The notes beneath the pieces are model-generated. The model ran no database searches. It saw nothing but the letters and a program-made list of their open reading frames with translations, and was not told the origin of the DNA. The translations under genes were made by a program, and so were the position numbers. A stretch of 64,000 bases of DNA from Dyella lipolytica (GTDB lineage: Bacteria; Pseudomonadota; Gammaproteobacteria; Xanthomonadales; Rhodanobacteraceae): assembly GCF_030160075.1 (NCBI RefSeq), contig NZ_BSNQ01000003.1, positions 924,625 to 988,624 of the forward strand. The letters run 5' to 3'. Every line of letters starts with the position of its first letter. Positions within the stretch are counted from its first letter, which is position 1. Positions 1 through 64,000 of this stretch are shown in pieces.

Positions 1-40
1 AGCGAGAGGGAGCTCGCAAAGCCAATGAGATAAGCAACAA

Positions 41-2992
41 ATGAGCACGAACGTGTTGGTTCATTCGGAGACTCAAGGCGATCCGTCCAGCACGGACTAT
101 GAGATTTTCTCGTTTGGGCCTTACAAGCTCTTCTCGGCTCAACGTTTACTGGAGCGGTCGGGACACGCCGTCAAGCTGGGTGGTCGTGCATTTGACATCT
201 TGATGCTGCTGGTTAGGCATGCCGGCGAGGTTGTAACGCACCGCCAAATCCATTCCACCGTTTGGGCAGGGCTGATCGTAGACGGAGGTAGCATCCGTTT
301 TCATATGTCAGTTTTGCGCAAGGCGCTTGGAGGTGCACAGCTGAGCTGTGAATATATCGTTAATGTACCCGGTCGCGGATATTGCTTTGTAGCGCCGGTC
401 ACCCGTCTGTCCTCAGTCAGTCCCGCGGCAAAAAAAAATCGCGACACTTCTCCAACAGCGTCCGTGCATAGTTTGCCGCCAGTGTTGGAGCGCATGATTG
501 GACGGCAGAAAGCCATTGGCGATATTAGTAGCGAGTTGCTCGCCGAGCGGTTCGTAACCATTGTCGGGCCTGGTGGTATCGGCAAGACGACGGTTGCGGT
601 AGGGATTGGGCATTCATTTTTTGCGAAGTTTCCTGGCCCGGTACAGTTCGTGGATCTGGCCAGCGTACGGGAGTCCAGCCAAGTTGCAGCAGCCGTCGCA
701 ATCGCCATCGGTCTGCAAATTCGGACTGAGGATCCTGTTCCAAGCATTTTGACAGCGCTGCGGACATGCCAAATGCTGCTGATCTTTGATAGCTGCGAGC
801 ATGTCTTGGATGAAGTTGCGCCGCTCGTCGAACAGATCTCTGCATGCGCTTCAGAGGTTTTCATTCTGGCAACATCTCGCGAGCCTCTTGGGGCGGAGGG
901 TGAGCATGTTTTCAGACTGCAACCACTGCAGATACCTTTAGAAGGCGCGATCATCACCGCCCGGGAACTGATTGAATATTCGGCGATAGAGCTATTTCTG
1001 GAGCGTGTGCAAGCCGGAGGCTCTCGTATCGAGTTGAACGATGCGGATGTGGAAACTGTGATTGCTATTTGCCGCAGGCTAGATGGCATGGCCTTGGCGA
1101 TCGAACTTGCTGCAAGCAGGGTACAGGCGTATGGCCTCCGTAAGACGGCTGACCTTCTGGGCCACCAGTTCTCACTTCTCTGGCCGGGGCGGCGAACTGC
1201 TCTTCCTCGCCACCAGACGTTAATGGCCACTTTGGACTGGAGCTACAACTTGCTTTCGTCGGCGGAGCGCCGACTGCTTTACCGACTTTCCGTGTTCATC
1301 GGAGCATTCGATCTCGAAGGAGTCATGGTTGTAACCCAAGCTGCCGCTAACTTTTTCGAGCCGGAGGACAACGCAGACCTATCCAGTCTCGTGGCGAAGT
1401 CTCTCGTCGTTGCGGAAGCATCTGGTGAGCGGACGTGTTACCGACTCCTCGACACCACGCGCAACTACGGTCTTGGAAAACTAGCAGAGTCGGGCGAAAT
1501 GGAGGAAGCAAACCGGCAGCACGCCAGATACTACGAACGGGTGCTGATTCGCCACGCGCAGATCGAACAGGAGACTGGCGAGTGGCCTCGTGCCTTGGCA
1601 TCGAATCTCAATGACATTCGTGCGGCAATGAGCTGGGCTTTGTCAAAAGGCGGCGATGTTTCTCTTGGTGTCCGTCTTGCCGCATATTCGACGTCGCTAT
1701 GGTTAGGACTAGGGCTGTTGCCGGAATGCAGAGAGAGGATGAAACAAGCCGCGTCGGTTGCAGATCATAGTGAAGCGACGATCGAGGAGAAAATGCTGAT
1801 TCAAATGGCGCTTGGCTCAACCGTCATGTTCACTGTCGGACTGGGTGAGGCATTTCGGACATCTTGGACCAGCGTTCTTTCCATGGCTGAAGAAATTGAC
1901 GATAAACAGCATCAGCTGAATGCTTATTTGGCGTTGTGGGCGCAACAGATTCGCGCGTTGAATGCAGGCGAGGCATTGATGCTCGCGCGACGTTGCGACG
2001 CAGTAGCGGGCAAATTTGGAAAAGCGGGACCGAAGGCAATGGCTCTTTGGATGCTTGGCTTATGCGAACATCACACTGGCCGTTATGAAAGTGCCAAGCG
2101 CCATCTCGAGGACGCTCTTTTGTCGGAAGACGACGCGGACCGGATGTTGCAGTTGCGTCACTTTGGTCATGATCGCCGAGTGGATGCTCTTGGCGTATTG
2201 TCGAACACTTTTTGGATGCTTGGATGCACGGCGGATGCACTAGAAACAAGTGCCATGGCCGTTGCCGAAGCACACCAACTCGATTATCCGATTCCACTTT
2301 GCATCGCACTTTCCTGGCACTGTTTTAATCTCTACGTGATTGGGGCTGAATGGTCTGAGGTGGAGCGCCACGCCGTTACCTTAATTGAGCATTCCCGGCA
2401 TCACGGAATAGAGGCTTACCAGGGATTTGGCATTTGTCTGCAGGCCTTGTCAGGGAAGCCTGAGATCGATGCAGAAGAGACTGCATCGATCGTTGCGAGT
2501 GGAATTAAAATGTTGGTCCGCGGGCAATACACTGCATTTAATCCCATCTTTCAGGCAGACGCAGCATTGGTGCTGGCAGAAGCGGGATTGCGGATTCATG
2601 CTGAAACCTTGTTTGCCACAATGCTCAAGGAAGATCGCAACCCAGATCACTGGTGCATTCCAGAGATCGTTCGCATCAAGGGGCAATTGGCACTGAGCCG
2701 AGGTAATAACAAAGAGGCCGAAAACTGCTTCAAGATGTCTATCGACTCGGCAGCCCGGCACGGATCCTTGGCTTGGCAGTTGCGCTCGGCCAATAGTCTT
2801 GCCGCCCTGTGGATCAACGAGGGGCGACAGGACTTAGTCTACGACCTCTTGGGTCCGTTGGTGACGTTGTTCAAAAAGGGCATCGTGAGCCGTGATTTAC
2901 AAAGGGCAAGAGCGTTGCTCAAGTCATTGACCCTAGCCTCAAGCAGCTCGCTGGCAGATAGTCCAAACACCCATGGTCTAGGCGAGAGCTAA
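41..2992 (+). CDS. Winged-helix/STAND-ATPase transcriptional regulator
   Basis: Large cytoplasmic regulator of 983 residues. An OmpR/PhoB-type winged-helix DNA-binding domain lies at about residues 22-118, ending in the typical GRGYCF strand. A STAND/NB-ARC-like ATPase follows: P-loop GPGGIGKTT near residue 175, Walker B-like LLIFDSCEH near 247 and the sensor-like TSREPL near 278. The C-terminal 450 residues are helical and TPR-like, probably for ligand or partner sensing. By family knowledge such proteins switch on ATP binding when a ligand meets the C-terminal part; the ligand here is unknown. The next gene is a paralogue in the same direction, so the pair looks like a tandem duplication. 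No target gene is evident. Confidence 0.9.
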   Translation: MSTNVLVHSETQGDPSSTDYEIFSFGPYKLFSAQRLLERSGHAVKLGGRAFDILMLLVRHAGEVVTHRQIHSTVWAGLIVDGGSIRFHMSVLRKALGGAQLSCEYIVNVPGRGYCFVAPVTRLSSVSPAAKKNRDTSPTASVHSLPPVLERMIGRQKAIGDISSELLAERFVTIVGPGGIGKTTVAVGIGHSFFAKFPGPVQFVDLASVRESSQVAAAVAIAIGLQIRTEDPVPSILTALRTCQMLLIFDSCEHVLDEVAPLVEQISACASEVFILATSREPLGAEGEHVFRLQPLQIPLEGAIITARELIEYSAIELFLERVQAGGSRIELNDADVETVIAICRRLDGMALAIELAASRVQAYGLRKTADLLGHQFSLLWPGRRTALPRHQTLMATLDWSYNLLSSAERRLLYRLSVFIGAFDLEGVMVVTQAAANFFEPEDNADLSSLVAKSLVVAEASGERTCYRLLDTTRNYGLGKLAESGEMEEANRQHARYYERVLIRHAQIEQETGEWPRALASNLNDIRAAMSWALSKGGDVSLGVRLAAYSTSLWLGLGLLPECRERMKQAASVADHSEATIEEKMLIQMALGSTVMFTVGLGEAFRTSWTSVLSMAEEIDDKQHQLNAYLALWAQQIRALNAGEALMLARRCDAVAGKFGKAGPKAMALWMLGLCEHHTGRYESAKRHLEDALLSEDDADRMLQLRHFGHDRRVDALGVLSNTFWMLGCTADALETSAMAVAEAHQLDYPIPLCIALSWHCFNLYVIGAEWSEVERHAVTLIEHSRHHGIEAYQGFGICLQALSGKPEIDAEETASIVASGIKMLVRGQYTAFNPIFQADAALVLAEAGLRIHAETLFATMLKEDRNPDHWCIPEIVRIKGQLALSRGNNKEAENCFKMSIDSAARHGSLAWQLRSANSLAALWINEGRQDLVYDLLGPLVTLFKKGIVSRDLQRARALLKSLTLASSSSLADSPNTHGLGES

Positions 2993-3064
2993 GATGTTTT
3001 GACAGTCTTTAGTAGAGCTGGATCCTGGGCACAGTGTCGGCGGCGATTGGCGGATATCTAACAT

Positions 3065-5890
3065 ATGGCAAGCGAGACGCAGTGGGTAAACGGAGATATT
3101 TCTTTCGGCCCATTTCGCTTGTCGAGGCTTGAAGAGCGTTTGGAGTGCAATGGCAATCCGGTCCACATTGGGGCGCTGGCATTCCAAATTCTGACGCATC
3201 TTGTAGAGCATTCCGGGGAAGTCGTCAGCAAGCAGGCTCTCATGGATGTCGCATGGCCCAATCTTTCCGTAGATGAAAGAAATTTGTTCTTTCATATCCA
3301 CATACTTAGGAAGGCTCTAGGAGATGGTGGGGATCGATACATTTTAAGCGTGCCTCGAAAGGGTTACTGTTTCGTAGGGCCCATCACAAGGCACGACGAT
3401 ACTCATTCGAATTCACGACTTACAATCTTTCCCATCGGACCGCCCCGTGCGATACCTCGACCTCTTCCGTTAATTGGTCGTGCACTATCGATCGAAGAAA
3501 TAGTTGTACTGCTTTCTTCTCACCGAGTCGTGAGTGTGACTGGACCGGGTGGGATGGGAAAGACATCCGTCGCAATCACAGTTTCCCGGCAACTTGCGTC
3601 GACATTTCGCGATGGTGCTTGTTTTGTAGAGCTTGGGCCCGTTGAAGATCAGGCTCGTGTGGCAGAGGCTTTTGCTATTGCCCTCGGTCTACCAGTCAAG
3701 AAAACACATCCGTTGGACGATATCTTACATTTCGTCGAATTGAAGGAAATGTTGATACTCGTAGACGGATGCGAGCATGTAATCGACGAAAGCGCAGAGC
3801 TTATTCAAGCGATTGTATCCGGCAGTGTCGGCGTTCGCATTCTCTCAACTAGCAGAGAGGCGTTGAGGATAGAAGGTGAATGGGTGTTCCAATTGCCCCC
3901 ACTGACTTCTGCTCCGATAGGTAAAGGATTATCTGCGTCCGCCATAGCTAGCTATCCCGCAATTCAGCTCTTTGTCGAACGAGCCGAGATGGCGATGAAT
4001 GCCGCACTGTCGGATCGGGACATTGACTTGCTGGTGCCAATTTCTAACAAACTAGATGGATTGCCTCTTGCGATAGAGCTTGCAGCCTCTCAAGTTTCAG
4101 CAATAGGGCTAGAAAAGCTAGCCGATGCGCTTGGGGAGCCCGCTGTTTTGGAATGGGCAAGAAAGGGCATCGTTCCGCCAGGGCATCAGACCCTCAGCGC
4201 AATGCTTGATTGGAGCTGTCAGCGACTGACCGATCAGGAACACTGCATGTTGCTGCATCTATCGGTATTTAGAGGATCTTTCGAATTTGATGCTGCAATA
4301 TTGATGATGCAAGAGACGATGGATGGCACCGAAGCGGCAATTGTACTCTCGCAGCTAGCCGCCAAATCATTGTTGCACGTTGATCGAACTGAAGTTGTTG
4401 TGCGGTATCGACTTCTTGATACCACGAAGGCCTATGCGCGCTTCAAGCTGATGGGGTCAGGTGATTATGCTGATGCATGTCGTAAACACGCTCGTCTATA
4501 CGTGGCTGCTTTAGCCGGCCTTCAAGATCCAAATTCGGATCGTCTACTACTGAAAGCCCTCGCAGGACAGATTGAAGATATTACGGCCGCCATTTCGTGG
4601 GGATTCCAGTCCGATGGCGATATCTCGCTCGCTGTGGATCTGGTTGTTGGCAGCATTCCGGTTTGGCAATTTCTCCACCTGCTTCAGGACAGAAAGGTCT
4701 ACATTGAAAAGGCTCTTGCCCATCTCGATCAAGTTAACGTAAGTGTGGATGTTGAGCTGACTCTTCGATGCAGTCTGGCATTCACGATTATGCTGATATC
4801 GGGCTTTACAGAGGAATTCACTGTCGCGTGGTGGCGAGTCCATGATGTCGCTGAAGCTACGCAGCGAGTGGATATGCAAATTGTTGCTCTGTTGCGTCTA
4901 TGGTCGCAACAGGTACTGCTGTCAGATGCGCAGAAGGCTGATGATTTCTCAAATAAGTTCCAACGCCTTGCGCAAACGAGTGAAGGAGCATTGTGGACCG
5001 GAATAGCTGACTGGTATCGCGGTTATCTGAGGTATCAGTCTGGCGACTTCCTGGGCGCGCGAATCTTTCTTGAACGAGCTGCGAGCGAAAGTAGGCCATC
5101 TTCGATAGATATCCAGCAGAAGGTCTATGGTTACGATTGTCGAGTAAGTGCCATGTCGCATTTATCTAACACGATCCTCTTGCTAGGAGATGTTGGGCGT
5201 GCCACAGAAGTTGCTAAGCAGGCTGTCGAGCTGGGGTTGTCTGAAGCGGATGATGTTTCGATATGTAGCGCTCTTTCCGTGGCAACGCACAATCTTATTT
5301 TGATAGGCAACATCGAAGAGGCGGAATCCTTAGCTCGGGAGTTTCTTAAACAAGCAGAGGAGCGCGCGCTAGGCAATTTCTACAGTCTCGCTCACGCCTA
5401 CACTGGCTTACTCAAGCTATGGACGGGCGACAGGGGAGGGCTCAAGCAGGTGGACGATAGCCTGGTTCATATGACGAACCTGGGATATCCAGCTTGGGTG
5501 CGCGCATTCACAGTCGAGCGTCTACACGTCCTGATCGAGCAGGATCTTGTTAGAACGACTGGCATGGGTGCGGCAGAGCTAAGCACATCTGAAGCGGACT
5601 TATGGGGTTGGTACTTAGCGGAAGCTATTCGCTTAAACGGCCGGCTTGCTCAGATCAATGGCGATATCTTGGAGGCCGAAAGACTGTTTCTTGCTGCCTT
5701 AGAAGTTGCTCGTTCGCAGTCATCGCCATTTTGGGAATTGCGAGCGGCAAATGACCTTGTGCAGCTATGGTCTTACGATAAAAGAATACATAGCGGCCGC
5801 GTTCTACTTGAGGATATTTGTTCAAAGTTCTCGAGTGACAAGCCCACAAAGGATCTGATACGCGCGAAATATCTTCTCCGCAACTTTTGA
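3065..5890 (+). CDS. Winged-helix/STAND-ATPase transcriptional regulator, paralogue of the upstream gene
   Basis: 941 residues with the same architecture as its neighbour: winged helix at about 12-110 (ends GYCFVGP), P-loop GPGGMGKTS near residue 160, Walker B-like LILVDGCEH, sensor-like TSREAL, then a long helical TPR-like C-terminal half. It starts 72 bp after the previous stop, so the two may be co-transcribed. No strong ribosome-binding site precedes the ATG. The two proteins align throughout, including the LLDTT motif after the ATPase module, yet are clearly diverged. This suggests an old duplication with separate ligands or targets. Function beyond regulation cannot be assigned. Confidence 0.9.
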   Translation: MASETQWVNGDISFGPFRLSRLEERLECNGNPVHIGALAFQILTHLVEHSGEVVSKQALMDVAWPNLSVDERNLFFHIHILRKALGDGGDRYILSVPRKGYCFVGPITRHDDTHSNSRLTIFPIGPPRAIPRPLPLIGRALSIEEIVVLLSSHRVVSVTGPGGMGKTSVAITVSRQLASTFRDGACFVELGPVEDQARVAEAFAIALGLPVKKTHPLDDILHFVELKEMLILVDGCEHVIDESAELIQAIVSGSVGVRILSTSREALRIEGEWVFQLPPLTSAPIGKGLSASAIASYPAIQLFVERAEMAMNAALSDRDIDLLVPISNKLDGLPLAIELAASQVSAIGLEKLADALGEPAVLEWARKGIVPPGHQTLSAMLDWSCQRLTDQEHCMLLHLSVFRGSFEFDAAILMMQETMDGTEAAIVLSQLAAKSLLHVDRTEVVVRYRLLDTTKAYARFKLMGSGDYADACRKHARLYVAALAGLQDPNSDRLLLKALAGQIEDITAAISWGFQSDGDISLAVDLVVGSIPVWQFLHLLQDRKVYIEKALAHLDQVNVSVDVELTLRCSLAFTIMLISGFTEEFTVAWWRVHDVAEATQRVDMQIVALLRLWSQQVLLSDAQKADDFSNKFQRLAQTSEGALWTGIADWYRGYLRYQSGDFLGARIFLERAASESRPSSIDIQQKVYGYDCRVSAMSHLSNTILLLGDVGRATEVAKQAVELGLSEADDVSICSALSVATHNLILIGNIEEAESLAREFLKQAEERALGNFYSLAHAYTGLLKLWTGDRGGLKQVDDSLVHMTNLGYPAWVRAFTVERLHVLIEQDLVRTTGMGAAELSTSEADLWGWYLAEAIRLNGRLAQINGDILEAERLFLAALEVARSQSSPFWELRAANDLVQLWSYDKRIHSGRVLLEDICSKFSSDKPTKDLIRAKYLLRNF
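5433..5440 (+). other. KOPS-like octamer (GGGGAGGG), pointing toward dif
   Basis: Matches the E. coli FtsK-orienting polar sequence GGGNAGGG on the + strand, that is toward the dif site at 53053. A single octamer means little alone; the set is discussed in the findings. Confidence 0.4.
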
Positions 5891-6144
5891 CCCTACTGCG
5901 TATTCCGCTAGTGGCGGGATGCAGGCGCTCGATCCACGAAAATTCATATGATGCTGACGATCTTGCCGGGCATTCTTCCGGCACGCGACGCTGTCACGAA
6001 TAATTTTAAAAATCAATGCATTGCGTGCAACGATTCTGACACCATGGATTGCGCGCATACTCAATGAACTTCGCCCGCCCGAAGTGGACGTGATCAGGGG
6101 CCTCAAGCCAACCATGCAGGGCAACAGCCCTAAGCGAGGTTCTT

Positions 6145-6921
6145 ATGAACAGCATCACACCTTGGCTAGCGTTGTCGTTCACGCTGTTATGTGCCGCCGG
6201 AGTTCAGGCGGCGGATACGAATAATGCAACTATTGTGCGGGTCTACACCGATATCGTGGCACCTGCAGATCAACAGGCCTATGAAACAGGCGTCAAAAGC
6301 TTCAATCAATGCCTGCATCAACATGGCTTTAAGTACACGTGGACAGCATGGACCCACGAGACGGGAGATACTTACGCTTATTCGTATACCTCCGACCCAC
6401 TTTCATGGGAAAGCTTTGATGCGATGAACGTTGCAGGCAAGGTATGCGATCAATCGCTCAGGGCGGCCGTCAATCCGCATTTGAAAAGCGAGACAAGCGC
6501 ATTTGTCGAAATGATGTCGGAATTGAGTCACATGCCCAAAGGCATGGGGCTGTCATCGGCCTTGATTGAAGTCACGTTTTTCAAACTTAAGCCTGGCCAT
6601 GAAGCAACGGAAGCATTCGCGGCGGCTGCGAAAAAAATCGCCGCCGCTGCCGAAAAATCCAATTGGACTATTAACTACATGATTGGAAAAGTTCGAGAAG
6701 GCGATGAAAACTCACCCGACTTTATCCTGATAAGCCCCGCCAAAAGCTGGGCGGATCTTGGCAAAGACCCCGACCCCACTGTGTGGAAGATGGTCGAGAA
6801 CGTCTACGGAAAGGAAAGCGGCCAAGCGATCCGAAAATCCGTCAATGATGCTATGCAGAGCGTGTCGTCGCACGTAGATAGCTACAACGCCGATTTGACG
6901 TACACGTCACCCGGTAAATGA
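6145..6921 (+). CDS. Secreted protein of unknown function
   Basis: 258 residues with a clear Sec signal peptide (about 1-22, cleavage after VQA). GAGG lies 5 bp before the ATG. The mature part appears to hold two related alpha/beta halves (RVYTDIVAPADQQAYETGVKSF near the start and VTFFKLKPGHEATEAFAAAAK in the middle). This resembles a duplicated dimeric alpha-beta barrel (NIPSNAP/EthD-like), but I do not recognise a named family. It is followed by a strong terminator, so it is probably monocistronic or the last gene of its unit. Confidence 0.8.
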   Translation: MNSITPWLALSFTLLCAAGVQAADTNNATIVRVYTDIVAPADQQAYETGVKSFNQCLHQHGFKYTWTAWTHETGDTYAYSYTSDPLSWESFDAMNVAGKVCDQSLRAAVNPHLKSETSAFVEMMSELSHMPKGMGLSSALIEVTFFKLKPGHEATEAFAAAAKKIAAAAEKSNWTINYMIGKVREGDENSPDFILISPAKSWADLGKDPDPTVWKMVENVYGKESGQAIRKSVNDAMQSVSSHVDSYNADLTYTSPGK

Positions 6922-6940
6922 TTAGCAGCCTTCGACTTGA

Positions 6941-6969
6941 GCGGCCCGCACTGCGGGCCGCTTATTCTT
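6941..6969 (+). terminator. Rho-independent terminator
   Basis: Perfect 9-bp GC stem (GCGGCCCGC / GCGGGCCGC) with a 3-nt loop, followed by TTATTCTT, 20 bp after the preceding stop codon. It is a convincing end of the 6145-6921 transcript. Confidence 0.85.
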
Positions 6970-7027
6970 GGGATTTGCGGAATCGCAACGCTGTCCAGGT
7001 TGCTCGATACGTTGCCGGATGAAAGGG

Positions 7028-7132
7028 TTTTGTATCGAAATGTATGCGAATTCGCCCGCGACACACTTCGGTACCTTTAAACGCGTCGCAAGACATATTC
7101 GAGACGATTCTTCTTGGTCTCCTATGCATACC
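7028..7132 (+). promoter_or_regulatory. Promoter region with 10-bp-spaced GTATC/GTATG repeats, similar to the ohr-buf promoter
   Basis: GTATC (7032-7036) and GTATG (7042-7046) form a direct repeat with exactly 10-bp period after a GGGTTTT run. The segment aligns with the region upstream of ohr (57252-57356). There the same TTTTGTATCG start is also followed, 93 bp on, by CCTATGCA. Homologous arrangement at two distant sites indicates a shared regulator. The tandem 10-bp period is typical of OmpR/PhoB-type response regulators. Confidence 0.6.
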
Positions 7133-7206
7133 GAACGACCCCTCTTGCCGCCAGCGCATGAATGCCGGTGTTGCGAAGTGAACCGTTTTAATCCCCGGAG
7201 ACGCCC

Positions 7207-8259
7207 ATGTATAAGAAGTTGAAACTCACCCGCCGCAGTGTCGTAAGCGCGGCCGTCGTAGCGATCTTGGCAGCTCAAATGGGCACGTTGAGCAGTGCGT
7301 ATGCCCAATCTACACAACCGAAGTTAGCCCAGCCAGACATCTCACTCTCTGCGTCGCATGACCCATGGGGACCGCTCAAGCATGTCCACGCAGGCGTGCT
7401 GGATGTCGCTTACGCCGAGATGGGGCCGGCCAACGGCCCCGTGGTGATTCTCCTGCATGGATGGCCTTACGACATTCACAGCTATCAAGATGTCGCGCCG
7501 GCACTGGCAGCGAAAGGTTACCGCGTGCTGGTTCCCTATGCGCGTGGCTACGGCGAAACGCGTTTTCTGTCCAATAGCACCATGCGAAACGCTGAACCCG
7601 CCGCGCTGGCCGTGGATGCCATTGACTTTATGGACGCACTACACATCAAGCGCGCGGTATTCGGTGGCTTCGATTGGGGTGCGCGCTCAGCGGATATCGT
7701 TGCGGCGTTGTGGCCGGAACGCGTGAAAGCGTTGGTAAGCGTGAGCGGTTACCTCATTGGCAGTCAGGAATCGGGCAGGACTCCGTTACCACCTAAAGCC
7801 GAATATCAGTGGTGGTATCAGTATTACTTTGCCACCCAACGTGGTTACATCGGTTACGAGAAAAACCATCATGACTTTGCCAAGTTAATCTGGCAGCTCG
7901 CTTCACCGAAGTGGAACTTTGACGACACTATCTACGAGCGCAGCGCTCGCGCGCTTGATAACCCGGACCATGTGGCCATCACGATTCACAACTATCGCTG
8001 GCGATTGGGCCTGGTCAATGGCGAAGCGAAATACGACAAGCTGGAGCAACGGCTGGCCCAAGCTCCGAAAATTTCGGTGCCGACCATCACGCTGGAGGGT
8101 GACGCCAACGGCGCACCGCATCCGCAGCCGGAGGCGTATGCCAAGCAGTTCATTGGCAAGTATCAGTTTCGGCTGATTACCGGCGGCATCGGTCATAACT
8201 TGCCGGAGGAGGCGCCGCAGGCGTTCACCCAGGCCGTGATCGACGCGGATAATCTTTGA
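7207..8259 (+). CDS. Exported alpha/beta hydrolase, epoxide-hydrolase/dehalogenase type
   Basis: 350 residues. The N-terminus carries a twin-arginine-like signal (RRSVVSAA) and an AQS cleavage region near residue 34, so export by Tat is likely. Catalytic features: HGWPYD oxyanion motif, nucleophile elbow GGFDWGA with Asp rather than Ser as expected for soluble epoxide hydrolases and haloalkane dehalogenases, and a C-terminal GIGHNLPEEAP carrying the catalytic His. GGAG lies 6 bp before the ATG. Its promoter resembles that of the ohr-buf operon, so it may belong to the same stress regulon. The substrate is unknown. Confidence 0.85.
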   Translation: MYKKLKLTRRSVVSAAVVAILAAQMGTLSSAYAQSTQPKLAQPDISLSASHDPWGPLKHVHAGVLDVAYAEMGPANGPVVILLHGWPYDIHSYQDVAPALAAKGYRVLVPYARGYGETRFLSNSTMRNAEPAALAVDAIDFMDALHIKRAVFGGFDWGARSADIVAALWPERVKALVSVSGYLIGSQESGRTPLPPKAEYQWWYQYYFATQRGYIGYEKNHHDFAKLIWQLASPKWNFDDTIYERSARALDNPDHVAITIHNYRWRLGLVNGEAKYDKLEQRLAQAPKISVPTITLEGDANGAPHPQPEAYAKQFIGKYQFRLITGGIGHNLPEEAPQAFTQAVIDADNL

Positions 8260-8266
8260 GACGAAT

Positions 8267-8317
8267 GGGTCGGAAGCGGAACACGACGATGTCCGTTTCC
8301 GACCCGAAGCGGACATC
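8267..8317. repeat. Dispersed GTCCG-type hairpin, copy A, with two competing stems
   Basis: A 12-bp stem (8288-8299 with 8306-8317, one G-T pair) closes a 6-nt loop CGACCC. The stretch 8267-8280 is also complementary to 8292-8305, so two mutually exclusive hairpins can form. Related single hairpins occur at 45392-45413 and 50746-50773. It lies just after the stop of the hydrolase gene and may act as a terminator or mRNA end stabiliser. Confidence 0.65.
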
Positions 8318-8352
8318 GACAAGAGAGCTGTGAAACAGGGGATAATGACGTC

Positions 8353-8688
8353 ATGGCTGATGACATCGAATCCAAATTAGTTTGGGATGAAGTGTTGGCC
8401 TCAAAACTTGTGGGCAAGCTGATGTTGATCGGGCTTACCCATTCGGACGCGGAAAATAAGCACACACATCAAGAGCAAATCTTTGGCCGAGTCGTTAGCA
8501 CCGGACGAACATCGGGTATTAAGCTGCTGCTTGAGGGAAATCGTGATGGCGAGGTCTTCGACCTTCCGCCCGATACGCGATCCATTCAAGAAGCTTCGCC
8601 TGGCGAATATCGACTGCGGTCAACAGGGGAAGTGGTGACTGATCCCGACTATACGGTCACCTACTTAATTCAGAGCCTGAAAGACTAA
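8353..8688 (+). CDS. Conserved-looking hypothetical protein
   Basis: 111 residues, no signal peptide, no membrane segment, acidic. It appears to be a small soluble alpha/beta protein; I do not recognise the family. It follows the repeat at 8267-8317. Alternating hydrophobic strands and typical codon use support it as a gene; only a weak purine stretch precedes the ATG. It ends about 100 bp before the convergent NmrA-like gene. Confidence 0.65.
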   Translation: MADDIESKLVWDEVLASKLVGKLMLIGLTHSDAENKHTHQEQIFGRVVSTGRTSGIKLLLEGNRDGEVFDLPPDTRSIQEASPGEYRLRSTGEVVTDPDYTVTYLIQSLKD

Positions 8689-8795
8689 GTTTTACCGGAG
8701 ATCTGACACTGCCCGTCTTCCAGTTGAGTGCACTTCGAACAGGCCAGCTGCTCGAAGTGCACCTCAAGGGTACTTTCCATTTGGGAGACGTGTTT

Positions 8796-9701
8796 TCAGG
8801 CGGGCGTCGGAAGCGCGAAGTTCGCTTTGGACCAAGCGGCAAAGTTGGTCGGCTGTTGACCGGCGACCTTGTTGGCCAACGCGATCGCACTGCGCGAATC
8901 CGAGCCAAGATAGGTATGCGCTTCGAAGTAGGCGAGCATCGCCGCCACGTCATCAGCACCAGGGAACCAGCTAGCGAAGACATCCCGCGGGACTTGCTTG
9001 AACGAGACCTTGTGACCTTGTCGATTCAACGTGGCAAGGACCTCGTTGAAGCTCAGAAAATCGCCGACCAGCGGCAGATGTTCACCGTGTCCCGCCAGTT
9101 CCGGCTGCGCGAACGCACCAGTCACGAGGCGGCCGAGTTCAGTAATGTCGCCCATGTGGATGACGCGTCGCTCGGGATCGAGCGGCAACGCCCAGCCCGC
9201 GACACCGTCCGGCTGCTGCTGCGGAGCCATGGCGCCGAGCAGGTTTTGGTAATAGAACGGCGCGATCACGAACGTGTGGTAAGTAAATCCCGCCTCTTTC
9301 ACGATGCGCTCGACGTTCGCCTTGTGCGTGAAATGCGGAACATCGATCGCGCCACCGCTGATCGTCTCCACGTTAGGGAGCGTCGACCAGATAAGGTGCT
9401 GCACGCCAGCAGCTTTCGCAGCGTTCACGGCGGCGATCGCCTGCTTGCGCTCATCCGCGCCGGCTTCCCAGGCATTGGTCACCAGAAAAACTCCGTGGGC
9501 TCCGGCAAACGCAGCTTTGAGCGTTTCCGGACGATTGAAATCCGCCAGGACGACTTCGTCGCCCAGCTTGGGGTGCTTGGCCGGATCGCGCGTCAACGCG
9601 CGCACTTTGAATTGACCGCTGGCCTGCAGGGCGCGCAACACTGCGCCACCTTGCTGACCGGTTGCACCGACGACGGCGATAAGTTTCTGAGTGTTCGACA
9701 T
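8796..9701 (-). CDS. NmrA-family NAD(P)-binding protein
   Basis: 302 residues from the chosen start, which has GGAGAG about 5 bp upstream; an upstream in-frame ATG would overlap the divergent promoter. The Rossmann motif GATGQQGG lies at about 10-17, followed by NmrA features such as ALTRDP and the VFLVTN strand. NmrA-like proteins are atypical short-chain dehydrogenases that act either as NADP(H) redox sensors or as quinone/isoflavone-type reductases. It is divergent from a LysR regulator with 109 bp between, the usual regulator-target layout. Confidence 0.88.
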   Translation of the reverse strand: MSNTQKLIAVVGATGQQGGAVLRALQASGQFKVRALTRDPAKHPKLGDEVVLADFNRPETLKAAFAGAHGVFLVTNAWEAGADERKQAIAAVNAAKAAGVQHLIWSTLPNVETISGGAIDVPHFTHKANVERIVKEAGFTYHTFVIAPFYYQNLLGAMAPQQQPDGVAGWALPLDPERRVIHMGDITELGRLVTGAFAQPELAGHGEHLPLVGDFLSFNEVLATLNRQGHKVSFKQVPRDVFASWFPGADDVAAMLAYFEAHTYLGSDSRSAIALANKVAGQQPTNFAAWSKANFALPTPA

Positions 9702-9741
9702 GGTTGCTCTCCAATGAGCGACTTGATAGGTGGAGAACAAC

Positions 9742-9760
9742 ATGGGCTTTCGATGCCCAT
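9742..9760. promoter_or_regulatory. Candidate LysR operator
   Basis: Inverted repeat ATGGGC-N7-GCCCAT in the short divergent region between the NmrA-like gene and the LysR gene. Position and dyad shape fit a LysR-type regulator site controlling both promoters; binding is inferred. Confidence 0.45.
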
Positions 9761-9810
9761 CTTTGAAGCCTATATTATTCGATGTCATCCATCGGTTTGG
9801 GAGATAGATC

Positions 9811-10722
9811 ATGTTGGACGGTGTAACCCTCGATCAGCTCCGCACGTTCATCGCCGCTGCCGAGCAGGGCAGTTTTTCCGCCGCTGGCCGTAAGCTTCGA
9901 CGTGCTCAGTCCGTCGTTAGCCAAACCATGGCGAATCTCGAAGGGCAACTCGGCGTGGCCTTGTTCGATCGCAGCGCCCGTTATCCAACCCTCACTGAAG
10001 GTGGGCGTGCGTTGCTACAGGACGCGCGTGCGGTCGCAGAGCAGATGGATGGTTTCAAAGCTCGCGCAAAGACGTTGCGCGAGGGGCTCGAGCCAGAACT
10101 TTCGCTCTCCATCGATGTGATGTATCCCATGAGTGAACTGATCGAGGCGGTCGCCAAGTTTCGCATCACGTTTCCGCACACACCGTTGCGGGTGTTCGTC
10201 GAGGTGCTCGGCGCGGTCATTGAGCCGGTGCTGCAGGGTAGCTGCCAGATCGGCATCGTTGGCTCGCTGCCGGTGCTTCCCGAAACTGTGCGTAGCGAGT
10301 TCTTGCTCGACGTACCACTGGTTACGGTGGTGTCGCCTTCGCATCCCCTGGCCTCATTCAAAGGCGTCATTCCCCAATCCGAACTGCAGCGGCACGTGCA
10401 GCTCGTGCTGACAGACCGATCGAGCCTTTCCAAGGGTCAGAACTACGGCGTGTTCTCGAAGAACACCTGGCGGCTCGCCGACATGGGTGCCCGGCACGCT
10501 TTTCTGCGCGCCGGGTTCGGCTTCGGCTTCATGCCGCGCTTCATGGTCGAGGACGATATCGCCAGCGGCAAGCTGTGCGCTGTTCGCATCGAGCTGCCAG
10601 GCAGCGTGAAGCCGTTGATCCCAATGCGTGCGGTGTACCGGAACGATGCGCCGCCCGGTCCGGCGGGCCGTTGGTTGATCGATCATCTCAATGGAAGCCG
10701 TCGCACGCGCAGTAAGAAGTGA
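9811..10722 (+). CDS. LysR-family transcriptional regulator
   Basis: 303 residues. N-terminal winged helix-turn-helix at about 5-65 (LDQLRTFIAAAEQGSFSAAG, SVVSQTMANLE) and a LysR substrate-binding domain at about 90-295. GGGAG sits a few bases before the ATG. It is divergent from the NmrA-like reductase, so it most likely controls that gene and itself in response to a small-molecule inducer. Nothing unusual in length or motifs. Confidence 0.93.
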   Translation: MLDGVTLDQLRTFIAAAEQGSFSAAGRKLRRAQSVVSQTMANLEGQLGVALFDRSARYPTLTEGGRALLQDARAVAEQMDGFKARAKTLREGLEPELSLSIDVMYPMSELIEAVAKFRITFPHTPLRVFVEVLGAVIEPVLQGSCQIGIVGSLPVLPETVRSEFLLDVPLVTVVSPSHPLASFKGVIPQSELQRHVQLVLTDRSSLSKGQNYGVFSKNTWRLADMGARHAFLRAGFGFGFMPRFMVEDDIASGKLCAVRIELPGSVKPLIPMRAVYRNDAPPGPAGRWLIDHLNGSRRTRSKK

Positions 10723-10797
10723 CGGGCGGGCTATGTATGGAGCGGCCGGCGAGCGGGCGTCGTTAACGGTGAAGTGCTCGCGTAAAGATAGCTGGAA

Positions 10798-10815
10798 CAC
10801 CTCCTCAAGGAGGTG
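10798..10815. terminator. Small hairpin between convergent genes
   Basis: Perfect 7-bp stem CACCTCC / GGAGGTG with a TCAA tetraloop, between the end of the LysR gene and the end of the DoxX-like gene on the other strand. There is no T-run, so it is at best a weak or bidirectional terminator. Confidence 0.4.
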
Positions 10816-10932
10816 ACGGAATTCACTCGAATGAGGCGGCTCTGCGCAGCGCAATACGTCGCAGCAAAACATCGGACCTTTCGCTGCGAGGTTGAACTAG
10901 CTCTCACTCAGCCGTGCGCTGTATTTCGTCTC

Positions 10933-11310
10933 TTAGATATGCGTCCTGGGAGGGATCACTAAAACGCGATGGCCATAGAGCCGCGCATCCACCGAATATG
11001 CACCCGGGCCAAGTAGCAACGTCGCGGCTGCCATCAGCGTAAACGGAAGCGTCTGTGAAAGTGGTTCCAGATCTGATCGTATGATCGTCAAGCAGACGAG
11101 TTGAAAGCTCAGCCCGGCGACAATCGGCGTTAGGACACCGGCCAGCAGCGCAAGCGCGATGGCACCAGCGCACCAAACCTGCGACATTTCTCCTAACCAT
11201 GGCAACAACTCGTGTCGAAGCAGCCATAATGACGCTGCCAGGGACACGCGTAGCAGAACGAGGCCAACGCCGGGCGAGCCGATGGGAAACATGGAATACA
11301 GGCGTTGCAT
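10933..11310 (-). CDS. DoxX-like small membrane protein
   Basis: 125 residues with about four hydrophobic segments: VGLVLLRVSLAASLWLL, WCAGAIALALLAGVLTPIVAG, LVCLTIIRSD and LPFTLMAAATLLLGPGAYSVDARL. Length and the closing GPGAYSVDARLYG pattern fit the DoxX family, whose members are linked to thiol/redox stress and quinone reactions. It is divergent from the sensor kinase gene (104 bp apart). A longer overlapping frame on the same strand lacks this membrane pattern and was not used. The ribosome-binding site is weak. Confidence 0.75.
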   Translation of the reverse strand: MQRLYSMFPIGSPGVGLVLLRVSLAASLWLLRHELLPWLGEMSQVWCAGAIALALLAGVLTPIVAGLSFQLVCLTIIRSDLEPLSQTLPFTLMAAATLLLGPGAYSVDARLYGHRVLVIPPRTHI

Positions 11311-11413
11311 GCGGGGAACCTATACGAGGCGGTACACCGCTTATTAATTCGATATCTTGGCGCTGCCACCACCCTCCAATGAGGGATGTACGCGTCAATA
11401 TAGACATAATTAG

Positions 11414-12439
11414 ATGAATCGTTCAGATACTGGGGTAGGGACCTTGGACAATCGCAGGCATCAAGGCGTTGCGCTACTGCTCATCATGATGATGGCCTTG
11501 CTTGAGTTCTGCTGGCCGGCATCGGCTGCGTCCAACGAGCCCACGTCCGCGGGCATCGCGGTCATTGCCGCCAACAACGATGGTCAGTGGAATCAGCAAG
11601 ACGCAAGTGTCCGTTTCCAAATAGAGCGGACCTTCTATCAGACGCGTTTCTTCATAATCGCCTGCATTGTCGCAGTCATCCTGTTGGTGATCGGACTTGT
11701 CGTGTTGCAGATGCGGCAGATAGCGGCAAAGCTGCGTGATCGCCTGGAAGTGCGTCATGCCGAGCGCGAACGCATCGCGCGCGAGCTGCACGATACGTTG
11801 CTGCAAGGCATCCAGGGACTGATCTTGCGCTTTCAAGCAATCGCGGAGCATATCCCTGAGAAGGACCCCATACGCGTGATGATCGATCAGGCATTGGATC
11901 GTGCCGATGGGGTGCTGGTCGACGGACGAGATAGGGTGCGCGATTTGCGCATGACTGAAGGCACCGCTAAAGATCTTGCCGTGACCTTTGCGGCCCTAGG
12001 CAAGGAACTCTCAGCCGACTATCCGGTGACATTCAGGGTTGTATCGAGTGGCATACGACATGAGATCGATCCAGCGATCCGCGAGGAAATCTATCTGATC
12101 GGACGCGAGGCTTTGCTCAATGCCTTCCAGCATGCACAGGCGCGCGAGATTGAAGTCGAGCTCTGCTGCGACTTCAAGCAACTGCGTGTATGCGTGCGCG
12201 ACGACGGTATTGGCATCGATCCGAAGATCCTCGATGCCGGAGGCAAACCGGGCCATTGGGGGCTTGTAGGCATGCGCGAGCGCGCAACTTGCGTTGGCGG
12301 TCAGTTGATGATTTGGGCGCGACCAGGAGCAGGCACCGATGTCGAGTTAACGGTTCCCGCTTCCATTGCCTATGTACGCAAGCACAGTGTCCGGTGGAAG
12401 CGCTTGAAGCACATGCTCAGCTGGGGCCGTGAAGCGTGA
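11414..12439 (+). CDS. NarL-type sensor histidine kinase with a deleted sensor domain
   Basis: 341 residues. Signal-like segment at about 18-40, then a short stretch at 51-78 (AANNDGQWN ... FYQT) that matches the end of a Y_Y_Y domain. A membrane helix at about 79-100 follows, then a HisKA_3 dimerisation region with phosphoacceptor His126 (ARELHDTLLQG), then an HATPase domain (DDGIGI, GHWGLVGMRER). Full-length relatives carry a long periplasmic two-component propeller before Y_Y_Y. Here it is missing while signal peptide and kinase stay in frame, so it may be a natural deletion derivative. It is convergent with a NarL-type response regulator, its likely partner. Confidence 0.88.
   Translation: MNRSDTGVGTLDNRRHQGVALLLIMMMALLEFCWPASAASNEPTSAGIAVIAANNDGQWNQQDASVRFQIERTFYQTRFFIIACIVAVILLVIGLVVLQMRQIAAKLRDRLEVRHAERERIARELHDTLLQGIQGLILRFQAIAEHIPEKDPIRVMIDQALDRADGVLVDGRDRVRDLRMTEGTAKDLAVTFAALGKELSADYPVTFRVVSSGIRHEIDPAIREEIYLIGREALLNAFQHAQAREIEVELCCDFKQLRVCVRDDGIGIDPKILDAGGKPGHWGLVGMRERATCVGGQLMIWARPGAGTDVELTVPASIAYVRKHSVRWKRLKHMLSWGREA
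11433..11440 (+). other. KOPS-like octamer (GGGTAGGG), pointing toward dif
   Basis: Exact GGGNAGGG match on the + strand inside the start of the kinase gene. Confidence 0.4.
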
Positions 12440-12445
12440 AGTCGT

Positions 12446-13078
12446 TTACGCATCAATGATGCCGCGGCGCATGGCAATCACTACGGCCTCGGTGCGGTCT
12501 CTGGCATTGATCTTCGCAAGAATGTTCTTCACGTGCGTCTTGACGGTCTCGACCGAGATGCCCATGTGCGTGGCAATCCGTTTGTTCGAATAACCACCTG
12601 CGACATGCCCGAGTACTTGCAGCTCACGCATGCTCAATACGTCATCGCCGACATGTTCGGCAATCACACGAGCCACTTCGCTTGGCACGTGCCGATGGCC
12701 GTCATGAACCTGACGAATGGTGAAAAGCAGATCCTTGCGCAGGGTGCTTTTTAATAGATAACCCACGGCCCCGGCCTTGAGCGCACGCGTTGCCTGCATG
12801 TCGCCCTGATAAGTAGTCAACACAATGATGCGTGCCTGGGGAAACTCGGCAAGGATGTTGCGTATGGCATCGATGCCGCCCATACCGGGCAACTGCAGAT
12901 CCATCAACGTGATATCAGGTCGATGAATACGGAATTGGGAAATTGCCTCTTCGCCATCGACGGCTTCGGCAACCAACTCGATATCGCGTTGTGAGGCCAA
13001 CACAGCGGCGACACCTTCCCGGAACAATGGATGGTCATCGACCATCATGATGCGAATGCGACGTTCCCCGCCATTCAT
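12446..13078 (-). CDS. NarL/FixJ-family response regulator
   Basis: 210 residues from the ATG preceded by GGAGG at a good distance; the longer frame is less likely. Receiver domain at about 9-125 with the acidic pair (VDDHP) and phospho-acceptor Asp60 (LMDLQLPG). LuxR-type helix-turn-helix at about 145-205 (MRELQVLGHVAGGYSNKRIA, VETVKTHVKNI). It ends 6 bp from the end of the sensor kinase on the other strand, an unusual tail-to-tail arrangement for a kinase/regulator pair. It faces the 13362-20942 cluster, which is its most likely target. Confidence 0.93.
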   Translation of the reverse strand: MNGGERRIRIMMVDDHPLFREGVAAVLASQRDIELVAEAVDGEEAISQFRIHRPDITLMDLQLPGMGGIDAIRNILAEFPQARIIVLTTYQGDMQATRALKAGAVGYLLKSTLRKDLLFTIRQVHDGHRHVPSEVARVIAEHVGDDVLSMRELQVLGHVAGGYSNKRIATHMGISVETVKTHVKNILAKINARDRTEAVVIAMRRGIIDA

Positions 13079-13361
13079 CGTCGTGCCTCCAAGAGCGGAT
13101 ATTGCATGTCCAACCAATGCTCTCCGAGCGTCACAAGTCAATCACAATCTCGTGTTTAGGGCAATCCAAATCCCCCATCAGGGTGAGTGTTCCTTGCCTT
13201 GAAGAGGGCTTATGAGGCGGGAATTCTGCATGTAATGTCTCTCCATCGATTCCTGTCAACCTCGCGGAATCCCATGAACCTAACTCAAGCATATCGCGTG
13301 CCGTTTGCACGAGATCGTGCTGCTCGTACTACGTATTCGTGTGTATCCACTAGGGGGCAAT

Positions 13362-14360
13362 GTGAGCATCGAGCATCCTGACAAAGAAATCGACGAACAG
13401 CGTCGCGCGCTGTTGTGCGGCGCCGCGTTAACGATTGCCACGATGGCGCTGCCTGCTGCAGTACGTGCTGCCAGTGTGCATCAGACAACCTTCGCATCAT
13501 CAGTCCGTAATGGGAGCAGCAACATGGCCAGCATCAAAACGAAAGACGGCGTCGAGATCTTCTATAAGGACTGGGGCCCGAAGGACGCTCAGCCCATCGT
13601 GTTTCACCACGGTTGGCCTTTGTCGTCGGACGACTGGGACGCGCAAATGCTGTTCTTCCTTGCTAACGGTTATCGCGTTGTCGCGCATGACAGACGCGGT
13701 CACGGCCGCTCGGCGCAAGTGGGTACCGGTCACGATATGGACCATTACGCATCCGACGCTTCCGCAGTGGTCGAGCATCTCGATCTGAGGAATGGAGTCC
13801 ACATCGGCCATTCGACAGGCGGTGGCGAGGTGGCGCGCTATGTCGCGAAGTACGGCGAGCCTCAGGGTCGAGTAGCCAAGGTCGTGCTTATTGCCGCCGT
13901 TCCTCCGCTCATGCTCAAAACCGATAAGAACCCGGGTGGCACTCCGATGGAGGTGTTCGACAGCTTACGCAAGGCGCTGGCCGCCAATCGGGCACAGTTT
14001 TTTCTCGATGTTCCTTCGGGCCCGTTTTATGGTTTCAACAGACCCGGTGCGACGGTCTCGCAAGGAATTATCCAGAATTGGTGGCGCCAGGGAATGATGG
14101 GCAGCGCGTTCGCCCATTACGAGGGCATCAAGGCCTTCTCCGAAACAGATCAAACGGACGATCTGAAAGCCATCACGGTACCCACTCTCGTGATGCAGGG
14201 CGACGATGACCAAGTCGTACCGTACAAAGATGCCTCATTACTGCAGGCCAAGCTGCTCAAGAATGGCACGCTCAAGATTTATCCGGGGTTCCCGCACGGG
14301 TTGATGACGACTCATGCCGACGTCATCAATACCGACTTGTTGAACTTTATCCGCGCCTGA
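13362..14360 (+). CDS. Exported alpha/beta hydrolase, non-heme chloroperoxidase/arylesterase-like
   Basis: 332 residues from a GTG preceded by AGGGGG four bases upstream. The N-terminus has a Tat/Sec-like signal (RRALLCGAALTIATMALPAAVRA). Catalytic features: HHGWPLSSDDW oxyanion region, DRRGHGRS, nucleophile elbow IGHSTGGG with Ser, acid region MQGDDDQVVPY, and C-terminal PGFPHGLMTTH with the His. This is the usual cofactor-free haloperoxidase/esterase fold. First gene of a long same-strand cluster and separated from the response regulator by about 280 bp of probable promoter sequence. Confidence 0.88.
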   Translation: MSIEHPDKEIDEQRRALLCGAALTIATMALPAAVRAASVHQTTFASSVRNGSSNMASIKTKDGVEIFYKDWGPKDAQPIVFHHGWPLSSDDWDAQMLFFLANGYRVVAHDRRGHGRSAQVGTGHDMDHYASDASAVVEHLDLRNGVHIGHSTGGGEVARYVAKYGEPQGRVAKVVLIAAVPPLMLKTDKNPGGTPMEVFDSLRKALAANRAQFFLDVPSGPFYGFNRPGATVSQGIIQNWWRQGMMGSAFAHYEGIKAFSETDQTDDLKAITVPTLVMQGDDDQVVPYKDASLLQAKLLKNGTLKIYPGFPHGLMTTHADVINTDLLNFIRA

Positions 14361-14419
14361 TGCGTCAGCGAACGATTCGCTATCCACAAAACACTGTTAT
14401 TCCCTACGAGGAAATCCCC

Positions 14420-15106
14420 ATGGTCCAGAAACGAAGCGAAAAGGGTCTTCTTACCCCCGACAATTGCGTGGTGGCTTTGATCGACCTGCAACCTCAGATG
14501 TTGTTTGGCGTCAACAGCCATGATCGCCAGACCATCATCAACAACAATGTTCTTCTCGCCAAAGCAGCCAGGGTATTCGGTGTTCCTGTCGTGCTGTCGA
14601 CTGTGGAAAGCAAATCCTTCAGCGGCAACACATGGCCACAGCTGCTTGCGGCGCTGGCCGGCCAGACCCCCATCGAACGTTCGAGCATGAACTCATGGGA
14701 CGATGCCAACTTCGTTGCGGCGATCCAGAAGAGCGGAAAGAAAAAGATTGTGCTTTCTGGCCTTTGGACGGAAACCTGCGTTGCACTCCCGACCGTGCAG
14801 GCCATTCATGACGGTTATGAGGTCTATGTGGTGGAAGATTGCTGCGGCGACGTCAGCACACTGGCGCATGACAATGCCATGAAGCGAGTCATCCAGGCGG
14901 GTGCCAAGCCGGTCACGGCTTTGTCGACGATGTTGGAGTGGCAACGCGACTGGGCGCAGAGGGATACTTACGACGCTGTGATGGACATCGTAAAGACGCA
15001 TTGCGGCGCGTACGGCGTCGGCGTCGAATACGCCTATACGATGGTGCATGGCGCGCCGCCGACCAAGCTTCCCGATTACATAGTTCCTGCTGCCACGCAT
15101 AAGTAG
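14420..15106 (+). CDS. Isochorismatase-like cysteine hydrolase
   Basis: 228 residues from the ATG with GAGG eight bases upstream. Catalytic Asp in ALIDLQPQ near residue 21 and catalytic Cys in LWTETCVALPT near residue 121 with the cis-peptide region before it. The chain length and the C-terminal extension (YDAVMDIVKTHCGAYGVG) match YcaC-like family members. These hydrolyse amides or unknown small molecules; substrate not known here. Only 59 bp separate it from the previous stop. Confidence 0.88.
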   Translation: MVQKRSEKGLLTPDNCVVALIDLQPQMLFGVNSHDRQTIINNNVLLAKAARVFGVPVVLSTVESKSFSGNTWPQLLAALAGQTPIERSSMNSWDDANFVAAIQKSGKKKIVLSGLWTETCVALPTVQAIHDGYEVYVVEDCCGDVSTLAHDNAMKRVIQAGAKPVTALSTMLEWQRDWAQRDTYDAVMDIVKTHCGAYGVGVEYAYTMVHGAPPTKLPDYIVPAATHK

Positions 15107-15162
15107 GGAAACCCCAAGCAGCCTGTAGAACTTTGTCTATCGTCAACGGTGCGGAGTGCATC

Positions 15163-15456
15163 ATGAAACCTTATCTGATCTCGCTGGCCGTCGGACTATT
15201 AGTCGGCATCATCTATAGCCTGCTCAATGTGCGATCACCGGCACCGCCGGTGATCGCATTGGTGGGATTGCTTGGCATCCTTATCGGTGAACAGGTCCCA
15301 CCGTTAGTTAAACAAGTGGTGGGACGGCAGACGACCGTGGCGATCTGGGTGGGCCAACAAGTCAAGCCGCATATCTTCGGCAAGTTGCCCAGCGGACAGA
15401 CTCCGACTGATGCATCTGCGGACGATGCGCGTCTGGATAAAGGAGAAAAATCATGA
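15163..15456 (+). CDS. XapX-domain small membrane protein
   Basis: 97 residues. Two hydrophobic segments at about 3-20 and 28-46, with the XapX hallmarks GLLVGIIYSLLNVRSPAPP and GLLGILIGEQ. GGAG precedes the ATG by about 8 bp. XapX proteins are small inner-membrane proteins of unknown role, often beside amidohydrolases and isochorismatase-like enzymes, as here. The last four bases overlap the next gene (ATGA), showing translational coupling. Confidence 0.85.
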   Translation: MKPYLISLAVGLLVGIIYSLLNVRSPAPPVIALVGLLGILIGEQVPPLVKQVVGRQTTVAIWVGQQVKPHIFGKLPSGQTPTDASADDARLDKGEKS

Positions 15457-17333
15457 GCCCGTCGTCTTCCGCACCGGACTTGATCCTGCATGGCGGCCGC
15501 TTTACCACGCTCGATGGCGCTAACCCCACAGTCAGCGCAGTGGCGATCGAGGCCGGCCGCTTCGCGGCGGTCGGCCGCGACAATGAGGTGCTTCCGTTGG
15601 CCGGTAGCAACACACGTGTCGTCGACCTCAAGGGTCGTTCAGCGCTGCCTGGGTTGATCGACAACCATCTGCACATTATCCGCGGTGGCCTCAACTTCAA
15701 CATGGAGCTGAGGTGGGATGGCGTTCGCTCACTCGCCGACGCGATGGACATGCTTCGACGCCAGGTCGCGATTACCCCGCCACCGCAATGGGTGCGGGTG
15801 GTGGGCGGATTTACCGAGCACCAATTCGTCGAGAAGCGACTGCCGACGATCAACGAGCTCAATGCCGTGGCGCCGGATACGCCGGTGTTCCTGCTGCATC
15901 TCTACGATCGTGCGTTGCTCAATGCCGCCGCATTGAGAGCCGTCGGCTACACCAAGGACACGCCGGAACCACCTGGCGGGAAAATCGAGCGTGACAGCGC
16001 CGGAACCCCCACCGGCCTGCTGCTCGCGAAGCCCAATGCGGCCATTTTGTATGCCACGTTGGCGAAGGGACCGAAGCTGCCGTTCGAATACCAGCTCAAC
16101 TCCACACGTCACTTCATGCGCGAACTGAATCGCCTGGGCGTGACCGGTGCGATCGACGCAGGCGGCGGCTTCCAAAATTATCCGGAAGATTACGAAGTGA
16201 TCCGCAAGCTGTCCGAAGAAGGGCAGCTTACGATCCGTCTTGCGTATAACCTCTTCACACAAAAGCCGAAAGCGGAGAAAGAGGATTTTCTCAACTGGAC
16301 GAAGACATCCAAGTACAAGCAAGGCGATGACTATTTCCGCCACAACGGCGCTGGCGAGATGCTGGTTTTTTCGGCCGCCGACTTCGAGGACTTTCGCCAG
16401 CCGCGCCCCGACATGCCGTCATCGATGGAGGGCGAGCTGGAGGACGTAGTGCGCGTACTGGCCGAGAATCGTTGGCCTTGGCGCATGCACGCGACGTACG
16501 ACGAAACCATCACTCGCGCTTTGAATGTGTTCGAGCGCGTCAATCGCGATATTCCGTTGAAAGGGCTCAACTGGTTCTTCGATCACGCGGAAACCATTTC
16601 CGACCGATCCATCGACCGCATCGCCGCGCTCGGTGGTGGAATCGCTGTACAACATCGCATGGCCTATCAGGGCGAGTACTTTGTCGAACGCTACGGCGCC
16701 GCAGTGGCTGAGGCAACCCCGCCAGTGGCACGCATGCTGGAGAAAGGCGTCAAGGTATCGGCCGGTACGGACGCCACCCGCGTAGCGTCATACAACCCAT
16801 GGGTGTCGCTGGCATGGCTGGTCACCGGTCGTACCGTGGGTGGTATGCGCCTTTATCCGCAGCGCAACTGCCTGGACCGCGAAACTGCGTTGCGCATGTG
16901 GACCCAGTACGTCACATGGTTCTCCAACGAGGAAGGCAAGAAGGGGCAGATCAAGGTCGGGCAGCTAGCGGATCTCATCGTGCCCAGCCGCGACTTCTTT
17001 GCCTGTGCCGAACAGGACATCGCGGACCTCACTTCGCATTTGACCGTCGTGGGCGGCAAGATTGTCTACGCTGCAGATATATTCAAGCATCTCGACGACA
17101 CACCCTTACCACCCGCTATGCCGGATTGGTCGCCGGTGCGCACGTTTGGCGGATACGCGGCGTGGAGCGGTCCCACGCAACCCGTAATGCGTCAGGCGCA
17201 TGCGTGCGGTTGCAGTGGCTGCAACGTTCATGGTCATGATCACATCGGCGCTTGGTCGTCCAAGCTTCCGATATCCGAAGCGGATCTCAAGTCGTTCTGG
17301 GGCGCGCTGGGTTGCGCGTGCTGGGCAGTCTAA
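15453..17333 (+). CDS. YtcJ-like amidohydrolase
   Basis: 626 residues of the amidohydrolase superfamily. N-terminal beta part and GRSALPGLIDNHLHIIRGG carrying the metal-binding HxH, then a TIM barrel with further ligands (WRMHATYDE; FDHAET; SAGTDATRVASYNPW) and the closing KVGQLADLIVPSRDFF segment. Such proteins hydrolyse N-substituted formamides or related amides; the substrate is not known. The C-terminal 45 residues are odd: a Cys-rich tail (ACGCSGCNVHGHDH and GALGCACWAV) that could bind metal. The gene overlaps XapX by 4 bp and the next gene by 1 bp, so it sits in a tight operon. Confidence 0.9.
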   Translation: MSPSSSAPDLILHGGRFTTLDGANPTVSAVAIEAGRFAAVGRDNEVLPLAGSNTRVVDLKGRSALPGLIDNHLHIIRGGLNFNMELRWDGVRSLADAMDMLRRQVAITPPPQWVRVVGGFTEHQFVEKRLPTINELNAVAPDTPVFLLHLYDRALLNAAALRAVGYTKDTPEPPGGKIERDSAGTPTGLLLAKPNAAILYATLAKGPKLPFEYQLNSTRHFMRELNRLGVTGAIDAGGGFQNYPEDYEVIRKLSEEGQLTIRLAYNLFTQKPKAEKEDFLNWTKTSKYKQGDDYFRHNGAGEMLVFSAADFEDFRQPRPDMPSSMEGELEDVVRVLAENRWPWRMHATYDETITRALNVFERVNRDIPLKGLNWFFDHAETISDRSIDRIAALGGGIAVQHRMAYQGEYFVERYGAAVAEATPPVARMLEKGVKVSAGTDATRVASYNPWVSLAWLVTGRTVGGMRLYPQRNCLDRETALRMWTQYVTWFSNEEGKKGQIKVGQLADLIVPSRDFFACAEQDIADLTSHLTVVGGKIVYAADIFKHLDDTPLPPAMPDWSPVRTFGGYAAWSGPTQPVMRQAHACGCSGCNVHGHDHIGAWSSKLPISEADLKSFWGALGCACWAV

Positions 17334-17767
17334 TGACTGCCCAACGCCACCGCACTGATACCCCAGCATTCATCAGTGCGTTGCTTGAATTGCGCGCGAC
17401 AGCGTTTCTTGCGCGCGTAGCGCTTACCTTGCCGTTCTGGTGGAGTGGCGTCGATAAGCTCTTCCATCCCGCCGCCGCGCTGGCTGAAATCCACGCCATG
17501 GGTTTACCGGCATCATGGACGCTGTATGTGTTGCTGCTGATCGTGCAACTCGGTGGCTCGTTGGCCATCATTGTCAATCGCTACGCCTGGCTCGGTGCTG
17601 GCGCGCTAGCTGTATTCACCGCAATCTCGACCTACGTGGCGCATGCTTTCTGGAATCTGGAAGGCGCCGCACGTTTTGCCGAAATGAATGTTTTCATGGA
17701 GCACATCGCCTTGATCGCCGGCATGGCGTTCGCCGCGCTGTACTGTCATGAAGTCAAAGATCGTTAG
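17333..17767 (+). CDS. DoxX-family membrane protein
   Basis: 144 residues; the start overlaps the previous stop in a TAATG junction. About four membrane helices, with DoxX features FLARVALTLPFWWSGVDKLFHP near 25-45 and the AHAFWNLEGAARFAEMNVFMEHIALIAG region near 105-135. DoxX proteins are inner-membrane components often paired with redox or detoxification enzymes. The operon context suggests a role with the amidohydrolase and VOC protein; exact role unknown. Confidence 0.88.
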   Translation: MTAQRHRTDTPAFISALLELRATAFLARVALTLPFWWSGVDKLFHPAAALAEIHAMGLPASWTLYVLLLIVQLGGSLAIIVNRYAWLGAGALAVFTAISTYVAHAFWNLEGAARFAEMNVFMEHIALIAGMAFAALYCHEVKDR

Positions 17768-17799
17768 CTGCCAGAATTCGACACCTTAGGAAGGCAATC

Positions 17800-18714
17800 A
17801 TGCACACACCGTCGCGAATCCTCACGTTCAACACATGGCTGGCTGCATCGCTACTCGCGTTCTTCGCCTCAGTAGCCGACGCCAAACAAACCAACAGTGC
17901 ACCAAGCCTGGCGGTCGGCGCACAGTACGACACCACGCATGTCTATGTGGCGCCGGGCGATTTTGATACGTTCGTCAACAGTTTCACCGCGACCTTTGGC
18001 GGCAAGCCGTCCAAGCGCGGCACGTTTAATGTGTTGCCTGTTCCCAGCAGCACTGAAGGGCAATATGTATGGACACCGGTCGGCACGCTGTCGACGTTTG
18101 CGTTTTTGACGCCGATTCCATATCCGTTCGGGCTGGAGCGCACCGGTTATCTAGTGACTGATATGGATCAGGCGATCAAGGAAGCGCGAGCGGCCGGTGC
18201 AGAAGTGATCGTCGACAAATTCAAAGACCCGATCGGTCTCGACGCGGTGATCCAGTGGCCCGGCGGCGTAAAAATGCAACTCTACTGGCATTTCACCGCG
18301 CCACAGTACGGCCAACTGGAAACCGTGCCCGATAACCGCATCTATGTTTCTGCGGATACGGTCGACACCTTCGTGCATGATTTTCTGCGCTTCTCGCATG
18401 GGAAAGTGGTGTCCGACGATCGCCAGGCTGATGCCGGCGAAATCGGAAAGCCCGGCCAGACCTACCGACGCATCCGCATCGAGTCCGGCTTCGGAAAGAT
18501 GCAAGTCAACGTAACGGACGGCCATCTGCCGTACCCGTTCGGCCACGAGCTCACCGGCTATGAAGTGAAGGATCTCGATGCGACGTTGGCCAAGGCCGCG
18601 GCGGCCGGGGCGAAGGTGCTTTCTCCGCGTTATGACTCCAGCGATAGGAGTTCGGCCATCGTGCAATTCCCGGGTGGCTATATCGCGGAGATTCACGCGC
18701 CGAAAGCGCACTAG
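17800..18714 (+). CDS. Exported two-domain VOC (glyoxalase-like) protein
   Basis: 304 residues with a Sec signal peptide at about 1-28 (ASVADAKQ). Two VOC repeats follow, at about 45-165 and 170-300. Each ends in a strand carrying a possible metal-ligand acid (PGGVKMQLYWH and FPGGYIAEIHAP). YPFGLERTGYLVTDMDQAI and YPFGHELTGYEVKDLDATL are the matching segments that show the duplication. VOC proteins bind metal and act on dicarbonyls, catechols or drugs; a periplasmic location is unusual. AGGAAG precedes the ATG. Confidence 0.85.
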   Translation: MHTPSRILTFNTWLAASLLAFFASVADAKQTNSAPSLAVGAQYDTTHVYVAPGDFDTFVNSFTATFGGKPSKRGTFNVLPVPSSTEGQYVWTPVGTLSTFAFLTPIPYPFGLERTGYLVTDMDQAIKEARAAGAEVIVDKFKDPIGLDAVIQWPGGVKMQLYWHFTAPQYGQLETVPDNRIYVSADTVDTFVHDFLRFSHGKVVSDDRQADAGEIGKPGQTYRRIRIESGFGKMQVNVTDGHLPYPFGHELTGYEVKDLDATLAKAAAAGAKVLSPRYDSSDRSSAIVQFPGGYIAEIHAPKAH

Positions 18715-18730
18715 TTGTCCTTCGTGAGAA

Positions 18731-18767
18731 GTGCCCTGCGGGCTTTTTTTATAAGCCCGCGGGGCAC
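18731..18767 (+). terminator. Long hairpin between VOC and porin genes
   Basis: 15-bp stem with one G-T pair (GTGCCCTGCGGGCTT / AAGCCCGCGGGGCAC) and a T-rich 7-nt loop, 16 bp after the VOC stop. A T-tract after the stem is absent, so termination may be partial. It could set lower expression of the porin gene. Confidence 0.6.
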
Positions 18768-18790
18768 ATCGGTCCGGTGGATGCCGGTCC

Positions 18791-20242
18791 TTGGTTGATG
18801 GATCCCGGACAGGTGACCTTTCTGTGCTGACAAGCTGCATGTTGCTATTGAGCATGACCTGCACGGCGAATGTCGTCGATGTTGCGGACGCTCAAGATCC
18901 GGATACGACAAGCGAGCAAGCTGCGCCGCAGCGACCAGCGATTGACTTCTATCGTTGGCAGGAAGATTGGTCGGTGCTGGCCGATCCGCGCATTACTAGG
19001 GAACCAGGGGATTCCTTCAAATACATCCCGCTGTCGAAGACCGATCCAAAACGTTATCTGTCGTTCGGTGTCACCGTGCGCGAGCGCTTTGTAAGCGTGG
19101 ATCCTGCCTTGTTCGACGTCAGAGGCGGCCATCGCGAAAATTACCTGTTGCATCGCCTCGAGCTTCACGCCGACGCGCATCTGACAGCGAACACGCGCTT
19201 GTTTGTGCAGTTGGAGAACGCGCTGGCTCCCGGCTTGGCCAAGCCTTCGCCGGTCGATGCCAATCGTCTGGACCTGCGGCTTTTGTTCCTGGACACGCAG
19301 CGCGACGTGGCCGGCGGCCTGCTCAAGCTGAGGGTGGGACGTCAAGAGATCGCCTTCGATCTACAGCGTTTCGTATCGGTTCGTGACGGGCCGAATGTGC
19401 GCCAGGCCTACGATGCTATCTGGGCCGATTACGAGCGGAACGATTGGCGCATCAGTGGTTTTGCGAGCCAACCGGTGCAATACCGTAACGAATCGGATTT
19501 CGACGATTACAGCAACCACCATCTGACTTTCAGCGGCGTCCGTGCGCAGCACCGCCTTACGGCGACCAGTGAACTGAGCATCAGCTTCTCGGATTTCCGC
19601 CAAGATGACGTGCATTTTCTTGCCGCTTCCGGTAACGAGGAGAGGCAGAATGTGGACATGCACTACAACGGTCACTTGCAGGGATTCGATTGGGACATCG
19701 AAGGTATGAAGCAGGGTGGACACATTGGTATGAAAGATGTCGATGCCTGGGCATTGGGTTCGCTTGCAGGTTACACGTTCACCGGTATCGGCTGGAGTCC
19801 GCGTCTTGGCGTGCAATTGGATGCGGCTTCCGGCGACCACAACCTGGCCGACGGACATGTCGGAACATTCAATCCCCTGTTCCCCAATGGCTATTACGTC
19901 ACTATGTCCGGTTACACCGGCTACACCAATTTCATCCACTTCAAGCCGTCGTTGACCTTGACGCCCATCGACAACGTGAAACTCATCGCCAGCATCGGCA
20001 TGCTGTGGAGGCAGACCACACAGGATGCGATCTACGTGCAGCCGGATATTCCGGTTCCCGGCACCGCCGGAGAACCGGGTCGACGAAGCAGCACCTATGG
20101 GCAGTTGGAACTCAGTTGGAATGCCACGCGAAGCCTGGCGTTCGGATTGGAAGCGGATCATTACGTCGTGGCATCGGCGTTACGCCACGCCGGTGGGCAT
20201 GATTCAGACTACCTGGGTGCTGAGGTGCGCTGGGGATGGTGA
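18791..20242 (+). CDS. Alginate-export-family outer-membrane porin
   Basis: 483 residues. A signal-like hydrophobic stretch at about 12-35 precedes the mature part, so the true start could be slightly downstream. The mature part reads RPAIDFYRWQEDWSVL ... LSFGVTVRERFVSVDP, followed by regularly spaced amphipathic strands and a C-terminal aromatic strand ending GAEVRWGW. This is the pattern of the alginate_exp beta-barrel family, used for export or uptake of organic compounds and not only alginate. It probably lets the cluster's substrate or product pass the outer membrane. Confidence 0.85.
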   Translation: MVDGSRTGDLSVLTSCMLLLSMTCTANVVDVADAQDPDTTSEQAAPQRPAIDFYRWQEDWSVLADPRITREPGDSFKYIPLSKTDPKRYLSFGVTVRERFVSVDPALFDVRGGHRENYLLHRLELHADAHLTANTRLFVQLENALAPGLAKPSPVDANRLDLRLLFLDTQRDVAGGLLKLRVGRQEIAFDLQRFVSVRDGPNVRQAYDAIWADYERNDWRISGFASQPVQYRNESDFDDYSNHHLTFSGVRAQHRLTATSELSISFSDFRQDDVHFLAASGNEERQNVDMHYNGHLQGFDWDIEGMKQGGHIGMKDVDAWALGSLAGYTFTGIGWSPRLGVQLDAASGDHNLADGHVGTFNPLFPNGYYVTMSGYTGYTNFIHFKPSLTLTPIDNVKLIASIGMLWRQTTQDAIYVQPDIPVPGTAGEPGRRSSTYGQLELSWNATRSLAFGLEADHYVVASALRHAGGHDSDYLGAEVRWGW

Positions 20243-20252
20243 TGACTTGTCG

Positions 20253-20942
20253 ATGGGCCGCGTGATGAAGAAACCTACACTGCCCACCTTGCTGAGCTTC
20301 AACGCCGGTTATGTCGATACCGCCGGCTTTCTCGCCTTGCACGGACTGTTTACTGCCCACGTCACCGGCAACTTCGTGACGCTGGGCGCAGCGCTCGTGC
20401 ATGGCTCGTCCGGCGCGCTTGCCAAGCTTCTGGCGTTACCCGTTTTCTGCGTGATTGTCGTATTGGCCCGGCTACTGCGTTATGCGCTGATCGAACGGGG
20501 CATACCCGTACTGCGCACGCTGTTCATGCTGAAATTGCTGTTGCTCATCGCCGGTGCGGCCATGGCTTGGTATTTCGGTCCGTTCGCCGATGCAGATACT
20601 GCACCGGCTATCGTCACTGGCATGGTTTTTGTGTCCGCCATGGCACTTCAGAACGCGCTGCAGCGTGTGCATCTTTCCTATGCTCCGCCCACCACGCTGA
20701 TGACGGGCACTACCACGCAGATCATGCTGGATCTCGCCGACAAGTGGCATGGCGTGAAAGGCGAGCAAAATGCGGCGGCCAACGCGCGTCTGGCACGCAT
20801 GGCGACCAATGTCGGTGCGTTCGCCCTAGGCTGTGGCAGCGGGGCGTTGTTTTTTGCCACGGTCAGCGTCAAATGCTTCGTCTTGTTGCCGGTTATCGCC
20901 CTGCTGGCGTATGGCCACGAGGATGCCAACGCTTCGACCTGA
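20253..20942 (+). CDS. DUF1275 (YoaK-like) membrane protein
   Basis: 229 residues from the first reasonable ATG after the porin stop; starts at 20262 (GTG) or 20265 (ATG) are also possible. Six hydrophobic segments, with the family start LSFNAGYVDTAGFLALHGLFTAHVTGNFVTLGAAL and the mid-protein ALQRVHLSYAPPTTLMTGTTTQ. DUF1275 proteins are inner-membrane proteins of unknown transport role. It follows the porin by 10 bp and closes the 13362-20942 cluster. Confidence 0.88.
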   Translation: MGRVMKKPTLPTLLSFNAGYVDTAGFLALHGLFTAHVTGNFVTLGAALVHGSSGALAKLLALPVFCVIVVLARLLRYALIERGIPVLRTLFMLKLLLLIAGAAMAWYFGPFADADTAPAIVTGMVFVSAMALQNALQRVHLSYAPPTTLMTGTTTQIMLDLADKWHGVKGEQNAAANARLARMATNVGAFALGCGSGALFFATVSVKCFVLLPVIALLAYGHEDANAST

Positions 20943-21291
20943 TTCGCATCTCGCGCACCTGCAAGGGCGGAAGACGGGCGATGTCTTTACCATTCATAAC
21001 CTCGTCAAATTTGCCTGAGCCATTCGGCGGCAATTTGGTCTCACGGTAATTTCCTCGAATCAGAAGGGCGACATTCGAGGGCGTTGCCGTGTTGTGGTAT
21101 CGGTGCACAGGTGGACGACACCTGAGAGGGGCCTGTTCAAAAATTTTGTATAGGCGGGCTCTTGTGAACTTCCGCCAGCGCAAACCGCATGGGTGATCTA
21201 TGAGTGAAGGTGATTGGCCCGTGTTATGTGCCTGTCGACTATTGCGCTGGCCACGGAAGTCATGGTCATACGCCATGCGACCGACGATATT
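20943..21291. other. Gene-free stretch of about 350 bp
   Basis: Lies between the ends of the DUF1275 gene and the convergent MocR gene. I see no convincing coding frame. A short AT palindrome (CAAAAATTTTG near 21143) follows the run GGGGCCTGTT, which could be the end of a lost mobile element, but no second end or transposase is visible. Confidence 0.4.
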
Positions 21292-22716
21292 CTACCGAGC
21301 TATAACCTTCGATCCGTCGAGCTTGGTCACCAATTTCCCCAGTTCCTTCATGGCGCGGTCCAGCCGCTCATTCCACACCAGTCCGCAACTTAGCCTTACG
21401 TAATCGACATAGTCGCCTCGGCTGGAAAACAGCACACCAGGCGATGTGCGGATACCCTTCGACAACGCCGCCTCGGACAACACACGGCTATCGCCACGTG
21501 CGGGCAGTTGCACCCACAGCGACAAGCCTCCTTGTGGCTCGCTTGCGCGCGTATCGGAGGGCCAGTAACGCGCGATGGCTTCGAATAGGCGCTGCCCGTT
21601 ATCCGCCAATGTTCGGCGAAGCCGGCGAAGATGTCGCTCCAGATCGTGGCGTTGCAGATAGTCCGACATGGCCAGCTGGGTAAGGCTGGTACCTCCCACC
21701 GTGGAGAAGAATTTGGCGCGCGCTAAGGCGTCTGTCCATTGGTTGCCCGCCAGCCAACCGAGGCGCAGACCGGGCGCCAGCATTTTGGAATACGAGCCAC
21801 AGCTGATCACCATGCCTCGGGTGTCCCACCGGCGAAGCAGTGATGGGCGCTGCCCGGACCAAGCCAGCTCACCGTAGATATCGTCCTCGATGATGATGAC
21901 ACCGTGCCGGGCACAGCTGTCTACCAAGGCTCGTTTGTCGGCATCGCTCGTCAGGCTACCCAGTGGATTGTTGAAATTAGGTACCAAAACTGCCGCACGC
22001 ACGGAGTTCTGCTGCAGCAGTTGGTCGAGGCGAGCCACGTTGATACCTTGGCCAGGCAGATTCGGAACTTCCAGCACCTTCAGATGCAATGCGGCGACTG
22101 CCTGAAGGATCCCGTGATAGGTCGGTGTTTCCACCAGCACTATGTCACCCGGTGAGGTAATGGTACGCAAGGCTAGGTCGATCGCCTCCATCGCGCCGGC
22201 AGTGATCACGATTTCTTCCGGTGATACCGGTGCGCCTACTTGTGCATAACGTTGGGCGATGAGACGTCGCAGTGCCAAGTGGCCTTGTGCCGGCGCGTAT
22301 TCGAGCACCGCTGCTGGCGCGCGACGAAGGCAACGCGACACCGATGCCATTAACGCTCCTTGCGGTAGCAACTCGAGGGCAGGCGTCGCGCTATGCAGCG
22401 GAAGCAAGTCGCCGCGCGCACGTATTTCCGTGGCATCGAGCAGCGCGGGGTTGTTGACTTCGCCCGGTACTCGGCGTCTTGCAAGCGGGGAGGCCGGCAA
22501 CTGCGGTGTCGATGCGCGCACGAAATAACCCGAGCGCGGCCGCGCTACTACCAAGCCTTCGCGCTCCAGTTGCAGGTATGTCTGAACCGCGGTGGCCGCA
22601 CTGACGCCGTGTCCCTCCGCCAAGCGCCGGATCGATGGGAGGCGCTCGCCGGCGCGCAGCGTGCCGTGAGCGATTTGCGCGCGCAGTGCCGCGGCAACGC
22701 GTTCATAGAGAAGCAT
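21292..22716 (-). CDS. MocR/PdxR-type GntR regulator with aminotransferase-like domain
   Basis: 474 residues. N-terminal GntR winged helix at about 5-70 (YERVAAALRAQIAHGTLRAG, RLPSIRRLAEGHGVSAATA). A fold-type I PLP domain at about 100-465 has the Schiff-base lysine in SCGSYSKMLAPGLR and the VVETPTYHG and NFNNPLG motifs. Family members sense pyridoxal phosphate or an amino compound and control a neighbouring gene. It is divergent from an EamA exporter (107 bp between), which is its probable target. Confidence 0.92.
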   Translation of the reverse strand: MLLYERVAAALRAQIAHGTLRAGERLPSIRRLAEGHGVSAATAVQTYLQLEREGLVVARPRSGYFVRASTPQLPASPLARRRVPGEVNNPALLDATEIRARGDLLPLHSATPALELLPQGALMASVSRCLRRAPAAVLEYAPAQGHLALRRLIAQRYAQVGAPVSPEEIVITAGAMEAIDLALRTITSPGDIVLVETPTYHGILQAVAALHLKVLEVPNLPGQGINVARLDQLLQQNSVRAAVLVPNFNNPLGSLTSDADKRALVDSCARHGVIIIEDDIYGELAWSGQRPSLLRRWDTRGMVISCGSYSKMLAPGLRLGWLAGNQWTDALARAKFFSTVGGTSLTQLAMSDYLQRHDLERHLRRLRRTLADNGQRLFEAIARYWPSDTRASEPQGGLSLWVQLPARGDSRVLSEAALSKGIRTSPGVLFSSRGDYVDYVRLSCGLVWNERLDRAMKELGKLVTKLDGSKVIAR

Positions 22717-22728
22717 GGAGGGGACTCC

Positions 22729-22772
22729 ATCTGTACTTGTCTATTTTGATTCTATCTGAATCTGTATCTGTC
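22729..22772. promoter_or_regulatory. Direct repeats, candidate MocR operator
   Basis: Two 13-bp direct repeats, ATCTGTACTTGTC (22729-22741) and ATCTGTATCTGTC (22760-22772), differ at two positions and are 31 bp apart (three helical turns). They sit between the MocR gene and the EamA gene. Direct repeats on one face of the helix are the known target type of MocR/PdxR regulators. Confidence 0.6.
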
Positions 22773-22823
22773 GCATCGTGAGCCTTACGCTGCCTCCCAT
22801 CGTTCTGGAAAGCCCAGCCAACC

Positions 22824-23726
22824 ATGACCCCTTCATCCCAGCCCAACGACAGGCGTGGCGCTGTCTTGCAACTGGTGTTTGCCGAGTGTTTGATCAGCTC
22901 GGTAGGTGTTTTCGTGCATGAAAGCCACCAAGACGCGTTTACGGCAGTGTTCTATCGCTGTCTGTTTGGCGGCCTGTTTCTGCTCGGCTGGGGGCTGGCC
23001 AAGGGCTACTTGCGAGGACTGTGGCACGAGCGCGTGTTACTCCGCGGGGCGGTGTTGAGCGGGGTATTGCTTGTGCTCAATTGGGTGGCGCTCTTTGCAG
23101 GCATGGCGCGATCGTCCATCGGAGTTGCCACGTTAGTTTATCAATGCTTCCCGTTCGTGATGCTGATTCTGGCAACGCTCGTGCAAGGTGAACGCACGCA
23201 GCCGGCCGACCTGGCATGGACGGTACTGGGTTTCGTTGGAGTGATCTGCACCAGCGATCCTGTCCGCCTTTTTCGGCACACGGAACAGAACTATCTCATC
23301 GGTGTTGGATTGGCGTTTCTCGCAGCGCTGTTCTGTGGCGTGTCGCTGTTGATGTCGCGTCAGATTGGCAAGGAGCGTCCGTTCGCTCTGGTCATGATCC
23401 AGTGCTGGGTTGGCGTTGCCATGCTCGCAGGCTTCAGCAGCAGTAGCGTGTTTCACATAGGGCTTCATTGGGCGTGGTTGCTTGGCCTTGGCGTGATCCA
23501 TAGCGGGATCGTGTATGTGCTGTTCTATTCGACTTATCCGCGGCTGCCTGTGGTGACCATTGCCGTTGTCTCGTTTATCTATCCTCTGATGGCGCTGCTG
23601 TTGGACTACCTGCTGTACGGACATCGCCTGGTCCTGGTTCAGATGGCAGGTGTCGCGCTGATCGTGCTGGGCACGCTGGGCGTGAATCTGAAATGGCGGC
23701 CTGGCTTCGCATGGCGAACTACGTGA
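22824..23726 (+). CDS. EamA/DMT-family exporter
   Basis: 300 residues with ten hydrophobic segments in two EamA halves (about 12-145 and 155-290). Features include the FYRCLFGGLFLLGWG segment of the first half and GLGVIHSGIVYVLFYSTYP with VVSFIYPLMALLLDYLLYG in the second. Such inner-membrane carriers export amino acids, purines or drugs. With a MocR regulator next door, an amino acid or pyridoxine-like substrate is plausible. Confidence 0.9.
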   Translation: MTPSSQPNDRRGAVLQLVFAECLISSVGVFVHESHQDAFTAVFYRCLFGGLFLLGWGLAKGYLRGLWHERVLLRGAVLSGVLLVLNWVALFAGMARSSIGVATLVYQCFPFVMLILATLVQGERTQPADLAWTVLGFVGVICTSDPVRLFRHTEQNYLIGVGLAFLAALFCGVSLLMSRQIGKERPFALVMIQCWVGVAMLAGFSSSSVFHIGLHWAWLLGLGVIHSGIVYVLFYSTYPRLPVVTIAVVSFIYPLMALLLDYLLYGHRLVLVQMAGVALIVLGTLGVNLKWRPGFAWRTT

Positions 23727-23785
23727 TCGAACCGAAGTCCGGCTGTTTACATGCTTATTTATCAACACCACATGAGAGCTACCGA

Positions 23786-24409
23786 ATGATTCACCACACA
23801 CTTCGCCTCGCCGCGATCCTGACGTTGCTGTCCGCGACGAGCGCAATGGCGAGCACACTCCCGGCAGGCATTCCTCAGCTTGACCGAAATCGAGAAATCA
23901 CCATGGCACTTAGCGCGGCACCGCCGGAGCTGCGAGTGGACGCTGGTGTTTACGTACTCGGGCCTTCCGGGTTCGTTTTGGTTCGAGCGAGTCGCAACGG
24001 TTTCAATTGCCTTGTCGAACGCGACATTCACGTCACCGCTCCCGTCTGTTACGACGCCGAGGGTTCACGCACCACCCTCCAGGCGAGCCTCGAACGAGCA
24101 CGGATCATGGTGAGTGGCGTCGATGGCCCGAGCGTTGACCGCATGATCGACGCGGAGTACAGCGCAGGGCGTTTGCGGCCACCCGCAAAACCCGGCGTTG
24201 CTTACATGCTCTCCCATGACTTCGTGCAGCTCGATCCGAAAACGGGAGAGGCAAAGATCTTATATCCGCCGCACGTGATGGTGTATGCGCCGTTCTTGCG
24301 AAACGAAGACATCGGCGTCTCAAAACAATTCGTTCGCAGCACCACACACGTGTGGGTGGAGGCCGCAGGAAAACCCGATGCATGCCTCGTCTTTACAAGC
24401 GCACACTAA
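23786..24409 (+). CDS. Secreted protein of unknown function
   Basis: 207 residues from the ATG that opens a clear Sec signal peptide (MIHHTLRLAAILTLLSATSAMAS). Mature part has LSAAPPELRVDAGVYVLGPSGFVLVRASRNGFNCLVER, an acidic middle and a C-terminal THVWVEAAGKPDACLVF. Three or four cysteines suggest disulfides. I do not recognise the family by name. It runs in the same direction as the EamA gene but after 59 bp, and a dispersed repeat follows it. Confidence 0.75.
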   Translation: MIHHTLRLAAILTLLSATSAMASTLPAGIPQLDRNREITMALSAAPPELRVDAGVYVLGPSGFVLVRASRNGFNCLVERDIHVTAPVCYDAEGSRTTLQASLERARIMVSGVDGPSVDRMIDAEYSAGRLRPPAKPGVAYMLSHDFVQLDPKTGEAKILYPPHVMVYAPFLRNEDIGVSKQFVRSTTHVWVEAAGKPDACLVFTSAH

Positions 24410-24421
24410 CCTTATGGCGAT

Positions 24422-24455
24422 GGCGATTAGGGGCTGTTATCGGGAGTAGGGCAGG
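24422..24455 (+). repeat. Dispersed 34-bp repeat, copy R1
   Basis: Contains GATTAG, then GTTATCG and a GGAGTAGGG tail. Related copies at 30306, 39851, 44561, 45356 and 50814 all lie between genes on the same strand. Confidence 0.65.
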
Positions 24456-24543
24456 CCGAGCCTTTGACCCTCGAAGGACACTATTTGATGTCTATGGAAG
24501 GCCTGCATTTGATCCCTTGCGGACACAGATTGTTAGGTCTATA

Positions 24544-24561
24544 GTTAGCCACATGGCTAAC
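24544..24561. promoter_or_regulatory. Inverted repeat over the arsR start codon, candidate operator
   Basis: Perfect 8-bp arms GTTAGCCA / TGGCTAAC with a CA spacer; the ATG of the ArsR-type gene lies inside the dyad. It fits an autoregulatory ArsR operator. No good ribosome-binding site lies just upstream, so a leaderless mRNA is possible. Confidence 0.5.
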
Positions 24562-24897
24562 AATGCAGCGGCATTAGACTCGATCTTTTATGCGCTAGCC
24601 GACCCAACGCGCCGGGCTGTTATTCAGCGGCTCGGCAGAGGGTCCGCAACGGTGGGTGAACTGGCGGAACCGTTCGCCATGGCTCTGCCGTCCTTCATGA
24701 AGCACGTGGGGATATTGGAAAGGACCGGACTGATCCGTTCCAGGAAGCGTGGCCGTATCCGGACATGCACGCTCGAACAAAAGAACTTGGCAGCCGCCGA
24801 GCGCTGGTTCGCGCAACAGCGTTCGATGTGGGCGAGTAGATACCAGAATCTCGATAGCCTCTTAGAATCACTCAATGGAGAAAAACGTGACAGCTGA
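24553..24897 (+). CDS. ArsR-family regulator of an SRPBCC protein
   Basis: 114 residues. Winged helix at about 8-90 with the ArsR pattern IFYALADPTRRAVIQRLGRGSATVGELAEPFAM, then SFMKHVGILERTGLIRSRKRGR. The C-terminal W..S..Y..L..LLE tail is typical of the subgroup paired with AHSA1/SRPBCC proteins. No metal-binding Cys pair is visible, so it probably senses an organic ligand. The next gene overlaps it by 23 bp in another frame, so both are translated from one mRNA. Confidence 0.9.
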   Translation: MANNAAALDSIFYALADPTRRAVIQRLGRGSATVGELAEPFAMALPSFMKHVGILERTGLIRSRKRGRIRTCTLEQKNLAAAERWFAQQRSMWASRYQNLDSLLESLNGEKRDS

Positions 24898-25405
24898 ACT
24901 TCGATTCGATTTCATCGTCGACAAAGAAAAAAACAGCATCATCGTAAAAAGGGAGTTTGCGGCGGGGCGCCAACTTGTGTGGGATTGTCATACGAAGCGC
25001 GAATTGCTCGATCGGTGGTTTGCTCCCAAGCCTCTTACCACCAAGACAAAGCACATGGAGTTTAAGCAAGGCGGGTATTGGCACTACGCCATGATCACAC
25101 CCGATGGGCAAGCTTTCTGGAATCGCCTGGACTATCAAGCGATAAACCCGATCGATAACTATGCGGCCCTGGATGGCTTTTGTGATGAGGCAGGGATCGT
25201 GAATCCCGATATGCCCAGGGCACGCTGGGACGTCGCGTTCACCGATGCGAAGGAGCGAACCCTCGTCACGACTGTCGTGCTGTATAACTCGGCGGATGAC
25301 GTGCAGAAAGCCATCGACATGGGGCTGAAGGATGGCCTGGCCTCCACCCTCGAACGACTCGATGAGCTGTTGCTCACCATGGGCGAAACGGCGGAGCACG
25401 TCTAA
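24875..25405 (+). CDS. SRPBCC/AHSA1-like domain protein
   Basis: 176 residues, one START-like SRPBCC domain: IIVKREFAAGRQLVWDCHTKRELLDRWFAPKPL at the start, the central GGYWHYAMITPDGQAFWNRLDYQAI strand region, and the C-terminal helix MGLKDGLASTLERLDELL. These small cytoplasmic proteins bind hydrophobic ligands. It overlaps the ArsR gene, the most common partner arrangement for this family. Confidence 0.9.
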   Translation: MEKNVTAELRFDFIVDKEKNSIIVKREFAAGRQLVWDCHTKRELLDRWFAPKPLTTKTKHMEFKQGGYWHYAMITPDGQAFWNRLDYQAINPIDNYAALDGFCDEAGIVNPDMPRARWDVAFTDAKERTLVTTVVLYNSADDVQKAIDMGLKDGLASTLERLDELLLTMGETAEHV

Positions 25406-25536
25406 GAGGCGAGGTAGAAAAGGGCTGCTCTGCACGCGTGGCTTACCGGTACTGAGAGTTTCAGGGTTCTTATCCATAGAACTCCTGAAACTCACGCCAG
25501 TCTGCGCGAAACGCGATGGTGGTTCGACTTGCCTCA

Positions 25537-25689
25537 TCAACCATCCGTCGTGCACGTGATTGCCTCCCACTGGTCGATCTCTTCCGCCAGTAAAGACAAC
25601 TTCTGACGCACTAAGTCGATCGCATCGCTTCTGAGCAACAGATGCGCTGGTGGTGAGTCACTCTGCGTAGACCGTAGTTCTCTACGCAT
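25537..25689 (-). pseudogene. C-terminal relic of a short-chain dehydrogenase
   Basis: A 50-codon frame on the minus strand reads like the last residues of SDR oxidoreductases: PPAHLLLRSDAIDLVRQKL, then LAEEIDQWEAITCTTDG. This PP.HLLLG.DA...VR.KL....I..WE pattern is, from memory, a conserved SDR end. No Rossmann part precedes it; the upstream 10 bp lead directly to another gene. A hairpin (25664-25688, TGCGTAGA / TCTACGCA) overlaps its 5' end. Probably debris of a lost gene, though a recycled small ORF cannot be excluded. Confidence 0.5.
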
Positions 25690-25698
25690 TGCGATCAT

Positions 25699-25914
25699 TC
25701 ACTCTCGATCGCCGCGAAGAATCGATCGAAGAAACCATTCCAGAACGTCGCTCTTTCCAGTCGAGACAAGTTCCTGCGGGGTCATGTCTCCGAATTCCGC
25801 AATGCCTGTGTTGTTCCACCATTCGGCCAAGAGCGACATGTTGGGCTCCAAGCATCGAGCCAGGTCTGCGATGCGTGGATTCTGTTGCGTTGAAGCGTGG
25901 CGATTGATGATCAT
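25699..25914 (-). CDS. Small protein resembling the Xre/MbcA/ParS antitoxin C-terminal domain
   Basis: 71 residues with AAGGAG upstream of the ATG. The second half (LAEWWNNTGIAEFGDMTPQE, then LVSTGKSDVLEWFLRSILRGD) resembles the toxin-binding domain of Xre/MbcA/ParS antitoxins, in which a W, a TP.EL and a V..FL..I..G pattern recur. No RES-type toxin gene lies beside it, so it would be an orphan. It sits 34 bp downstream of the DipZ-like gene on the same strand and may be its last operon member. Confidence 0.55.
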   Translation of the reverse strand: MIINRHASTQQNPRIADLARCLEPNMSLLAEWWNNTGIAEFGDMTPQELVSTGKSDVLEWFLRSILRGDRE

Positions 25915-25948
25915 TGATATGGACTCCTTCTCACACCAAAGGTGAGGC

Positions 25949-27670
25949 TCAACCGAAGGTGAAGGCATAAACCTGCACGCCGGGGGCGAGGAAGGTGATT
26001 TCGAAGGTATGTTCACCGTTGCCGTTGGCCAGTCGAACAAGTTGGTAGAGTCGCTGCGCTGCGACGGTGCCGTTGCCATCCGTATCAATGTCCACACCAT
26101 GACTGGAGCCGGGTGCCTGGCCATCGATCAGCACGCGAAAACGTACGGGCTTGCCGTCGCGACCGGGGCCCAGTACCAGATGCAAATCACGACCGCGGAA
26201 TCGATAGACGATGCGTCCGTTGGCGAGGTCAAGCCGCGCCTTGTCGTCGTTCACCGTCCAGCGCCCGTCGAGTGCCCACTGGTTGGCCATCAGCGTCTGT
26301 GGTGCGTGATAGGTCGAGCTATCGTCTTGCGCCAACTGGCCGCCGGCAAAATTCTCCGCGCGTTCGTAGCCCAGGTAAGTTTCCGGCGAGCGTGTGGTAT
26401 TGCCTGAGACTGCGGCCTCTGCTCCCTGGGCGTTCGGTTGCACGTAGCCGCCAGGCAGATTCTCCTGGCCGGCTTCGGCGAGCAGTTGACGGATCGCGTC
26501 CTCGCTCTGCTGATAATCGCCTTCGCCGAAGTGATGGTGGCGAATATGTCCCTGCGTGTCGATGAAGTAATGCGCAGGCCAATACTCGTTGTCGAAGCCC
26601 TTCCAGATGGCATAGTTGTTGTCGAGTGCGACCGGATAGTCGACGCCCAAGTCCTTCACGGCGTTGGCGACGTTGCCCGGATCCTTCTCGAAGGCGAACT
26701 CGGGCGCGTGCACACCGATCACCACTAGGCCGTGATCTTTGTATTTATCGGCCCAGCCACGCACGTAGGGCAGGGCGCGAATGCAGTTGATGCAGGAGTA
26801 GGTCCAGAAGTCGACCAGTACGACCTTGCCACGCAGTGACCGTGTCGTGAGCGGTGGGCTGTTGAGCCACTGGGTTGCGCCGTCGAGCGAGGGTATCTCA
26901 CCTTCCACCGACAACGGCTCACCTGCCTTGACAGTAGGTTGCGCAGGAGCAGCAGGGCGTACAGCGTCGATCAGCTTCTGTTCGATCCCGCCGGTGCTGG
27001 CCAGTGACACGCGAGTCAGCAATCCGGTGTCCAGCCCCAGTGCGATGCTGGCAACGCCGGCCAATACCAGCACACCCAGGACTCTGCGAACCCATTCGCC
27101 TGCACCAAGCGAACGCTTCATCAGAGCGAACACGCGCCCGCCGATGGCGAGCGCCAGTGCAAGCGACGTCGCAGCGCCGGCTGCGTAAGTGAGCAGCAGC
27201 AAGGTGGTTTGGACACTGGCGCCTTTGAGGGCCGCCCCCGTAAGCAGAAGGCCCAAGATGGGACCTGCGCATGGTGCCCACAGCAGTCCGGTGGCGACGC
27301 CTAACCCCGCCGCCGAAAGCACCGAATCATCCTCGTTGCCGCCACGCTGAGTGAGCTTGTTGCCGAGCGCTACGAATGGACGGCTAATCCATTCGGCGGC
27401 GTGCTCGGAAAGCAACGTGAGACCAAGCACAGCGAGCACTGCCAAGGCGACGAAGCGGCCGTATTGGTTTGCGTGGATGGCCCAGCCACCGCCAACAGCG
27501 GCCAGTGTGGCGACTGCGGCGAAGGTAAGCGCCATGCCCAGCAGCATGGGCAGACCATTGCGCGCGAACGGGCGGTCTGCTCGCGCGAATACAAAAGGCA
27601 GCACTGGCAGGATGCACGGACTAAGGATGGTCAGTACACCGCCGAGGTAAGCAAGGATCAGTAAGAGCAT
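25949..27670 (-). CDS. DipZ-like membrane thiol-disulfide protein (CcdA + thioredoxin)
   Basis: 573 residues from the ATG that begins the first membrane helix; no clear ribosome-binding site is seen. Domain order: CcdA-like transmembrane part at about 1-245 with the Cys motifs LSPCILPVLPF and WAPCAGPILG, a periplasmic TlpA/thioredoxin-like domain at about 285-430 with active site WTYSCINC, and a C-terminal beta domain of about 140 residues. DipZ proteins pass electrons from cytoplasmic thioredoxin to periplasmic disulfides. The thioredoxin part closely resembles the separate protein at 56582-57121. Confidence 0.9.
   Translation of the reverse strand: MLLLILAYLGGVLTILSPCILPVLPFVFARADRPFARNGLPMLLGMALTFAAVATLAAVGGGWAIHANQYGRFVALAVLAVLGLTLLSEHAAEWISRPFVALGNKLTQRGGNEDDSVLSAAGLGVATGLLWAPCAGPILGLLLTGAALKGASVQTTLLLLTYAAGAATSLALALAIGGRVFALMKRSLGAGEWVRRVLGVLVLAGVASIALGLDTGLLTRVSLASTGGIEQKLIDAVRPAAPAQPTVKAGEPLSVEGEIPSLDGATQWLNSPPLTTRSLRGKVVLVDFWTYSCINCIRALPYVRGWADKYKDHGLVVIGVHAPEFAFEKDPGNVANAVKDLGVDYPVALDNNYAIWKGFDNEYWPAHYFIDTQGHIRHHHFGEGDYQQSEDAIRQLLAEAGQENLPGGYVQPNAQGAEAAVSGNTTRSPETYLGYERAENFAGGQLAQDDSSTYHAPQTLMANQWALDGRWTVNDDKARLDLANGRIVYRFRGRDLHLVLGPGRDGKPVRFRVLIDGQAPGSSHGVDIDTDGNGTVAAQRLYQLVRLANGNGEHTFEITFLAPGVQVYAFTFG
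26768..26775 (+). other. KOPS-like octamer (GGGCAGGG), pointing toward dif
   Basis: Exact GGGNAGGG match on the + strand, opposite to the coding strand of the DipZ-like gene. Confidence 0.4.
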
Positions 27671-27845
27671 ACAGGCGACGTCCGTGGTGAATTCATGGGG
27701 CGATTGGTACGGTCTCGATCTCGGGATGGGGTTATGTCCCGGTGTGTTCACAACCGAGGTGTGCCGCTGCGATGGGGGCATGCCGATTTGCGGAGATGTC
27801 GGCCTTCTACCTAAATCGGACATGCCCCATCGAGATGATCAGCGA

Positions 27846-28604
27846 TCAGTTCGTCTGCGTTGCGGCAGTCTCGATCACTCGAGCGACTGCGGCGGGCTGG
27901 GAGATAAAAGAAGCGTGGCTTCCGGCAACCTCGGTAACTTTGGCGCCCGAACGTTGATACATCCAGCGCTGAAGTTGAGGGCTGATGACGCGATCCTCAG
28001 TGGTGAGGATGGCGTAGCTGGGCTTGGTACGCCATGCCGCCACCGTGATGGGTGTGGCCATGGCTTTCTGAGCGAGCGGCTGCTGCGAGTCCGCCAGGAA
28101 CTGAGCCTCCGGGGCAGGGAGATCCTCTGCATAGGTCGCACGGAATTTGGCCGCGGGGATGTAGAAATATTTGTCCGGCGTAGCTCGCATCGCATCGTTG
28201 GGCGCGGCGAACTTCGACAGCAGTTGACCACTGGCTTCGCCGACATCAGGTTGGAGTGCGGATACATAGACGAGCGCGCTGACCTTCGGGTCGGCACCGG
28301 CCTCCGTGATCACGGAGCCGCCATAGCTATGACCGACCAGCACAACGGGGCCATTCTGCTGATCCAGGATGCGTTTGGTGGCATCGACGTCATCTGCAAG
28401 GCCAGTAAGTGGCTCCTGCACGATAGTCACGTGAAAACCATCCTTGGTCAGGATGTCGTGGATGGCACGCCAGCCTGAGCCGTCCACCAACGCACCATGG
28501 ACGATGACAATATCTTTCGCGGCCGGCTGCGACGCGGCGTGTGCGATCGTGCCGCCCAGAGCGAGCAGGAAAGCAACAGCAATCTTCTTTCGTAGTGTGA
28601 GCAT
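27846..28604 (-). CDS. Secreted small alpha/beta hydrolase (first of three paralogues)
   Basis: 252 residues from the ATG with GGAG nine bases before it. Sec signal at about 1-24 (LALGGTIAHAAS). Fold motifs: IVIVHGALVDGSGW, nucleophile elbow VGHSYGG with Ser, TEDRVISP acid region and C-terminal VAGSHASFISQP with the His. It closely resembles the proteins at 52081 and 58701. Family members are often called salicylate esterase- or MenH-like by homology; substrate unknown. Periplasmic. Confidence 0.88.
   Translation of the reverse strand: MLTLRKKIAVAFLLALGGTIAHAASQPAAKDIVIVHGALVDGSGWRAIHDILTKDGFHVTIVQEPLTGLADDVDATKRILDQQNGPVVLVGHSYGGSVITEAGADPKVSALVYVSALQPDVGEASGQLLSKFAAPNDAMRATPDKYFYIPAAKFRATYAEDLPAPEAQFLADSQQPLAQKAMATPITVAAWRTKPSYAILTTEDRVISPQLQRWMYQRSGAKVTEVAGSHASFISQPAAVARVIETAATQTN
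28112..28119 (+). other. KOPS-like octamer (GGGCAGGG), pointing toward dif
   Basis: Exact GGGNAGGG match on the + strand within the hydrolase gene. Confidence 0.4.
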
Positions 28605-28628
28605 TTCAATCTCCAAAGGTGTTTTGAC

Positions 28629-28667
28629 TTGCCCGACGTCTTGCTAAAGCCACCTGCTGTCGGGCAA
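28629..28667 (-). promoter_or_regulatory. Leader hairpin upstream of the secreted hydrolase
   Basis: Perfect 9-bp stem TTGCCCGAC / GTCGGGCAA with a 21-nt loop, 25-63 bp upstream of the start codon at 28604. It could be an operator or an mRNA leader structure; nothing more can be said from sequence. Confidence 0.4.
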
Positions 28668-28881
28668 CTGTTGAGCAGTGATGCTTGTGTGTAAAAAAGA
28701 GCGCCTCAGTACTTGCGCTTACAGTCGCGTCGAACCGACTGCATTGGTTGCGTGCTCCCGGCAGGGTCTTTTCAACCGCGATGCCCTTCACGCCGGTGAT
28801 GCCGATGAATCTCGGTCGCATATCGCCATATGGACGCTGCAGGCGCGCATTCGCGCGCTGGCGTACTGAGGCGCCGTGATG

Positions 28882-29187
28882 TCAGGCCAGCTTGTTCTTC
28901 ATCGCCAGGACGTCGATCGGTTCCACCGACGGCGAGGTGGCCAGCAATTCGCTGGCACGTGCCATCAGCGCCTTGGCCATATCACCGTTCAGGTGTGCCT
29001 GACGGCCGTCTTCGTTCGCAAAGGCGTCGAAGACGCCAAACGTCGTGGGCGACAGCTTGATGGCGAACCAGATGGGCGTTCCCGCCTCCCGATTCGTCAT
29101 TTCCAGACCGGCGGCAAGAAAGTCCGCGACCGCCTGTTCTTTGCCCGGCTTGGCTTCGAGCCGGACTAACAATCCACATTTAACCAT
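28882..29187 (-). CDS. Antibiotic-biosynthesis-monooxygenase-like (ABM) protein
   Basis: 101 residues, one dimeric alpha-beta barrel domain: MVKCGLLVRLEAKPGKEQAVADFL at the start, then IWFAIKLSPTTFGVFDAFANEDGRQAHL and a C-terminal strand. Members act as cofactor-free quinol monooxygenases or heme-degrading enzymes; no specific reaction can be assigned. It is divergent from a GlxA-like regulator (109 bp between), which probably controls it. Confidence 0.88.
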   Translation of the reverse strand: MVKCGLLVRLEAKPGKEQAVADFLAAGLEMTNREAGTPIWFAIKLSPTTFGVFDAFANEDGRQAHLNGDMAKALMARASELLATSPSVEPIDVLAMKNKLA

Positions 29188-29296
29188 CGTCGTTCTCCAG
29201 TATTTGATTGAGTGGGCTGCGCAGTGGGTGGAACTTTACAAATGGGCCACTCATGCAGATACTGTCCAAATTGACATCTTTGGTATTTATTTTGCC

Positions 29297-30259
29297 ATGC
29301 GCATTGCCATACTTGCCCTAGAGGGGATGTTCGACACCGGCCTGACAACGGTGCTCGACGCGCTGACGACGGCCAACACACTCGCGCAATGGACGGGCAT
29401 AACTACGCCGGGCTTTGACATCACGCTGATGGGAGTGCGTCCCCAAGTGCGCACCGCGCTCGGGCTGCAGGTGCCCGTATGCGACATTGCGGACACGCCG
29501 GTTCCCGATTGGGTCGTCGTGCCGGCGCTCGCTGACATCGTGCCCGAACGGCTTCTGCCCACGCTTGTGCGCGACGATGTCGTGGATGCTCTCGATGTCT
29601 TACGTCGATGGCATGGCGCCGGCGCCCACCTTGCGGCAGCCTGTACCGGCACCTTTGTGCTGGCGGAAAGCGGCCTGCTCGCCGGTTGCGAAGCCACGAC
29701 GACTTGGTGGCTCACGCCCGTGTTCCGTCAGCGTTATCCGGATGTGTGCCTGGATGCGCATCGCATTGTCGTTCCGAGTGGTGTCATGGTGACGGCAGGT
29801 GCGGCCCTCAGCCATCTCGATCTTGCACTCTGGCTGATCCGCAACAACAGCCCCGAACTTGCAGCGCTCGTCGCCAAGTATCTGGTATTCGATTCGCGGC
29901 TATCGCAGTCGGGCTATGTGATTTCCGATCACCTCATCCATTCCGATCCTCTGATCGAGCGTTTCGACCGTTGGGTGCGCGAACGCCTCGACACGACACT
30001 CGCGATCGATTCGATCGCTGAAGCGCTGGGGACTAGCAAACGCACGTTGTCGCGACGTCTCGATGGCGTACTAGGCAAGACGCCCGTCGAATACATCCAG
30101 GATTTGCGGATCGAACGCGCGATTCATTTGCTGAAAACCAGCAAGTACAGCGTCGATCAGATTGCCGGGCAGGTGGGTTATGCCGAAGGCGTAACGCTCC
30201 GCACGCTGCTGCGACGACGGCTTGGAAAGGGTATACGCGAGCTGCGCCCTCGAGAGTAA
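29297..30259 (+). CDS. GlxA-family AraC-type regulator
   Basis: 320 residues. A DJ-1/PfpI-like domain at about 1-175 (with AACTGTFVLAESGLLAG at the nucleophile position) is followed by an AraC helix-turn-helix pair at about 225-318 (IDSIAEALGTSKRTLSRRL; VDQIAGQVGYAEGVTLRTLLRRRLG). This is the usual GlxA layout. The most likely target is the divergent ABM-type gene. The start was chosen at the first strand of the DJ-1 fold; the ribosome-binding site is weak. Confidence 0.92.
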   Translation: MRIAILALEGMFDTGLTTVLDALTTANTLAQWTGITTPGFDITLMGVRPQVRTALGLQVPVCDIADTPVPDWVVVPALADIVPERLLPTLVRDDVVDALDVLRRWHGAGAHLAAACTGTFVLAESGLLAGCEATTTWWLTPVFRQRYPDVCLDAHRIVVPSGVMVTAGAALSHLDLALWLIRNNSPELAALVAKYLVFDSRLSQSGYVISDHLIHSDPLIERFDRWVRERLDTTLAIDSIAEALGTSKRTLSRRLDGVLGKTPVEYIQDLRIERAIHLLKTSKYSVDQIAGQVGYAEGVTLRTLLRRRLGKGIRELRPRE

Positions 30260-30305
30260 GCGTCGTTGCGAGATGGTTTTCTTGGCGTGTTCTCGACTTC
30301 GTTGT

Positions 30306-30339
30306 GGCGATTCGGGACTGTTATCGAGGGTAGGGAAGG
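30306..30339 (+). repeat. Dispersed 34-bp repeat, copy R2
   Basis: GGCGATTCGGGACTGTTATC followed by a tail containing GGGTAGGG, between the GlxA-like gene and the DUF4440-like gene. Confidence 0.7.
30328..30335 (+). other. KOPS-like octamer (GGGTAGGG) inside repeat R2
   Basis: Exact octamer on the + strand, located in the tail of the dispersed repeat. Confidence 0.45.
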
Positions 30340-30417
30340 CGCACATAGGCCCGATCACGCGATGCTCACCCACTTGGTTGCAGGTCTTGCCCGTTTCGTA
30401 ACGCTGCCTGTCCGGTT

Positions 30418-30435
30418 GACAACATTTGTGTTGTC
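30418..30435. promoter_or_regulatory. Inverted repeat, candidate operator of the DUF4440-like gene
   Basis: Perfect arms GACAACA / TGTTGTC with a TTTG spacer, 63 bp before the gene. It overlaps a possible -35 (TTGTCC, 30431) that is followed 18 bp later by TATGTT. Regulator unknown. Confidence 0.4.
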
Positions 30436-30498
30436 CATTCGGCCCATCAATACCTATGTTCGCTATCCCGGCATACGCCGCTAGCTACACAAATCATC

Positions 30499-31248
30499 AT
30501 GGATCGTGCCTCTTTAACGCGTTCTTTGGCCGTCGCCATCACCCTCCTTGCAGGAGGGCATGTCACCAGCGCGTCAGCGCAGGCCGTCGATGCGCCGGCT
30601 GATATCAGGAATGAGCTGTATGTTAACGACGAACTCCTACTTACTGCTGTCCATCGCGGCGATCGAGCCACCTGGTCACGGCTAACCACCTCCGACTTCA
30701 TGTATGTCGAAGAAGGAGAGGTTGCACGACGTGACGATTTTTTGCGTGAACTCGAAGATGATGGGAACACGCCTCTAATCATTCGTAAATATGAGGTCAA
30801 AATCATCGGCGATACCGCGCAGGTTTTCCATTATGACGACGTGCCGCAACGCCCCGGCGGGGCTGACGTCAGCAAGTTTCATCTACTCATGACGGAGACC
30901 TGGCAACGCATCAATGGTAAGTGGTTGCTGCGAATCGTGCATATCGACCGCATCCGCGTGAATCCACCCGGCATAACGCTTAGCTCGAGTCAGATCGATG
31001 AACTGGTCGGTACATACCAGAACATAGACGGCACTTACATTATCAAGCGCGAGGGTGATCATATTCTGGGCGGCAAGCCAGGCCGTCCCTTTGTGGAACT
31101 GAAGGCAGAGACGCGCGACGTACTGTTCCGGCCCGACGACGTTTACAGAAGGGACGTATTTCAGCGTGATGCAAACGGAAAGGTGACGGGCTTCGTCACC
31201 AGGGATGAAGCGAGTGATCACCCATGGAAGCGCGTGGGTGCGCAGTAG
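30499..31248 (+). CDS. Secreted NTF2-like (DUF4440-type) protein
   Basis: 249 residues with a Sec signal peptide at about 1-28 (VTSASAQ). The segment at about 40-150 reads as an SnoaL/DUF4440 NTF2-like domain (LLTAVHRGDRATWSRLTTSDFMYVEEGEVARRDDFL; TWQRINGKWLLRIVHIDRIRV). A further beta-rich part of about 80 residues follows (LVGTYQNIDGTYIIKREGDHILGG). Such domains bind small ligands; no enzyme function is clear. Its stop codon abuts the stop of the convergent peptidase-like gene. Confidence 0.8.
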   Translation: MDRASLTRSLAVAITLLAGGHVTSASAQAVDAPADIRNELYVNDELLLTAVHRGDRATWSRLTTSDFMYVEEGEVARRDDFLRELEDDGNTPLIIRKYEVKIIGDTAQVFHYDDVPQRPGGADVSKFHLLMTETWQRINGKWLLRIVHIDRIRVNPPGITLSSSQIDELVGTYQNIDGTYIIKREGDHILGGKPGRPFVELKAETRDVLFRPDDVYRRDVFQRDANGKVTGFVTRDEASDHPWKRVGAQ

Positions 31249-32232
31249 CTAGTCGCTACGCGCACTGGGCGCTTGTAGCGTTGTAATGGAACGGCGAAGT
31301 CCGGCAAGTGGCGCGCGATCGTCAAAGCGAATAGCGCCATCGACTTCCGAAATGCCCAATTGTTTGAGTGCGTCGTGGAGATCAACCGTGACGGGGCGAT
31401 CCTTAAGCTCCCGGTAAAGTGAACCCAATGCATGACCTTGCACGGCGGTGTCTCCTACCAGGATGGTTTGCTCCACGCTCCAAAAGGACGTGTTGCCGCC
31501 GCTTTCGCGATTGATAGCCCGTAGGGCGTCCTGCAGGCGATACCGGCCGCCACTGTTCTTATAGATGGAAATTTCGGCAAGCAGCCAGTACAGAGCGCCG
31601 CCCCAGTAGGTCCTGCCCCAGGTATGCGTATGATCGAGCCCTTTGTCGCCGTCGTGCGGTTGTCCCTTGGGCATGTCGTCGACGGCCCAGCGCCACACCT
31701 CTTGCGGCGTGAGTTGCCCCAATTGCGCGCGAGCAATGGGTTCAACGTATGTCGCGTTGCCCTCCATAAACCATGCATTGCGTTGAGGTAGTGAGGGGAG
31801 TGCCAGGTGCGTCATTTCATGCACCATCACCCAGTCATTGTGCAGGGCGCTGTCGCTGACGTTTCGTCCCAACGCGATGTGCGTAATGGAACTTGGATAT
31901 CCCCAGGTTGTAGCAGGGCCGATGTGGTCATCATCGCTGAGCGTGACGAGCAGGCCCCAATGCTCTACGGAGAAGCGCCCGAAGTAGGCCGCGATAGCCG
32001 ATGCACTTCGTCGTACCCACACTTCTATTCGATGTTTATCGAGAGGGGAGGCGTCTCCATCAATGGCGACATTGATGCTTCCGCCTGCTACGACGAAACG
32101 AAGATCGAGTGATTGCTTCAGCCTGTTGTAAATGTCCCCTGGATCGTCATCGGATTGCGCGATAGCCCGCAAGGGTGACGATGCAGCGATGGCTAAGCCA
32201 CCTGCCCATTGGAGAAAGCGCCGACGTTTCAT
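31249..32232 (-). CDS. Exported metallopeptidase, peptidase-MA-like
   Basis: 327 residues. Twin-arginine-like start (RRRFLQWAGG) with a signal region to about residue 26. Zinc motif HEMTH at 138-142 and the downstream acid in AWFMEGNATYV (Glu157) match gluzincin (peptidase MA) zinc ligands. The rest is mostly helical with LGSLYRELKDRP near the end. A periplasmic protease is likely; substrate unknown. It faces the DUF4440-like gene stop-to-stop without a gap. Confidence 0.8.
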   Translation of the reverse strand: MKRRRFLQWAGGLAIAASSPLRAIAQSDDDPGDIYNRLKQSLDLRFVVAGGSINVAIDGDASPLDKHRIEVWVRRSASAIAAYFGRFSVEHWGLLVTLSDDDHIGPATTWGYPSSITHIALGRNVSDSALHNDWVMVHEMTHLALPSLPQRNAWFMEGNATYVEPIARAQLGQLTPQEVWRWAVDDMPKGQPHDGDKGLDHTHTWGRTYWGGALYWLLAEISIYKNSGGRYRLQDALRAINRESGGNTSFWSVEQTILVGDTAVQGHALGSLYRELKDRPVTVDLHDALKQLGISEVDGAIRFDDRAPLAGLRRSITTLQAPSARSD

Positions 32233-32441
32233 GTCACCTCCGCGATCACAACCGGTCTCCTGGTCTATCTCAAAAAAGGAAACCCTTCGTTAGCGTTCGT
32301 GCACCGCGTGATGGTCGTTACATGACGAACGGCCTATGTGCCGATGCGGTACATGCCTATTGCTGTGGGGCTGCAAGCGAAGATATGCAAGAGCCTTGAT
32401 CTCCTTTGTTCCTACTCGTGGAAATGTCATGTACGGGGGCC

Positions 32442-32469
32442 TTGTAACTTTTTCGGAAACGACAACGAA
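32442..32469 (+). promoter_or_regulatory. Candidate ECF-sigma promoter of the first bufferin locus
   Basis: GTAAC (32444-32448) and CGAA (32466-32469) are separated by 17 bp, about 50 bp upstream of bufA. This resembles the -35/-10 pair of ECF sigma factors that are known to control bufferin operons (SigF in Caulobacter). No sigma gene is in the window, so the assignment is tentative. Confidence 0.45.
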
Positions 32470-32519
32470 CTCACCTATGCCATCACGGCATCCCATTCTT
32501 TCAACGTAGGAGTTGTCTC

Positions 32520-32795
32520 ATGATCAAGCTCTCCAGTGGTACCAGCCTCGCGGCAGCCGCAGCGTTCATTGCGTTTGCCAGCCTCGCTCAAGTGAGCCCG
32601 GCCCATGCATCGCCTGCAGGGGGCGACCAGGCGCAGCCGTGCTACGGCGTCAATGCGTGTAAGGGACAATCCGATTGCAAGTCGGGCGATCACGCTTGCA
32701 AAGGCCAGAACTCCTGCAAGGGCCAAGGCTTCAAAGACATGACAGCCAGCGCATGCCAGGCAGCCGGTGGCAGCCTGACCGCTCCGTCGAAGTGA
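32520..32795 (+). CDS. bufA2: Bufferin precursor peptide, BufA2 type
   Basis: 91 residues. Sec signal peptide to about residue 30, then a mature part with six cysteines (41, 47, 53, 60, 66, 79) in CYGVNACKGQ, DCKSGDHACKGQNSCKGQG and SACQAAGG. By family knowledge this is the BufA2 class of secreted RiPP precursors, whose Cys residues are converted by an MNIO enzyme into copper-binding heterocycles. AGGAG lies 7 bp before the ATG. It leads a bufA2-bufB-bufC operon; a close homologue is at 59515. Made in the cytoplasm and exported to the periplasm. Confidence 0.9.
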   Translation: MIKLSSGTSLAAAAAFIAFASLAQVSPAHASPAGGDQAQPCYGVNACKGQSDCKSGDHACKGQNSCKGQGFKDMTASACQAAGGSLTAPSK

Positions 32796-32800
32796 TCGTC

Positions 32801-32837
32801 AGAGCCCGACTGCTCCCACCAGTTGGGCTCTCTTTTC
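32801..32837 (+). terminator. Intercistronic hairpin between bufA2 and bufB
   Basis: 11-bp stem with one G-T pair (AGAGCCCGACT / AGTTGGGCTCT), 9-nt loop and a CTTTTC tail, five bases after the bufA2 stop. Probably a partial terminator or 3' stabiliser that makes precursor mRNA more abundant than enzyme mRNA. The second bufA2-bufB junction has an equivalent hairpin. Confidence 0.7.
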
Positions 32838-32849
32838 TGGGAACTCACT

Positions 32850-33701
32850 ATGCGTACGCATGATTTACCTGCTTTCGAAGGATTTGGCCTGGGTTTGCGC
32901 CCCGCGCATTACCAGGAATTCCTTGACGGTCAAGTTGCGGTCGATTTTGTCGAGGTGATTTCCGAGAACTTTATGGTGCAAGGAGGCAAGCCGCTCGCCG
33001 TTCTGGAAGCGGTACGAGCGCGCTATCGCGTCGCGATGCACGGCGTGTCCTTGTCCATTGGTTCGGCCGATGGGCTGAAGCTCGATTACCTAAAACAGTT
33101 AAAAGACCTGGCCGAACGCATACAGCCGCTTTGGATCTCCGACCATCTGTGTTGGACAGGTGTCGAGGGATTTAACTCCCACGACTTGCTCCCACTTCCT
33201 TACACGAATGAGGCCATGGATGTGGTCTGCGCCCATGTCAATCAGGTGCAGGACTTCCTGGGACAACCGATCCTTCTGGAAAACCCCTCGACATATCTGA
33301 GCTACTCACAGGCCGACTACAGCGAGCCAGCGTTTCTCGCCGAGTTGTGCCGACGGACAGGGTGTTATTTTTTGTTGGACGTCAACAACATTTATGTGAG
33401 TGGCGTCAATCAAGGCTTTGATCTCTACCAGTACTTGTCTGCTATTCCCAAGGGATGTGTGAGACAGATGCATTTGGCCGGTCATAGTCAGGGAGAGAAT
33501 CGCCTCATCGATACACACGATCAGCCTGTCCCTAGCGCAGTGTGGTCCGTTTACCGTGCGGCCTGCGAGCGATTTGGTTCGGTCGCGAGCATGATTGAGC
33601 GTGACGACAATATTCCACCGCTGAGCGAATTGCTCGATGAGTTAAACATCGCGCGAACGGTGGCTTCCGCAGCGTGTCAATCGGAGGAGTGTTTCGTATG
33701 A
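32850..33701 (+). CDS. bufB: BufB, DUF692/MNIO multinuclear iron oxidase
   Basis: 283 residues, TIM-barrel DUF692 family. Starts at the ATG before FEGFGLGLRPAHYQEFLD. Metal-ligand motifs are all present: FVEVISENFM, MHGVSLSIGSADG, SDHLCW, HDLLPLPYT, LENPSTYL, LDVNNIYVS, MHLAGH, DTHDQPV and ERDDNIPP. Known MNIOs use two or three irons to oxidise cysteine side chains of a partner peptide. Here the partner peptide is encoded just upstream. Its stop overlaps bufC by ATGA, so BufB and BufC are translated together. Confidence 0.93.
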   Translation: MRTHDLPAFEGFGLGLRPAHYQEFLDGQVAVDFVEVISENFMVQGGKPLAVLEAVRARYRVAMHGVSLSIGSADGLKLDYLKQLKDLAERIQPLWISDHLCWTGVEGFNSHDLLPLPYTNEAMDVVCAHVNQVQDFLGQPILLENPSTYLSYSQADYSEPAFLAELCRRTGCYFLLDVNNIYVSGVNQGFDLYQYLSAIPKGCVRQMHLAGHSQGENRLIDTHDQPVPSAVWSVYRAACERFGSVASMIERDDNIPPLSELLDELNIARTVASAACQSEECFV

Positions 33702-34447
33702 GCCTCCTGGACATGCAGCGACAGTTTCGCTCCTTTTTGGTGGACGGACCCAACGTCCTCGATCAGCACGTCCCGGCGGACGCGGCTCCTGGATTGGCTG
33801 TCTACCATCACGCCTACCGCGCTCAGTTGGAAGAGTGCATGCGTGAAACCTTTGAGCGTACCTGGGCGTGGCTAGGAGACGAGCAGTTTCATGAGGCCGT
33901 TCGTCACTACATCGAGACCCATCCACCCTCAAGTTGGACGATCAGTGACTACGGCGCGCACTTCGCGGACGTGCTGGATGCGCTCTACCCCGACAGCCCC
34001 GAGGTCGGAGAGTTGGCGCTGTTGGACTGGACTCTGCGTCGCGCGTTTGATGGTCCGGATGGCAGGGTGTTAACCACCAAAACGATGATCGAAGATATTG
34101 ACTGGGACCACGCCAAGATCCGTTTTGTGCCCACCCTACGGATGTTTGCCGTGCGGAGCAATTGCAGTGCGCTATGGTCCGCCATGGCGTCCGAAAAAGT
34201 ACCTCCAGCCGTTGAGTACTTCGCGGACGCGGCAGCCATTCGGGTTTGGCGAGAAGGGCATCGCTGTCGTTTCCAAACAATCGACGAACTTGAGATGCAC
34301 GCGGTCAACTATGTCGCGAACGGTGCTTCGTTCGCCGAACTGTGCGGCAATCTCGCTCACCTTCTCGGGGAGGATCACGGAACTTCTGCGGCAGGAGAAT
34401 TCTTGGCGGCATGGATGGGCGAAGGGGTTGTCGCTGCGATTGAGTGA
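33698..34447 (+). CDS. bufC: BufC, DUF2063 partner of the MNIO
   Basis: 249 residues. N-terminal DUF2063 part at about 1-95 (LLDMQRQFRSFLVDG, GLAVYHHAYRAQLEECMRETFERTWAWLG) and a winged-helix-like C-terminal part. In bufferin and related systems this protein is the RiPP-recognition partner that brings the precursor to the MNIO. Its start overlaps the bufB stop by 4 bp. Ends 15 bp from a convergent gene, with no clear terminator. Confidence 0.92.
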   Translation: MSLLDMQRQFRSFLVDGPNVLDQHVPADAAPGLAVYHHAYRAQLEECMRETFERTWAWLGDEQFHEAVRHYIETHPPSSWTISDYGAHFADVLDALYPDSPEVGELALLDWTLRRAFDGPDGRVLTTKTMIEDIDWDHAKIRFVPTLRMFAVRSNCSALWSAMASEKVPPAVEYFADAAAIRVWREGHRCRFQTIDELEMHAVNYVANGASFAELCGNLAHLLGEDHGTSAAGEFLAAWMGEGVVAAIE

Positions 34448-34462
34448 TCGGATCTGCTCGGA

Positions 34463-35242
34463 TTAGAGATTAAGTCGCGAAAGGAATCCCAAGATGGCCT
34501 TCCAATTGTCTTCAGCGCCATCGGGGTCGCGACTGGCGATCAGCGTGGATGCTCCGTGAACGCCGCCGGTGATTGGAACGTACTGAACCTTCAGTGTTGA
34601 AGGCGAGGCCGACAGAATGGCTTTAGCCGCGGCGATCTCCTCGGCGTCTTTCGAAGAGGTGACGAAGAAGGGAACGGTGATTTTTGCCGCAGCAGTACGA
34701 ATCATGGTGGGAGATTGGTCAAAATATTCGCCGGGAGAGAAAACGGCTAGGGCGCGGATCTCATTGACGTGCTCCGAAGCAACCACCACGGTCAACGACG
34801 CGGAATAACTGCTGCCCCAGAGAATGATGGGAAGTTTCTGTGTTTCGGCGAATGAGAGAGCGGCTTCGAGATCGCGCTTGGCATCCAGATAGTCGGCGGA
34901 ATGCCCCAGTGCTTCAACCGTTTGATTGGGCCCATAGAGATTGCCGCCGGAACGTTGATCGATGGCCAGTGCGCTATATCCGGCCGCCGCGAGCCGTGGG
35001 GCAATGGTCTTATATTCATCTTTGCTGGAATGGGCTTGATGAAAAAGCACAATCAGCGCGCGCGGCGAGATCGCACGGTAGTACCTGCCATAAATCTCCA
35101 CGCCATCGCTCGCTTTGAAGGTCACATTGGACGTCGCAATGGCCGGAGACGACAACGTAGTGGCCGCCGTGGCTAGCCTGGATGTCGTCATGCTACTTAG
35201 GGCGAAAAGCGTCGACACGATAAGAACGGGTACCGGGCGCAT
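34463..35242 (-). CDS. Secreted alpha/beta hydrolase, dienelactone-hydrolase-like
   Basis: 259 residues from the ATG with AGGAG six bases upstream. Sec signal at about 1-27 (TSRLATAATTLSS). Fold motifs: ALIVLFHQAHSSKDEY oxyanion region, nucleophile elbow LWGSSYSAS with Ser, FFVTSSKDAEEIAA acid region and ITGGVHGAS with the His. Different subfamily from the three small GHSYG hydrolases in this window. It lies 58 bp downstream of the YkgJ-like gene on the same strand. Confidence 0.85.
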   Translation of the reverse strand: MRPVPVLIVSTLFALSSMTTSRLATAATTLSSPAIATSNVTFKASDGVEIYGRYYRAISPRALIVLFHQAHSSKDEYKTIAPRLAAAGYSALAIDQRSGGNLYGPNQTVEALGHSADYLDAKRDLEAALSFAETQKLPIILWGSSYSASLTVVVASEHVNEIRALAVFSPGEYFDQSPTMIRTAAAKITVPFFVTSSKDAEEIAAAKAILSASPSTLKVQYVPITGGVHGASTLIASRDPDGAEDNWKAILGFLSRLNL

Positions 35243-35299
35243 GTGAACTCCTGTTAAGGGTTTGTGACTCTGTCGGAAGCTGCTGACTTCAGTCGCCAC

Positions 35300-36091
35300 T
35301 CAAGCTGATTGTTCCTGCGGTGGAGCATCGGGACGAAAGCCCAAGTACCGAGATGGGCCGTCTGCGATTGCTCTTGCGTACATGGGCGTTGCACCGGCCA
35401 GGCATAGCGCATCAAATGTTGCGGCTTGGTTCGTCACCATCGACCAATGGCTTCGCGACGACCTATCGTCTACGACGGGAGGAGTCTGTTGCAATACGGA
35501 CAGAAGCGCTTCGGGGGAAGGGCAGTGAGCCATGAAACCTTCATTCGACAGGCTCGCACTCTGGATGTCCAATTCTTTACAGGCCCACGCCTTGACAGCG
35601 ATATCAAGCTGCTCGCCGTGACGTAGGAGCGACATATGAAGCTGTGTCTGCGCGGCCACAATCTGGTTGGCGCGCACGAAAGGAGTGGGGGACGTCCACG
35701 CTTCCGGTGGGCATTGTTTATGGCTGGGCGTCACGGATAAGAAGGGGTTCACTTCGGCCGGATAAATGCGGCAAACATGCGGTCTGTTGTCATAGATGCC
35801 GCATCGCATGTCGCTGCCAAGGTTAGGGCATGCACCCTTGAACGTCGCTGCGAGTACGACGATGACACGAATGGGAAGCTCGCCGCTCCAGGCGGGAAAT
35901 GAGCGTTGACGCTTATGCATCGCCGGAGCGTCTGATGTCGCGGGCTCAGTCACCCAAGGAACCGCCTCGCATAGCACTTCCACGGTGCCCCCCCGTTGCA
36001 GCCAAGCAACAGCCTCTGGACGTGTGAGTGGAAGCCGCAAGTCATGGCAACATTTGCCGCACTGCGTGCAGCTGAAATTGAGATCGGACAT
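35300..36091 (-). CDS. YkgJ-family cysteine-cluster protein
   Basis: 263 residues, cytoplasmic. The N-terminus has the CxxC..CC cluster CTQCGKCCHDLRLPLTRPEA and a second Cys group ACPNLGSDMRCGIYDNRPHVCRIYP. Together these match the YkgJ/zinc-or-iron chelating family, thought to bind a metal or FeS centre. The C-terminal half is family-variable. Role unknown; it is possibly linked to metal handling given the nearby bufferin genes, but that is inference only. Confidence 0.85.
   Translation of the reverse strand: MSDLNFSCTQCGKCCHDLRLPLTRPEAVAWLQRGGTVEVLCEAVPWVTEPATSDAPAMHKRQRSFPAWSGELPIRVIVVLAATFKGACPNLGSDMRCGIYDNRPHVCRIYPAEVNPFLSVTPSHKQCPPEAWTSPTPFVRANQIVAAQTQLHMSLLRHGEQLDIAVKAWACKELDIQSASLSNEGFMAHCPSPEALLSVLQQTPPVVDDRSSRSHWSMVTNQAATFDALCLAGATPMYARAIADGPSRYLGFRPDAPPQEQSA
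35515..35522 (+). other. KOPS-like octamer (GGGAAGGG), pointing toward dif
   Basis: Exact GGGNAGGG match on the + strand within the YkgJ-like gene. Confidence 0.4.
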
Positions 36092-36308
36092 GGCTCCCCC
36101 GGATTAGCTCTTCAGTCTATTCGTTTCCGTCAGACGAGAAGTTACAAAGAGGAGTGGGAAGCGCTGTCTGGTCGAACGATTAGCTTGGTATGCGTGGCGT
36201 TATCACCCAGATCCTCGGGAACAGGCGCGGATGCGGAGCTTGTTCATTCACGTAACCCGACATGGGCCACCAGCGAAATCATCGGTAACTCTCCTTGGAG
36301 CCGCACCC

Positions 36309-36740
36309 ATGACAACACGTTCGGATGGCCGCTCTTCTCACACCTTCGAAGTCAATCACACAGACGACGAGTGGCGGAAAATCCTCACCCCTGAACAATA
36401 CGACGTTCTCCGCGGCCACGCGACAGAACGGGCAGGCACATGCGCGCTGCTCTATGAAAAGCGCAAAGGCACGTTCTTATGCGCAGGGTGTGACCAGCCG
36501 TTGTTCGTCGCAAAAACGAAGTTTGAAAGTGGAACAGGGTGGCCAAGTTTCAATGAGCCGGAACCGGGGGCGGTCGAGACCACCACGGATACCAGCCATG
36601 GCATGGTGCGCACCGAAGTTCATTGCAGTCAGTGCGGCGGCCACCTTGGGCACGTGTTTCCTGATGGTCCTCCGCCGACGGGGTTGCGCTATTGCATCAA
36701 TGGGGTCGCGATGAACTTCTTGCCGGATTCAACCCAGTAA
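36309..36740 (+). CDS. msrB: Peptide-methionine (R)-S-oxide reductase
   Basis: 143 residues from the ATG preceded by GGAG eight bases upstream. Complete MsrB domain: zinc CxxC pairs FLCAGCDQPLF and VHCSQCGGHLGH, substrate-binding GTGWPSFNEP, and the catalytic Cys in GLRYCINGVAMNF. It reduces the R form of methionine sulfoxide in proteins, using thioredoxin. No signal peptide, so cytoplasmic. Standalone gene; fits the redox-stress theme of the window. Confidence 0.95.
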   Translation: MTTRSDGRSSHTFEVNHTDDEWRKILTPEQYDVLRGHATERAGTCALLYEKRKGTFLCAGCDQPLFVAKTKFESGTGWPSFNEPEPGAVETTTDTSHGMVRTEVHCSQCGGHLGHVFPDGPPPTGLRYCINGVAMNFLPDSTQ

Positions 36741-36822
36741 GGCAATACGATCCGGACGATGTGGGCGTCGCCGTGGCGCCCATCCTTGGAAAAAAACAGA
36801 ACAGATCACAAGTTGATAAGCG

Positions 36823-37668
36823 TCAACTCGCAGATGACTGCGCCTCCATCTGTGACGCGATCCGCTCGGCGTCCGCGGGCGTTGCCGGGTTATAGACCAC
36901 CATGCTGAGATCTGGTCGGCCATCCACTGCAAAAGCCGAATATTCGAAAGAGATCGGGCCGAGAACCGGGTGCCGTATGTGTTTGACTCTCTCGCCATGC
37001 GGGCCTTGAACGTCATTCTCGCGCCACATCGCTCTGAATTCCGGACTGAGTCGGCAGAGTTCTTCGACAAGCGGTTCCACTTCCTCCGCGGCCCCTGCAC
37101 GGGCTGCATCCACTCGGAATGCACCTAATACGAACCGCGCCACGCTTTCCCAGTCGTGCTGCGACGCGCGAGGACGCGGATCGAGGAAAATGAAGCGCAG
37201 GATGTTTCGCTGTTCGGGCGGTAACGATCCATAGTCCATGATCATCGTGGTGGCTGCGCGATTCCACGCGACGACATACCACGTGGCAGTCCTGATGATG
37301 GCGGGTACGGGATTCAACGCATCGAGAACGCGCTGCAGTCGCGGTGTGACGCCTTCATTCTTTTGATAGCGCACATCCGGCGGGCGACCGAGCCCGATCA
37401 GAAACAGGTGCTCGCGTTCGACGTCGGTGAGCATCAAGGCATGAGCGATCCGATCGAGCACATCGGCCGACGGCGCGCCGCCTCGGCCTTGTTCCAACCA
37501 TGTGTACCAGGTCGAACTGATGTTGGCGCGCTGCGCCACTTCCTCGCGACGTAACCCTGGCGTGCGGCGTCGCTCAGCGGAAAAACCGAATGCGGCTGGA
37601 TCGAGCTTCAAGCGCCGATTCTTCAGATAGGTGCCGAGCTGGTTTTCGTGCGTGATCTGCGCGTCCAT
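36823..37668 (-). CDS. MmyB-type helix-turn-helix regulator
   Basis: 281 residues. Xre-like helix-turn-helix at about 10-80 (LGTYLKNRRLKLDPAAFGF, RTPGLRREEVAQRANISSTWYTWLEQGR) and an MmyB-like ligand domain at about 105-275 (PAIIRTATWYVVAWNRAATTM; GPISFEYSAFAVDGRPDLSMVVYNP). This family typically represses a divergent dehydrogenase or reductase gene. Here the divergent neighbour is an NAD(P)-dependent SDR, with a palindromic site between. Confidence 0.92.
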   Translation of the reverse strand: MDAQITHENQLGTYLKNRRLKLDPAAFGFSAERRRTPGLRREEVAQRANISSTWYTWLEQGRGGAPSADVLDRIAHALMLTDVEREHLFLIGLGRPPDVRYQKNEGVTPRLQRVLDALNPVPAIIRTATWYVVAWNRAATTMIMDYGSLPPEQRNILRFIFLDPRPRASQHDWESVARFVLGAFRVDAARAGAAEEVEPLVEELCRLSPEFRAMWRENDVQGPHGERVKHIRHPVLGPISFEYSAFAVDGRPDLSMVVYNPATPADAERIASQMEAQSSAS

Positions 37669-37676
37669 CCTATTAA

Positions 37677-37689
37677 CCGTTATAACCGG
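37677..37689. promoter_or_regulatory. Candidate MmyB-type operator
   Basis: Near-palindrome CCGTTATAACCGG, with a direct AACCG repeat, nine bases upstream of the regulator's start codon and in the divergent promoter of the SDR gene. Confidence 0.45.
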
Positions 37690-37761
37690 ATAATCTCACT
37701 ACTTTACTAGCATAGATCAAGGGTGGAAATTTGTCTCCAACGAACTCTGGAGATGTTGATC

Positions 37762-38643
37762 ATGCGTGTATTCGTCACAGGTGCTACGGGATTTATCGGT
37801 ATGCCCGTCGTCAAAGAGCTGATCGGGGCAGGCCATCAGGTGCTCGGACTCTGTCGCTCGAATGACAAAGCTGCGGATCTGGCTGCTGCCGGCGCAGAGG
37901 TTTATCACGGATCGCTTGAGGACTTGGATAGCCTCAAGAAGGGCGCCGCCCAATGCGATGCTGTCATCCATCTTGCCTTCAAGCACGATTTCTCGACATT
38001 CGTCGCGAATTGCGAAGATGATCGACGTGTGATCAAGGCACTCGGTTCGGCTCTCGCTGGCTCTAACCGACCGTTGATTGTGACTTCCGGAACCGGATTG
38101 GCCAACACGGTGCCGGGTCAGCCGGCCAAGGAAGACAATGCAACGATCGCCTCAAACGTCATTCCACGTGCAGCCTCAGAAGAAGCCGCTGTCGCTGTTG
38201 CTGAAGGCGGCGTCAATGTGTCGGTGGTGCGTCTCCCGCAAGTTCACGACCCGGTCAAGCAGGGGTTGATCACCCAAGCCATTACGATATTTCGTGAAAA
38301 GGGTGCATGCGCCTATATCGGTGAAGGACACAATCGTTGGCCAGCTGCGCACGTTCTCGATGTGGCCCGCCTATACAAACTGGCGATTGAAAAAGCTGAG
38401 CCGAACGCGAAGTATCACGCCGTTGCGGAAGAGGGCATATCGATGCGCGATATCGCGCAAACCCTTGGTGAACGCCTCAACCTGCGAGTCAAGTCCATCG
38501 CAGCAGACGAAGCTCAAGCTTTTTTCGGATGGCTCGCCATGTTTGCTGGACGCGATTCTCCTGCATCCAGCGAGCAAACGCGGAAAAAGCTGGGATGGCA
38601 GCCGAACGGACCTGGATTGATTGCTGATCTTCAACAGCTGTGA
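37762..38643 (+). CDS. Extended NAD(P)-dependent SDR (epimerase-like)
   Basis: 293 residues from the ATG with GGAG nine bases upstream; an ATG three codons earlier is possible. Rossmann motif GATGFIG at about 7-13, then FKHDFSTFVANCEDDRRVIKALGSAL and the TSGTGLANT strand. The usual YxxxK is not evident, as in the atypical SDR subgroup; C-terminal helix EQTRKKLGWQPNGPGLIADL is typical. Regulated probably by the divergent MmyB-type gene. Substrate unknown. Confidence 0.88.
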   Translation: MRVFVTGATGFIGMPVVKELIGAGHQVLGLCRSNDKAADLAAAGAEVYHGSLEDLDSLKKGAAQCDAVIHLAFKHDFSTFVANCEDDRRVIKALGSALAGSNRPLIVTSGTGLANTVPGQPAKEDNATIASNVIPRAASEEAAVAVAEGGVNVSVVRLPQVHDPVKQGLITQAITIFREKGACAYIGEGHNRWPAAHVLDVARLYKLAIEKAEPNAKYHAVAEEGISMRDIAQTLGERLNLRVKSIAADEAQAFFGWLAMFAGRDSPASSEQTRKKLGWQPNGPGLIADLQQL

Positions 38644-38671
38644 GTTCCTGAAACCAGATCTTTCTGCGAAT

Positions 38672-39694
38672 CTATTTCGTGAGGCTCGGACGCGGCTGCA
38701 TCACGCGCAGGGCAGTGTGCCCCTCAAGATCCTTGAGCGGGAAATACGACCAATGCGAGGCCGGATCGACTGCCACTACGTGAGCATTCGGGCCAAGCAT
38801 GCCTTCGCCGATCTTCTGCACTGTGCCGTTCTTGGTCTGGAAGATCGTAGCGATGCCTGCTTCGCCAGCCACGTAGATCCAGCCCAGCTCTGGATCGGAG
38901 GCCAAGACGTCGGGATCACCGCCCACATCGAAGGACGCCGTAACGCGACGGCTCGTCAGGTTCAGCACGAGGAATTTGTTGTTGTCCTCACAGGCAATGA
39001 ATGCGAGCCGCTGCGGCGCATCGATCAGCAATCCATGATTGCCCTCGGCCCCGGGCAAGTCGATGCGATCGACGACTTTATCCGTAGTGGGATCGATATC
39101 GGCCAGCTGCCGGCGAGTCTGCACGTTGGCGAAGACATGTTTGGAGACCGGATCGTATTGGGTGTTTCCCACTTCACCACCTAACGGAATAGTGGCTACA
39201 CGCTGATTCGTACGCACATCGATGACCGTATCGGTCGCACCATGCTCATCGGAGACGTAAAGCTTGCGGAGGTCCGGAACATACGCCATACCATCGGGAT
39301 ACACGCCTCCCGGTGCTCGTGCCACGACCTTCAGACTGTCTTCGTCTATCGCGACCACCTCGTTGCTTCCGGTAGCCGAGGCATAAACCCGACCGAGTTC
39401 CGGGATCGCCAAGACCCCGTGGACTTTGCTGATATCAGCAATTCGCGTCACGACGCGTTGGGCTTTTGTGTCAAACACGATCACGGCGCTATCGCCCAAG
39501 TGTGCGATGAACAGAAGATGCCGGCCTGGATCGAAGCTTGCGTAGTCCAGGCGCGTGGTTTCGCCACCGAGGGGTATGTCGGCCACTTTCGTTAGCGGCA
39601 AGCTGTTCGAAGTCGTGGAACTGGCGCAAGCAGTGGCTGCACCAAGAAAGGCTGCCCACACTCCGATACGGCGAAACAAGATTAACGTGCTCAT
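38672..39694 (-). CDS. Lipoprotein with YncE/NHL-like beta-propeller
   Basis: 340 residues from the ATG preceded by GGAG. Hydrophobic start with a lipobox-like LGAATAC, so probably lipid-anchored. The mature part carries seven-blade propeller repeats of the YncE type (LLFIAHLGDSAVIVFDTKAQRVV, VYASATGSNEVVAIDEDSLKVV, LYVSDEHGATDTVIDVRTNQRV, LAFIACEDNNKFLVLNL). Such proteins may bind DNA, metals or protein partners in the periplasm; role unclear. It converges with the SDR gene. Confidence 0.85.
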   Translation of the reverse strand: MSTLILFRRIGVWAAFLGAATACASSTTSNSLPLTKVADIPLGGETTRLDYASFDPGRHLLFIAHLGDSAVIVFDTKAQRVVTRIADISKVHGVLAIPELGRVYASATGSNEVVAIDEDSLKVVARAPGGVYPDGMAYVPDLRKLYVSDEHGATDTVIDVRTNQRVATIPLGGEVGNTQYDPVSKHVFANVQTRRQLADIDPTTDKVVDRIDLPGAEGNHGLLIDAPQRLAFIACEDNNKFLVLNLTSRRVTASFDVGGDPDVLASDPELGWIYVAGEAGIATIFQTKNGTVQKIGEGMLGPNAHVVAVDPASHWSYFPLKDLEGHTALRVMQPRPSLTK

Positions 39695-39843
39695 AGCCAC
39701 TCCATTTGTCGAGATCATGAGGTTCACTTCGTCCATGGAGTGCCGATCCAAGGCGCCAAGCGTACCCGTGGAAACTTATCGTCCGATTAGTCCGATGAGA
39801 CATCACCCTGGCGCCGCAGTTAGCTTGGTTGGAGTTGAGGGCG

Positions 39844-39851
39844 GGGAAGGG
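39844..39851 (+). other. KOPS-like octamer (GGGAAGGG), pointing toward dif
   Basis: Exact octamer on the + strand, directly before dispersed repeat R3. Confidence 0.45.
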
Positions 39852-39884
39852 GCGGTTAGCCCGTGTTATCGGGAGTAGGATTGG
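39851..39884 (+). repeat. Dispersed 34-bp repeat, copy R3
   Basis: GGCGGTTAGCCCGTGTTATC with a GGGAGTAGGA tail. It can fold as a small CCCG / CGGG hairpin around TGTTAT. Lies in the divergent region between the propeller lipoprotein and the DUF1801 gene. Confidence 0.65.
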
Positions 39885-39914
39885 CTAAGCAGACCCCAGG
39901 CCGGGATTTTTCAT

Positions 39915-40343
39915 ATGAACGTGCGCAGCCAAATCAAGGACTATATCGCGGCCCAGCCAGAGCCAAAACAAAAAGACCTCCAAGAGCTTCACGGCCTCAT
40001 TCTTGGAATCATGCCGGACTGTAAATTGTGGTTTCTCGATGGAAAAGACGAAAGCGGCCGGGTGGTTTCCAATCCGAACATAGGTTACGGAGTGCAGGCC
40101 ATTAAGTATGCCGACGGAAAAAACAAGGATTTCTATCAGGTTGGCCTGAGCGCAAATACAACAGGCATATCCGTCTACATCATGGGCATAAAAGACAAAA
40201 AATACTTGGCCGAGAAATTTGGAAAGAAGATCGGTCAGGCGACCGTAACGGGGTATTGCATCAAATTCCGCGCACTAAAAAATATAGACGTTGATGTTCT
40301 CGAAGATGCCATGCGATATGGAATCGAAGAGACACGCGCCTAA
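39915..40343 (+). CDS. DUF1801-family protein
   Basis: 142 residues, cytoplasmic, YjbR/CyaY-like alpha/beta fold: IKDYIAAQPEPKQKDLQELHGLILGIMPDCKLWFLDG at the start and the central GYGVQAIKYADGKNKDFYQVGLSANTTGISVYIMG. C-terminal VTGYCIKFRALKNIDVDVLEDAMRYG is typical. Function of the family is unknown. AT-richer codon use than its neighbours. Followed after 9 bp by the ppk1 relic on the other strand. Confidence 0.85.
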   Translation: MNVRSQIKDYIAAQPEPKQKDLQELHGLILGIMPDCKLWFLDGKDESGRVVSNPNIGYGVQAIKYADGKNKDFYQVGLSANTTGISVYIMGIKDKKYLAEKFGKKIGQATVTGYCIKFRALKNIDVDVLEDAMRYGIEETRA

Positions 40344-40351
40344 CGGATGCA

Positions 40352-40700
40352 TTAGTCCTTGCGCGGAAAGTTCAACACCGGCGGCAATTCATTCTCGAAA
40401 TAACCGTGCAGGCAGCGGCGCGGACGCGCCGTGGTGTATTGCGCGCTCACCAGATTGAGCACACGTTCGCGGATGCGCGACAACAGCTCGCCGGAAGGAA
40501 ATACCGTCGGGGCCGGGCGCGGCCGAGCCGAACTAATGATGGTGTTTGAGCATGGCCGCGCGCACGTCGCGCGCTTGCGCCAGTACGCGGAAATTGAATG
40601 ACAGGGTCGCCAGCTCCCGGCTCAGAAATAGCTCGGGCGGGGACGTTTCGATAACAACAGATTTGGTAAATTCGGAGGGCATCCGTTCATTTTTACTCAT
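40352..40700 (-). pseudogene. ppk1: Broken N-terminal fragment of polyphosphate kinase 1
   Basis: Minus-strand reading from 40700 gives SPPELFLSRELATLSFNFRV followed by LAQARDVRAAMLKH. This matches the conserved PPK1 start (NRELS.L.FN.RVL.QA.D). A stop (40533-40535) and an apparent deletion of the PLLERLKFL...NLDEFF segment follow. The same frame then resumes with FGSAAPGPDGI, and a frameshift leads to SGELLSRIRERVLNLVSAQY, which fits the next PPK1 helix. The frame ends at 40352. The remaining 600-odd residues are absent. Certainly non-functional as a kinase. Confidence 0.72.
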
Positions 40701-40832
40701 AAGCGACCGCTACGCCTACGCGTTCGTAAGGAATCGTTCAAGGCGCAATCTCCCTTGGCGTGCGTGGATGGAGCCCTAGACTCCATCAGTCCTCTGGCCC
40801 GTAACTTCACACGAGAATCAGGAGAAGATCTT

Positions 40833-41732
40833 ATGACTAAGGTATCTCGGATCATCGCAATGTGTACGATCGGTGCGGCCGTTGCAGTGCCGTCGTTCGC
40901 GGGGGCGCAGACCTATACGTCGGTCCATTATCCGGGCTCAGTACTCACTGAACTTGTTGGCGGCCCCAATCCCCAGGGTACGAGCGTCGGCGGTTACACC
41001 CTCACCGCGGGTGGAGCCTTGCACGGTTTTACGCTAACAGGAGGGGAATTTACGCCGTTCGACCCTCCGGGCTCCACGTTTACGACTGCCAACTTTATCA
41101 ATCCACGGGGAGATATTGTGGGCGCCTATGTCGACGTGGCCGGCGTCAGCCACGGTTTCATTTTACGCGATGGGTCTTACACAACGGTTGACTACCCAGG
41201 TGCGGCTGGTACAGAACTCAGTAGCATTAACCCTTCAGGTGAATTGTCAGGCGCAACCTGTTCCGACGCTGCCTGCGGCGTCACCGGCAACACCAACGTT
41301 ACCCACAGTTTCCTGGTGTCCAAGAAGGGCGACTTCTCGGCGACCTTCGACCCACCAGGTGCGGTCAGTAGTACCAGCAGCGTGGTGATCCCATCTGGCG
41401 CAGTCGTTGGTGCTTACACACACCTAAGTGGAACGACATGTTCCACACAGTGCCAAGGGTACCTGCTGTTCCACGGATCGTATGCCACCATCAACTATCC
41501 AGGCGCCGCGTTTACGTTTGCTGGCGGCGCCAATGCTCCGGGTGACGTGGTGGGGGTTTACACCGATGCTTCGGGCGTCAGCCACGGTTATCTGTTTAAT
41601 GGTGCTTATACGTCGTTCGATTACCCCGGAGCCTCGTTCACTGAGGCAACAGGGATCAACCCTAGCGGTGTCATCGTGGGGCTCTATGTTAACTCTGCGG
41701 GCGTCGTGAACGGATTCATACGGACGCCGTAG
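40833..41732 (+). CDS. Secreted DYPGA-repeat (HAF-like) protein
   Basis: 299 residues from the ATG with AGGAG about 8 bp upstream. Sec signal at about 1-25 (AVPSFAGAQ). The rest is a tandem repeat of about 45 residues, consensus NPSGDIVGAYVDASGVSHGFLL.GSYT..DYPGA, five to six times, likely a beta-propeller. It is related to the HAF extracellular repeat. Two cysteine pairs sit in the inserts of the third and fourth repeats. A paralogue lies at 49530. Function unknown. Confidence 0.85.
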   Translation: MTKVSRIIAMCTIGAAVAVPSFAGAQTYTSVHYPGSVLTELVGGPNPQGTSVGGYTLTAGGALHGFTLTGGEFTPFDPPGSTFTTANFINPRGDIVGAYVDVAGVSHGFILRDGSYTTVDYPGAAGTELSSINPSGELSGATCSDAACGVTGNTNVTHSFLVSKKGDFSATFDPPGAVSSTSSVVIPSGAVVGAYTHLSGTTCSTQCQGYLLFHGSYATINYPGAAFTFAGGANAPGDVVGVYTDASGVSHGYLFNGAYTSFDYPGASFTEATGINPSGVIVGLYVNSAGVVNGFIRTP

Positions 41733-41772
41733 CGACACGAGTGCCAGGCCTCAGGCCGTGTTTTGTAATCAG

Positions 41773-41799
41773 CCCACGCCGCCTATCCGGCGGCGTGGG
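41773..41799. terminator. Bidirectional hairpin between convergent genes
   Basis: Perfect 11-bp stem CCCACGCCGCC / GGCGGCGTGGG with a TATCC loop, midway between the DYPGA-repeat gene end and the end of the VOC gene on the other strand. Strong structure without T-tracts. Confidence 0.65.
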
Positions 41800-41838
41800 A
41801 ATCAACGCCAGCCGGAGTGGGTCCGCTTGAAGGAGGGA

Positions 41839-42231
41839 TTAGGCGTCGCCTTGACTCTGCCAGACATTCGCGTTCTCCTCGAAGTCTGGTCGCTGGGGCC
41901 GTACGACGCAGAACCGCTGCCCTGTTGGCGCCTCCATGACCCACCAAGACTTCACCTTTTCAACGCGCTTGGCGCCAAGCCCTTCCAGTCGAGTTGCCTC
42001 GGCTTCGATGTCGTTGGTTTCGATGTCAAGATGAATCCTGCTTTCATGCTGCACAGCTTGAACAAGGATCTTCATTTCGCCTTGAGGACCTTCGAGTAAT
42101 CGATATGGTTCGGCCGAATCGGCGTCGGACTCTGCAACTCGGCAGATTGCCGCGGCCCAAAAGCCTGCAGCGGCTTCGATGTCATCGGTTTGGCAATCGA
42201 TGATGATGTTGCTGAGACGACTCTTGTGCAT
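41839..42231 (-). CDS. VOC-family (glyoxalase-6-like) protein
   Basis: 130 residues, cytoplasmic. Single glyoxalase-like domain with NIIIDCQTDDIEAAAGFWAAAI at the start, RIHLDIETNDIEAEATRLEGLGAKRVEKV in the middle and the closing WWVMEAPTGQRFCVVRPQ. The His and the C-terminal acid positions are compatible with metal or ligand binding. A common small family with no assigned reaction. Confidence 0.88.
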   Translation of the reverse strand: MHKSRLSNIIIDCQTDDIEAAAGFWAAAICRVAESDADSAEPYRLLEGPQGEMKILVQAVQHESRIHLDIETNDIEAEATRLEGLGAKRVEKVKSWWVMEAPTGQRFCVVRPQRPDFEENANVWQSQGDA

Positions 42232-42416
42232 GGTGACCTCGGAGAAAAGAAGAGGGTGAGGTTGCGACGGCTAACGCTTGAGCGAATAGTAAGCGCGCAC
42301 TCTCATTGTTGTTCCCACCTAGTGACTATGCTGGTGATGACTATGGCGACGGCAAAAGTGCCTGCATGGCGTGTCCATGTAGGCACTGACGTGCCGGTAG
42401 GCTTAGATTTTCGCGA

Positions 42417-43403
42417 TCAAGGCAAGTGTGTCGTGTAGTTCGCCGGGATCCACCGCCATGCTTTGCCCTCCGCCGTTAGATGGCCGAGGCCCGGAAAAGA
42501 GAGGTGGGCAGCGCCGACGAGCGCGCCGTCATGGTCGGCAATCGTAAACACCTTGGCCCGCGAATTCGCAGCATCCTTGGCGTTGGTATCAAAGGCGATG
42601 GTGACTGATGGGTTATTGAACTGCACTGATCCGACGTGAATCGAATCCCCTATCAGCAGGAGATCATGGCCTTTGCTTTCCACGAGGTAAGTGGTGTGGC
42701 CCGGTGTATGACCAGGATTGGCTATGGACCTCACGCCAGGGACAATGTCGGTGTCACCATTGAACGGCTGGAATTTTCCGGCGTCGACATAAGGCTGTAC
42801 TGAAGCCATTGCGCCCTGAAAGAAGCCCTTGGAGTCAGCGGGAGCCTTGTCCATATTGGCTTTGCTGAGCCAATACGCCGCTTCATGCTTGTCGGCATGC
42901 ACCACTGCGTTTGGGAATACGCGTTGTCCATTCGCGATGAGGCCACCCTCATGATCAGGGTGCATATGCGTCAGCAGGATGTCATCCACCTGTTCGGGGA
43001 GGTAGCCTGCAGCGCGCAAGTTAGCGACGAGTTTGCCGGAGGTCGGGCCGAGCAATGTGCCGGCACCGGTATCAACCAGCACCAGGCGTGAGCCAGTGTT
43101 AACTAGAAAGGCGTTGACGGACACCTCAAGTGGCGAACCCAGGAACGACTTCTTGAGTGTCGCGTTGGTTTGCGCCGCCGGTTCACTCAGAAGTTTGTCG
43201 ACAGGTAGATCCAAAGTGCCGTCGCTGATGACGGTGATTTCGAAATCGCCCAGCATGGTGCGATAGAAGCCCGGTGCCTGGGTCTTGACCATCGGTGCCG
43301 CTGCGCTCACCGGGCCGGAAATGAAGGCGGCGCCAAGCGTTCCCAGTGCCAAGGCGAAGGTCGTATGACGAAGGAAGCGGGTAGATAGCGATCGAGGGTT
43401 CAT
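42417..43403 (-). CDS. Exported MBL-fold metallo-hydrolase
   Basis: 328 residues with a Sec/Tat-like signal to about residue 35 (ALGTLGAAFISGPVSAAA). Metallo-beta-lactamase motif THMHPDHEGG at 145-154 and later ligands in NPGHTPGHT and LLIGDSIHVG. It belongs to the quorum-quenching lactonase / AttM-like MBL group; the substrate may be a lactone but this is not certain. It is divergent from a LysR regulator (144 bp between). Confidence 0.88.
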   Translation of the reverse strand: MNPRSLSTRFLRHTTFALALGTLGAAFISGPVSAAAPMVKTQAPGFYRTMLGDFEITVISDGTLDLPVDKLLSEPAAQTNATLKKSFLGSPLEVSVNAFLVNTGSRLVLVDTGAGTLLGPTSGKLVANLRAAGYLPEQVDDILLTHMHPDHEGGLIANGQRVFPNAVVHADKHEAAYWLSKANMDKAPADSKGFFQGAMASVQPYVDAGKFQPFNGDTDIVPGVRSIANPGHTPGHTTYLVESKGHDLLLIGDSIHVGSVQFNNPSVTIAFDTNAKDAANSRAKVFTIADHDGALVGAAHLSFPGLGHLTAEGKAWRWIPANYTTHLP

Positions 43404-43492
43404 GGTGCAAGGTCTCCATTAGCCCGACTGGGTTGGGTTTGTCGGTTGGCGGGAGCCTAGATCGTTGCAATAATCGGAACAATTAGAAAAAA

Positions 43493-43509
43493 TGCAAACG
43501 TGGATTGCA
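43493..43509. promoter_or_regulatory. Candidate LysR operator
   Basis: Inverted repeat TGCAA-N7-TTGCA, with further GTTGCAA (43464) and GCAAC (43516) copies nearby, in the divergent region between the MBL-fold gene and the LysR gene. Likely regulator-binding region. Confidence 0.45.
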
Positions 43510-43547
43510 AAATACGCAACGATTTTTTAGCCAGAATACCTACTCTT

Positions 43548-44489
43548 ATGATTGATGCACTCAATGATTTCCTGGCGGTCGCCGTCTGCGGAAGTTTCTC
43601 TCAGGTGGCGAAGAAGCAGGGTGTCGCTGTCTCGTCGGTGACACGCAAGATTGATTGGCTTGAAGCAGAAGTCGGTTCTCGGCTGTTCCACCGTAGTTCG
43701 CGCCGCGTCGTGCTCACTGATGCGGGCGAACAATTCATACCGCGCGCGCGAAACATCCTCACCGAACTCGCTGAAGCGAAAGAAGCAATCTCGTCGGCCA
43801 ACGCCGATCCGCGCGGACTTCTGTCTGTCACAGCACCGGCGGTTTTCGGGCGCCGGCACATAATGCCTGTGATCGCCAACTTTTTGCGGCGCTATCCCGA
43901 TGTTGAGGTCGAGCTACATCTCAGCGATCAAGTCATCGATCTAGTGGAGCAACGTATTGATGTCGCCGTCCGTATTGGCTTACTTCCAGACAGCGATTTG
44001 CACGCGGTGACCTTGGCGCCGTTAAACCTAATCACCTGCGCAAGTCCGAGCTACCTAGAGCGCGCGGGAAAGCCTGAGGCGCCTGGCGACTTGTTGCACC
44101 ACGACTGCATCACCACCATGGCAACACCGGCGGCATGGGTGGGCACGTGGAGCTATGAGGGTCTCAACCGCGGTCATCCCTTCCCGGCTCGTGGCTGTCT
44201 GCGCACCGACGATAAGGAAGGCATGCTTCAAGGGGCGCTCGCTGGTTTAGGCATCGTGCAATTGCCCAGTTGGCTCGTTTTTGAAGATATACAAGCTGGT
44301 CGGCTGATCTCTTTGTTTGGCGACGTACCTCAGTCCCCGCAGCGTGTTCGGCCAGCTATCCATGCCGTACGTCTTCCCGGGCGTTCCCATGAAGTGAAGG
44401 CAAAACTTTTTATCGCACAGCTTCAACAAGCCGTGGGAGCGCCGGCGTACTGGGATCCGCTGCCAGTCGCCGGCTCGAGTTCGATCTAA
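43548..44489 (+). CDS. LysR-family transcriptional regulator
   Basis: 313 residues from the ATG that opens the helix-turn-helix (IDALNDFLAVAVCGSFSQVAKKQGVAVSSVTRKIDWLE). The substrate-binding domain at about 88-290 is of the CrgA/DmlR type (LSVTAPAVFGRRHIMPVIANFL, VDVAVRIGLLPDSDL). Most probably controls the divergent MBL-fold hydrolase. No ribosome-binding site is evident, so the mRNA may be nearly leaderless. Confidence 0.92.
   Translation: MIDALNDFLAVAVCGSFSQVAKKQGVAVSSVTRKIDWLEAEVGSRLFHRSSRRVVLTDAGEQFIPRARNILTELAEAKEAISSANADPRGLLSVTAPAVFGRRHIMPVIANFLRRYPDVEVELHLSDQVIDLVEQRIDVAVRIGLLPDSDLHAVTLAPLNLITCASPSYLERAGKPEAPGDLLHHDCITTMATPAAWVGTWSYEGLNRGHPFPARGCLRTDDKEGMLQGALAGLGIVQLPSWLVFEDIQAGRLISLFGDVPQSPQRVRPAIHAVRLPGRSHEVKAKLFIAQLQQAVGAPAYWDPLPVAGSSSI
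44178..44185 (-). other. KOPS-like octamer in the opposite orientation
   Basis: CCCTTCCC on the + strand, that is GGGAAGGG on the minus strand, pointing away from dif. It is the only contrary octamer I found left of dif. Confidence 0.35.
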
Positions 44490-44560
44490 GCCTCTTCGCC
44501 AGTGCCTGTTCCGAGGTCAACGAGATCTGGCGTACCGACCGAGCAACGCCGGTGGAAAAG

Positions 44561-44594
44561 GGCAATTAGGGACTGTTATCGCGACAGGGATGGA
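44561..44594 (+). repeat. Dispersed 34-bp repeat, copy R4
   Basis: GGCAATTAGGGACTGTTATC followed by GCGACAGGGATGGA, between the LysR gene and the convergent DUF1579-like gene. The G-rich tail is degenerate here. Confidence 0.65.
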
Positions 44595-44642
44595 TGAGCG
44601 TTTCTCAACAGCCCGCTACGCGTTTAGTCGCGATGCTCGGGT

Positions 44643-45230
44643 TCACTTGACCCGGCGCACATCCTGTATCCAGTTGGTTTCCCACGTTCGGCCGCCATCA
44701 CCAGAGTAGGCCTGCTCCCAATGCGCCGTGTTGGGAGTGATCTGCGACCAAATGAAGCGCACCTTGATCGGTTTGCCGCGCAGTGTATCGCTGGCGTAGA
44801 AGGTGCCGATGCCATGCACGAAACGCCCTTTGACCGGCGGGTCGAGTGCGCCATGGGGATTGCGGCCATCAATCCACCAGATGGCCCACAGTCCAGTCTT
44901 CGGATCGTAAGCACGCGGCGCTACGCCGCGATAGATGCCTTCCGGCGTATCAAACTCGGTATCGTCGACATTCGCCAATCCACCCATAAGACTGAACGAG
45001 CGAATCGTGCCGTCGAATTCCTCCCAGTCGTGACTGCCGACAAGACGATATTTCAGTCGTCGACTGTGCGTGCGCCAACTGCCGATGAAAAAGTCGAAAT
45101 CGTGCACGCCAGAAAGGTTAGGTGTCTGCTGCGGTTTCGGCACGTCCTGCGAGGCGCCGGCGGGAAGGCCGGTAGAGATGGTAGCAACCACGACCAAACT
45201 TGCTGAAACTGCGTAACGAAGAAGGGACAT
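44643..45230 (-). CDS. Secreted DUF1579-like protein
   Basis: 195 residues from the ATG with GGGAGG close upstream. Sec signal at about 1-27 (GLPAGASQ). The mature part has HDFDFFIGSWRTHSRRLKYRL at the start and later YRGVAPRAYDPKTGLWAIWWID. This is the lipocalin-like pattern of DUF1579-type proteins, which may bind hydrophobic ligands. Function unknown. Codon use and length are ordinary. Divergent from the DUF2252 gene with repeats in between. Confidence 0.82.
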   Translation of the reverse strand: MSLLRYAVSASLVVVATISTGLPAGASQDVPKPQQTPNLSGVHDFDFFIGSWRTHSRRLKYRLVGSHDWEEFDGTIRSFSLMGGLANVDDTEFDTPEGIYRGVAPRAYDPKTGLWAIWWIDGRNPHGALDPPVKGRFVHGIGTFYASDTLRGKPIKVRFIWSQITPNTAHWEQAYSGDGGRTWETNWIQDVRRVK

Positions 45231-45355
45231 AAGACCTCCCTCAAGACTGTGGTGAGTGCGCGAGGGCTCCGATCTTACGCTTAGTGCTGCCGCTGTGGGT
45301 GTGCTCGAAGAACTACTGGGCGATATCGGCGTCGAACAGGCGCTCGCCATTGAAG

Positions 45356-45389
45356 GGTGATTAGCCCGAGTTATCGCGGGTATAGTGAA
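45356..45389 (+). repeat. Dispersed 34-bp repeat, copy R5
   Basis: GGTGATTAGCCCGAGTTATC followed by GCGGGTATAGTGAA, directly before a GTCCG-type hairpin. The pairing of the two repeat types also occurs near 50746-50847 in the reverse order. Confidence 0.65.
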
Positions 45390-45391
45390 GG

Positions 45392-45413
45392 TCCGCTTCC
45401 AACCCGAAGCGGA
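45392..45413. repeat. Dispersed GTCCG-type hairpin, copy B
   Basis: Stem TCCGCTTC / GAAGCGGA with a CAACCC loop, 82 bp before the DUF2252 start. Same stem core and 6-nt loop length as copies at 8288 and 50746. Confidence 0.6.
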
Positions 45414-45494
45414 GATATCCTCCCGTGACGACACGTGCACTTAGAGAGTCCGTCAGGGATACCACTGTTCGAACGAATGACGGAGACCGATTGC

Positions 45495-46946
45495 ATGGCT
45501 ACGTCCTCCCATCTGCAAGTGGCTCGTAGTAGCACCCATCATTCAGCGCGCAAGGCGCGCCAAGCCATTGAAGCGCCGCTGCCGGCGCAGACGCATACGC
45601 AGTCGATCGACGAGCGGTTGGCGCTGGCAAAGTCGCTTCGATCGCAGTGTCCGCGCAAGTCGCAAGCGGGGTGGCATGCACCCAAACACCGGCGGGATGC
45701 TATTGAAACATTGATGGCCAATTCGGTGGGGCGGGTCCCCCATCTTGTGCCTATCCGATACGGCCGCATGATGGAATCGCCGTTCGCTTTCTATCGTGGT
45801 AGTGCTGCCATCATGGCTGCCGATCTGGCACATACGCCGTCTACGGGTATGCACTTGCAGGTCTGCGGTGATTGTCATTTGCTCAACTTCGGTGGCTATG
45901 CCACGCCCGAGCGGCGGCTTGTATTCGATATCAACGATTTCGATGAAACCAGCGTCGGCCCATGGGAGTGGGATTTAAAGCGCCTTGCTGCCAGTCTTTT
46001 CATTGCCGCACAGTCCAATGGCTTTTCCAAGGATGATGGGCGCGAAGCCGCCTGGCACGCGACAAGTGCTTACCGGGATCGCATGGCCGAATACAGTGAG
46101 ATGCCATTGTTGGATGCCTGGTACGATTTTCTCGATCTGAAAAAAATTATCGAGCAGATCGTCGATCCCGACTTGAAGAAGCTCGCCAAAACGCGGCTAA
46201 AAAAGGCGACGGAATATACGGCCCACACGAAGGAGTTCGTGAAATTGGCTGTAGCCGAGGGCTCGCCGCCGCGCATTCGTGACGAGCTGCCGCTCATCTA
46301 TCACGACGATAGCGGTGACCCAGCCAAGCGTCGCAAGGAACTCAATCGCGGGTTTGCGCATTATCGAGACACACTTCAACCTCAACGGCGGGTGTTACTG
46401 GATCGCTTCCGCCTTGTCGACGTGGCCATGAAAGTAGTGGGGGTGGGCAGCGTCGGAACCTATTGCGGCATTCTGCTTTTGGTCTCTGGCTCGGGCGACC
46501 CGCTTTTTCTGCAGTTCAAAGAAGCGCGTGAGTCTGTTATCGAGCCCTATGTCGGCGCGAGCGTTTACAAGCATCACGGCGAGCGCGTAGTGGTAGGGCA
46601 ACGCATGATGCAATCGGCAAGCGATATTTTTATAGGCTGGACCCACGGAATCGCACGCCAGTTTTACGTTCGCCAGCTGCGCGATGCCAAGATAACGCCA
46701 GACATCAGCGTGATGAAACCGCTCAACCTTCGTAACTACGCTGAACTCTGCGGCCGTGCTTTGGCACGCGCGCATGCGCGGACCGGCGATGCCGTTGTGT
46801 TAGCTGCCTATCTCGGAAAAAGCGACGCTTTCGCGGATGCGATAACTTCGTTCGCCGTCGATTATGCCGATCAGAATGAGCGTGATCACGACGCATTGAT
46901 ACGTGCTGTGCGTCAGGGACGCGTCGAAGCACAAGTTATTGAATAG
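45495..46946 (+). CDS. DUF2252-family protein
   Basis: 483 residues from the ATG with GGAG nine bases upstream; an ATG at 45477 is a weaker option. Kinase-like fold family: YRGSAAIMAADLAHTP, CGDCHLLNFGGYATPERRLVFDINDFDETSVGPWEWDLKRLAAS (resembling an aminoglycoside-phosphotransferase catalytic and metal site), VGVGSVGTYCGILLLV and RMMQSASDIFIGWTH. Cytoplasmic. No substrate is known for the family. Monocistronic by position, with a hairpin after the stop. Confidence 0.9.
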   Translation: MATSSHLQVARSSTHHSARKARQAIEAPLPAQTHTQSIDERLALAKSLRSQCPRKSQAGWHAPKHRRDAIETLMANSVGRVPHLVPIRYGRMMESPFAFYRGSAAIMAADLAHTPSTGMHLQVCGDCHLLNFGGYATPERRLVFDINDFDETSVGPWEWDLKRLAASLFIAAQSNGFSKDDGREAAWHATSAYRDRMAEYSEMPLLDAWYDFLDLKKIIEQIVDPDLKKLAKTRLKKATEYTAHTKEFVKLAVAEGSPPRIRDELPLIYHDDSGDPAKRRKELNRGFAHYRDTLQPQRRVLLDRFRLVDVAMKVVGVGSVGTYCGILLLVSGSGDPLFLQFKEARESVIEPYVGASVYKHHGERVVVGQRMMQSASDIFIGWTHGIARQFYVRQLRDAKITPDISVMKPLNLRNYAELCGRALARAHARTGDAVVLAAYLGKSDAFADAITSFAVDYADQNERDHDALIRAVRQGRVEAQVIE

Positions 46947-46953
46947 GGAAGGG
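46946..46953 (+). other. KOPS-like octamer (GGGAAGGG), pointing toward dif
   Basis: Exact GGGNAGGG match on the + strand at the DUF2252 stop codon. Confidence 0.4.
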
Positions 46954-46972
46954 GCAGGCAAGGCCGCCCCTT
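46949..46972 (+). terminator. Hairpin after the DUF2252 gene
   Basis: 7-bp stem AAGGGGC / GCCCCTT with a 10-nt loop right after the stop. No T-run; a moderate terminator candidate. Confidence 0.45.
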
Positions 46973-47073
46973 ACTTCAAGGTGAAAGGCAACGTCTCCAG
47001 CGGCGGAACGAATGGGTGAAAGGGATGGGTGTTACGGCGATTCCGCAGGGCTGTGAGCGGTGACGATTCAGGA

Positions 47074-47361
47074 TTAGCCGCCTTTCGCGGCCTGCTCCTT
47101 CGCGAGCAAATGCTGCGCCTGAATATCTCCACGACTTGCTTCCTGAGCAGTCTGCACGGAGGTTTCCGTCGCTTCGGCGACGGCGGCATGGAGGAGGGCG
47201 GCATGCGCGGCACTGCTGATGCTGACCTTGTCGGACGATGCTGCCGGCGTCGATTTAGTGCCACTACCTGCCTGCGCTGTGGAGGCAGGTTGCGAGGGTG
47301 AGGTGCCGGCGCTTGGAGTCGCTACGACGGTCGGCTGACTGCTGATGGCCTGTACGGACAT
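47074..47361 (-). CDS. Small Ala/Ser-rich protein of unknown function
   Basis: 95 residues, low complexity in the first half (Ser, Thr, Ala, Pro) and helical in the second (AAHAALLHAAVAEATETSVQTAQEA). It contains DKVSISSAA, a pattern seen in small Lysobacterales proteins of unknown role. GAGAG lies 6 bp before the ATG. No signal or membrane segment. Two opposing frames overlap it, but only this one has a ribosome-binding site and protein-like composition. Confidence 0.6.
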   Translation of the reverse strand: MSVQAISSQPTVVATPSAGTSPSQPASTAQAGSGTKSTPAASSDKVSISSAAHAALLHAAVAEATETSVQTAQEASRGDIQAQHLLAKEQAAKGG

Positions 47362-47445
47362 GATTTTCTCTCAAAAGAAAGGTTACGCCTTTTAGGGCAT
47401 ACGACTTATCGGCAAAACGAGGCTGAACTTTAATCCTAGAGAATT

Positions 47446-47462
47446 GGGGGATTAGCCACTGG
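47446..47462 (+). repeat. Possible truncated copy (R7) of the dispersed repeat
   Basis: GGGGGATTAGCCACTGG matches only the first half of the repeat (compare copy R5). No GTTATCG half follows. Confidence 0.35.
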
Positions 47463-47482
47463 ACTCCAGTGCCGGTCGCTAC

Positions 47483-48265
47483 TCAAAGCGAGGAACGTCT
47501 ATTTCGCAGCAGATCGTGAAGGCCCGAACTGTAGTTGCGGCTTGCTCGCAACGACTGGCCATCTCGCAATGTAACGAGTGCGTCGCGATTGGCGAGCGCC
47601 TGCACGCGAACGATGCGATCGACCTGGACGATCGAGGAGCGATGGATGCGCAGGAACTGTGAGCTATCTAGATGCGACTCCAGAGAGCTGAGCGTTTCGC
47701 GAATGAGGTGGGTCTTACGCTGTACGTGCAAACCGGCGTAGTCCGACAAGCCCTCTATCCAATCGACGTCGTCTGCCTTCACGAATGTAATATCGCTGCC
47801 GCAGCGCACCGTAAAGCGACGAACCGGCTGGCCACCTGTGTCAGCATGTTTGGCAATTAACCGTTCATACAGAAGGCCGTAGTGGCTCTCCTGCCGATGC
47901 AGCACAACGGTTCGCCTAACGCGATCAACGCAAGCGGCGAACCGTTCGTTATCAATGGGCTTGAGCAAATAATCGAGCGCCTCGATATCGAATGCATTTA
48001 ACGCATACTCGTCGTGCGCCGTCAGGAATACGAAATGCGACGCGTAGCCCTTAGGAAGCAGTCGTACCAGCTCAATGCCGTTGATACCAGGCATCTCGAT
48101 GTCAAGAAAAACGAGATCTGGCGTCAAATGAGCAATCAAATGCTGTGCATCCTCTCCCGTCGCACATTCGCCGACGACGATCATGTCCGGGTACGCGCGT
48201 AGGCGAGAGATCACGCCAAGTCGCGCGAGCGGCTCGTCATCGACGATGAGGACTCGGATAGTCAT
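47483..48265 (-). CDS. LytTR-family response regulator
   Basis: 260 residues. Receiver domain at about 3-120 with acidic pair VDDEPLARLG and phosphoacceptor in LVFLDIEMPGINGIEL. C-terminal LytTR DNA-binding domain at about 150-255 (RCGSDITFVKADDVDWIEGLSDYAGLHV, FLRIHRSSIVQVDRI). The start overlaps the end of the sensor kinase gene by 4 bp (ATGA), so the pair is translationally coupled. Targets unknown. Confidence 0.94.
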   Translation of the reverse strand: MTIRVLIVDDEPLARLGVISRLRAYPDMIVVGECATGEDAQHLIAHLTPDLVFLDIEMPGINGIELVRLLPKGYASHFVFLTAHDEYALNAFDIEALDYLLKPIDNERFAACVDRVRRTVVLHRQESHYGLLYERLIAKHADTGGQPVRRFTVRCGSDITFVKADDVDWIEGLSDYAGLHVQRKTHLIRETLSSLESHLDSSQFLRIHRSSIVQVDRIVRVQALANRDALVTLRDGQSLRASRNYSSGLHDLLRNRRSSL

Positions 48266-49350
48266 CGTCCGACCATCGATAAGCTCACAATCGGCTCCGT
48301 GATCAGTGGGAGTCGAAGTGAAACCATGAATCGTCCATTCTCCCCCGACAGCATTAGGGTCGCGTCGTGAGCACCGTAGAGCTGCCCCAATCGAGCCCTC
48401 GTGTTCGCCAATCCCACCCCATGGCTCTGATAGGAGTCCGTCGCTTCAAGCTCACACGTGTCGTTCGCAACATCGATCTGCAATCTTTGCTCGGCCAGGC
48501 GTGCGCTGATGGTGATTTCACCGCCCTCGGGACGCAGGGCGATCGCGTGCCGGATGGCATTTTCGATGAGCGGTTGCAGCAAGAAGCGTGGCACTTGCGC
48601 GTCATTTGCCTCGTCGCTCACATCGAAAGATACCTTAAGTCGCGAACCGAAGCGTATTCGCTCAATGGTCAGATATTCGTCGACCACAGCAAGCTCATCT
48701 CGCAGTGTCACCGTGTGCGTGTCAGGAAAGCTCAGCGTATTTCGCAGAAGCGCGGCCAGCCTTGCGATCACTTCCGTAGCCAATAGAGGCTGATTACTTA
48801 CTACTAACGAGGAAATGGCGTTGAGTGTATTGAAAAAGAAGTGTGGCTGAAGCTGATAGTGCAGAGCCAATAACTGTGCCTCTCGCGCTGTCGCCTCCAT
48901 CGAAAGCAGCTTTGTCCTTTGTTGCTCGACGGTTTGATAGTGTTTTATGCCGAAATAGAGCGCACTCCATCCATCAAGGGTCAAACTGACGCCGATGGCT
49001 TCAGTCAACGCGATACTCCAGTCGAACGGCAACGTCGTGTTGGTCCAGAGCATCTGCATGAGGCGCGTAACGATCGTGCACGCTACGCCGAGTACGTAGG
49101 AGACAACCACGCAGTAGGAGAGGGCGCGAAATAGCGGCACGCCCTTGCGCCAGAGATACCGGCAAAGGAAATACAAGAGAAAGCTGGCGAGAAAGGAAGT
49201 ACCAAGCTCAACCACGACTGCAAACACTTCAGTACCGGTGTGACTGTAAGGGACTGAAGCGATCGCAGTCGTCAATGCATAAAGCGCCCAACCGCCGATC
49301 TGCAGCGGCCAGAAAGATACGAGGCGCTTTGGCGCGTCTGGGGTAGGCAT
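48262..49350 (-). CDS. LytS-type sensor histidine kinase
   Basis: 362 residues. Four membrane helices at about 10-140, then His-kinase domain with phosphoacceptor in LALHYQLQPHFFFNTLNAIS and an HATPase domain (QPLIENAIRHAI, GVGLANTRARLGQLYG). The sensor part is just the membrane bundle, as in the 5TM-like group that senses membrane or small-molecule signals. First gene of the two-gene operon with the LytTR regulator. The ATG is preceded by a weak site. Confidence 0.93.
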   Translation of the reverse strand: MPTPDAPKRLVSFWPLQIGGWALYALTTAIASVPYSHTGTEVFAVVVELGTSFLASFLLYFLCRYLWRKGVPLFRALSYCVVVSYVLGVACTIVTRLMQMLWTNTTLPFDWSIALTEAIGVSLTLDGWSALYFGIKHYQTVEQQRTKLLSMEATAREAQLLALHYQLQPHFFFNTLNAISSLVVSNQPLLATEVIARLAALLRNTLSFPDTHTVTLRDELAVVDEYLTIERIRFGSRLKVSFDVSDEANDAQVPRFLLQPLIENAIRHAIALRPEGGEITISARLAEQRLQIDVANDTCELEATDSYQSHGVGLANTRARLGQLYGAHDATLMLSGENGRFMVSLRLPLITEPIVSLSMVGR

Positions 49351-49529
49351 GCCCGCATTCTATGGGCTGCTCCTTTGTTCTTGCACCCGTTGGGCGTACT
49401 GAATGCACGGTTCATCGCAAAATTGCCAGGTCCCGTCGAACGGGAGCTTCTGGTCGTCGCGCGCGCCATTAGGCTTCGCACAAGTTCCTGCCACATTCAT
49501 TCGATTAACGTCCGAATCAAGGGGGTCTT

Positions 49530-50621
49530 GTGAAGAATCACGTTTTGAAAAACTCTGGAATAGCTCTGGCCCTGTTGGGAGCAACCCTGATCGTTTCAAA
49601 TAGCTTTGCGCAGGGATTAATGCCTGCGATGAGGTTTCTAGGTGCGCGAAAGGCGCTAACTAAAGCGCAGGTGAGCACACGGTTGTCGGATTCACCGACC
49701 TACACATACACTCTGATCAGCTATCCGGGGGCTCTCGATACACAGGGTGTTGGTATCAATCCCGATGCCCTTGACCGCGACTCGGACGATCAGAGCGGAA
49801 CAGCTACGCCCAAGATTAGAGTCGTCGGGGCTTGGTCTTCAAACAACGGGATAACTCAGACAGGCTTTCTTGCGCGAGTATTTGGAACCAATCCCGTCCA
49901 AGAGACCTACGATCTATTGAATGACCCTCAGGGCTCGCAAGTACAGCAACCCTACAGCATCAATGATTTCGGCCAGATTGTCGGCGATTATTATGTTGGT
50001 GAGGCCGGAGATTCTTATATCTTTCACAGCTATGAGTTGGACGGCGATACATTTAAACCCCTAAACGTGCCGTTTACCGGCGCCGTTAGCACCTTCTCCC
50101 CGGCAATCAACAATACGGGCGAGATTGTCGGTGGATGGACTGACAGCACCGGAAACTCGCACGGATATACGCTTATCGGAGGTACGTACACCTCGTTCGA
50201 CTATCCCGGCGGCGGCCAGATTCAGCTGTATCTTTCGGTCAATAGCGAAGGGCACATTGTCGGCTCATACGCCGATGCAAACGGCAACGTCCACGGTTTT
50301 TTGCGGCGTGGGGACACCTATACGTCGATCGACTTCCCAGGTGCGGTCTACACCGCCAGCACGGGAATCAACGATGCCGACGAGATCGTCGGGAGCTACT
50401 GTCCGACCAACCAATGCCTCCAAACGGGCGGTGAGGGCCTGCAGGGATTCATATTGAAGAATGGGGTCTATACCACTTTCGCGATTCCGGGCGAGTACGG
50501 TACAGCATTGGCCTCCGTCAACAACAACGGCGTACTGATGGGAAACTACTACGATGCAGACGTGAATGCGGCCGACACAGCCAACCACGTTCACACGTTC
50601 CTGGCGACGCCGACTCCATAA
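49530..50621 (+). CDS. Secreted DYPGA-repeat (HAF-like) protein, second copy
   Basis: 363 residues from a GTG preceded by GGGGG. Sec signal at about 1-28 (IVSNSFAQG). The mature part has the same repeat as the protein at 40833: INNTGEIVGGWTDSTGNSHGYTL.GGTYTSFDYPGG, VNSEGHIVGSYADANGNVHGFL, SIDFPGA. It has longer inserts and starts after a nonrepetitive segment of about 60 residues. Likely a secreted beta-propeller. No known enzyme motif. It runs divergently from the LytS/LytTR operon, which may control it. Confidence 0.85.
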   Translation: MKNHVLKNSGIALALLGATLIVSNSFAQGLMPAMRFLGARKALTKAQVSTRLSDSPTYTYTLISYPGALDTQGVGINPDALDRDSDDQSGTATPKIRVVGAWSSNNGITQTGFLARVFGTNPVQETYDLLNDPQGSQVQQPYSINDFGQIVGDYYVGEAGDSYIFHSYELDGDTFKPLNVPFTGAVSTFSPAINNTGEIVGGWTDSTGNSHGYTLIGGTYTSFDYPGGGQIQLYLSVNSEGHIVGSYADANGNVHGFLRRGDTYTSIDFPGAVYTASTGINDADEIVGSYCPTNQCLQTGGEGLQGFILKNGVYTTFAIPGEYGTALASVNNNGVLMGNYYDADVNAADTANHVHTFLATPTP

Positions 50622-50745
50622 GAGATCGTCAAGACAGGCGAAGCGATCGACTGGTGGCGCCCGTCGATGTCCGCGTGGAAGGAAGCGAGATTGTTTCCAG
50701 TCACAGCAATACGCGTTACGAGACGAGCTGCAGAGATTCGATCTA

Positions 50746-50773
50746 ATGTCCGTTTCCGGCCCGAAGCAGACAT
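50746..50773. repeat. Dispersed GTCCG-type hairpin, copy C
   Basis: 11-bp stem with two imperfect pairs (ATGTCCGTTTC / GAAGCAGACAT) and a CGGCCC loop, between the DYPGA-repeat gene and an AraC gene. Same core as the hairpin at 8288. Confidence 0.6.
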
Positions 50774-50813
50774 GCAGGATCAGCCTTTGGCTAGAGTTAG
50801 GTGCAGGGAAGGT

Positions 50814-50847
50814 GACGATTAGAGAGGGTTATCGAGGGTAGGGGAGC
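50814..50847 (+). repeat. Dispersed 34-bp repeat, copy R6
   Basis: GACGATTAGAGAGGGTTATC followed by a tail that contains GGGTAGGG, 97 bp before the AraC-type start. Confidence 0.65.
50836..50843 (+). other. KOPS-like octamer (GGGTAGGG) inside repeat R6
   Basis: Exact octamer on the + strand, 2.2 kb before dif and pointing to it. Confidence 0.5.
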
Positions 50848-50944
50848 AGCAGCTCCCGACCCATTGCTGCCATGGGTGCCTACCGGTGGCCGAGCTTCCC
50901 AAAGTGGTCAGCATGGCGGGAAGATGGCGGCCAGGAGGGCATTT

Positions 50945-51925
50945 ATGAAAGAAGGCGGAAGCAGCCAACCCCGTAGACAAGTCGGTGGGTTACAGGCTGA
51001 ATCGGGCGATACAGCTTTCGGAAAGCATCTTGCAGGTTGCTTTGGCGTACCCGAGCCTGACTTGCGCGCCGAACGCAAGCTGGAGCGGGGGACGATTGCG
51101 CTGTCGGAATTGAAACTCGATCTTCCGATGGCGGAACCAAGCGGCTCACTGGGCTGCGATGAAGCTTTTCTAGTGGATGTCCAACTCGCCAGCATTGTGG
51201 ACCACGAATACTGGTTGAACGGTCGATCCATACCTGTAGAACCTGCCGTGGCAGGCATGACCTATATTCACGACCTGCGGCTCGACCCCAGAGCGATGGT
51301 GCGCGAATCGACGCACTCGCTCCACTTCCGCATTCCACTCGCGACACTCAATGCGTTCTCCGACCAGAACGGGACTTCGCCGATTTCGGAGTTGATCCAC
51401 GGCCCGATGGTCGGCCGGGACGACCCGGTGATGAGATTTCTGTGTCAAGCGGCCTTGGCCGCACTCAGGGAACAACACATTGCCAGTGGATTGTTGCTGG
51501 ACGAAATTCTGAGTGCCGTGTGCGCGCATACGCTGGGACATTATGGAAATGCCAGCACCGCCGCTCGTCGCTATTCGTCCGGCCTGGCCCGGTGGCAGGA
51601 ACTGCGTGCGAAGGAAATGATGGATGAGCGCATGGACATCTCCCTCGCGGAGTTGGCGCTCGAATGCCAATTGTCCGTGACACATTTCGCCAGGAGCTTC
51701 CGGCGATCAATCGGCATGTCGCCCCATCAATGGTTGCTCGCCCGGCGCATCAGCAAAGCGAAGTTTCTGCTCGTTGAGTCAGACCACTCAATGGCACATA
51801 TCGCTTTGGAATGCGGATTCTCCAGCCAGTCTCACTTCAACGCCGCATTCAAGCAGTGCACGAAGGTGAGCCCTGGACGCTGGCGTCGCTCCTTCGCACC
51901 CTGGATCGATAGTCCCTCGGAATAA
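50945..51925 (+). CDS. AraC-family transcriptional regulator
   Basis: 326 residues from the ATG with AGGAGG five bases upstream; longer forms start before this site. N-terminal ligand part of about 190 residues without a recognised fold, then a pair of AraC helix-turn-helices at about 225-320 (ISLAELALECQLSVTHFARSFRRSIGMSPHQWL; SMAHIALECGFSSQSHFNAAFKQCTKVSPGRWR). The next gene, a secreted hydrolase, starts about 150 bp downstream in the same direction and is the probable target. Confidence 0.92.
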   Translation: MKEGGSSQPRRQVGGLQAESGDTAFGKHLAGCFGVPEPDLRAERKLERGTIALSELKLDLPMAEPSGSLGCDEAFLVDVQLASIVDHEYWLNGRSIPVEPAVAGMTYIHDLRLDPRAMVRESTHSLHFRIPLATLNAFSDQNGTSPISELIHGPMVGRDDPVMRFLCQAALAALREQHIASGLLLDEILSAVCAHTLGHYGNASTAARRYSSGLARWQELRAKEMMDERMDISLAELALECQLSVTHFARSFRRSIGMSPHQWLLARRISKAKFLLVESDHSMAHIALECGFSSQSHFNAAFKQCTKVSPGRWRRSFAPWIDSPSE

Positions 51926-52080
51926 TGTGTCGCTCGATCCCGACAAGACGTGCACGTGGGTTTTCGGTCGTTTTTTTGAAATTCGAGTCTGTTTTTCGAA
52001 AGAGACGACCATCCCGCCATGCTCTATTTCCTTCGCCCTACCAGCAATTCCATCTTCATTTGGGCGAAGGAGTTTCCATC

Positions 52081-52881
52081 ATGAAAACCAGGCAAAGAAT
52101 CTCGTGGCGTTCGCTTGTCGCCACGTCCCTTATCTGTCTATCGAGCGTATCCCTGACTATGAACAGTTCGTCCGCAGAGGCAGCTTCCGCAGCACCATCG
52201 CAGGTGAAGAATGTCATTCTTGTGCACGGCGCATGGGCGGACGGTTCAAGTTGGTCGAAGGTCATTCCTCTACTCAACGCAAAAGGCATGAACGTTGTTG
52301 CCGTACAACTTCCGCTCACGTCTCTGGCTGACGACGCCGCGACCGTCAAACGGGCTATCGCCCTCGAGGATGGTCCGGTCCTTTTGGTTGGACACTCCTA
52401 TGGTGGGGCTGTCATAACGGAAGCCGGCAACGATCCCAAAGTAAGGGGTTTGGTTTATGTCGCCGCATTTGCTCCAGACGATGGTCAGTCTGCAGGCTCC
52501 TTGGGAGCGACCATGGCTCCCCCTCCGTTGGCCGCCGAGGTTAAGCCGGATAGGGAAGGGTTCCTCAAGCTCACCAAGGCGGGCATCTACGAGAGTTTTG
52601 CCCAAGACTTGAGTGCGCCCGAGAAGGCGATCTTGTATGCCGCACAAGCACCCACCAGTGCAAAGTCACTGGGTGGCAACGTAACCAGCGCGGCGTGGCA
52701 CAGCAAACCTTCTTGGTACATCGTTGCTTCCGAGGATCGGGCGATTCAACCGGATCTTGAAAAAAGCATGGCAAACAAGATCCATGCAACCACGTCGACC
52801 ATTCCTTCCAGCCACGTTCCAATGCTTTCGCATCCCGACGTAGTGGCCGATGTGATTGAGCAAGCCGCTGGCTTGAAGTAA
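52081..52881 (+). CDS. Secreted small alpha/beta hydrolase (second of three paralogues)
   Basis: 266 residues from the ATG with GGAG nine bases upstream. Sec signal to about residue 36 (NSSSAEAASA). Motifs: NVILVHGAWADGSSW, nucleophile elbow VGHSYGG with Ser, ASEDRAIQP acid region and PSSHVPMLSHP with the His. It closely resembles the proteins at 27846 and 58701. Located periplasmically; substrate unknown, perhaps an ester or lactone. Downstream of an AraC regulator. Confidence 0.88.
   Translation: MKTRQRISWRSLVATSLICLSSVSLTMNSSSAEAASAAPSQVKNVILVHGAWADGSSWSKVIPLLNAKGMNVVAVQLPLTSLADDAATVKRAIALEDGPVLLVGHSYGGAVITEAGNDPKVRGLVYVAAFAPDDGQSAGSLGATMAPPPLAAEVKPDREGFLKLTKAGIYESFAQDLSAPEKAILYAAQAPTSAKSLGGNVTSAAWHSKPSWYIVASEDRAIQPDLEKSMANKIHATTSTIPSSHVPMLSHPDVVADVIEQAAGLK
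52553..52560 (+). other. KOPS-like octamer (GGGAAGGG), the closest left of dif
   Basis: Exact GGGNAGGG match on the + strand, about 0.5 kb from dif and pointing to it. Confidence 0.5.
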
Positions 52882-52953
52882 ACCTTGACCTGATTGCGCG
52901 AGTTGTCTGACCACGCCAGCGTAGCCAACACGCGCCGAGCTCCTTTCTACAAT

Positions 52954-52984
52954 GCAACCCGGGACCCGGAGGTTTCCGGGTTGC
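52954..52984 (+). terminator. Hairpin downstream of the hydrolase gene
   Basis: Perfect 9-bp stem GCAACCCGG / CCGGGTTGC with a 13-nt loop, 73 bp after the stop. No T-tract. Probable transcript end before the dif region. Confidence 0.5.
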
Positions 52985-53052
52985 GGTCTGAGAGGATGAC
53001 CCAACGGTCCGGTGGCAAGAAGCGTTGCGTTAGGTACTATGGCTATTACGTA

Positions 53053-53080
53053 ATTGCGCATAATGTATATTATGTCAAAT
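53053..53080 (+). other. dif: dif site, XerC/XerD chromosome dimer resolution
   Basis: 28-bp sequence with XerC arm ATTGCGCATAA, spacer TGTATA and XerD arm TTATGTCAAAT. It differs from the E. coli dif (from memory) at only a few bases, in the outer XerC arm and one base of the XerD arm; the central part and spacer are identical. It lies in a gene-free stretch of about 370 bp (52882-53249). KOPS-like octamers change strand here. This marks the terminus region of the chromosome. I see no second dif copy nearby, so no clear sign of an integrated Xer-using element. Confidence 0.9.
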
Positions 53081-53249
53081 TTGATTCGTAGCCTGAAATC
53101 GGCTGGCATGCGGCTTGCTGCCTGGATCTTCCGAACACATGGCGCTGTGCTGTGCCCAGGAAACGCGAGCGCCTGAACTGGATCTACCCTGCACTCGCAG
53201 AACACACAACGTTGAATCTAAATCGCGACGCACGGACCAACTAGCTAGG

Positions 53250-53618
53250 CTACCGCGTGCCGGAAACGACTGAGGGCTGACTCTTGGCACTGTTTACAAG
53301 GCCAGTGATTGCGCCGCGTATAGTTTCCACCGACGGCACGCTGGTGAGCATTTTTATTTCGCCTACTTGCGCCTCATACTCATTCAATAAATCAAGCAAA
53401 GCCAACACCATGTGCTTATAGGCCTGCGGTGCTAGGGAAACGGCTGCCTGCTCTTCGTTAACGGCTATACCGTTTTCGTCGTTAACAGTTCGAACGAATA
53501 CCAAGCCAAAGTCCGTAGCGGTGACTTTGAAGTTGACGGCATTTGCATAGAGTTCGCAAAAGCTAATCGAACGCTTGACCGGGGCACGTTGCAAGTTCGC
53601 TGGTGCGTCAGACATCAC
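53250..53618 (-). CDS. DUF3467-like small protein
   Basis: 122 residues, soluble. The central part (ELYANAVNFKVTATDFGLVFVRTVN, then VSLAPQAYKHMVLALLDLLNEYEAQVGEI) matches, from memory, the DUF3467 pattern of YAN..... T..DF.L.F followed by a S..  A...  L...L..YE..FG.I helix. Function of that family is unknown. It overlaps the upstream gene by 11 bp, so the three genes 53250-54381 form one unit. Codon use is AT-richer than in flanking genes. It is the first gene beyond dif. Confidence 0.7.
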   Translation of the reverse strand: MMSDAPANLQRAPVKRSISFCELYANAVNFKVTATDFGLVFVRTVNDENGIAVNEEQAAVSLAPQAYKHMVLALLDLLNEYEAQVGEIKMLTSVPSVETIRGAITGLVNSAKSQPSVVSGTR

Positions 53619-53916
53619 TTAGGACCTCAATCGATGTGTTAGCAATGACCGTATAGGGAACGTCAGTTGACGAAGTTGTCGTCATCGGCGCGGACGGGGA
53701 CTGAACTGTTACAACATTTATCACTGGAGATGAACTCGAAAGACTAATTGACAGTGCGTCTTTAATGGGAATAACGACTGACGTGTCACGCTCAGGCGCC
53801 GATGCGTGCTTCTGCTGGAGCTTTTTATATCGGAGAAACAAAAGTCTCGCCAACATAGCAATCACTGTTGAGAGCAGTGTTAGGAACTCAGCGACAATGA
53901 GAAGGTTACTATTCAT
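53608..53916 (-). CDS. Small single-pass membrane protein of unknown function
   Basis: 102 residues. One membrane segment at about 5-30 (LLIVAEFLTLLSTVIAMLARLLFL) followed by basic residues, then a Ser/Thr/Val-rich tail, probably with the tail in the cytoplasm by the positive-inside rule. No family recognised. Overlaps the DUF3467-like gene by 11 bp and follows the next membrane-protein gene by 6 bp. Confidence 0.6.
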   Translation of the reverse strand: MNSNLLIVAEFLTLLSTVIAMLARLLFLRYKKLQQKHASAPERDTSVVIPIKDALSISLSSSSPVINVVTVQSPSAPMTTTSSTDVPYTVIANTSIEVLSDV

Positions 53917-53922
53917 GACGTT

Positions 53923-54381
53923 TTAGGCTTCGGAATACCTGAACCAAATATGCTGAGACCACAGAGTCCAACCGGCGGCGACGACGTAGCACGCCACACC
54001 CAACCAATTAGACAGCACTGCTTTCGATTCTCCGACTGACACTTCATGGGCAAGCCGGTCCTGCGTATATACGCAAAGCGCTACAAAGATAATTACAATC
54101 GCAAGCAACGTTACGGCTGTAGTATCTCGACGATTGATCATGCCATCACACAGTACAGCAGTTATCAAAAAGATGGACGATAGCGCTATATCTCCATTGG
54201 AAACAAAGGCCAAAGTACACGGCCAAAATGTCGATTCAGAGAACATGAAGGTGACGAAAATAGGTAAGCCAATTGGTAGAAAGATTACAAGCGCAAAGGT
54301 GATGGCCAACCTAACGAGAGAACCGGGATAGGGTCCATCCGTGGAGGGATATGAATACTCACGGCGGCGTCCAGATTCCAT
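53923..54381 (-). CDS. Membrane protein of unknown function
   Basis: 152 residues with four hydrophobic segments at about 22-48, 56-80, 87-106 and 125-145. No conserved motif recognised. First gene of a compact three-gene unit on the minus strand with lower GC than the surroundings. The unit has no flanking repeat or integrase that I can see. Confidence 0.6.
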   Translation of the reverse strand: MESGRRREYSYPSTDGPYPGSLVRLAITFALVIFLPIGLPIFVTFMFSESTFWPCTLAFVSNGDIALSSIFLITAVLCDGMINRRDTTAVTLLAIVIIFVALCVYTQDRLAHEVSVGESKAVLSNWLGVACYVVAAGWTLWSQHIWFRYSEA

Positions 54382-54396
54382 TTGTGCAACAGCCCC

Positions 54397-54404
54397 CCCT
54401 ACCC
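54397..54404 (-). other. KOPS-like octamer on the minus strand, right of dif
   Basis: CCCTACCC on the + strand, so GGGTAGGG read toward dif from the right. About 1.3 kb from dif. Confidence 0.5.
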
Positions 54405-54492
54405 GACTTACCTTTTAATGTGGCACAACACAGCTAGCCCTGCCAACGCGGAATTTAAGCTGCGATTCGATGCTGGTAGTATGGCACTGAAA

Positions 54493-55809
54493 TCAGAAAG
54501 TAACGGTCGCAACCAGCCCGCCACCCTCGCGATTGGCCAGCGCGAGGTTTCCTCCGATCGCACGTGTAAGTTGTGCGGCGATGGCCAATCCAAGGCCTGC
54601 GCCACCGGTATCGCGGTTGCGCGATGCTTCCAGGCGATAGAAAGGCTGAAGGACTTGCTCCAGAGATTCTTCGGGAATGCCCGGGCCACGATCCGACACG
54701 GCAATGCACAATGCGCCTTGCTCCGTTCTCCATGCGCCGACTTCGGCGCCGCCGCCATATTTGATCGCGTTGTCGATCAGGTTGCCCAACACGCGACGCA
54801 ATGCTTGCTGACGAACTATGGCGGTGCCGTTGATGGAGCCGGATAGCGTTACCGGTCGACCGATGTCCTGGTAGTCGAATACGAGGCTTTCGAAGAAGGC
54901 CTCCACGTTGATACGCACGGGGGTTTCCGCACCGCCATGCGCACTGCGGGCGTAGGCGACGCCTTCCCGCACCAGATGCTCCATCTCGCGTAAGTCTTTC
55001 AGGATTTTGGTGCGTTCTTCGCCCTCTTCCAGATTCTCGGCGCGAAGCCGCATGCGCGTGATCGGTGTCTGCAGGTCGTGCGAGATCGACGCCAGGATAT
55101 GCAGCCGCTCCTTGAGATGGCGCGCAACGCGCTCTTGCATCGTGTTGAAGGCCGCGGCGGCCTGAGCCACTTCGGTGGGACCGTTTTCGCTCATACGCGG
55201 TCCGTCGGCGGTCGGCGTCATCGATTCGGCGGCTTGCGCCAGCTGCGTCAACGGCCGTGTCGCCAGGCGCACGGCTAACCATGTGCATGCGAGCAGCAGC
55301 AGCAGTTGTAGCGTCAAAACGACGGGAAGCCACGACGCCACCGGCGCCATATGCGGCGTGATTTCCAGCGTGAGGGGCGAGCCGTCATGCAAGGTGAAAT
55401 GCACCTGGTAGCGCTCCGGTTTTACCGAAACGGCGTCGGCGTGCACGTGGTAATCGGCTCCCACTTGTTTGGCGATACTGCGAGTCAGCTGGCGCGAACG
55501 TTCGGAAATCAGCGGCATGCCAGGCTGTCCTGCATCAAGTACGAAGCGGTAATTGTCGCGTTGCAGACGGCCGAGCCAGTCAGGACGTTCCTGCGCAGGC
55601 AGGCGATCCAGTATGGCGACCGAGGTACCTACCTCGTTTTCGACGGTATTGAGCATCACCGATACGGCGCTTTCGTAGCGCTCGTAGGACTGCAGCGCCA
55701 TGGAAAGACCCTGCGCCAACAGCAAACCGGCGAGGATGATCAAATAAAGGCGCGAGGCCATGCTGCGCGGCAGCCAGCGCTTCGGCGCCGTCGATGCGAT
55801 GCGGTTCAT
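54493..55809 (-). CDS. OmpR-partner sensor histidine kinase
   Basis: 438 residues from the ATG that overlaps the response regulator stop (ATGA). Membrane helix at about 17-40, periplasmic loop to about 155, second helix at about 160-180, HAMP at about 180-235, HisKA with phosphoacceptor in LASISHDLQTPITRMRL near 245, then HATPase motifs LGNLIDNAIKYGG, DRGPGIP and GGAGLGLAIA. Last gene of the operon thioredoxin-regulator-kinase. A longer upstream frame is just an overlap with the regulator gene. Confidence 0.94.
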   Translation of the reverse strand: MNRIASTAPKRWLPRSMASRLYLIILAGLLLAQGLSMALQSYERYESAVSVMLNTVENEVGTSVAILDRLPAQERPDWLGRLQRDNYRFVLDAGQPGMPLISERSRQLTRSIAKQVGADYHVHADAVSVKPERYQVHFTLHDGSPLTLEITPHMAPVASWLPVVLTLQLLLLLACTWLAVRLATRPLTQLAQAAESMTPTADGPRMSENGPTEVAQAAAAFNTMQERVARHLKERLHILASISHDLQTPITRMRLRAENLEEGEERTKILKDLREMEHLVREGVAYARSAHGGAETPVRINVEAFFESLVFDYQDIGRPVTLSGSINGTAIVRQQALRRVLGNLIDNAIKYGGGAEVGAWRTEQGALCIAVSDRGPGIPEESLEQVLQPFYRLEASRNRDTGGAGLGLAIAAQLTRAIGGNLALANREGGGLVATVTF

Positions 55810-56555
55810 GTGTCGTTCCCGTGCACCGTCACCGGCATGCTGAATACATAACCTTCGCTGCGCACAGTCTTGATGTACGTCTGCTCTTTCGCTTTGTCGT
55901 CGAGGCGCGTTCGCAAGCGACTCACCAGCAGGTCGATGGAGCGGTCGAAGAGTTCCGCATCCCTGCCCTGCGTAAGGTTGAGCAGCTGGTCTCGCGACAG
56001 CACGCGCTGCGGATGATCCAGGAACACGCGCAGCAATCGGAATTCGGCACCGCTCAGCGCAACGACGGTGCCGTCTTCGTCGATCAAATGACGCGCGGTG
56101 GTATCCAGACGCCAACGGCCGAAAGACAGGGTGTCGACCGTCTCTGTGATGCGAAGGTTCGGCGGCAGCATGCGCGTGCGCCGGATCACCGCCTTGATGC
56201 GCGCCAACAGTTCCCGTGGCGAGAACGGTTTGGCCACGTAGTCGTCCGCGCCCATCTCCAGGCCGATGATGCGATCGGTTTCGTCGTCGCGCGCAGTGAG
56301 CAGGAGGATGGGCACAGCTCGATGCTTGCCGCTGCGTAGCGTACGGCACAGCACCAGGCCGTCGTCGCCCGGCATCATGATGTCGAGCACGATCAGGTCG
56401 AACGCCGAGGTGTCCAGCTGCGCGAACATGTCGCGCCCGTCGACGGCCGCGCTCGCGCGCAGGCCGTTCTTGCGTAGATAGTCCACGACACCGGTGCGAA
56501 TGTCGTGATCGTCATCGACGACGAGGATGTGGTCGATGTGATCCATGTTGTTCAT
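55806..56555 (-). CDS. OmpR/PhoB-family response regulator
   Basis: 249 residues. Receiver domain at about 8-120 with VVDDDHDIR, phosphoacceptor in LIVLDIMMPGDDGL and KPFSPRELLARI. Winged helix at about 145-235 (LSGAEFRLLRVFLDHPQRVLSRDQLLNLT, VSRLRTRLDDKAKEQTYIKTVRSEGYVF). Starts 26 bp after the thioredoxin gene, hence same operon. Probably binds the GTATC-type repeats at 57226-57270, controlling both directions, and possibly the hydrolase promoter at 7028. Confidence 0.94.
   Translation of the reverse strand: MNNMDHIDHILVVDDDHDIRTGVVDYLRKNGLRASAAVDGRDMFAQLDTSAFDLIVLDIMMPGDDGLVLCRTLRSGKHRAVPILLLTARDDETDRIIGLEMGADDYVAKPFSPRELLARIKAVIRRTRMLPPNLRITETVDTLSFGRWRLDTTARHLIDEDGTVVALSGAEFRLLRVFLDHPQRVLSRDQLLNLTQGRDAELFDRSIDLLVSRLRTRLDDKAKEQTYIKTVRSEGYVFSMPVTVHGNDT
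55961..55968 (-). other. KOPS-like octamer on the minus strand, right of dif
   Basis: CCCTGCCC on the + strand (GGGCAGGG toward dif). Confidence 0.45.
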
Positions 56556-56581
56556 CCAAGTGATGGGGTTGCGGTGACGTC

Positions 56582-57121
56582 TTACGGCGCTTTGCCAAGC
56601 AACTGCCGCACACGCTGTTCGGTCTCGACATAGTTTCCCTCACCTATGTGGCTGTACACCACGCGACCGTTCTGATCGATGAGATAGAGCGCCGGCCAGA
56701 AGCGGTTGCCGTAGGCGTTCCAGATGCGCGATTCATTATCCACCGCAACCGGCCAGGTGATCCCGAACTGGCGGATGGCCGATTGGAGTGCGGCCGGATC
56801 GCGTTCTTCGTCGTACTCGGGCGTGTGCACACCTACGACCACCAAGCCGTCTTTGGCGTACTTGTCGTACAACTCTTTGGTATGCGGCAGCACGTGGATG
56901 CAGTTGATGCATTCGCGCGTCCAGAATTCGACCAGTACGACCTTGCCGCGAAGTGCGGCCATCGTCAGGGGCTGGGAGTTGTACCAGCGGTCCGCGCCGG
57001 TGAATTCCGGTGCCTGGGAGACCGCTTCCTGGGCACTGGCCGTGGTCCACGCGCTGGGCCAATAGGCCAGCAGCGCCGAACCCAGGGCGGCCGCGGCAAT
57101 GGCGATACGCAGAAAATTCAT
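56582..57121 (-). CDS. Exported TlpA/thioredoxin-like protein
   Basis: 179 residues from the ATG with GAGGAAAG upstream. Sec signal or membrane anchor at about 1-30. Thioredoxin-like domain with active site FWTRECINC (Cys71, Cys74), the GVHTPEYDEERDP insert and LYLIDQNGRVVYSHIGEGNYVETE. It is the free-standing counterpart of the thioredoxin domain in the DipZ-like protein at 25949. It probably keeps periplasmic thiols, such as those in bufferins, in the right redox state; that role is inferred from position. First gene of the operon with the two-component genes. Confidence 0.88.
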   Translation of the reverse strand: MNFLRIAIAAAALGSALLAYWPSAWTTASAQEAVSQAPEFTGADRWYNSQPLTMAALRGKVVLVEFWTRECINCIHVLPHTKELYDKYAKDGLVVVGVHTPEYDEERDPAALQSAIRQFGITWPVAVDNESRIWNAYGNRFWPALYLIDQNGRVVYSHIGEGNYVETEQRVRQLLGKAP

Positions 57122-57165
57122 GAGTCTTTCCTCGCAATAGGGGATGGCGACGCCTGTGCGCGTTG

Positions 57166-57173
57166 CCCTGCCC
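57166..57173 (-). other. KOPS-like octamer on the minus strand, right of dif
   Basis: CCCTGCCC on the + strand (GGGCAGGG toward dif), in the divergent region. Confidence 0.45.
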
Positions 57174-57225
57174 GCTATTTGAGCGGTCTGAGTTATCTCG
57201 AACGTGTCCGCTTTACCGGCTTTTT

Positions 57226-57356
57226 GTATCCGTTTGTACAAAGGCGGCGGGTTTTGTATCGGAACGTATCCGGCGCCGCTCGCTACACATTCCGATGCTT
57301 TTTGACGCTCCGCGCGACACATCCGGGATACGCCACGACGGTTTCCTATGCACACC
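57226..57356 (+). promoter_or_regulatory. Divergent promoter with four GTATC-type boxes on a 10-bp grid
   Basis: GTATC (57226), GTACA (57236), GTATC (57256) and GTATC (57266) start at 10, 20 and 10 bp intervals, all on one helix face, in front of ohr. From 57252 the region aligns over about 105 bp with 7028-7132, including CCTATGCA at the same 93-bp distance. Tandem boxes suggest binding of the adjacent OmpR-type regulator. Confidence 0.65.
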
Positions 57357-57418
57357 GGCCGACTGCACGCCACCGCTTCGGGGCGAACGGCCTTTCAACC
57401 CACTCAGGAAATCCGACC

Positions 57419-57835
57419 ATGTCTAACAACACCGTTCTCTATACCGCCCAGACCCTCACAACCGGTGGCCGCGATGGCCAGTCGCGCAGCAGCGACAACC
57501 GCCTGGACATCAGGCTGTCCCTGCCCGGCTCCAACGGCACCGGCACCAATCCGGAGCAGCTGTTCGCCGCCGGCTGGTCTGCCTGCTTCATTGGTGCGAT
57601 GGGTCGCGCCGCGCAGGAACTGGGCATCCATCTTCCCGCCGACGCTTCGGTGGCCGCCGAAGTGGATCTGAACAACGCGCCCGAAGAAGGCTTCTCCATT
57701 TCGGCCCGCCTGCAGGTGAGCCTGCCGGGACTCGACCTCGCCGTCGCCCAGTCCATCGCCGATCGCGCGCACCAGATCTGCCCGTACTCGAAGGCGACGC
57801 GCGGAAACATCAACGCCGTCATCACCGCCGTGTGA
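57419..57835 (+). CDS. ohr: Organic hydroperoxide resistance protein (Ohr)
   Basis: 138 residues from the ATG at the start of the OsmC/Ohr fold; a longer frame upstream only reads through the divergent region. Redox-active Cys56 (GWSACFIGAM) and Cys121 (HQICPYSKATRGN), as in Ohr. It reduces organic hydroperoxides with dihydrolipoamide or other thiols. First gene of ohr-bufA1-bufD-hydrolase-bufA2-bufB-bufC by direction and spacing. Control appears to be by the GTATC boxes; no OhrR gene is nearby. Confidence 0.93.
   Translation: MSNNTVLYTAQTLTTGGRDGQSRSSDNRLDIRLSLPGSNGTGTNPEQLFAAGWSACFIGAMGRAAQELGIHLPADASVAAEVDLNNAPEEGFSISARLQVSLPGLDLAVAQSIADRAHQICPYSKATRGNINAVITAV
57519..57526 (-). other. KOPS-like octamer on the minus strand, right of dif
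   Basis: CCCTGCCC on the + strand (GGGCAGGG toward dif), inside ohr. Confidence 0.4.
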
Positions 57836-57880
57836 GCGGCGCCCACATCTGATCTCACTCACTCATTCACGGAGACACTC

Positions 57881-58162
57881 ATGAAAAGCACCTACGCAAC
57901 TCTGGCCGCCACGCTGGCTTTCTCACTAGCAACGCTGGCGACCAGCGCGCATGCCACATCCAGCTCGGCGAAGCCGGCGATGGAGAAATGCTACGGCGTG
58001 GCAGGCGCCGGCAAGAACGATTGCGCCGCCGGCCCGGGCACGACCTGCGCGGGTACCGCCAAGGCCGACTACCAGGGCAACGCCTGGATTCTGGTCCCCA
58101 AGGGCACCTGCACCACGATCAAGACGCCGAAGGGTTACGGCTCGCTCCAGGCCAAGTCATGA
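57881..58162 (+). CDS. bufA1: Bufferin precursor peptide, BufA1 type (DUF2282)
   Basis: 93 residues. Sec signal to about residue 25 (SAHATSS), then four cysteines (37, 48, 56, 77) in [17 protein letters not shown] and [24 protein letters not shown]. This is the BufA1/DUF2282 pattern, the copper-binding RiPP precursor whose inner cysteines are oxidised by the MNIO. GGAG lies 6 bp before the ATG; 45 bp after ohr. Its stop overlaps the bufD start (ATGA). Confidence 0.92.
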
Positions 58163-58647
58163 GCTCGCGCAGCATCGAAATCGCCTCGACAAAGTTCGCG
58201 GCGAGCGAACCTCGCGATAGCGCGCCGACAACGTGGCTGTCGCGCATCGTACCCGACAACTTGCTGCTGCTTGTCGCGCGCCTCGGCATCGCCGCTGTGT
58301 TCTTCCAGTCGGGACGCACGAAAGTCGAAGGTTTCCTGACCATCAAGTCATCCACCTATGACTTGTTCGCCAACGAATACGCGCTGCCGTTGATTCCGTC
58401 GGATTGGGCCGCGCGCATGGCGACCGGCGCGGAACATCTGTTCCCCGTGTTGCTGGTGCTGGGCCTGTTCACGCGGGCTTCCGCGTTCGCGCTGCTCGGC
58501 ATGACCACGGTGATCGAGGTGTTCGTGTACCCCGATGCGTGGCCCACGCATTTGAGCTGGGCTGGCCTGTTGCTACCTCTCGTCGCTCGCGGCGGCGGCA
58601 CGTGGTCGCTCGATGCCCTGCGTCGCGGTTGGTCACTGTCGCGCTGA
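58159..58647 (+). CDS. bufD: BufD, DoxX-family membrane protein
   Basis: 162 residues with about four membrane helices, DoxX features [23 protein letters not shown] and [20 protein letters not shown], and the [19 protein letters not shown] end. In bufferin loci the DoxX protein is the usual fourth component (BufD). Start overlaps bufA1 stop by 4 bp, which confirms coupling. Its partner enzymes bufB and bufC follow further down, after a hydrolase and bufA2. Confidence 0.9.
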
Positions 58648-58700
58648 TCGCCGCGCAAAACATCCGTTCTTTCATAGCAATTCCCCCAAGGAAAAACCCC

Positions 58701-59465
58701 ATGCGTAAATCGTTGAGTTTGATAGCTCTCATGTTGGCGGCGGCCAGCCCCGCCTTCGCCGCCGACACCACGCCTCCCGCACCGGCCGGCGTCAAGAACA
58801 TCGTGATCGTTCCCGGTGCTTTCGTGGATGGCTCGGGCTGGCACGTCGTGCACGACATCCTGATCCACAAGGGCTACACCGTGAGCGTGGTGCAGCCGCA
58901 CATCGAATCGCTGCCCAATGACGCCGACGCAGTGTTTCGGCAGCTTCGCAAGCAAGACGGTCCGACCTTGCTGGTCGGCAGCGATTACGGCGGCGCCGTG
59001 ATCAGCGAGGCCGGCAACCGCGACAAGGTCAAGGGCCTGGTTTATGTCGCTGCCGTGGCGCCGAGCGTGGGCGAAAGCGTGCTGCAGCTCGTCGAATCCA
59101 TGCCCGAGCCCAGCAACGATCTGCAGACGTCTTTCGACGGTTACATCACGGTCGATCAGAAAAAGTTCGGCGCGGATCTCGGCGGCGATCTCACTGTGAA
59201 CCGCACCAACTTCATGGCGATCTCGCAGGTGCCGGGAACCGTCGCCGCGCTGCGCCATGCCGCCGGCGTCGCGGCATGGCGCAACAAGCCCAGCTGGGCG
59301 GTCGTCGCCACCGAAGACCATTTCTACAGCCCCGATCTGCAGCGCTCGATGTACCAGCGTGCCGGTTCCAAGATCACCGAGATCAAGGGCAGCCATTTCG
59401 TTTTCATGTCGCAGCCGGAACAGGTTGCGCAAGTCATCGAAGACGCGGCGCAAAGCCTGAAATAA
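58701..59465 (+). CDS. Secreted alpha/beta hydrolase-fold protein with altered catalytic motifs
   Basis: 254 residues; AAGGAA before the ATG. Sec signal to about residue 21 (AASPAFAADT). It resembles the hydrolases at 27846 and 52081 but differs at key places: the oxyanion HG is PG (IVIVPGAFVDGSGW) and the nucleophile elbow GHSYG is GSDYG, so Ser is replaced by Asp. The C-terminal His (KGSHFVFMSQP) remains. Activity may be altered or lost. Sits between bufD and bufA2, an unusual place in a bufferin operon. Confidence 0.88.
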   Translation: MRKSLSLIALMLAAASPAFAADTTPPAPAGVKNIVIVPGAFVDGSGWHVVHDILIHKGYTVSVVQPHIESLPNDADAVFRQLRKQDGPTLLVGSDYGGAVISEAGNRDKVKGLVYVAAVAPSVGESVLQLVESMPEPSNDLQTSFDGYITVDQKKFGADLGGDLTVNRTNFMAISQVPGTVAALRHAAGVAAWRNKPSWAVVATEDHFYSPDLQRSMYQRAGSKITEIKGSHFVFMSQPEQVAQVIEDAAQSLK

Positions 59466-59514
59466 AGCCGCATTGATTCACTGTCAACCACATACCCAAC
59501 CCTAGGAAAACATC

Positions 59515-59802
59515 ATGAGCACTCTCGTTACCAAGTCTCGCAACAGCTTCGCCGCCGCCGCCGCCGTCGTCGCGCTGGCCCTCGCATCGGTGGCCACGGC
59601 GCACGCAGCCGATCAGTCCGTGCAGAAGGAACAGCCGGGCCGCTGCTACGGCGTCAACTCGTGCAAGGGCCAAAGCCTCTGCGCCACGGCCAAGCACGAC
59701 TGCAAAGGCCTCAACGGTTGCAAAGGCCAGGGCGTCGTCGTGAAGACACCAAGCGCGTGCGTCGCCGCCGGCGGCACGCTGACCGAACCGCAAGGCAAGT
59801 AA
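59515..59802 (+). CDS. bufA2: Bufferin precursor peptide, BufA2 type
   Basis: 95 residues. Sec signal to about residue 31, then six cysteines (44, 50, 56, 63, 69, 82) in GRCYGVNSCKGQSLC, HDCKGLNGCKGQG and SACVAAGG, the same spacing as the precursor at 32520 apart from one residue. Preceded by AGGAAA. Shares a transcription unit with a BufA1-type precursor, so this locus makes two bufferins with one maturation pair. Confidence 0.92.
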   Translation: MSTLVTKSRNSFAAAAAVVALALASVATAHAADQSVQKEQPGRCYGVNSCKGQSLCATAKHDCKGLNGCKGQGVVVKTPSACVAAGGTLTEPQGK

Positions 59803-59809
59803 TCGATCC

Positions 59810-59838
59810 GGCTGGACCTGCGCGGTGCGGGTCCAGCC
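59810..59838 (+). terminator. Intercistronic hairpin between bufA2 and bufB
   Basis: Perfect 9-bp stem GGCTGGACC / GGTCCAGCC with an 11-nt loop and a short TTTC tail, seven bases after the bufA2 stop. Unrelated in sequence to the hairpin at 32801 but at the same place. Confidence 0.7.
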
Positions 59839-59866
59839 TTTCACTGTTCTATTCGGGAGCCACGCG

Positions 59867-60718
59867 ATGTCCACGTCACTACCCACGTTTGCAGGTTATG
59901 GACTCGGCTTGCGCCGGGAGCACTACCGCGACTTCCTCGACACCCGTGTGCGCGCCGACTTTGTCGAGGTCATCTCAGAGAACTTCATGGTCGAAGGCGG
60001 CCAGCCGCGTCATATTCTTCGCCGGATACGCGAACGTTACCCGGTGGTGCTGCACGGCGTGTCGATGTCGATCGGTTCCGCGGATGGCCTGAAGACAGAG
60101 TATCTGCGCAAGTTGAAATCGCTGGCGGACGAGATCGAACCGCTTTTTGTCTCCGATCATTTGAGCTGGTCTCGCATCGATCGCTTCAATTCGCACGATC
60201 TGCTGCCAGTGCCCTACACCGAAGAGGCGCTGGACATCGTCTGCGCCAATATCCACAGGGCGCAGGAGGTGTTGGGCCGCGCCATGCTGTTCGAAAATCC
60301 GTCCAGCTATATCGTCTTCGGCGATGCCGCGATGACCGAATGGGAATTTCTCGACGCAATGAGCAAGCGCACCGGCTGCGGCCTGCTGCTCGACGTCAAC
60401 AACATTTTCGTGAGCGCCACCAATCACGGTTTCGACGCGCACGCCTACCTTCGTGGCATTCCAGCCGACCGCGTGCGGCAGATCCATCTCGCCGGACACA
60501 GCGCGGGTAGCGAGTTGCTGATCGACACGCACGATAGCCCCGTTAGCGACGAGGTCTGGGCGCTCTACGCGAAAGCCATCGCGCTAACTGGGCCCGTTGC
60601 GACCATGATCGAGCGCGACGGCAACATTCCGCCGCTCAAAGATCTACTCGACGAACTGGCGATCGCGCGGAGCATCGGCGATATCGATGCGTGGGCGCGC
60701 AAGGCGATGGCGGCATGA
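59867..60718 (+). CDS. bufB: BufB, DUF692/MNIO multinuclear iron oxidase
   Basis: 283 residues from the ATG with GGGAG eight bases upstream, the same length as the BufB at 32850. Ligand motifs FVEVISENFM, LHGVSMSIGSADG, SDHLSW, HDLLPVPYT, FENPSSYI, LDVNNIFVS, IHLAGH, DTHDSPV and ERDGNIPP are all present. Likely modifies cysteines of BufA1 and BufA2 encoded upstream. Overlaps bufC by 4 bp. Confidence 0.94.
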   Translation: MSTSLPTFAGYGLGLRREHYRDFLDTRVRADFVEVISENFMVEGGQPRHILRRIRERYPVVLHGVSMSIGSADGLKTEYLRKLKSLADEIEPLFVSDHLSWSRIDRFNSHDLLPVPYTEEALDIVCANIHRAQEVLGRAMLFENPSSYIVFGDAAMTEWEFLDAMSKRTGCGLLLDVNNIFVSATNHGFDAHAYLRGIPADRVRQIHLAGHSAGSELLIDTHDSPVSDEVWALYAKAIALTGPVATMIERDGNIPPLKDLLDELAIARSIGDIDAWARKAMAA

Positions 60719-61464
60719 ACCTCGCAGATATGCAACGCGATTTTCGGTCCTGGCTCGTGACCGCATCGGACGATGCGGCATCGCGCCTGAGTGGCGGCTC
60801 CAGCGCCGGGTTGAACGTCTATCAGAACAACTATCGCGTCCAGCTGATCAGTTGCCTGGAAGCGAGCTACCCGCACGTCCGTATGTGGCTCGGCGAAGAA
60901 GCGTTTCTGACGACGGCTATCGCCCATATCGACAGCCATCCACCGCATGCGTGGACACTCGACGCCTACGGCGACGACTTCGACGGCACGCTGGCGTCGC
61001 TCTACCCCGATAACCCGGATGTGCGCGAGCTGGCGCGCATCGAGCTCGCACTTGCGTACGCGTTTGTAGCGGCCGATGGCGATGCGCTGACGTCGGACGC
61101 GCTAGCGCAGACCGATTGGGATGCGGCCGGGTTACGTCTCGCACCGTCGCTCAAGATATTGGCGGCGACGACCAATGCAGCCGATATCTGGTCGGCCTTT
61201 CAACGAAACGAAGCGCTGCCCGAAAGCGAGATGCTCGCGGAAACCGCCGGCGTGATCGTGTGGCGACAGCAGTTCACTGTCTTTTTGGAAGCGGTGGATG
61301 CGCTGGAATATGCCGCGATTTTGCTGATTCAGAAAGACGGAAGCTTTGCCGGGCTTTGCGACATGCTCGTGGAAAGGCTCGGCGAGCAAGAAGGCATCGC
61401 CAAGGCCGGTGCGCTGCTGGTGAGCTGGATCAGCAAGGAGTGGCTGGCGGAGACGGCAGCTTAG
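60715..61464 (+). CDS. bufC: BufC, DUF2063 partner of the MNIO
   Basis: 249 residues, same length as the first BufC. N-terminal DUF2063 part (LADMQRDFRSWLVTA, GLNVYQNNYRVQLISCLEASYPHVRMWLGEEAF) and C-terminal winged-helix-like part (AAILLIQKDGSFAGLCDMLVERLG). Probably recruits the precursor peptides. Start overlaps bufB stop (ATGA). Last gene of the operon; it converges with a GlxA-like regulator after 32 bp. Confidence 0.93.
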   Translation: MNLADMQRDFRSWLVTASDDAASRLSGGSSAGLNVYQNNYRVQLISCLEASYPHVRMWLGEEAFLTTAIAHIDSHPPHAWTLDAYGDDFDGTLASLYPDNPDVRELARIELALAYAFVAADGDALTSDALAQTDWDAAGLRLAPSLKILAATTNAADIWSAFQRNEALPESEMLAETAGVIVWRQQFTVFLEAVDALEYAAILLIQKDGSFAGLCDMLVERLGEQEGIAKAGALLVSWISKEWLAETAA

Positions 61465-61496
61465 CCAAGGTGATGGCTGAGCGCTGTCGCCGATAT

Positions 61497-62459
61497 CTAC
61501 GCATCGTTTGACGAAGCTGCAAGTTCGTCACTGCGCAAGTTGCGCCGCATCGCTTGCGGCGGCTGACCGAACGCTCGCAAAAACGCCCTGCGCATGCGTT
61601 CGCGATCGGCGAAGCCCGATTCTCGCGCGACGACTTCGATCGGGTGGCGCGTCTGCTCCATCATCAGACGCGCCGCTTCAAGGCGCAGATTTTCCACCGC
61701 CTTCGCAGGCGACTGACCCGTTTCCGCGCGAAACGTGCGGCTGAATTGACGCGGGCTGAGATTCGCCGCGGCGGCAAGTTCCTCCACCGATAGCGGCGAG
61801 CGCAGGTGACTCTTCGCGTACGTCAGCGCAATTTGTATACGATCCGATTTCGGTTCGAGTTCCAGCAAGGCGGAGAACTGCGACTGCCCGCCGGAGCGCC
61901 GGTGATACAGCACGAGTTTCTGCGCCACCTTGTGCGCAACCTCCGCACCGAGATCCTTCTCGACCATCGCCAGCGCGAGATCGATGCCGGCGCTCATGCC
62001 GGCCGACGTCCAGATCGGCCCGTCGGTGATGAAGATGCGATCCTCTTCCATCTTCACCTTGGGAAAACTGTTCTGCAGTTGTCGCGCCAACAACCAATGC
62101 GTGGTGGCGCGGCGGCCATCAAGCAGACCGGCTTCGGCGAGAACAAAGGCGCCGGTGCAGATCGCCGCGACGCGGCGCGACCATTGCGGTGCTTCGCGCA
62201 CGAAGTCGAGCAGCGCCGGCGTCGTCTCCGGCACGCCCACGCCACCGGCAACCAGCAAGGTATCGAACGACTGCCGCTCGAGGGGCCGCGTTTCCATGCT
62301 CATGCCGAGCGAACTGGCGATCGGACCGCCCGTTTCGGAGTAATAGCCGACGTCGTACACGGCGTCGTCCACCGTGATGTTGGCGAATTCGAACGCGGAC
62401 GCGGCGGCCAGGCACATGACCTGGAAGCCTGGGAAAACCACGAATCCGACGCGTTGCAT
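61497..62459 (-). CDS. GlxA-family AraC-type regulator
   Basis: 320 residues. DJ-1/PfpI-like domain at about 1-185 with CTGAFVLAEAGLLDG at the nucleophile position, then AraC helix-turn-helix at about 215-310 (SVEELAAAANLSPRQFSRTFRAETGQSPAKAVENLR; IEVVARESGFADRERMRRAFLRAFGQPPQ). Second GlxA-like gene in the window (compare 29297). Divergent from an SDR gene (122 bp), its probable target. GGAGG lies before the ATG. Confidence 0.93.
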   Translation of the reverse strand: MQRVGFVVFPGFQVMCLAAASAFEFANITVDDAVYDVGYYSETGGPIASSLGMSMETRPLERQSFDTLLVAGGVGVPETTPALLDFVREAPQWSRRVAAICTGAFVLAEAGLLDGRRATTHWLLARQLQNSFPKVKMEEDRIFITDGPIWTSAGMSAGIDLALAMVEKDLGAEVAHKVAQKLVLYHRRSGGQSQFSALLELEPKSDRIQIALTYAKSHLRSPLSVEELAAAANLSPRQFSRTFRAETGQSPAKAVENLRLEAARLMMEQTRHPIEVVARESGFADRERMRRAFLRAFGQPPQAMRRNLRSDELAASSNDA

Positions 62460-62581
62460 GGCAGCCTCCGGTAGATGACCTAAAAGGTGGCATCTACGAC
62501 ATTTAAGTCTAGGTGCGGCCCGCGTACAACTATCTCAAGGCATCGACATACCGCCGGTGCTTCCTCATCGGAGATAGCGAC

Positions 62582-63382
62582 ATGAACACCTCATCCAAGG
62601 GCACTGCCCTGATCACCGGCGCTTCCAGCGGCATCGGCGCCATCTACGCCGACCGTCTGGCGCGCCGCGGCTACGACCTTATTTTGGTAGCGCGCAACCG
62701 CGAACGTCTTGATCAGCTGGCTCGCCGTTTGTCGGATGCCACGGGCCGCGCCATCCAGGTCTTTCCAGCCGACTTGAACAACGCCGCCGATCTGGCCGCG
62801 GTGGAAAATCTTCTGCGTACCGACAAGAGCATCACGACGCTGGTCAACAACGCCGGCTTCGGCGCCGCCACGCCGCTGCTGCAATCTGACGTGGCGAAGA
62901 TGGACGAGATGATTTCGCTCAACGTGAGCGCACTCACCCGCCTCACCTACGCTGCTGCGCCCGGCCTCGTGGAACGCGGCCATGGCGCGATCATCAACAT
63001 CGCATCGATCGTGGCCATCGCACCGGAACTTCTCAACGGCGTGTACTCGGGAAGCAAGGCATTCGTGCTCGCTTTTACCCAGTCGCTTCATCACGAACTT
63101 GCAGACAAAGGCGTGCGTGTGCAGGCGGTGCTTCCCGGCGCCACGGCTACGGAATTTTGGGATGTCGCAGGCGTACCGATAAGCCATCTGCCTGCGCAGA
63201 TTGTGATGCCCGCTGAAGACATGGTGGATGCCGCGTTGGCCGGACTCGATCAGGGCGAACTGGTGACGATTCCGGCGCTGCCCGAAGCAGCCGACTGGCA
63301 GGCATACGAAGATGCGCGGCAGAAGATGTCGCCCAATCTCTCGCGTTCGCAACCGGCGGCACGCTATCGCATCGCCGGTTGA
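62582..63382 (+). CDS. Classical short-chain dehydrogenase/reductase
   Basis: 266 residues from the ATG with GGAG eight bases upstream. NAD(P) motif TGASSGIG at about 12-19, NNAG in LVNNAGFGA, catalytic Ser in INIASIVAIAP and the YSGSK active-site motif, so a complete SDR. Substrate unknown. Probably controlled by the divergent GlxA-like regulator, a common pairing. Confidence 0.93.
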   Translation: MNTSSKGTALITGASSGIGAIYADRLARRGYDLILVARNRERLDQLARRLSDATGRAIQVFPADLNNAADLAAVENLLRTDKSITTLVNNAGFGAATPLLQSDVAKMDEMISLNVSALTRLTYAAAPGLVERGHGAIINIASIVAIAPELLNGVYSGSKAFVLAFTQSLHHELADKGVRVQAVLPGATATEFWDVAGVPISHLPAQIVMPAEDMVDAALAGLDQGELVTIPALPEAADWQAYEDARQKMSPNLSRSQPAARYRIAG

Positions 63383-63454
63383 TCGCTTTATATTATTGAA
63401 TTATATGTGATTATTAAGAGGCCTGATGGGTGGCAGAGTTCAGTAGGGAGCGAC

Positions 63455-63483
63455 ATGACACACGGCCTGCGGCCCTGTGTCAT
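63455..63483. terminator. Long hairpin after the SDR gene
   Basis: ATGACACA / TGTGTCAT and GGCC / GGCC pair around a TGC loop with one C-C mismatch, about 70 bp after the SDR stop. Candidate terminator or leader structure ahead of the epimerase gene; no T-run follows. Confidence 0.5.
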
Positions 63484-63656
63484 CCTTGAATAACAGCCAT
63501 GGCTCAAAGTAAGTTGCCGCGCTGTGAGGGGAAAACCGTGCGCTCTGTCCTTGGCTCCACTATGCCTACTGTCAATGGCGGGATTCACTAGCTGCATCTA
63601 TCCAACGTCGTTGCGTCGGCATTTGCTGTCCATGTTTTCCGACAAGGAATGCAACC

Positions 63657-64000
63657 ATGAAGGTATTGGTTACCGGTACCGCCGGATTCATCGGGTCCCA
63701 TGTCGCCACCCGTCTGCTTGACCGCGGCGACGAAGTGATCGGCGTCGACAATCTCAACGACTATTACGATGTGACGTTGAAGAAGGCGCGCCTGGCGCGT
63801 TTCGCCGAACGTCCCAACTACACGCACATTCACGCGGACTTGGCAGACCGGCCGGCGATCGAGCGCGCTTTTGCCACCCATAAGCCGCAGCGCGTTATCA
63901 ACCTCGCTGCGCAAGCCGGTGTCCGTTACGCCGCCGAAAACCCGCATGTGTATGTAAGCAGTAATGTCACCGGTTTTCTGCACATCCTGGAGGGATGCCG
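63657..64000 (+). CDS. NAD-dependent sugar-nucleotide epimerase, 5' part
   Basis: The first 114 residues are in the window; the gene continues past the end. AAGGA precedes the ATG. Rossmann motif GTAGFIGSHVA at about 7-17, then VDNLNDYYDVTLKKARL, a motif typical of UDP-glucuronate 4-epimerases, and INLAAQAGVRYAAENPHVYVSSNVTG. It probably makes UDP-galacturonate for surface polysaccharide, but a related epimerase cannot be excluded from this fragment. Confidence 0.9.
   Translation, partial: MKVLVTGTAGFIGSHVATRLLDRGDEVIGVDNLNDYYDVTLKKARLARFAERPNYTHIHADLADRPAIERAFATHKPQRVINLAAQAGVRYAAENPHVYVSSNVTGFLHILEGC

Follow-up and report, generated by a model that had tools for sequence, protein, structure and literature searches.

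The 28-bp site and its surroundings

The window, by which we mean the whole analysed stretch of 64,000 nucleotides from Dyella lipolytica (hereafter the host), contains a 28-bp sequence, ATTGCGCATAATGTATATTATGTCAAAT, at positions 53053..53080 of the + strand, corresponding to G000:C3:977677-977704 in the genome assembly. The site lies between two genes, each about 170 bases away: to the left an alpha/beta-hydrolase gene on the + strand (51925-52881), and to the right a DUF3467 gene on the - strand (53250-53618). A mechanical open reading frame of 179 amino acids (52666-53205, - strand) overlaps the site; it is antisense to the hydrolase gene and was taken as noise. Directly past the hydrolase gene and 68 bases ahead of the site, a G+C-rich inverted repeat was seen by eye at 52954-52984, and it is perhaps a transcription terminator.

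The form of the site is that of the dif type, with a 6-bp centre flanked by two 11-bp arms, and it is near the proteobacterial consensus. When compared with the dif of E. coli, there are 3 mismatches and 25 of the 28 bases are identical; positions 1, 2 and 24 are A, T and C here versus G, G and T in E. coli. The preliminary description of the window had already placed a near-E. coli dif around TGTATA at 53053-53080, and the 28-mer was found there exactly as written. According to position within the 28-mer, and with the arm names used in the consulted sections of PMC2731167, the XerC-binding arm is ATTGCGCATAA (53053..53063, + strand) and the XerD-binding arm is TTATGTCAAAT (53070..53080, + strand), the latter carrying the C at dif position 24 (window position 53076). 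The central hexamer between them, as read from the sequence, is TGTATA (53064..53069, + strand), which an excerpt of PMC2533119 describes as the canonical centre for most beta- and gamma-proteobacteria.

A search of the whole genome for the 28-bp site, as proposed in the preliminary description, was carried out with a pattern having 5 free positions and at most 3 mismatches allowed. It returned a single dif in the 4,049,300 bases of the 9 contigs; no better dif was found elsewhere in the genome with this pattern, and its backwards control had 0 matches genome-wide. For reference, about 1e-5 matches to the E. coli dif are expected per genome with at most 3 mismatches and equal base frequencies. 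In the 400 kb surrounding the site, the second-best place for the 28-mer has 10 mismatches, and no second dif-like site was found in that stretch.

Polarity of the KOPS-like octamers

The consensus of the E. coli KOPS is GGGNAGGG, as given in an excerpt of PMC2680272. The window contains 16 octamers of this pattern, compared with 5.5 expected (the mean of 100 shuffles, of which 0 reached 16). To the left of dif, 11 copies lie on the + strand and point towards it: GGGCAGGG at 264..271, 26768..26775 and 28112..28119; GGGGAGGG at 5433..5440; GGGTAGGG at 11433..11440, 30328..30335 and 50836..50843; and GGGAAGGG at 35515..35522, 39844..39851, 46946..46953 and 52553..52560, the last being the closest to dif on this side, at about 0.5 kb. 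The sole contrary copy within the window is GGGAAGGG at 44178..44185 on the - strand. To the right, all copies are on the - strand and again point towards dif, namely GGGTAGGG at 54397..54404, which is the nearest right copy (about 1.3 kb away), and GGGCAGGG at 55961..55968, 57166..57173 and 57519..57526. The counts are therefore 11+/1- on the left and 0+/4- on the right (Fisher p = 0.0027). The preliminary description had listed 15 of these octamers, all of which are real and on the strands it gave, including the contrary copy at 44178. It had also warned that copies might have been overlooked, and one further + copy, at 264, came to light. Its statement that only the reverse complement occurs to the right of dif is correct within the window (0+/4-) and does not extend beyond it, where 5 of the 39 copies in the 200 kb rightward are contrary.

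The same trend was found on a larger scale. In the 400 kb around dif there are 31+/2- copies of GGGNAGGG on the left and 5+/34- on the right, so that 65 of 72 point towards dif, and of the 7 contrary copies 5 are on the right. The interval that best splits the + from the - copies is C3:977177-979021, and dif (C3:977677) lies inside it. When the same contig was sampled at 20 more stretches of 20 kb each, the 8 samples on the left had 18+/2- copies and the 12 on the right 8+/35-, with 10 of these 63 octamers pointing away from dif. Over the whole genome, GGGNAGGG occurs 205 times forward and 279 times reverse, and the backwards control pattern 136 and 146 times. We also counted the octamers over 40 kb per side in five Dyella relatives, which were chosen for having dif well inside a long contig, and obtained 44+/4- on the left and 3+/29- on the right (73/80 towards dif). 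The strand switch that had been noticed at the site within the window is thus present in the 400 kb, in the further samples of the contig and in five relatives.

When the octamer patterns of the 400 kb were ranked by polarity score, GGGNAGGG, at 65:7, came first of 61,900 one-N patterns, i.e. those in which one inner position is left free and which occur 30 or more times, both strand readings being counted. In the plain fraction of copies pointing towards dif, it is first among the patterns with at least 40 copies, and is exceeded by the rarer GAGGGNAG (29:2). Of the plain octamers, 9,415 occur 15 or more times in the 400 kb, and GGGCAGGG (39:1) ranks first among them.

A block comprising an AraC-type regulator and the alpha/beta-hydrolase (50817-52995) ends 57 bases left of dif. 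This block is present with 94% identity in one relative (G011), where it lies across dif and is inverted; another piece of the window, 36198-36761, is also across dif and inverted in that genome. The two inverted pieces point to local rearrangement in the terminus region. Since the block is both across dif and inverted in G011, its GGGTAGGG (50836) still points towards dif there. The GGGAAGGG at 52553 is missing from G011. A polarity kept through the inversion is compatible with selection for it, as seen in one case only.

Controls for base composition and gene orientation

Octamers with the same base composition likewise tend to point towards dif. The other 55 patterns consisting of 6 G, an A and an N had, when pooled over the 400 kb, 822 of 1219 copies (67%) towards dif and 397 away. 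Together with the sign change of the GC skew near the same place, and with a few rare patterns that are equally one-sided (GAGGGNAG as above, and GGGGGNAG at 9:1), this lends something to the explanation that the octamer bias simply follows from gene orientation or from the G-richness of leading strands, and that the FtsK of this lineage reads some other motif. We nevertheless regard this explanation as very improbable. GGGNAGGG is at the top of the 56 same-composition patterns, several of which overlap one another, besides having the highest score in the one-N ranking, and its 65:7 differs from the pooled controls with p = 5e-6. With 67% in the pooled controls against about 90% for GGGNAGGG, skew accounts for part of the bias, but not for the 90%.

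Gene orientation was considered with a crude greedy set of 327 open reading frames, 180 of them facing dif. The octamers were polarised 23:3 within reading frames facing dif, 26:1 within those facing away and 16:3 between reading frames. The bias is present in all three contexts, and it is equally strong in the frames that face away from dif; therefore gene orientation is not its cause. By the composition controls and the orientation table, skew or gene orientation as the only cause of the octamer bias was rejected. The conservation in the host FtsK of the residues with which the E. coli protein reads KOPS, described below, also argues against a different motif.

FtsK, XerC and XerD of the host

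The gamma domain of FtsK is encoded at C3:416942-417121 (profile match 1.3e-27). Of the 72 residues searched, 5-69 align with the solved gamma-domain structure 2j5p (8.5e-26), and 4-70 with 2j5o, 2ve8 and 2ve9. These structures are of E. coli (2j5p among them) and P. aeruginosa origin. In the host the recognition helix has the sequence NRAARLIEQME, versus NRAARIIEQME in 2j5p. In E. coli FtsK, residues R1300, E1303 and E1306 contribute to the reading of KOPS, according to an excerpt of PMC2680272, and by our reading of the alignment the equivalents of all three appear to be kept in the host protein. The preliminary description had suggested that this lineage uses the same or a similar motif, and this is supported by the recognition-helix residues of FtsK-gamma as well as by the polarised octamers.

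The two recombinases are encoded by separate genes, XerC at C2:175130 (340.8 bits) and XerD at C9:202827 (345 bits), both over the curated cut-off. The solved XerD structure 1a0p is matched by the host XerD at 2.7e-82 and by the host XerC at 8.3e-47.

Probable position of the replication terminus

The cumulative GC skew of the 400 kb stretch changes sign near the site and has its maximum at 981886, 4.2 kb from dif; this is the outcome of the skew check that the preliminary description had suggested. Of the 20 further samples of the contig, 17 show the expected sign of the skew and 3 do not. A strong correlation of dif positions with the skew shift point is stated in the consulted part of PMC3025954. 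The earlier proposal that the window spans the replication terminus is in line with these data, being supported by both the octamer switch and the skew sign change at the site.

DnaA is encoded at C2:185389, and dif is on a separate contig (C3). For the relatives assembled as a single contig, the separation between dif and dnaA is 50.9% of the circle (G003) and 47.8% (G012), and in a further relative (G014), whose 4 contigs add up to about 4.3 Mb, the two are 2.28 Mb apart. As a side observation, the DnaA model gave 18 weak matches in contig C1 of G012; these are spread across the genome, have only a small number of different scores between them, and are probably IstB-like ATPases encoded by insertion sequences present in many copies.

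Conservation of dif and variation at position 24

Within the genus Dyella, exactly one dif was found in 15 of 16 genomes, our own included, with at most 3 mismatches, and the single genome without a match to the pattern used is 91% complete. With a stricter dif pattern (one mismatch), a single match each was obtained in 66 of the 117 genomes of the host family, and the other 51 are without a match. The absent matches in the genus (1/16) and in the family (51/117) may be due to either divergence or gaps.

Most of the family matches differ from E. coli at dif position 24. Of the 66, 41 carry A there, 24 carry C and 1 carries T, as counted by eye, and in a wider proteobacterial scan it is T in 103, A in 10 and C in 6 of the 119 loci listed. 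A blastn comparison of the window with the same 119 listed loci gave no match at 1e-10. Positions 23 and 24 of dif are described in the consulted sections of PMC2731167 as highly variable, and a contact between position 24 and the conserved XerD residue Q221 is predicted there. Since position 24 is known to vary, the A/C variant is marked for the lineage but of a known sort. The host family might have retained the E. coli KOPS word and yet shifted the half-site preference of its XerD, through residues other than Q221; we consider this unlikely. The glutamine equivalent to Q221 is conserved in the host XerD (with the numbering taken via an inferred offset of 2), and with this residue unchanged a shifted preference becomes less likely.

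Discussion

We consider that the 28-mer is the chromosomal dif at the replication terminus of the host, where chromosome dimers would be resolved by XerCD under the control of FtsK and KOPS, with a probability of about 0.97; recombination, binding and translocation are deduced from E. coli and V. cholerae. What we saw directly and build upon are the site, which is unique at the sensitivity used, the polarity switch, the local skew maximum, the genes for FtsK-gamma, XerC and XerD, and the conservation in relatives. That the 28-mer should instead be the attachment site of, or one left by, a filamentous phage or another Xer-using mobile element, and not a working chromosomal dif, is hardly credible: integration of such elements at dif is described for Xanthomonas, Vibrio and other bacteria (consulted sections of PMC2731167), but a phage-made attachment site was rejected as no second dif-like site was found in the 400 kb (the next best having 10 mismatches) or in the genome with at most 3 mismatches, and, moreover, the site has the alpha/beta-hydrolase and DUF3467 genes some 170 bases away on either side, it is placed where the polarity switches and the skew has its local maximum, and it occurs once in 15 of 16 Dyella genomes with adjacent bases that differ among the ten relatives listed.

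For a chromosomal dif, the events would be as follows. An odd number of crossovers would leave the two sister chromosomes joined as a dimer, and XerC and XerD would bind the two 11-bp arms of dif. FtsK held at the septum would load on GGGNAGGG (KOPS) and so be sent to the terminus from either arm of the chromosome. On meeting XerD at dif, it would switch on strand exchange, by which the dimer would be resolved.

The dif locates the replication terminus and orients both chromosome arms of the host genome, which is of use in annotation and contig ordering, and there is good evidence for the E. coli KOPS word being in force in Dyella. The known system is extended and not changed by this. As for earlier work, no literature on dif, FtsK or the terminus in Dyella was found among the matches listed, as judged from titles and abstract openings, and the available part of the main text of PMC5993296 (AIMS) contains none of GGGCAGGG, GGGNAGGG, "Xanthomon-" and "Dyella".

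Comparison with known systems

Three systems can be set beside that of the host. Xanthomonas campestris belongs to the same bacterial order. In its strain ATCC 33913 the dif adjoins the skew maximum, as in the host, but the dif listed for it, TCCTGACATAATATACATTATGCGAAAT, is far more distant from the E. coli dif than that of the host (consulted sections of PMC2731167). For V. cholerae, GGGNAGGG was proposed from a similar ranking of one-degenerate octamers, GGGCAGGG included, whereas that organism has two chromosomes with differing dif centres and one dif was found in the host (excerpt of PMC2533119). With the dif/XerCD/FtsK-KOPS system of E. coli the host has in common 25 of 28 dif bases, the TGTATA centre, separate xerC and xerD genes, GGGNAGGG octamers that mostly point to dif from both arms, and the same recognition-helix residues in FtsK-gamma (for the last two, an excerpt of PMC2680272). 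It is unlike E. coli at dif positions 1, 2 and 24. The observation itself is confirmed, and the interpretation, in which function is assigned by strong homology, is supported: the site would be a well-behaved further instance of a textbook system.
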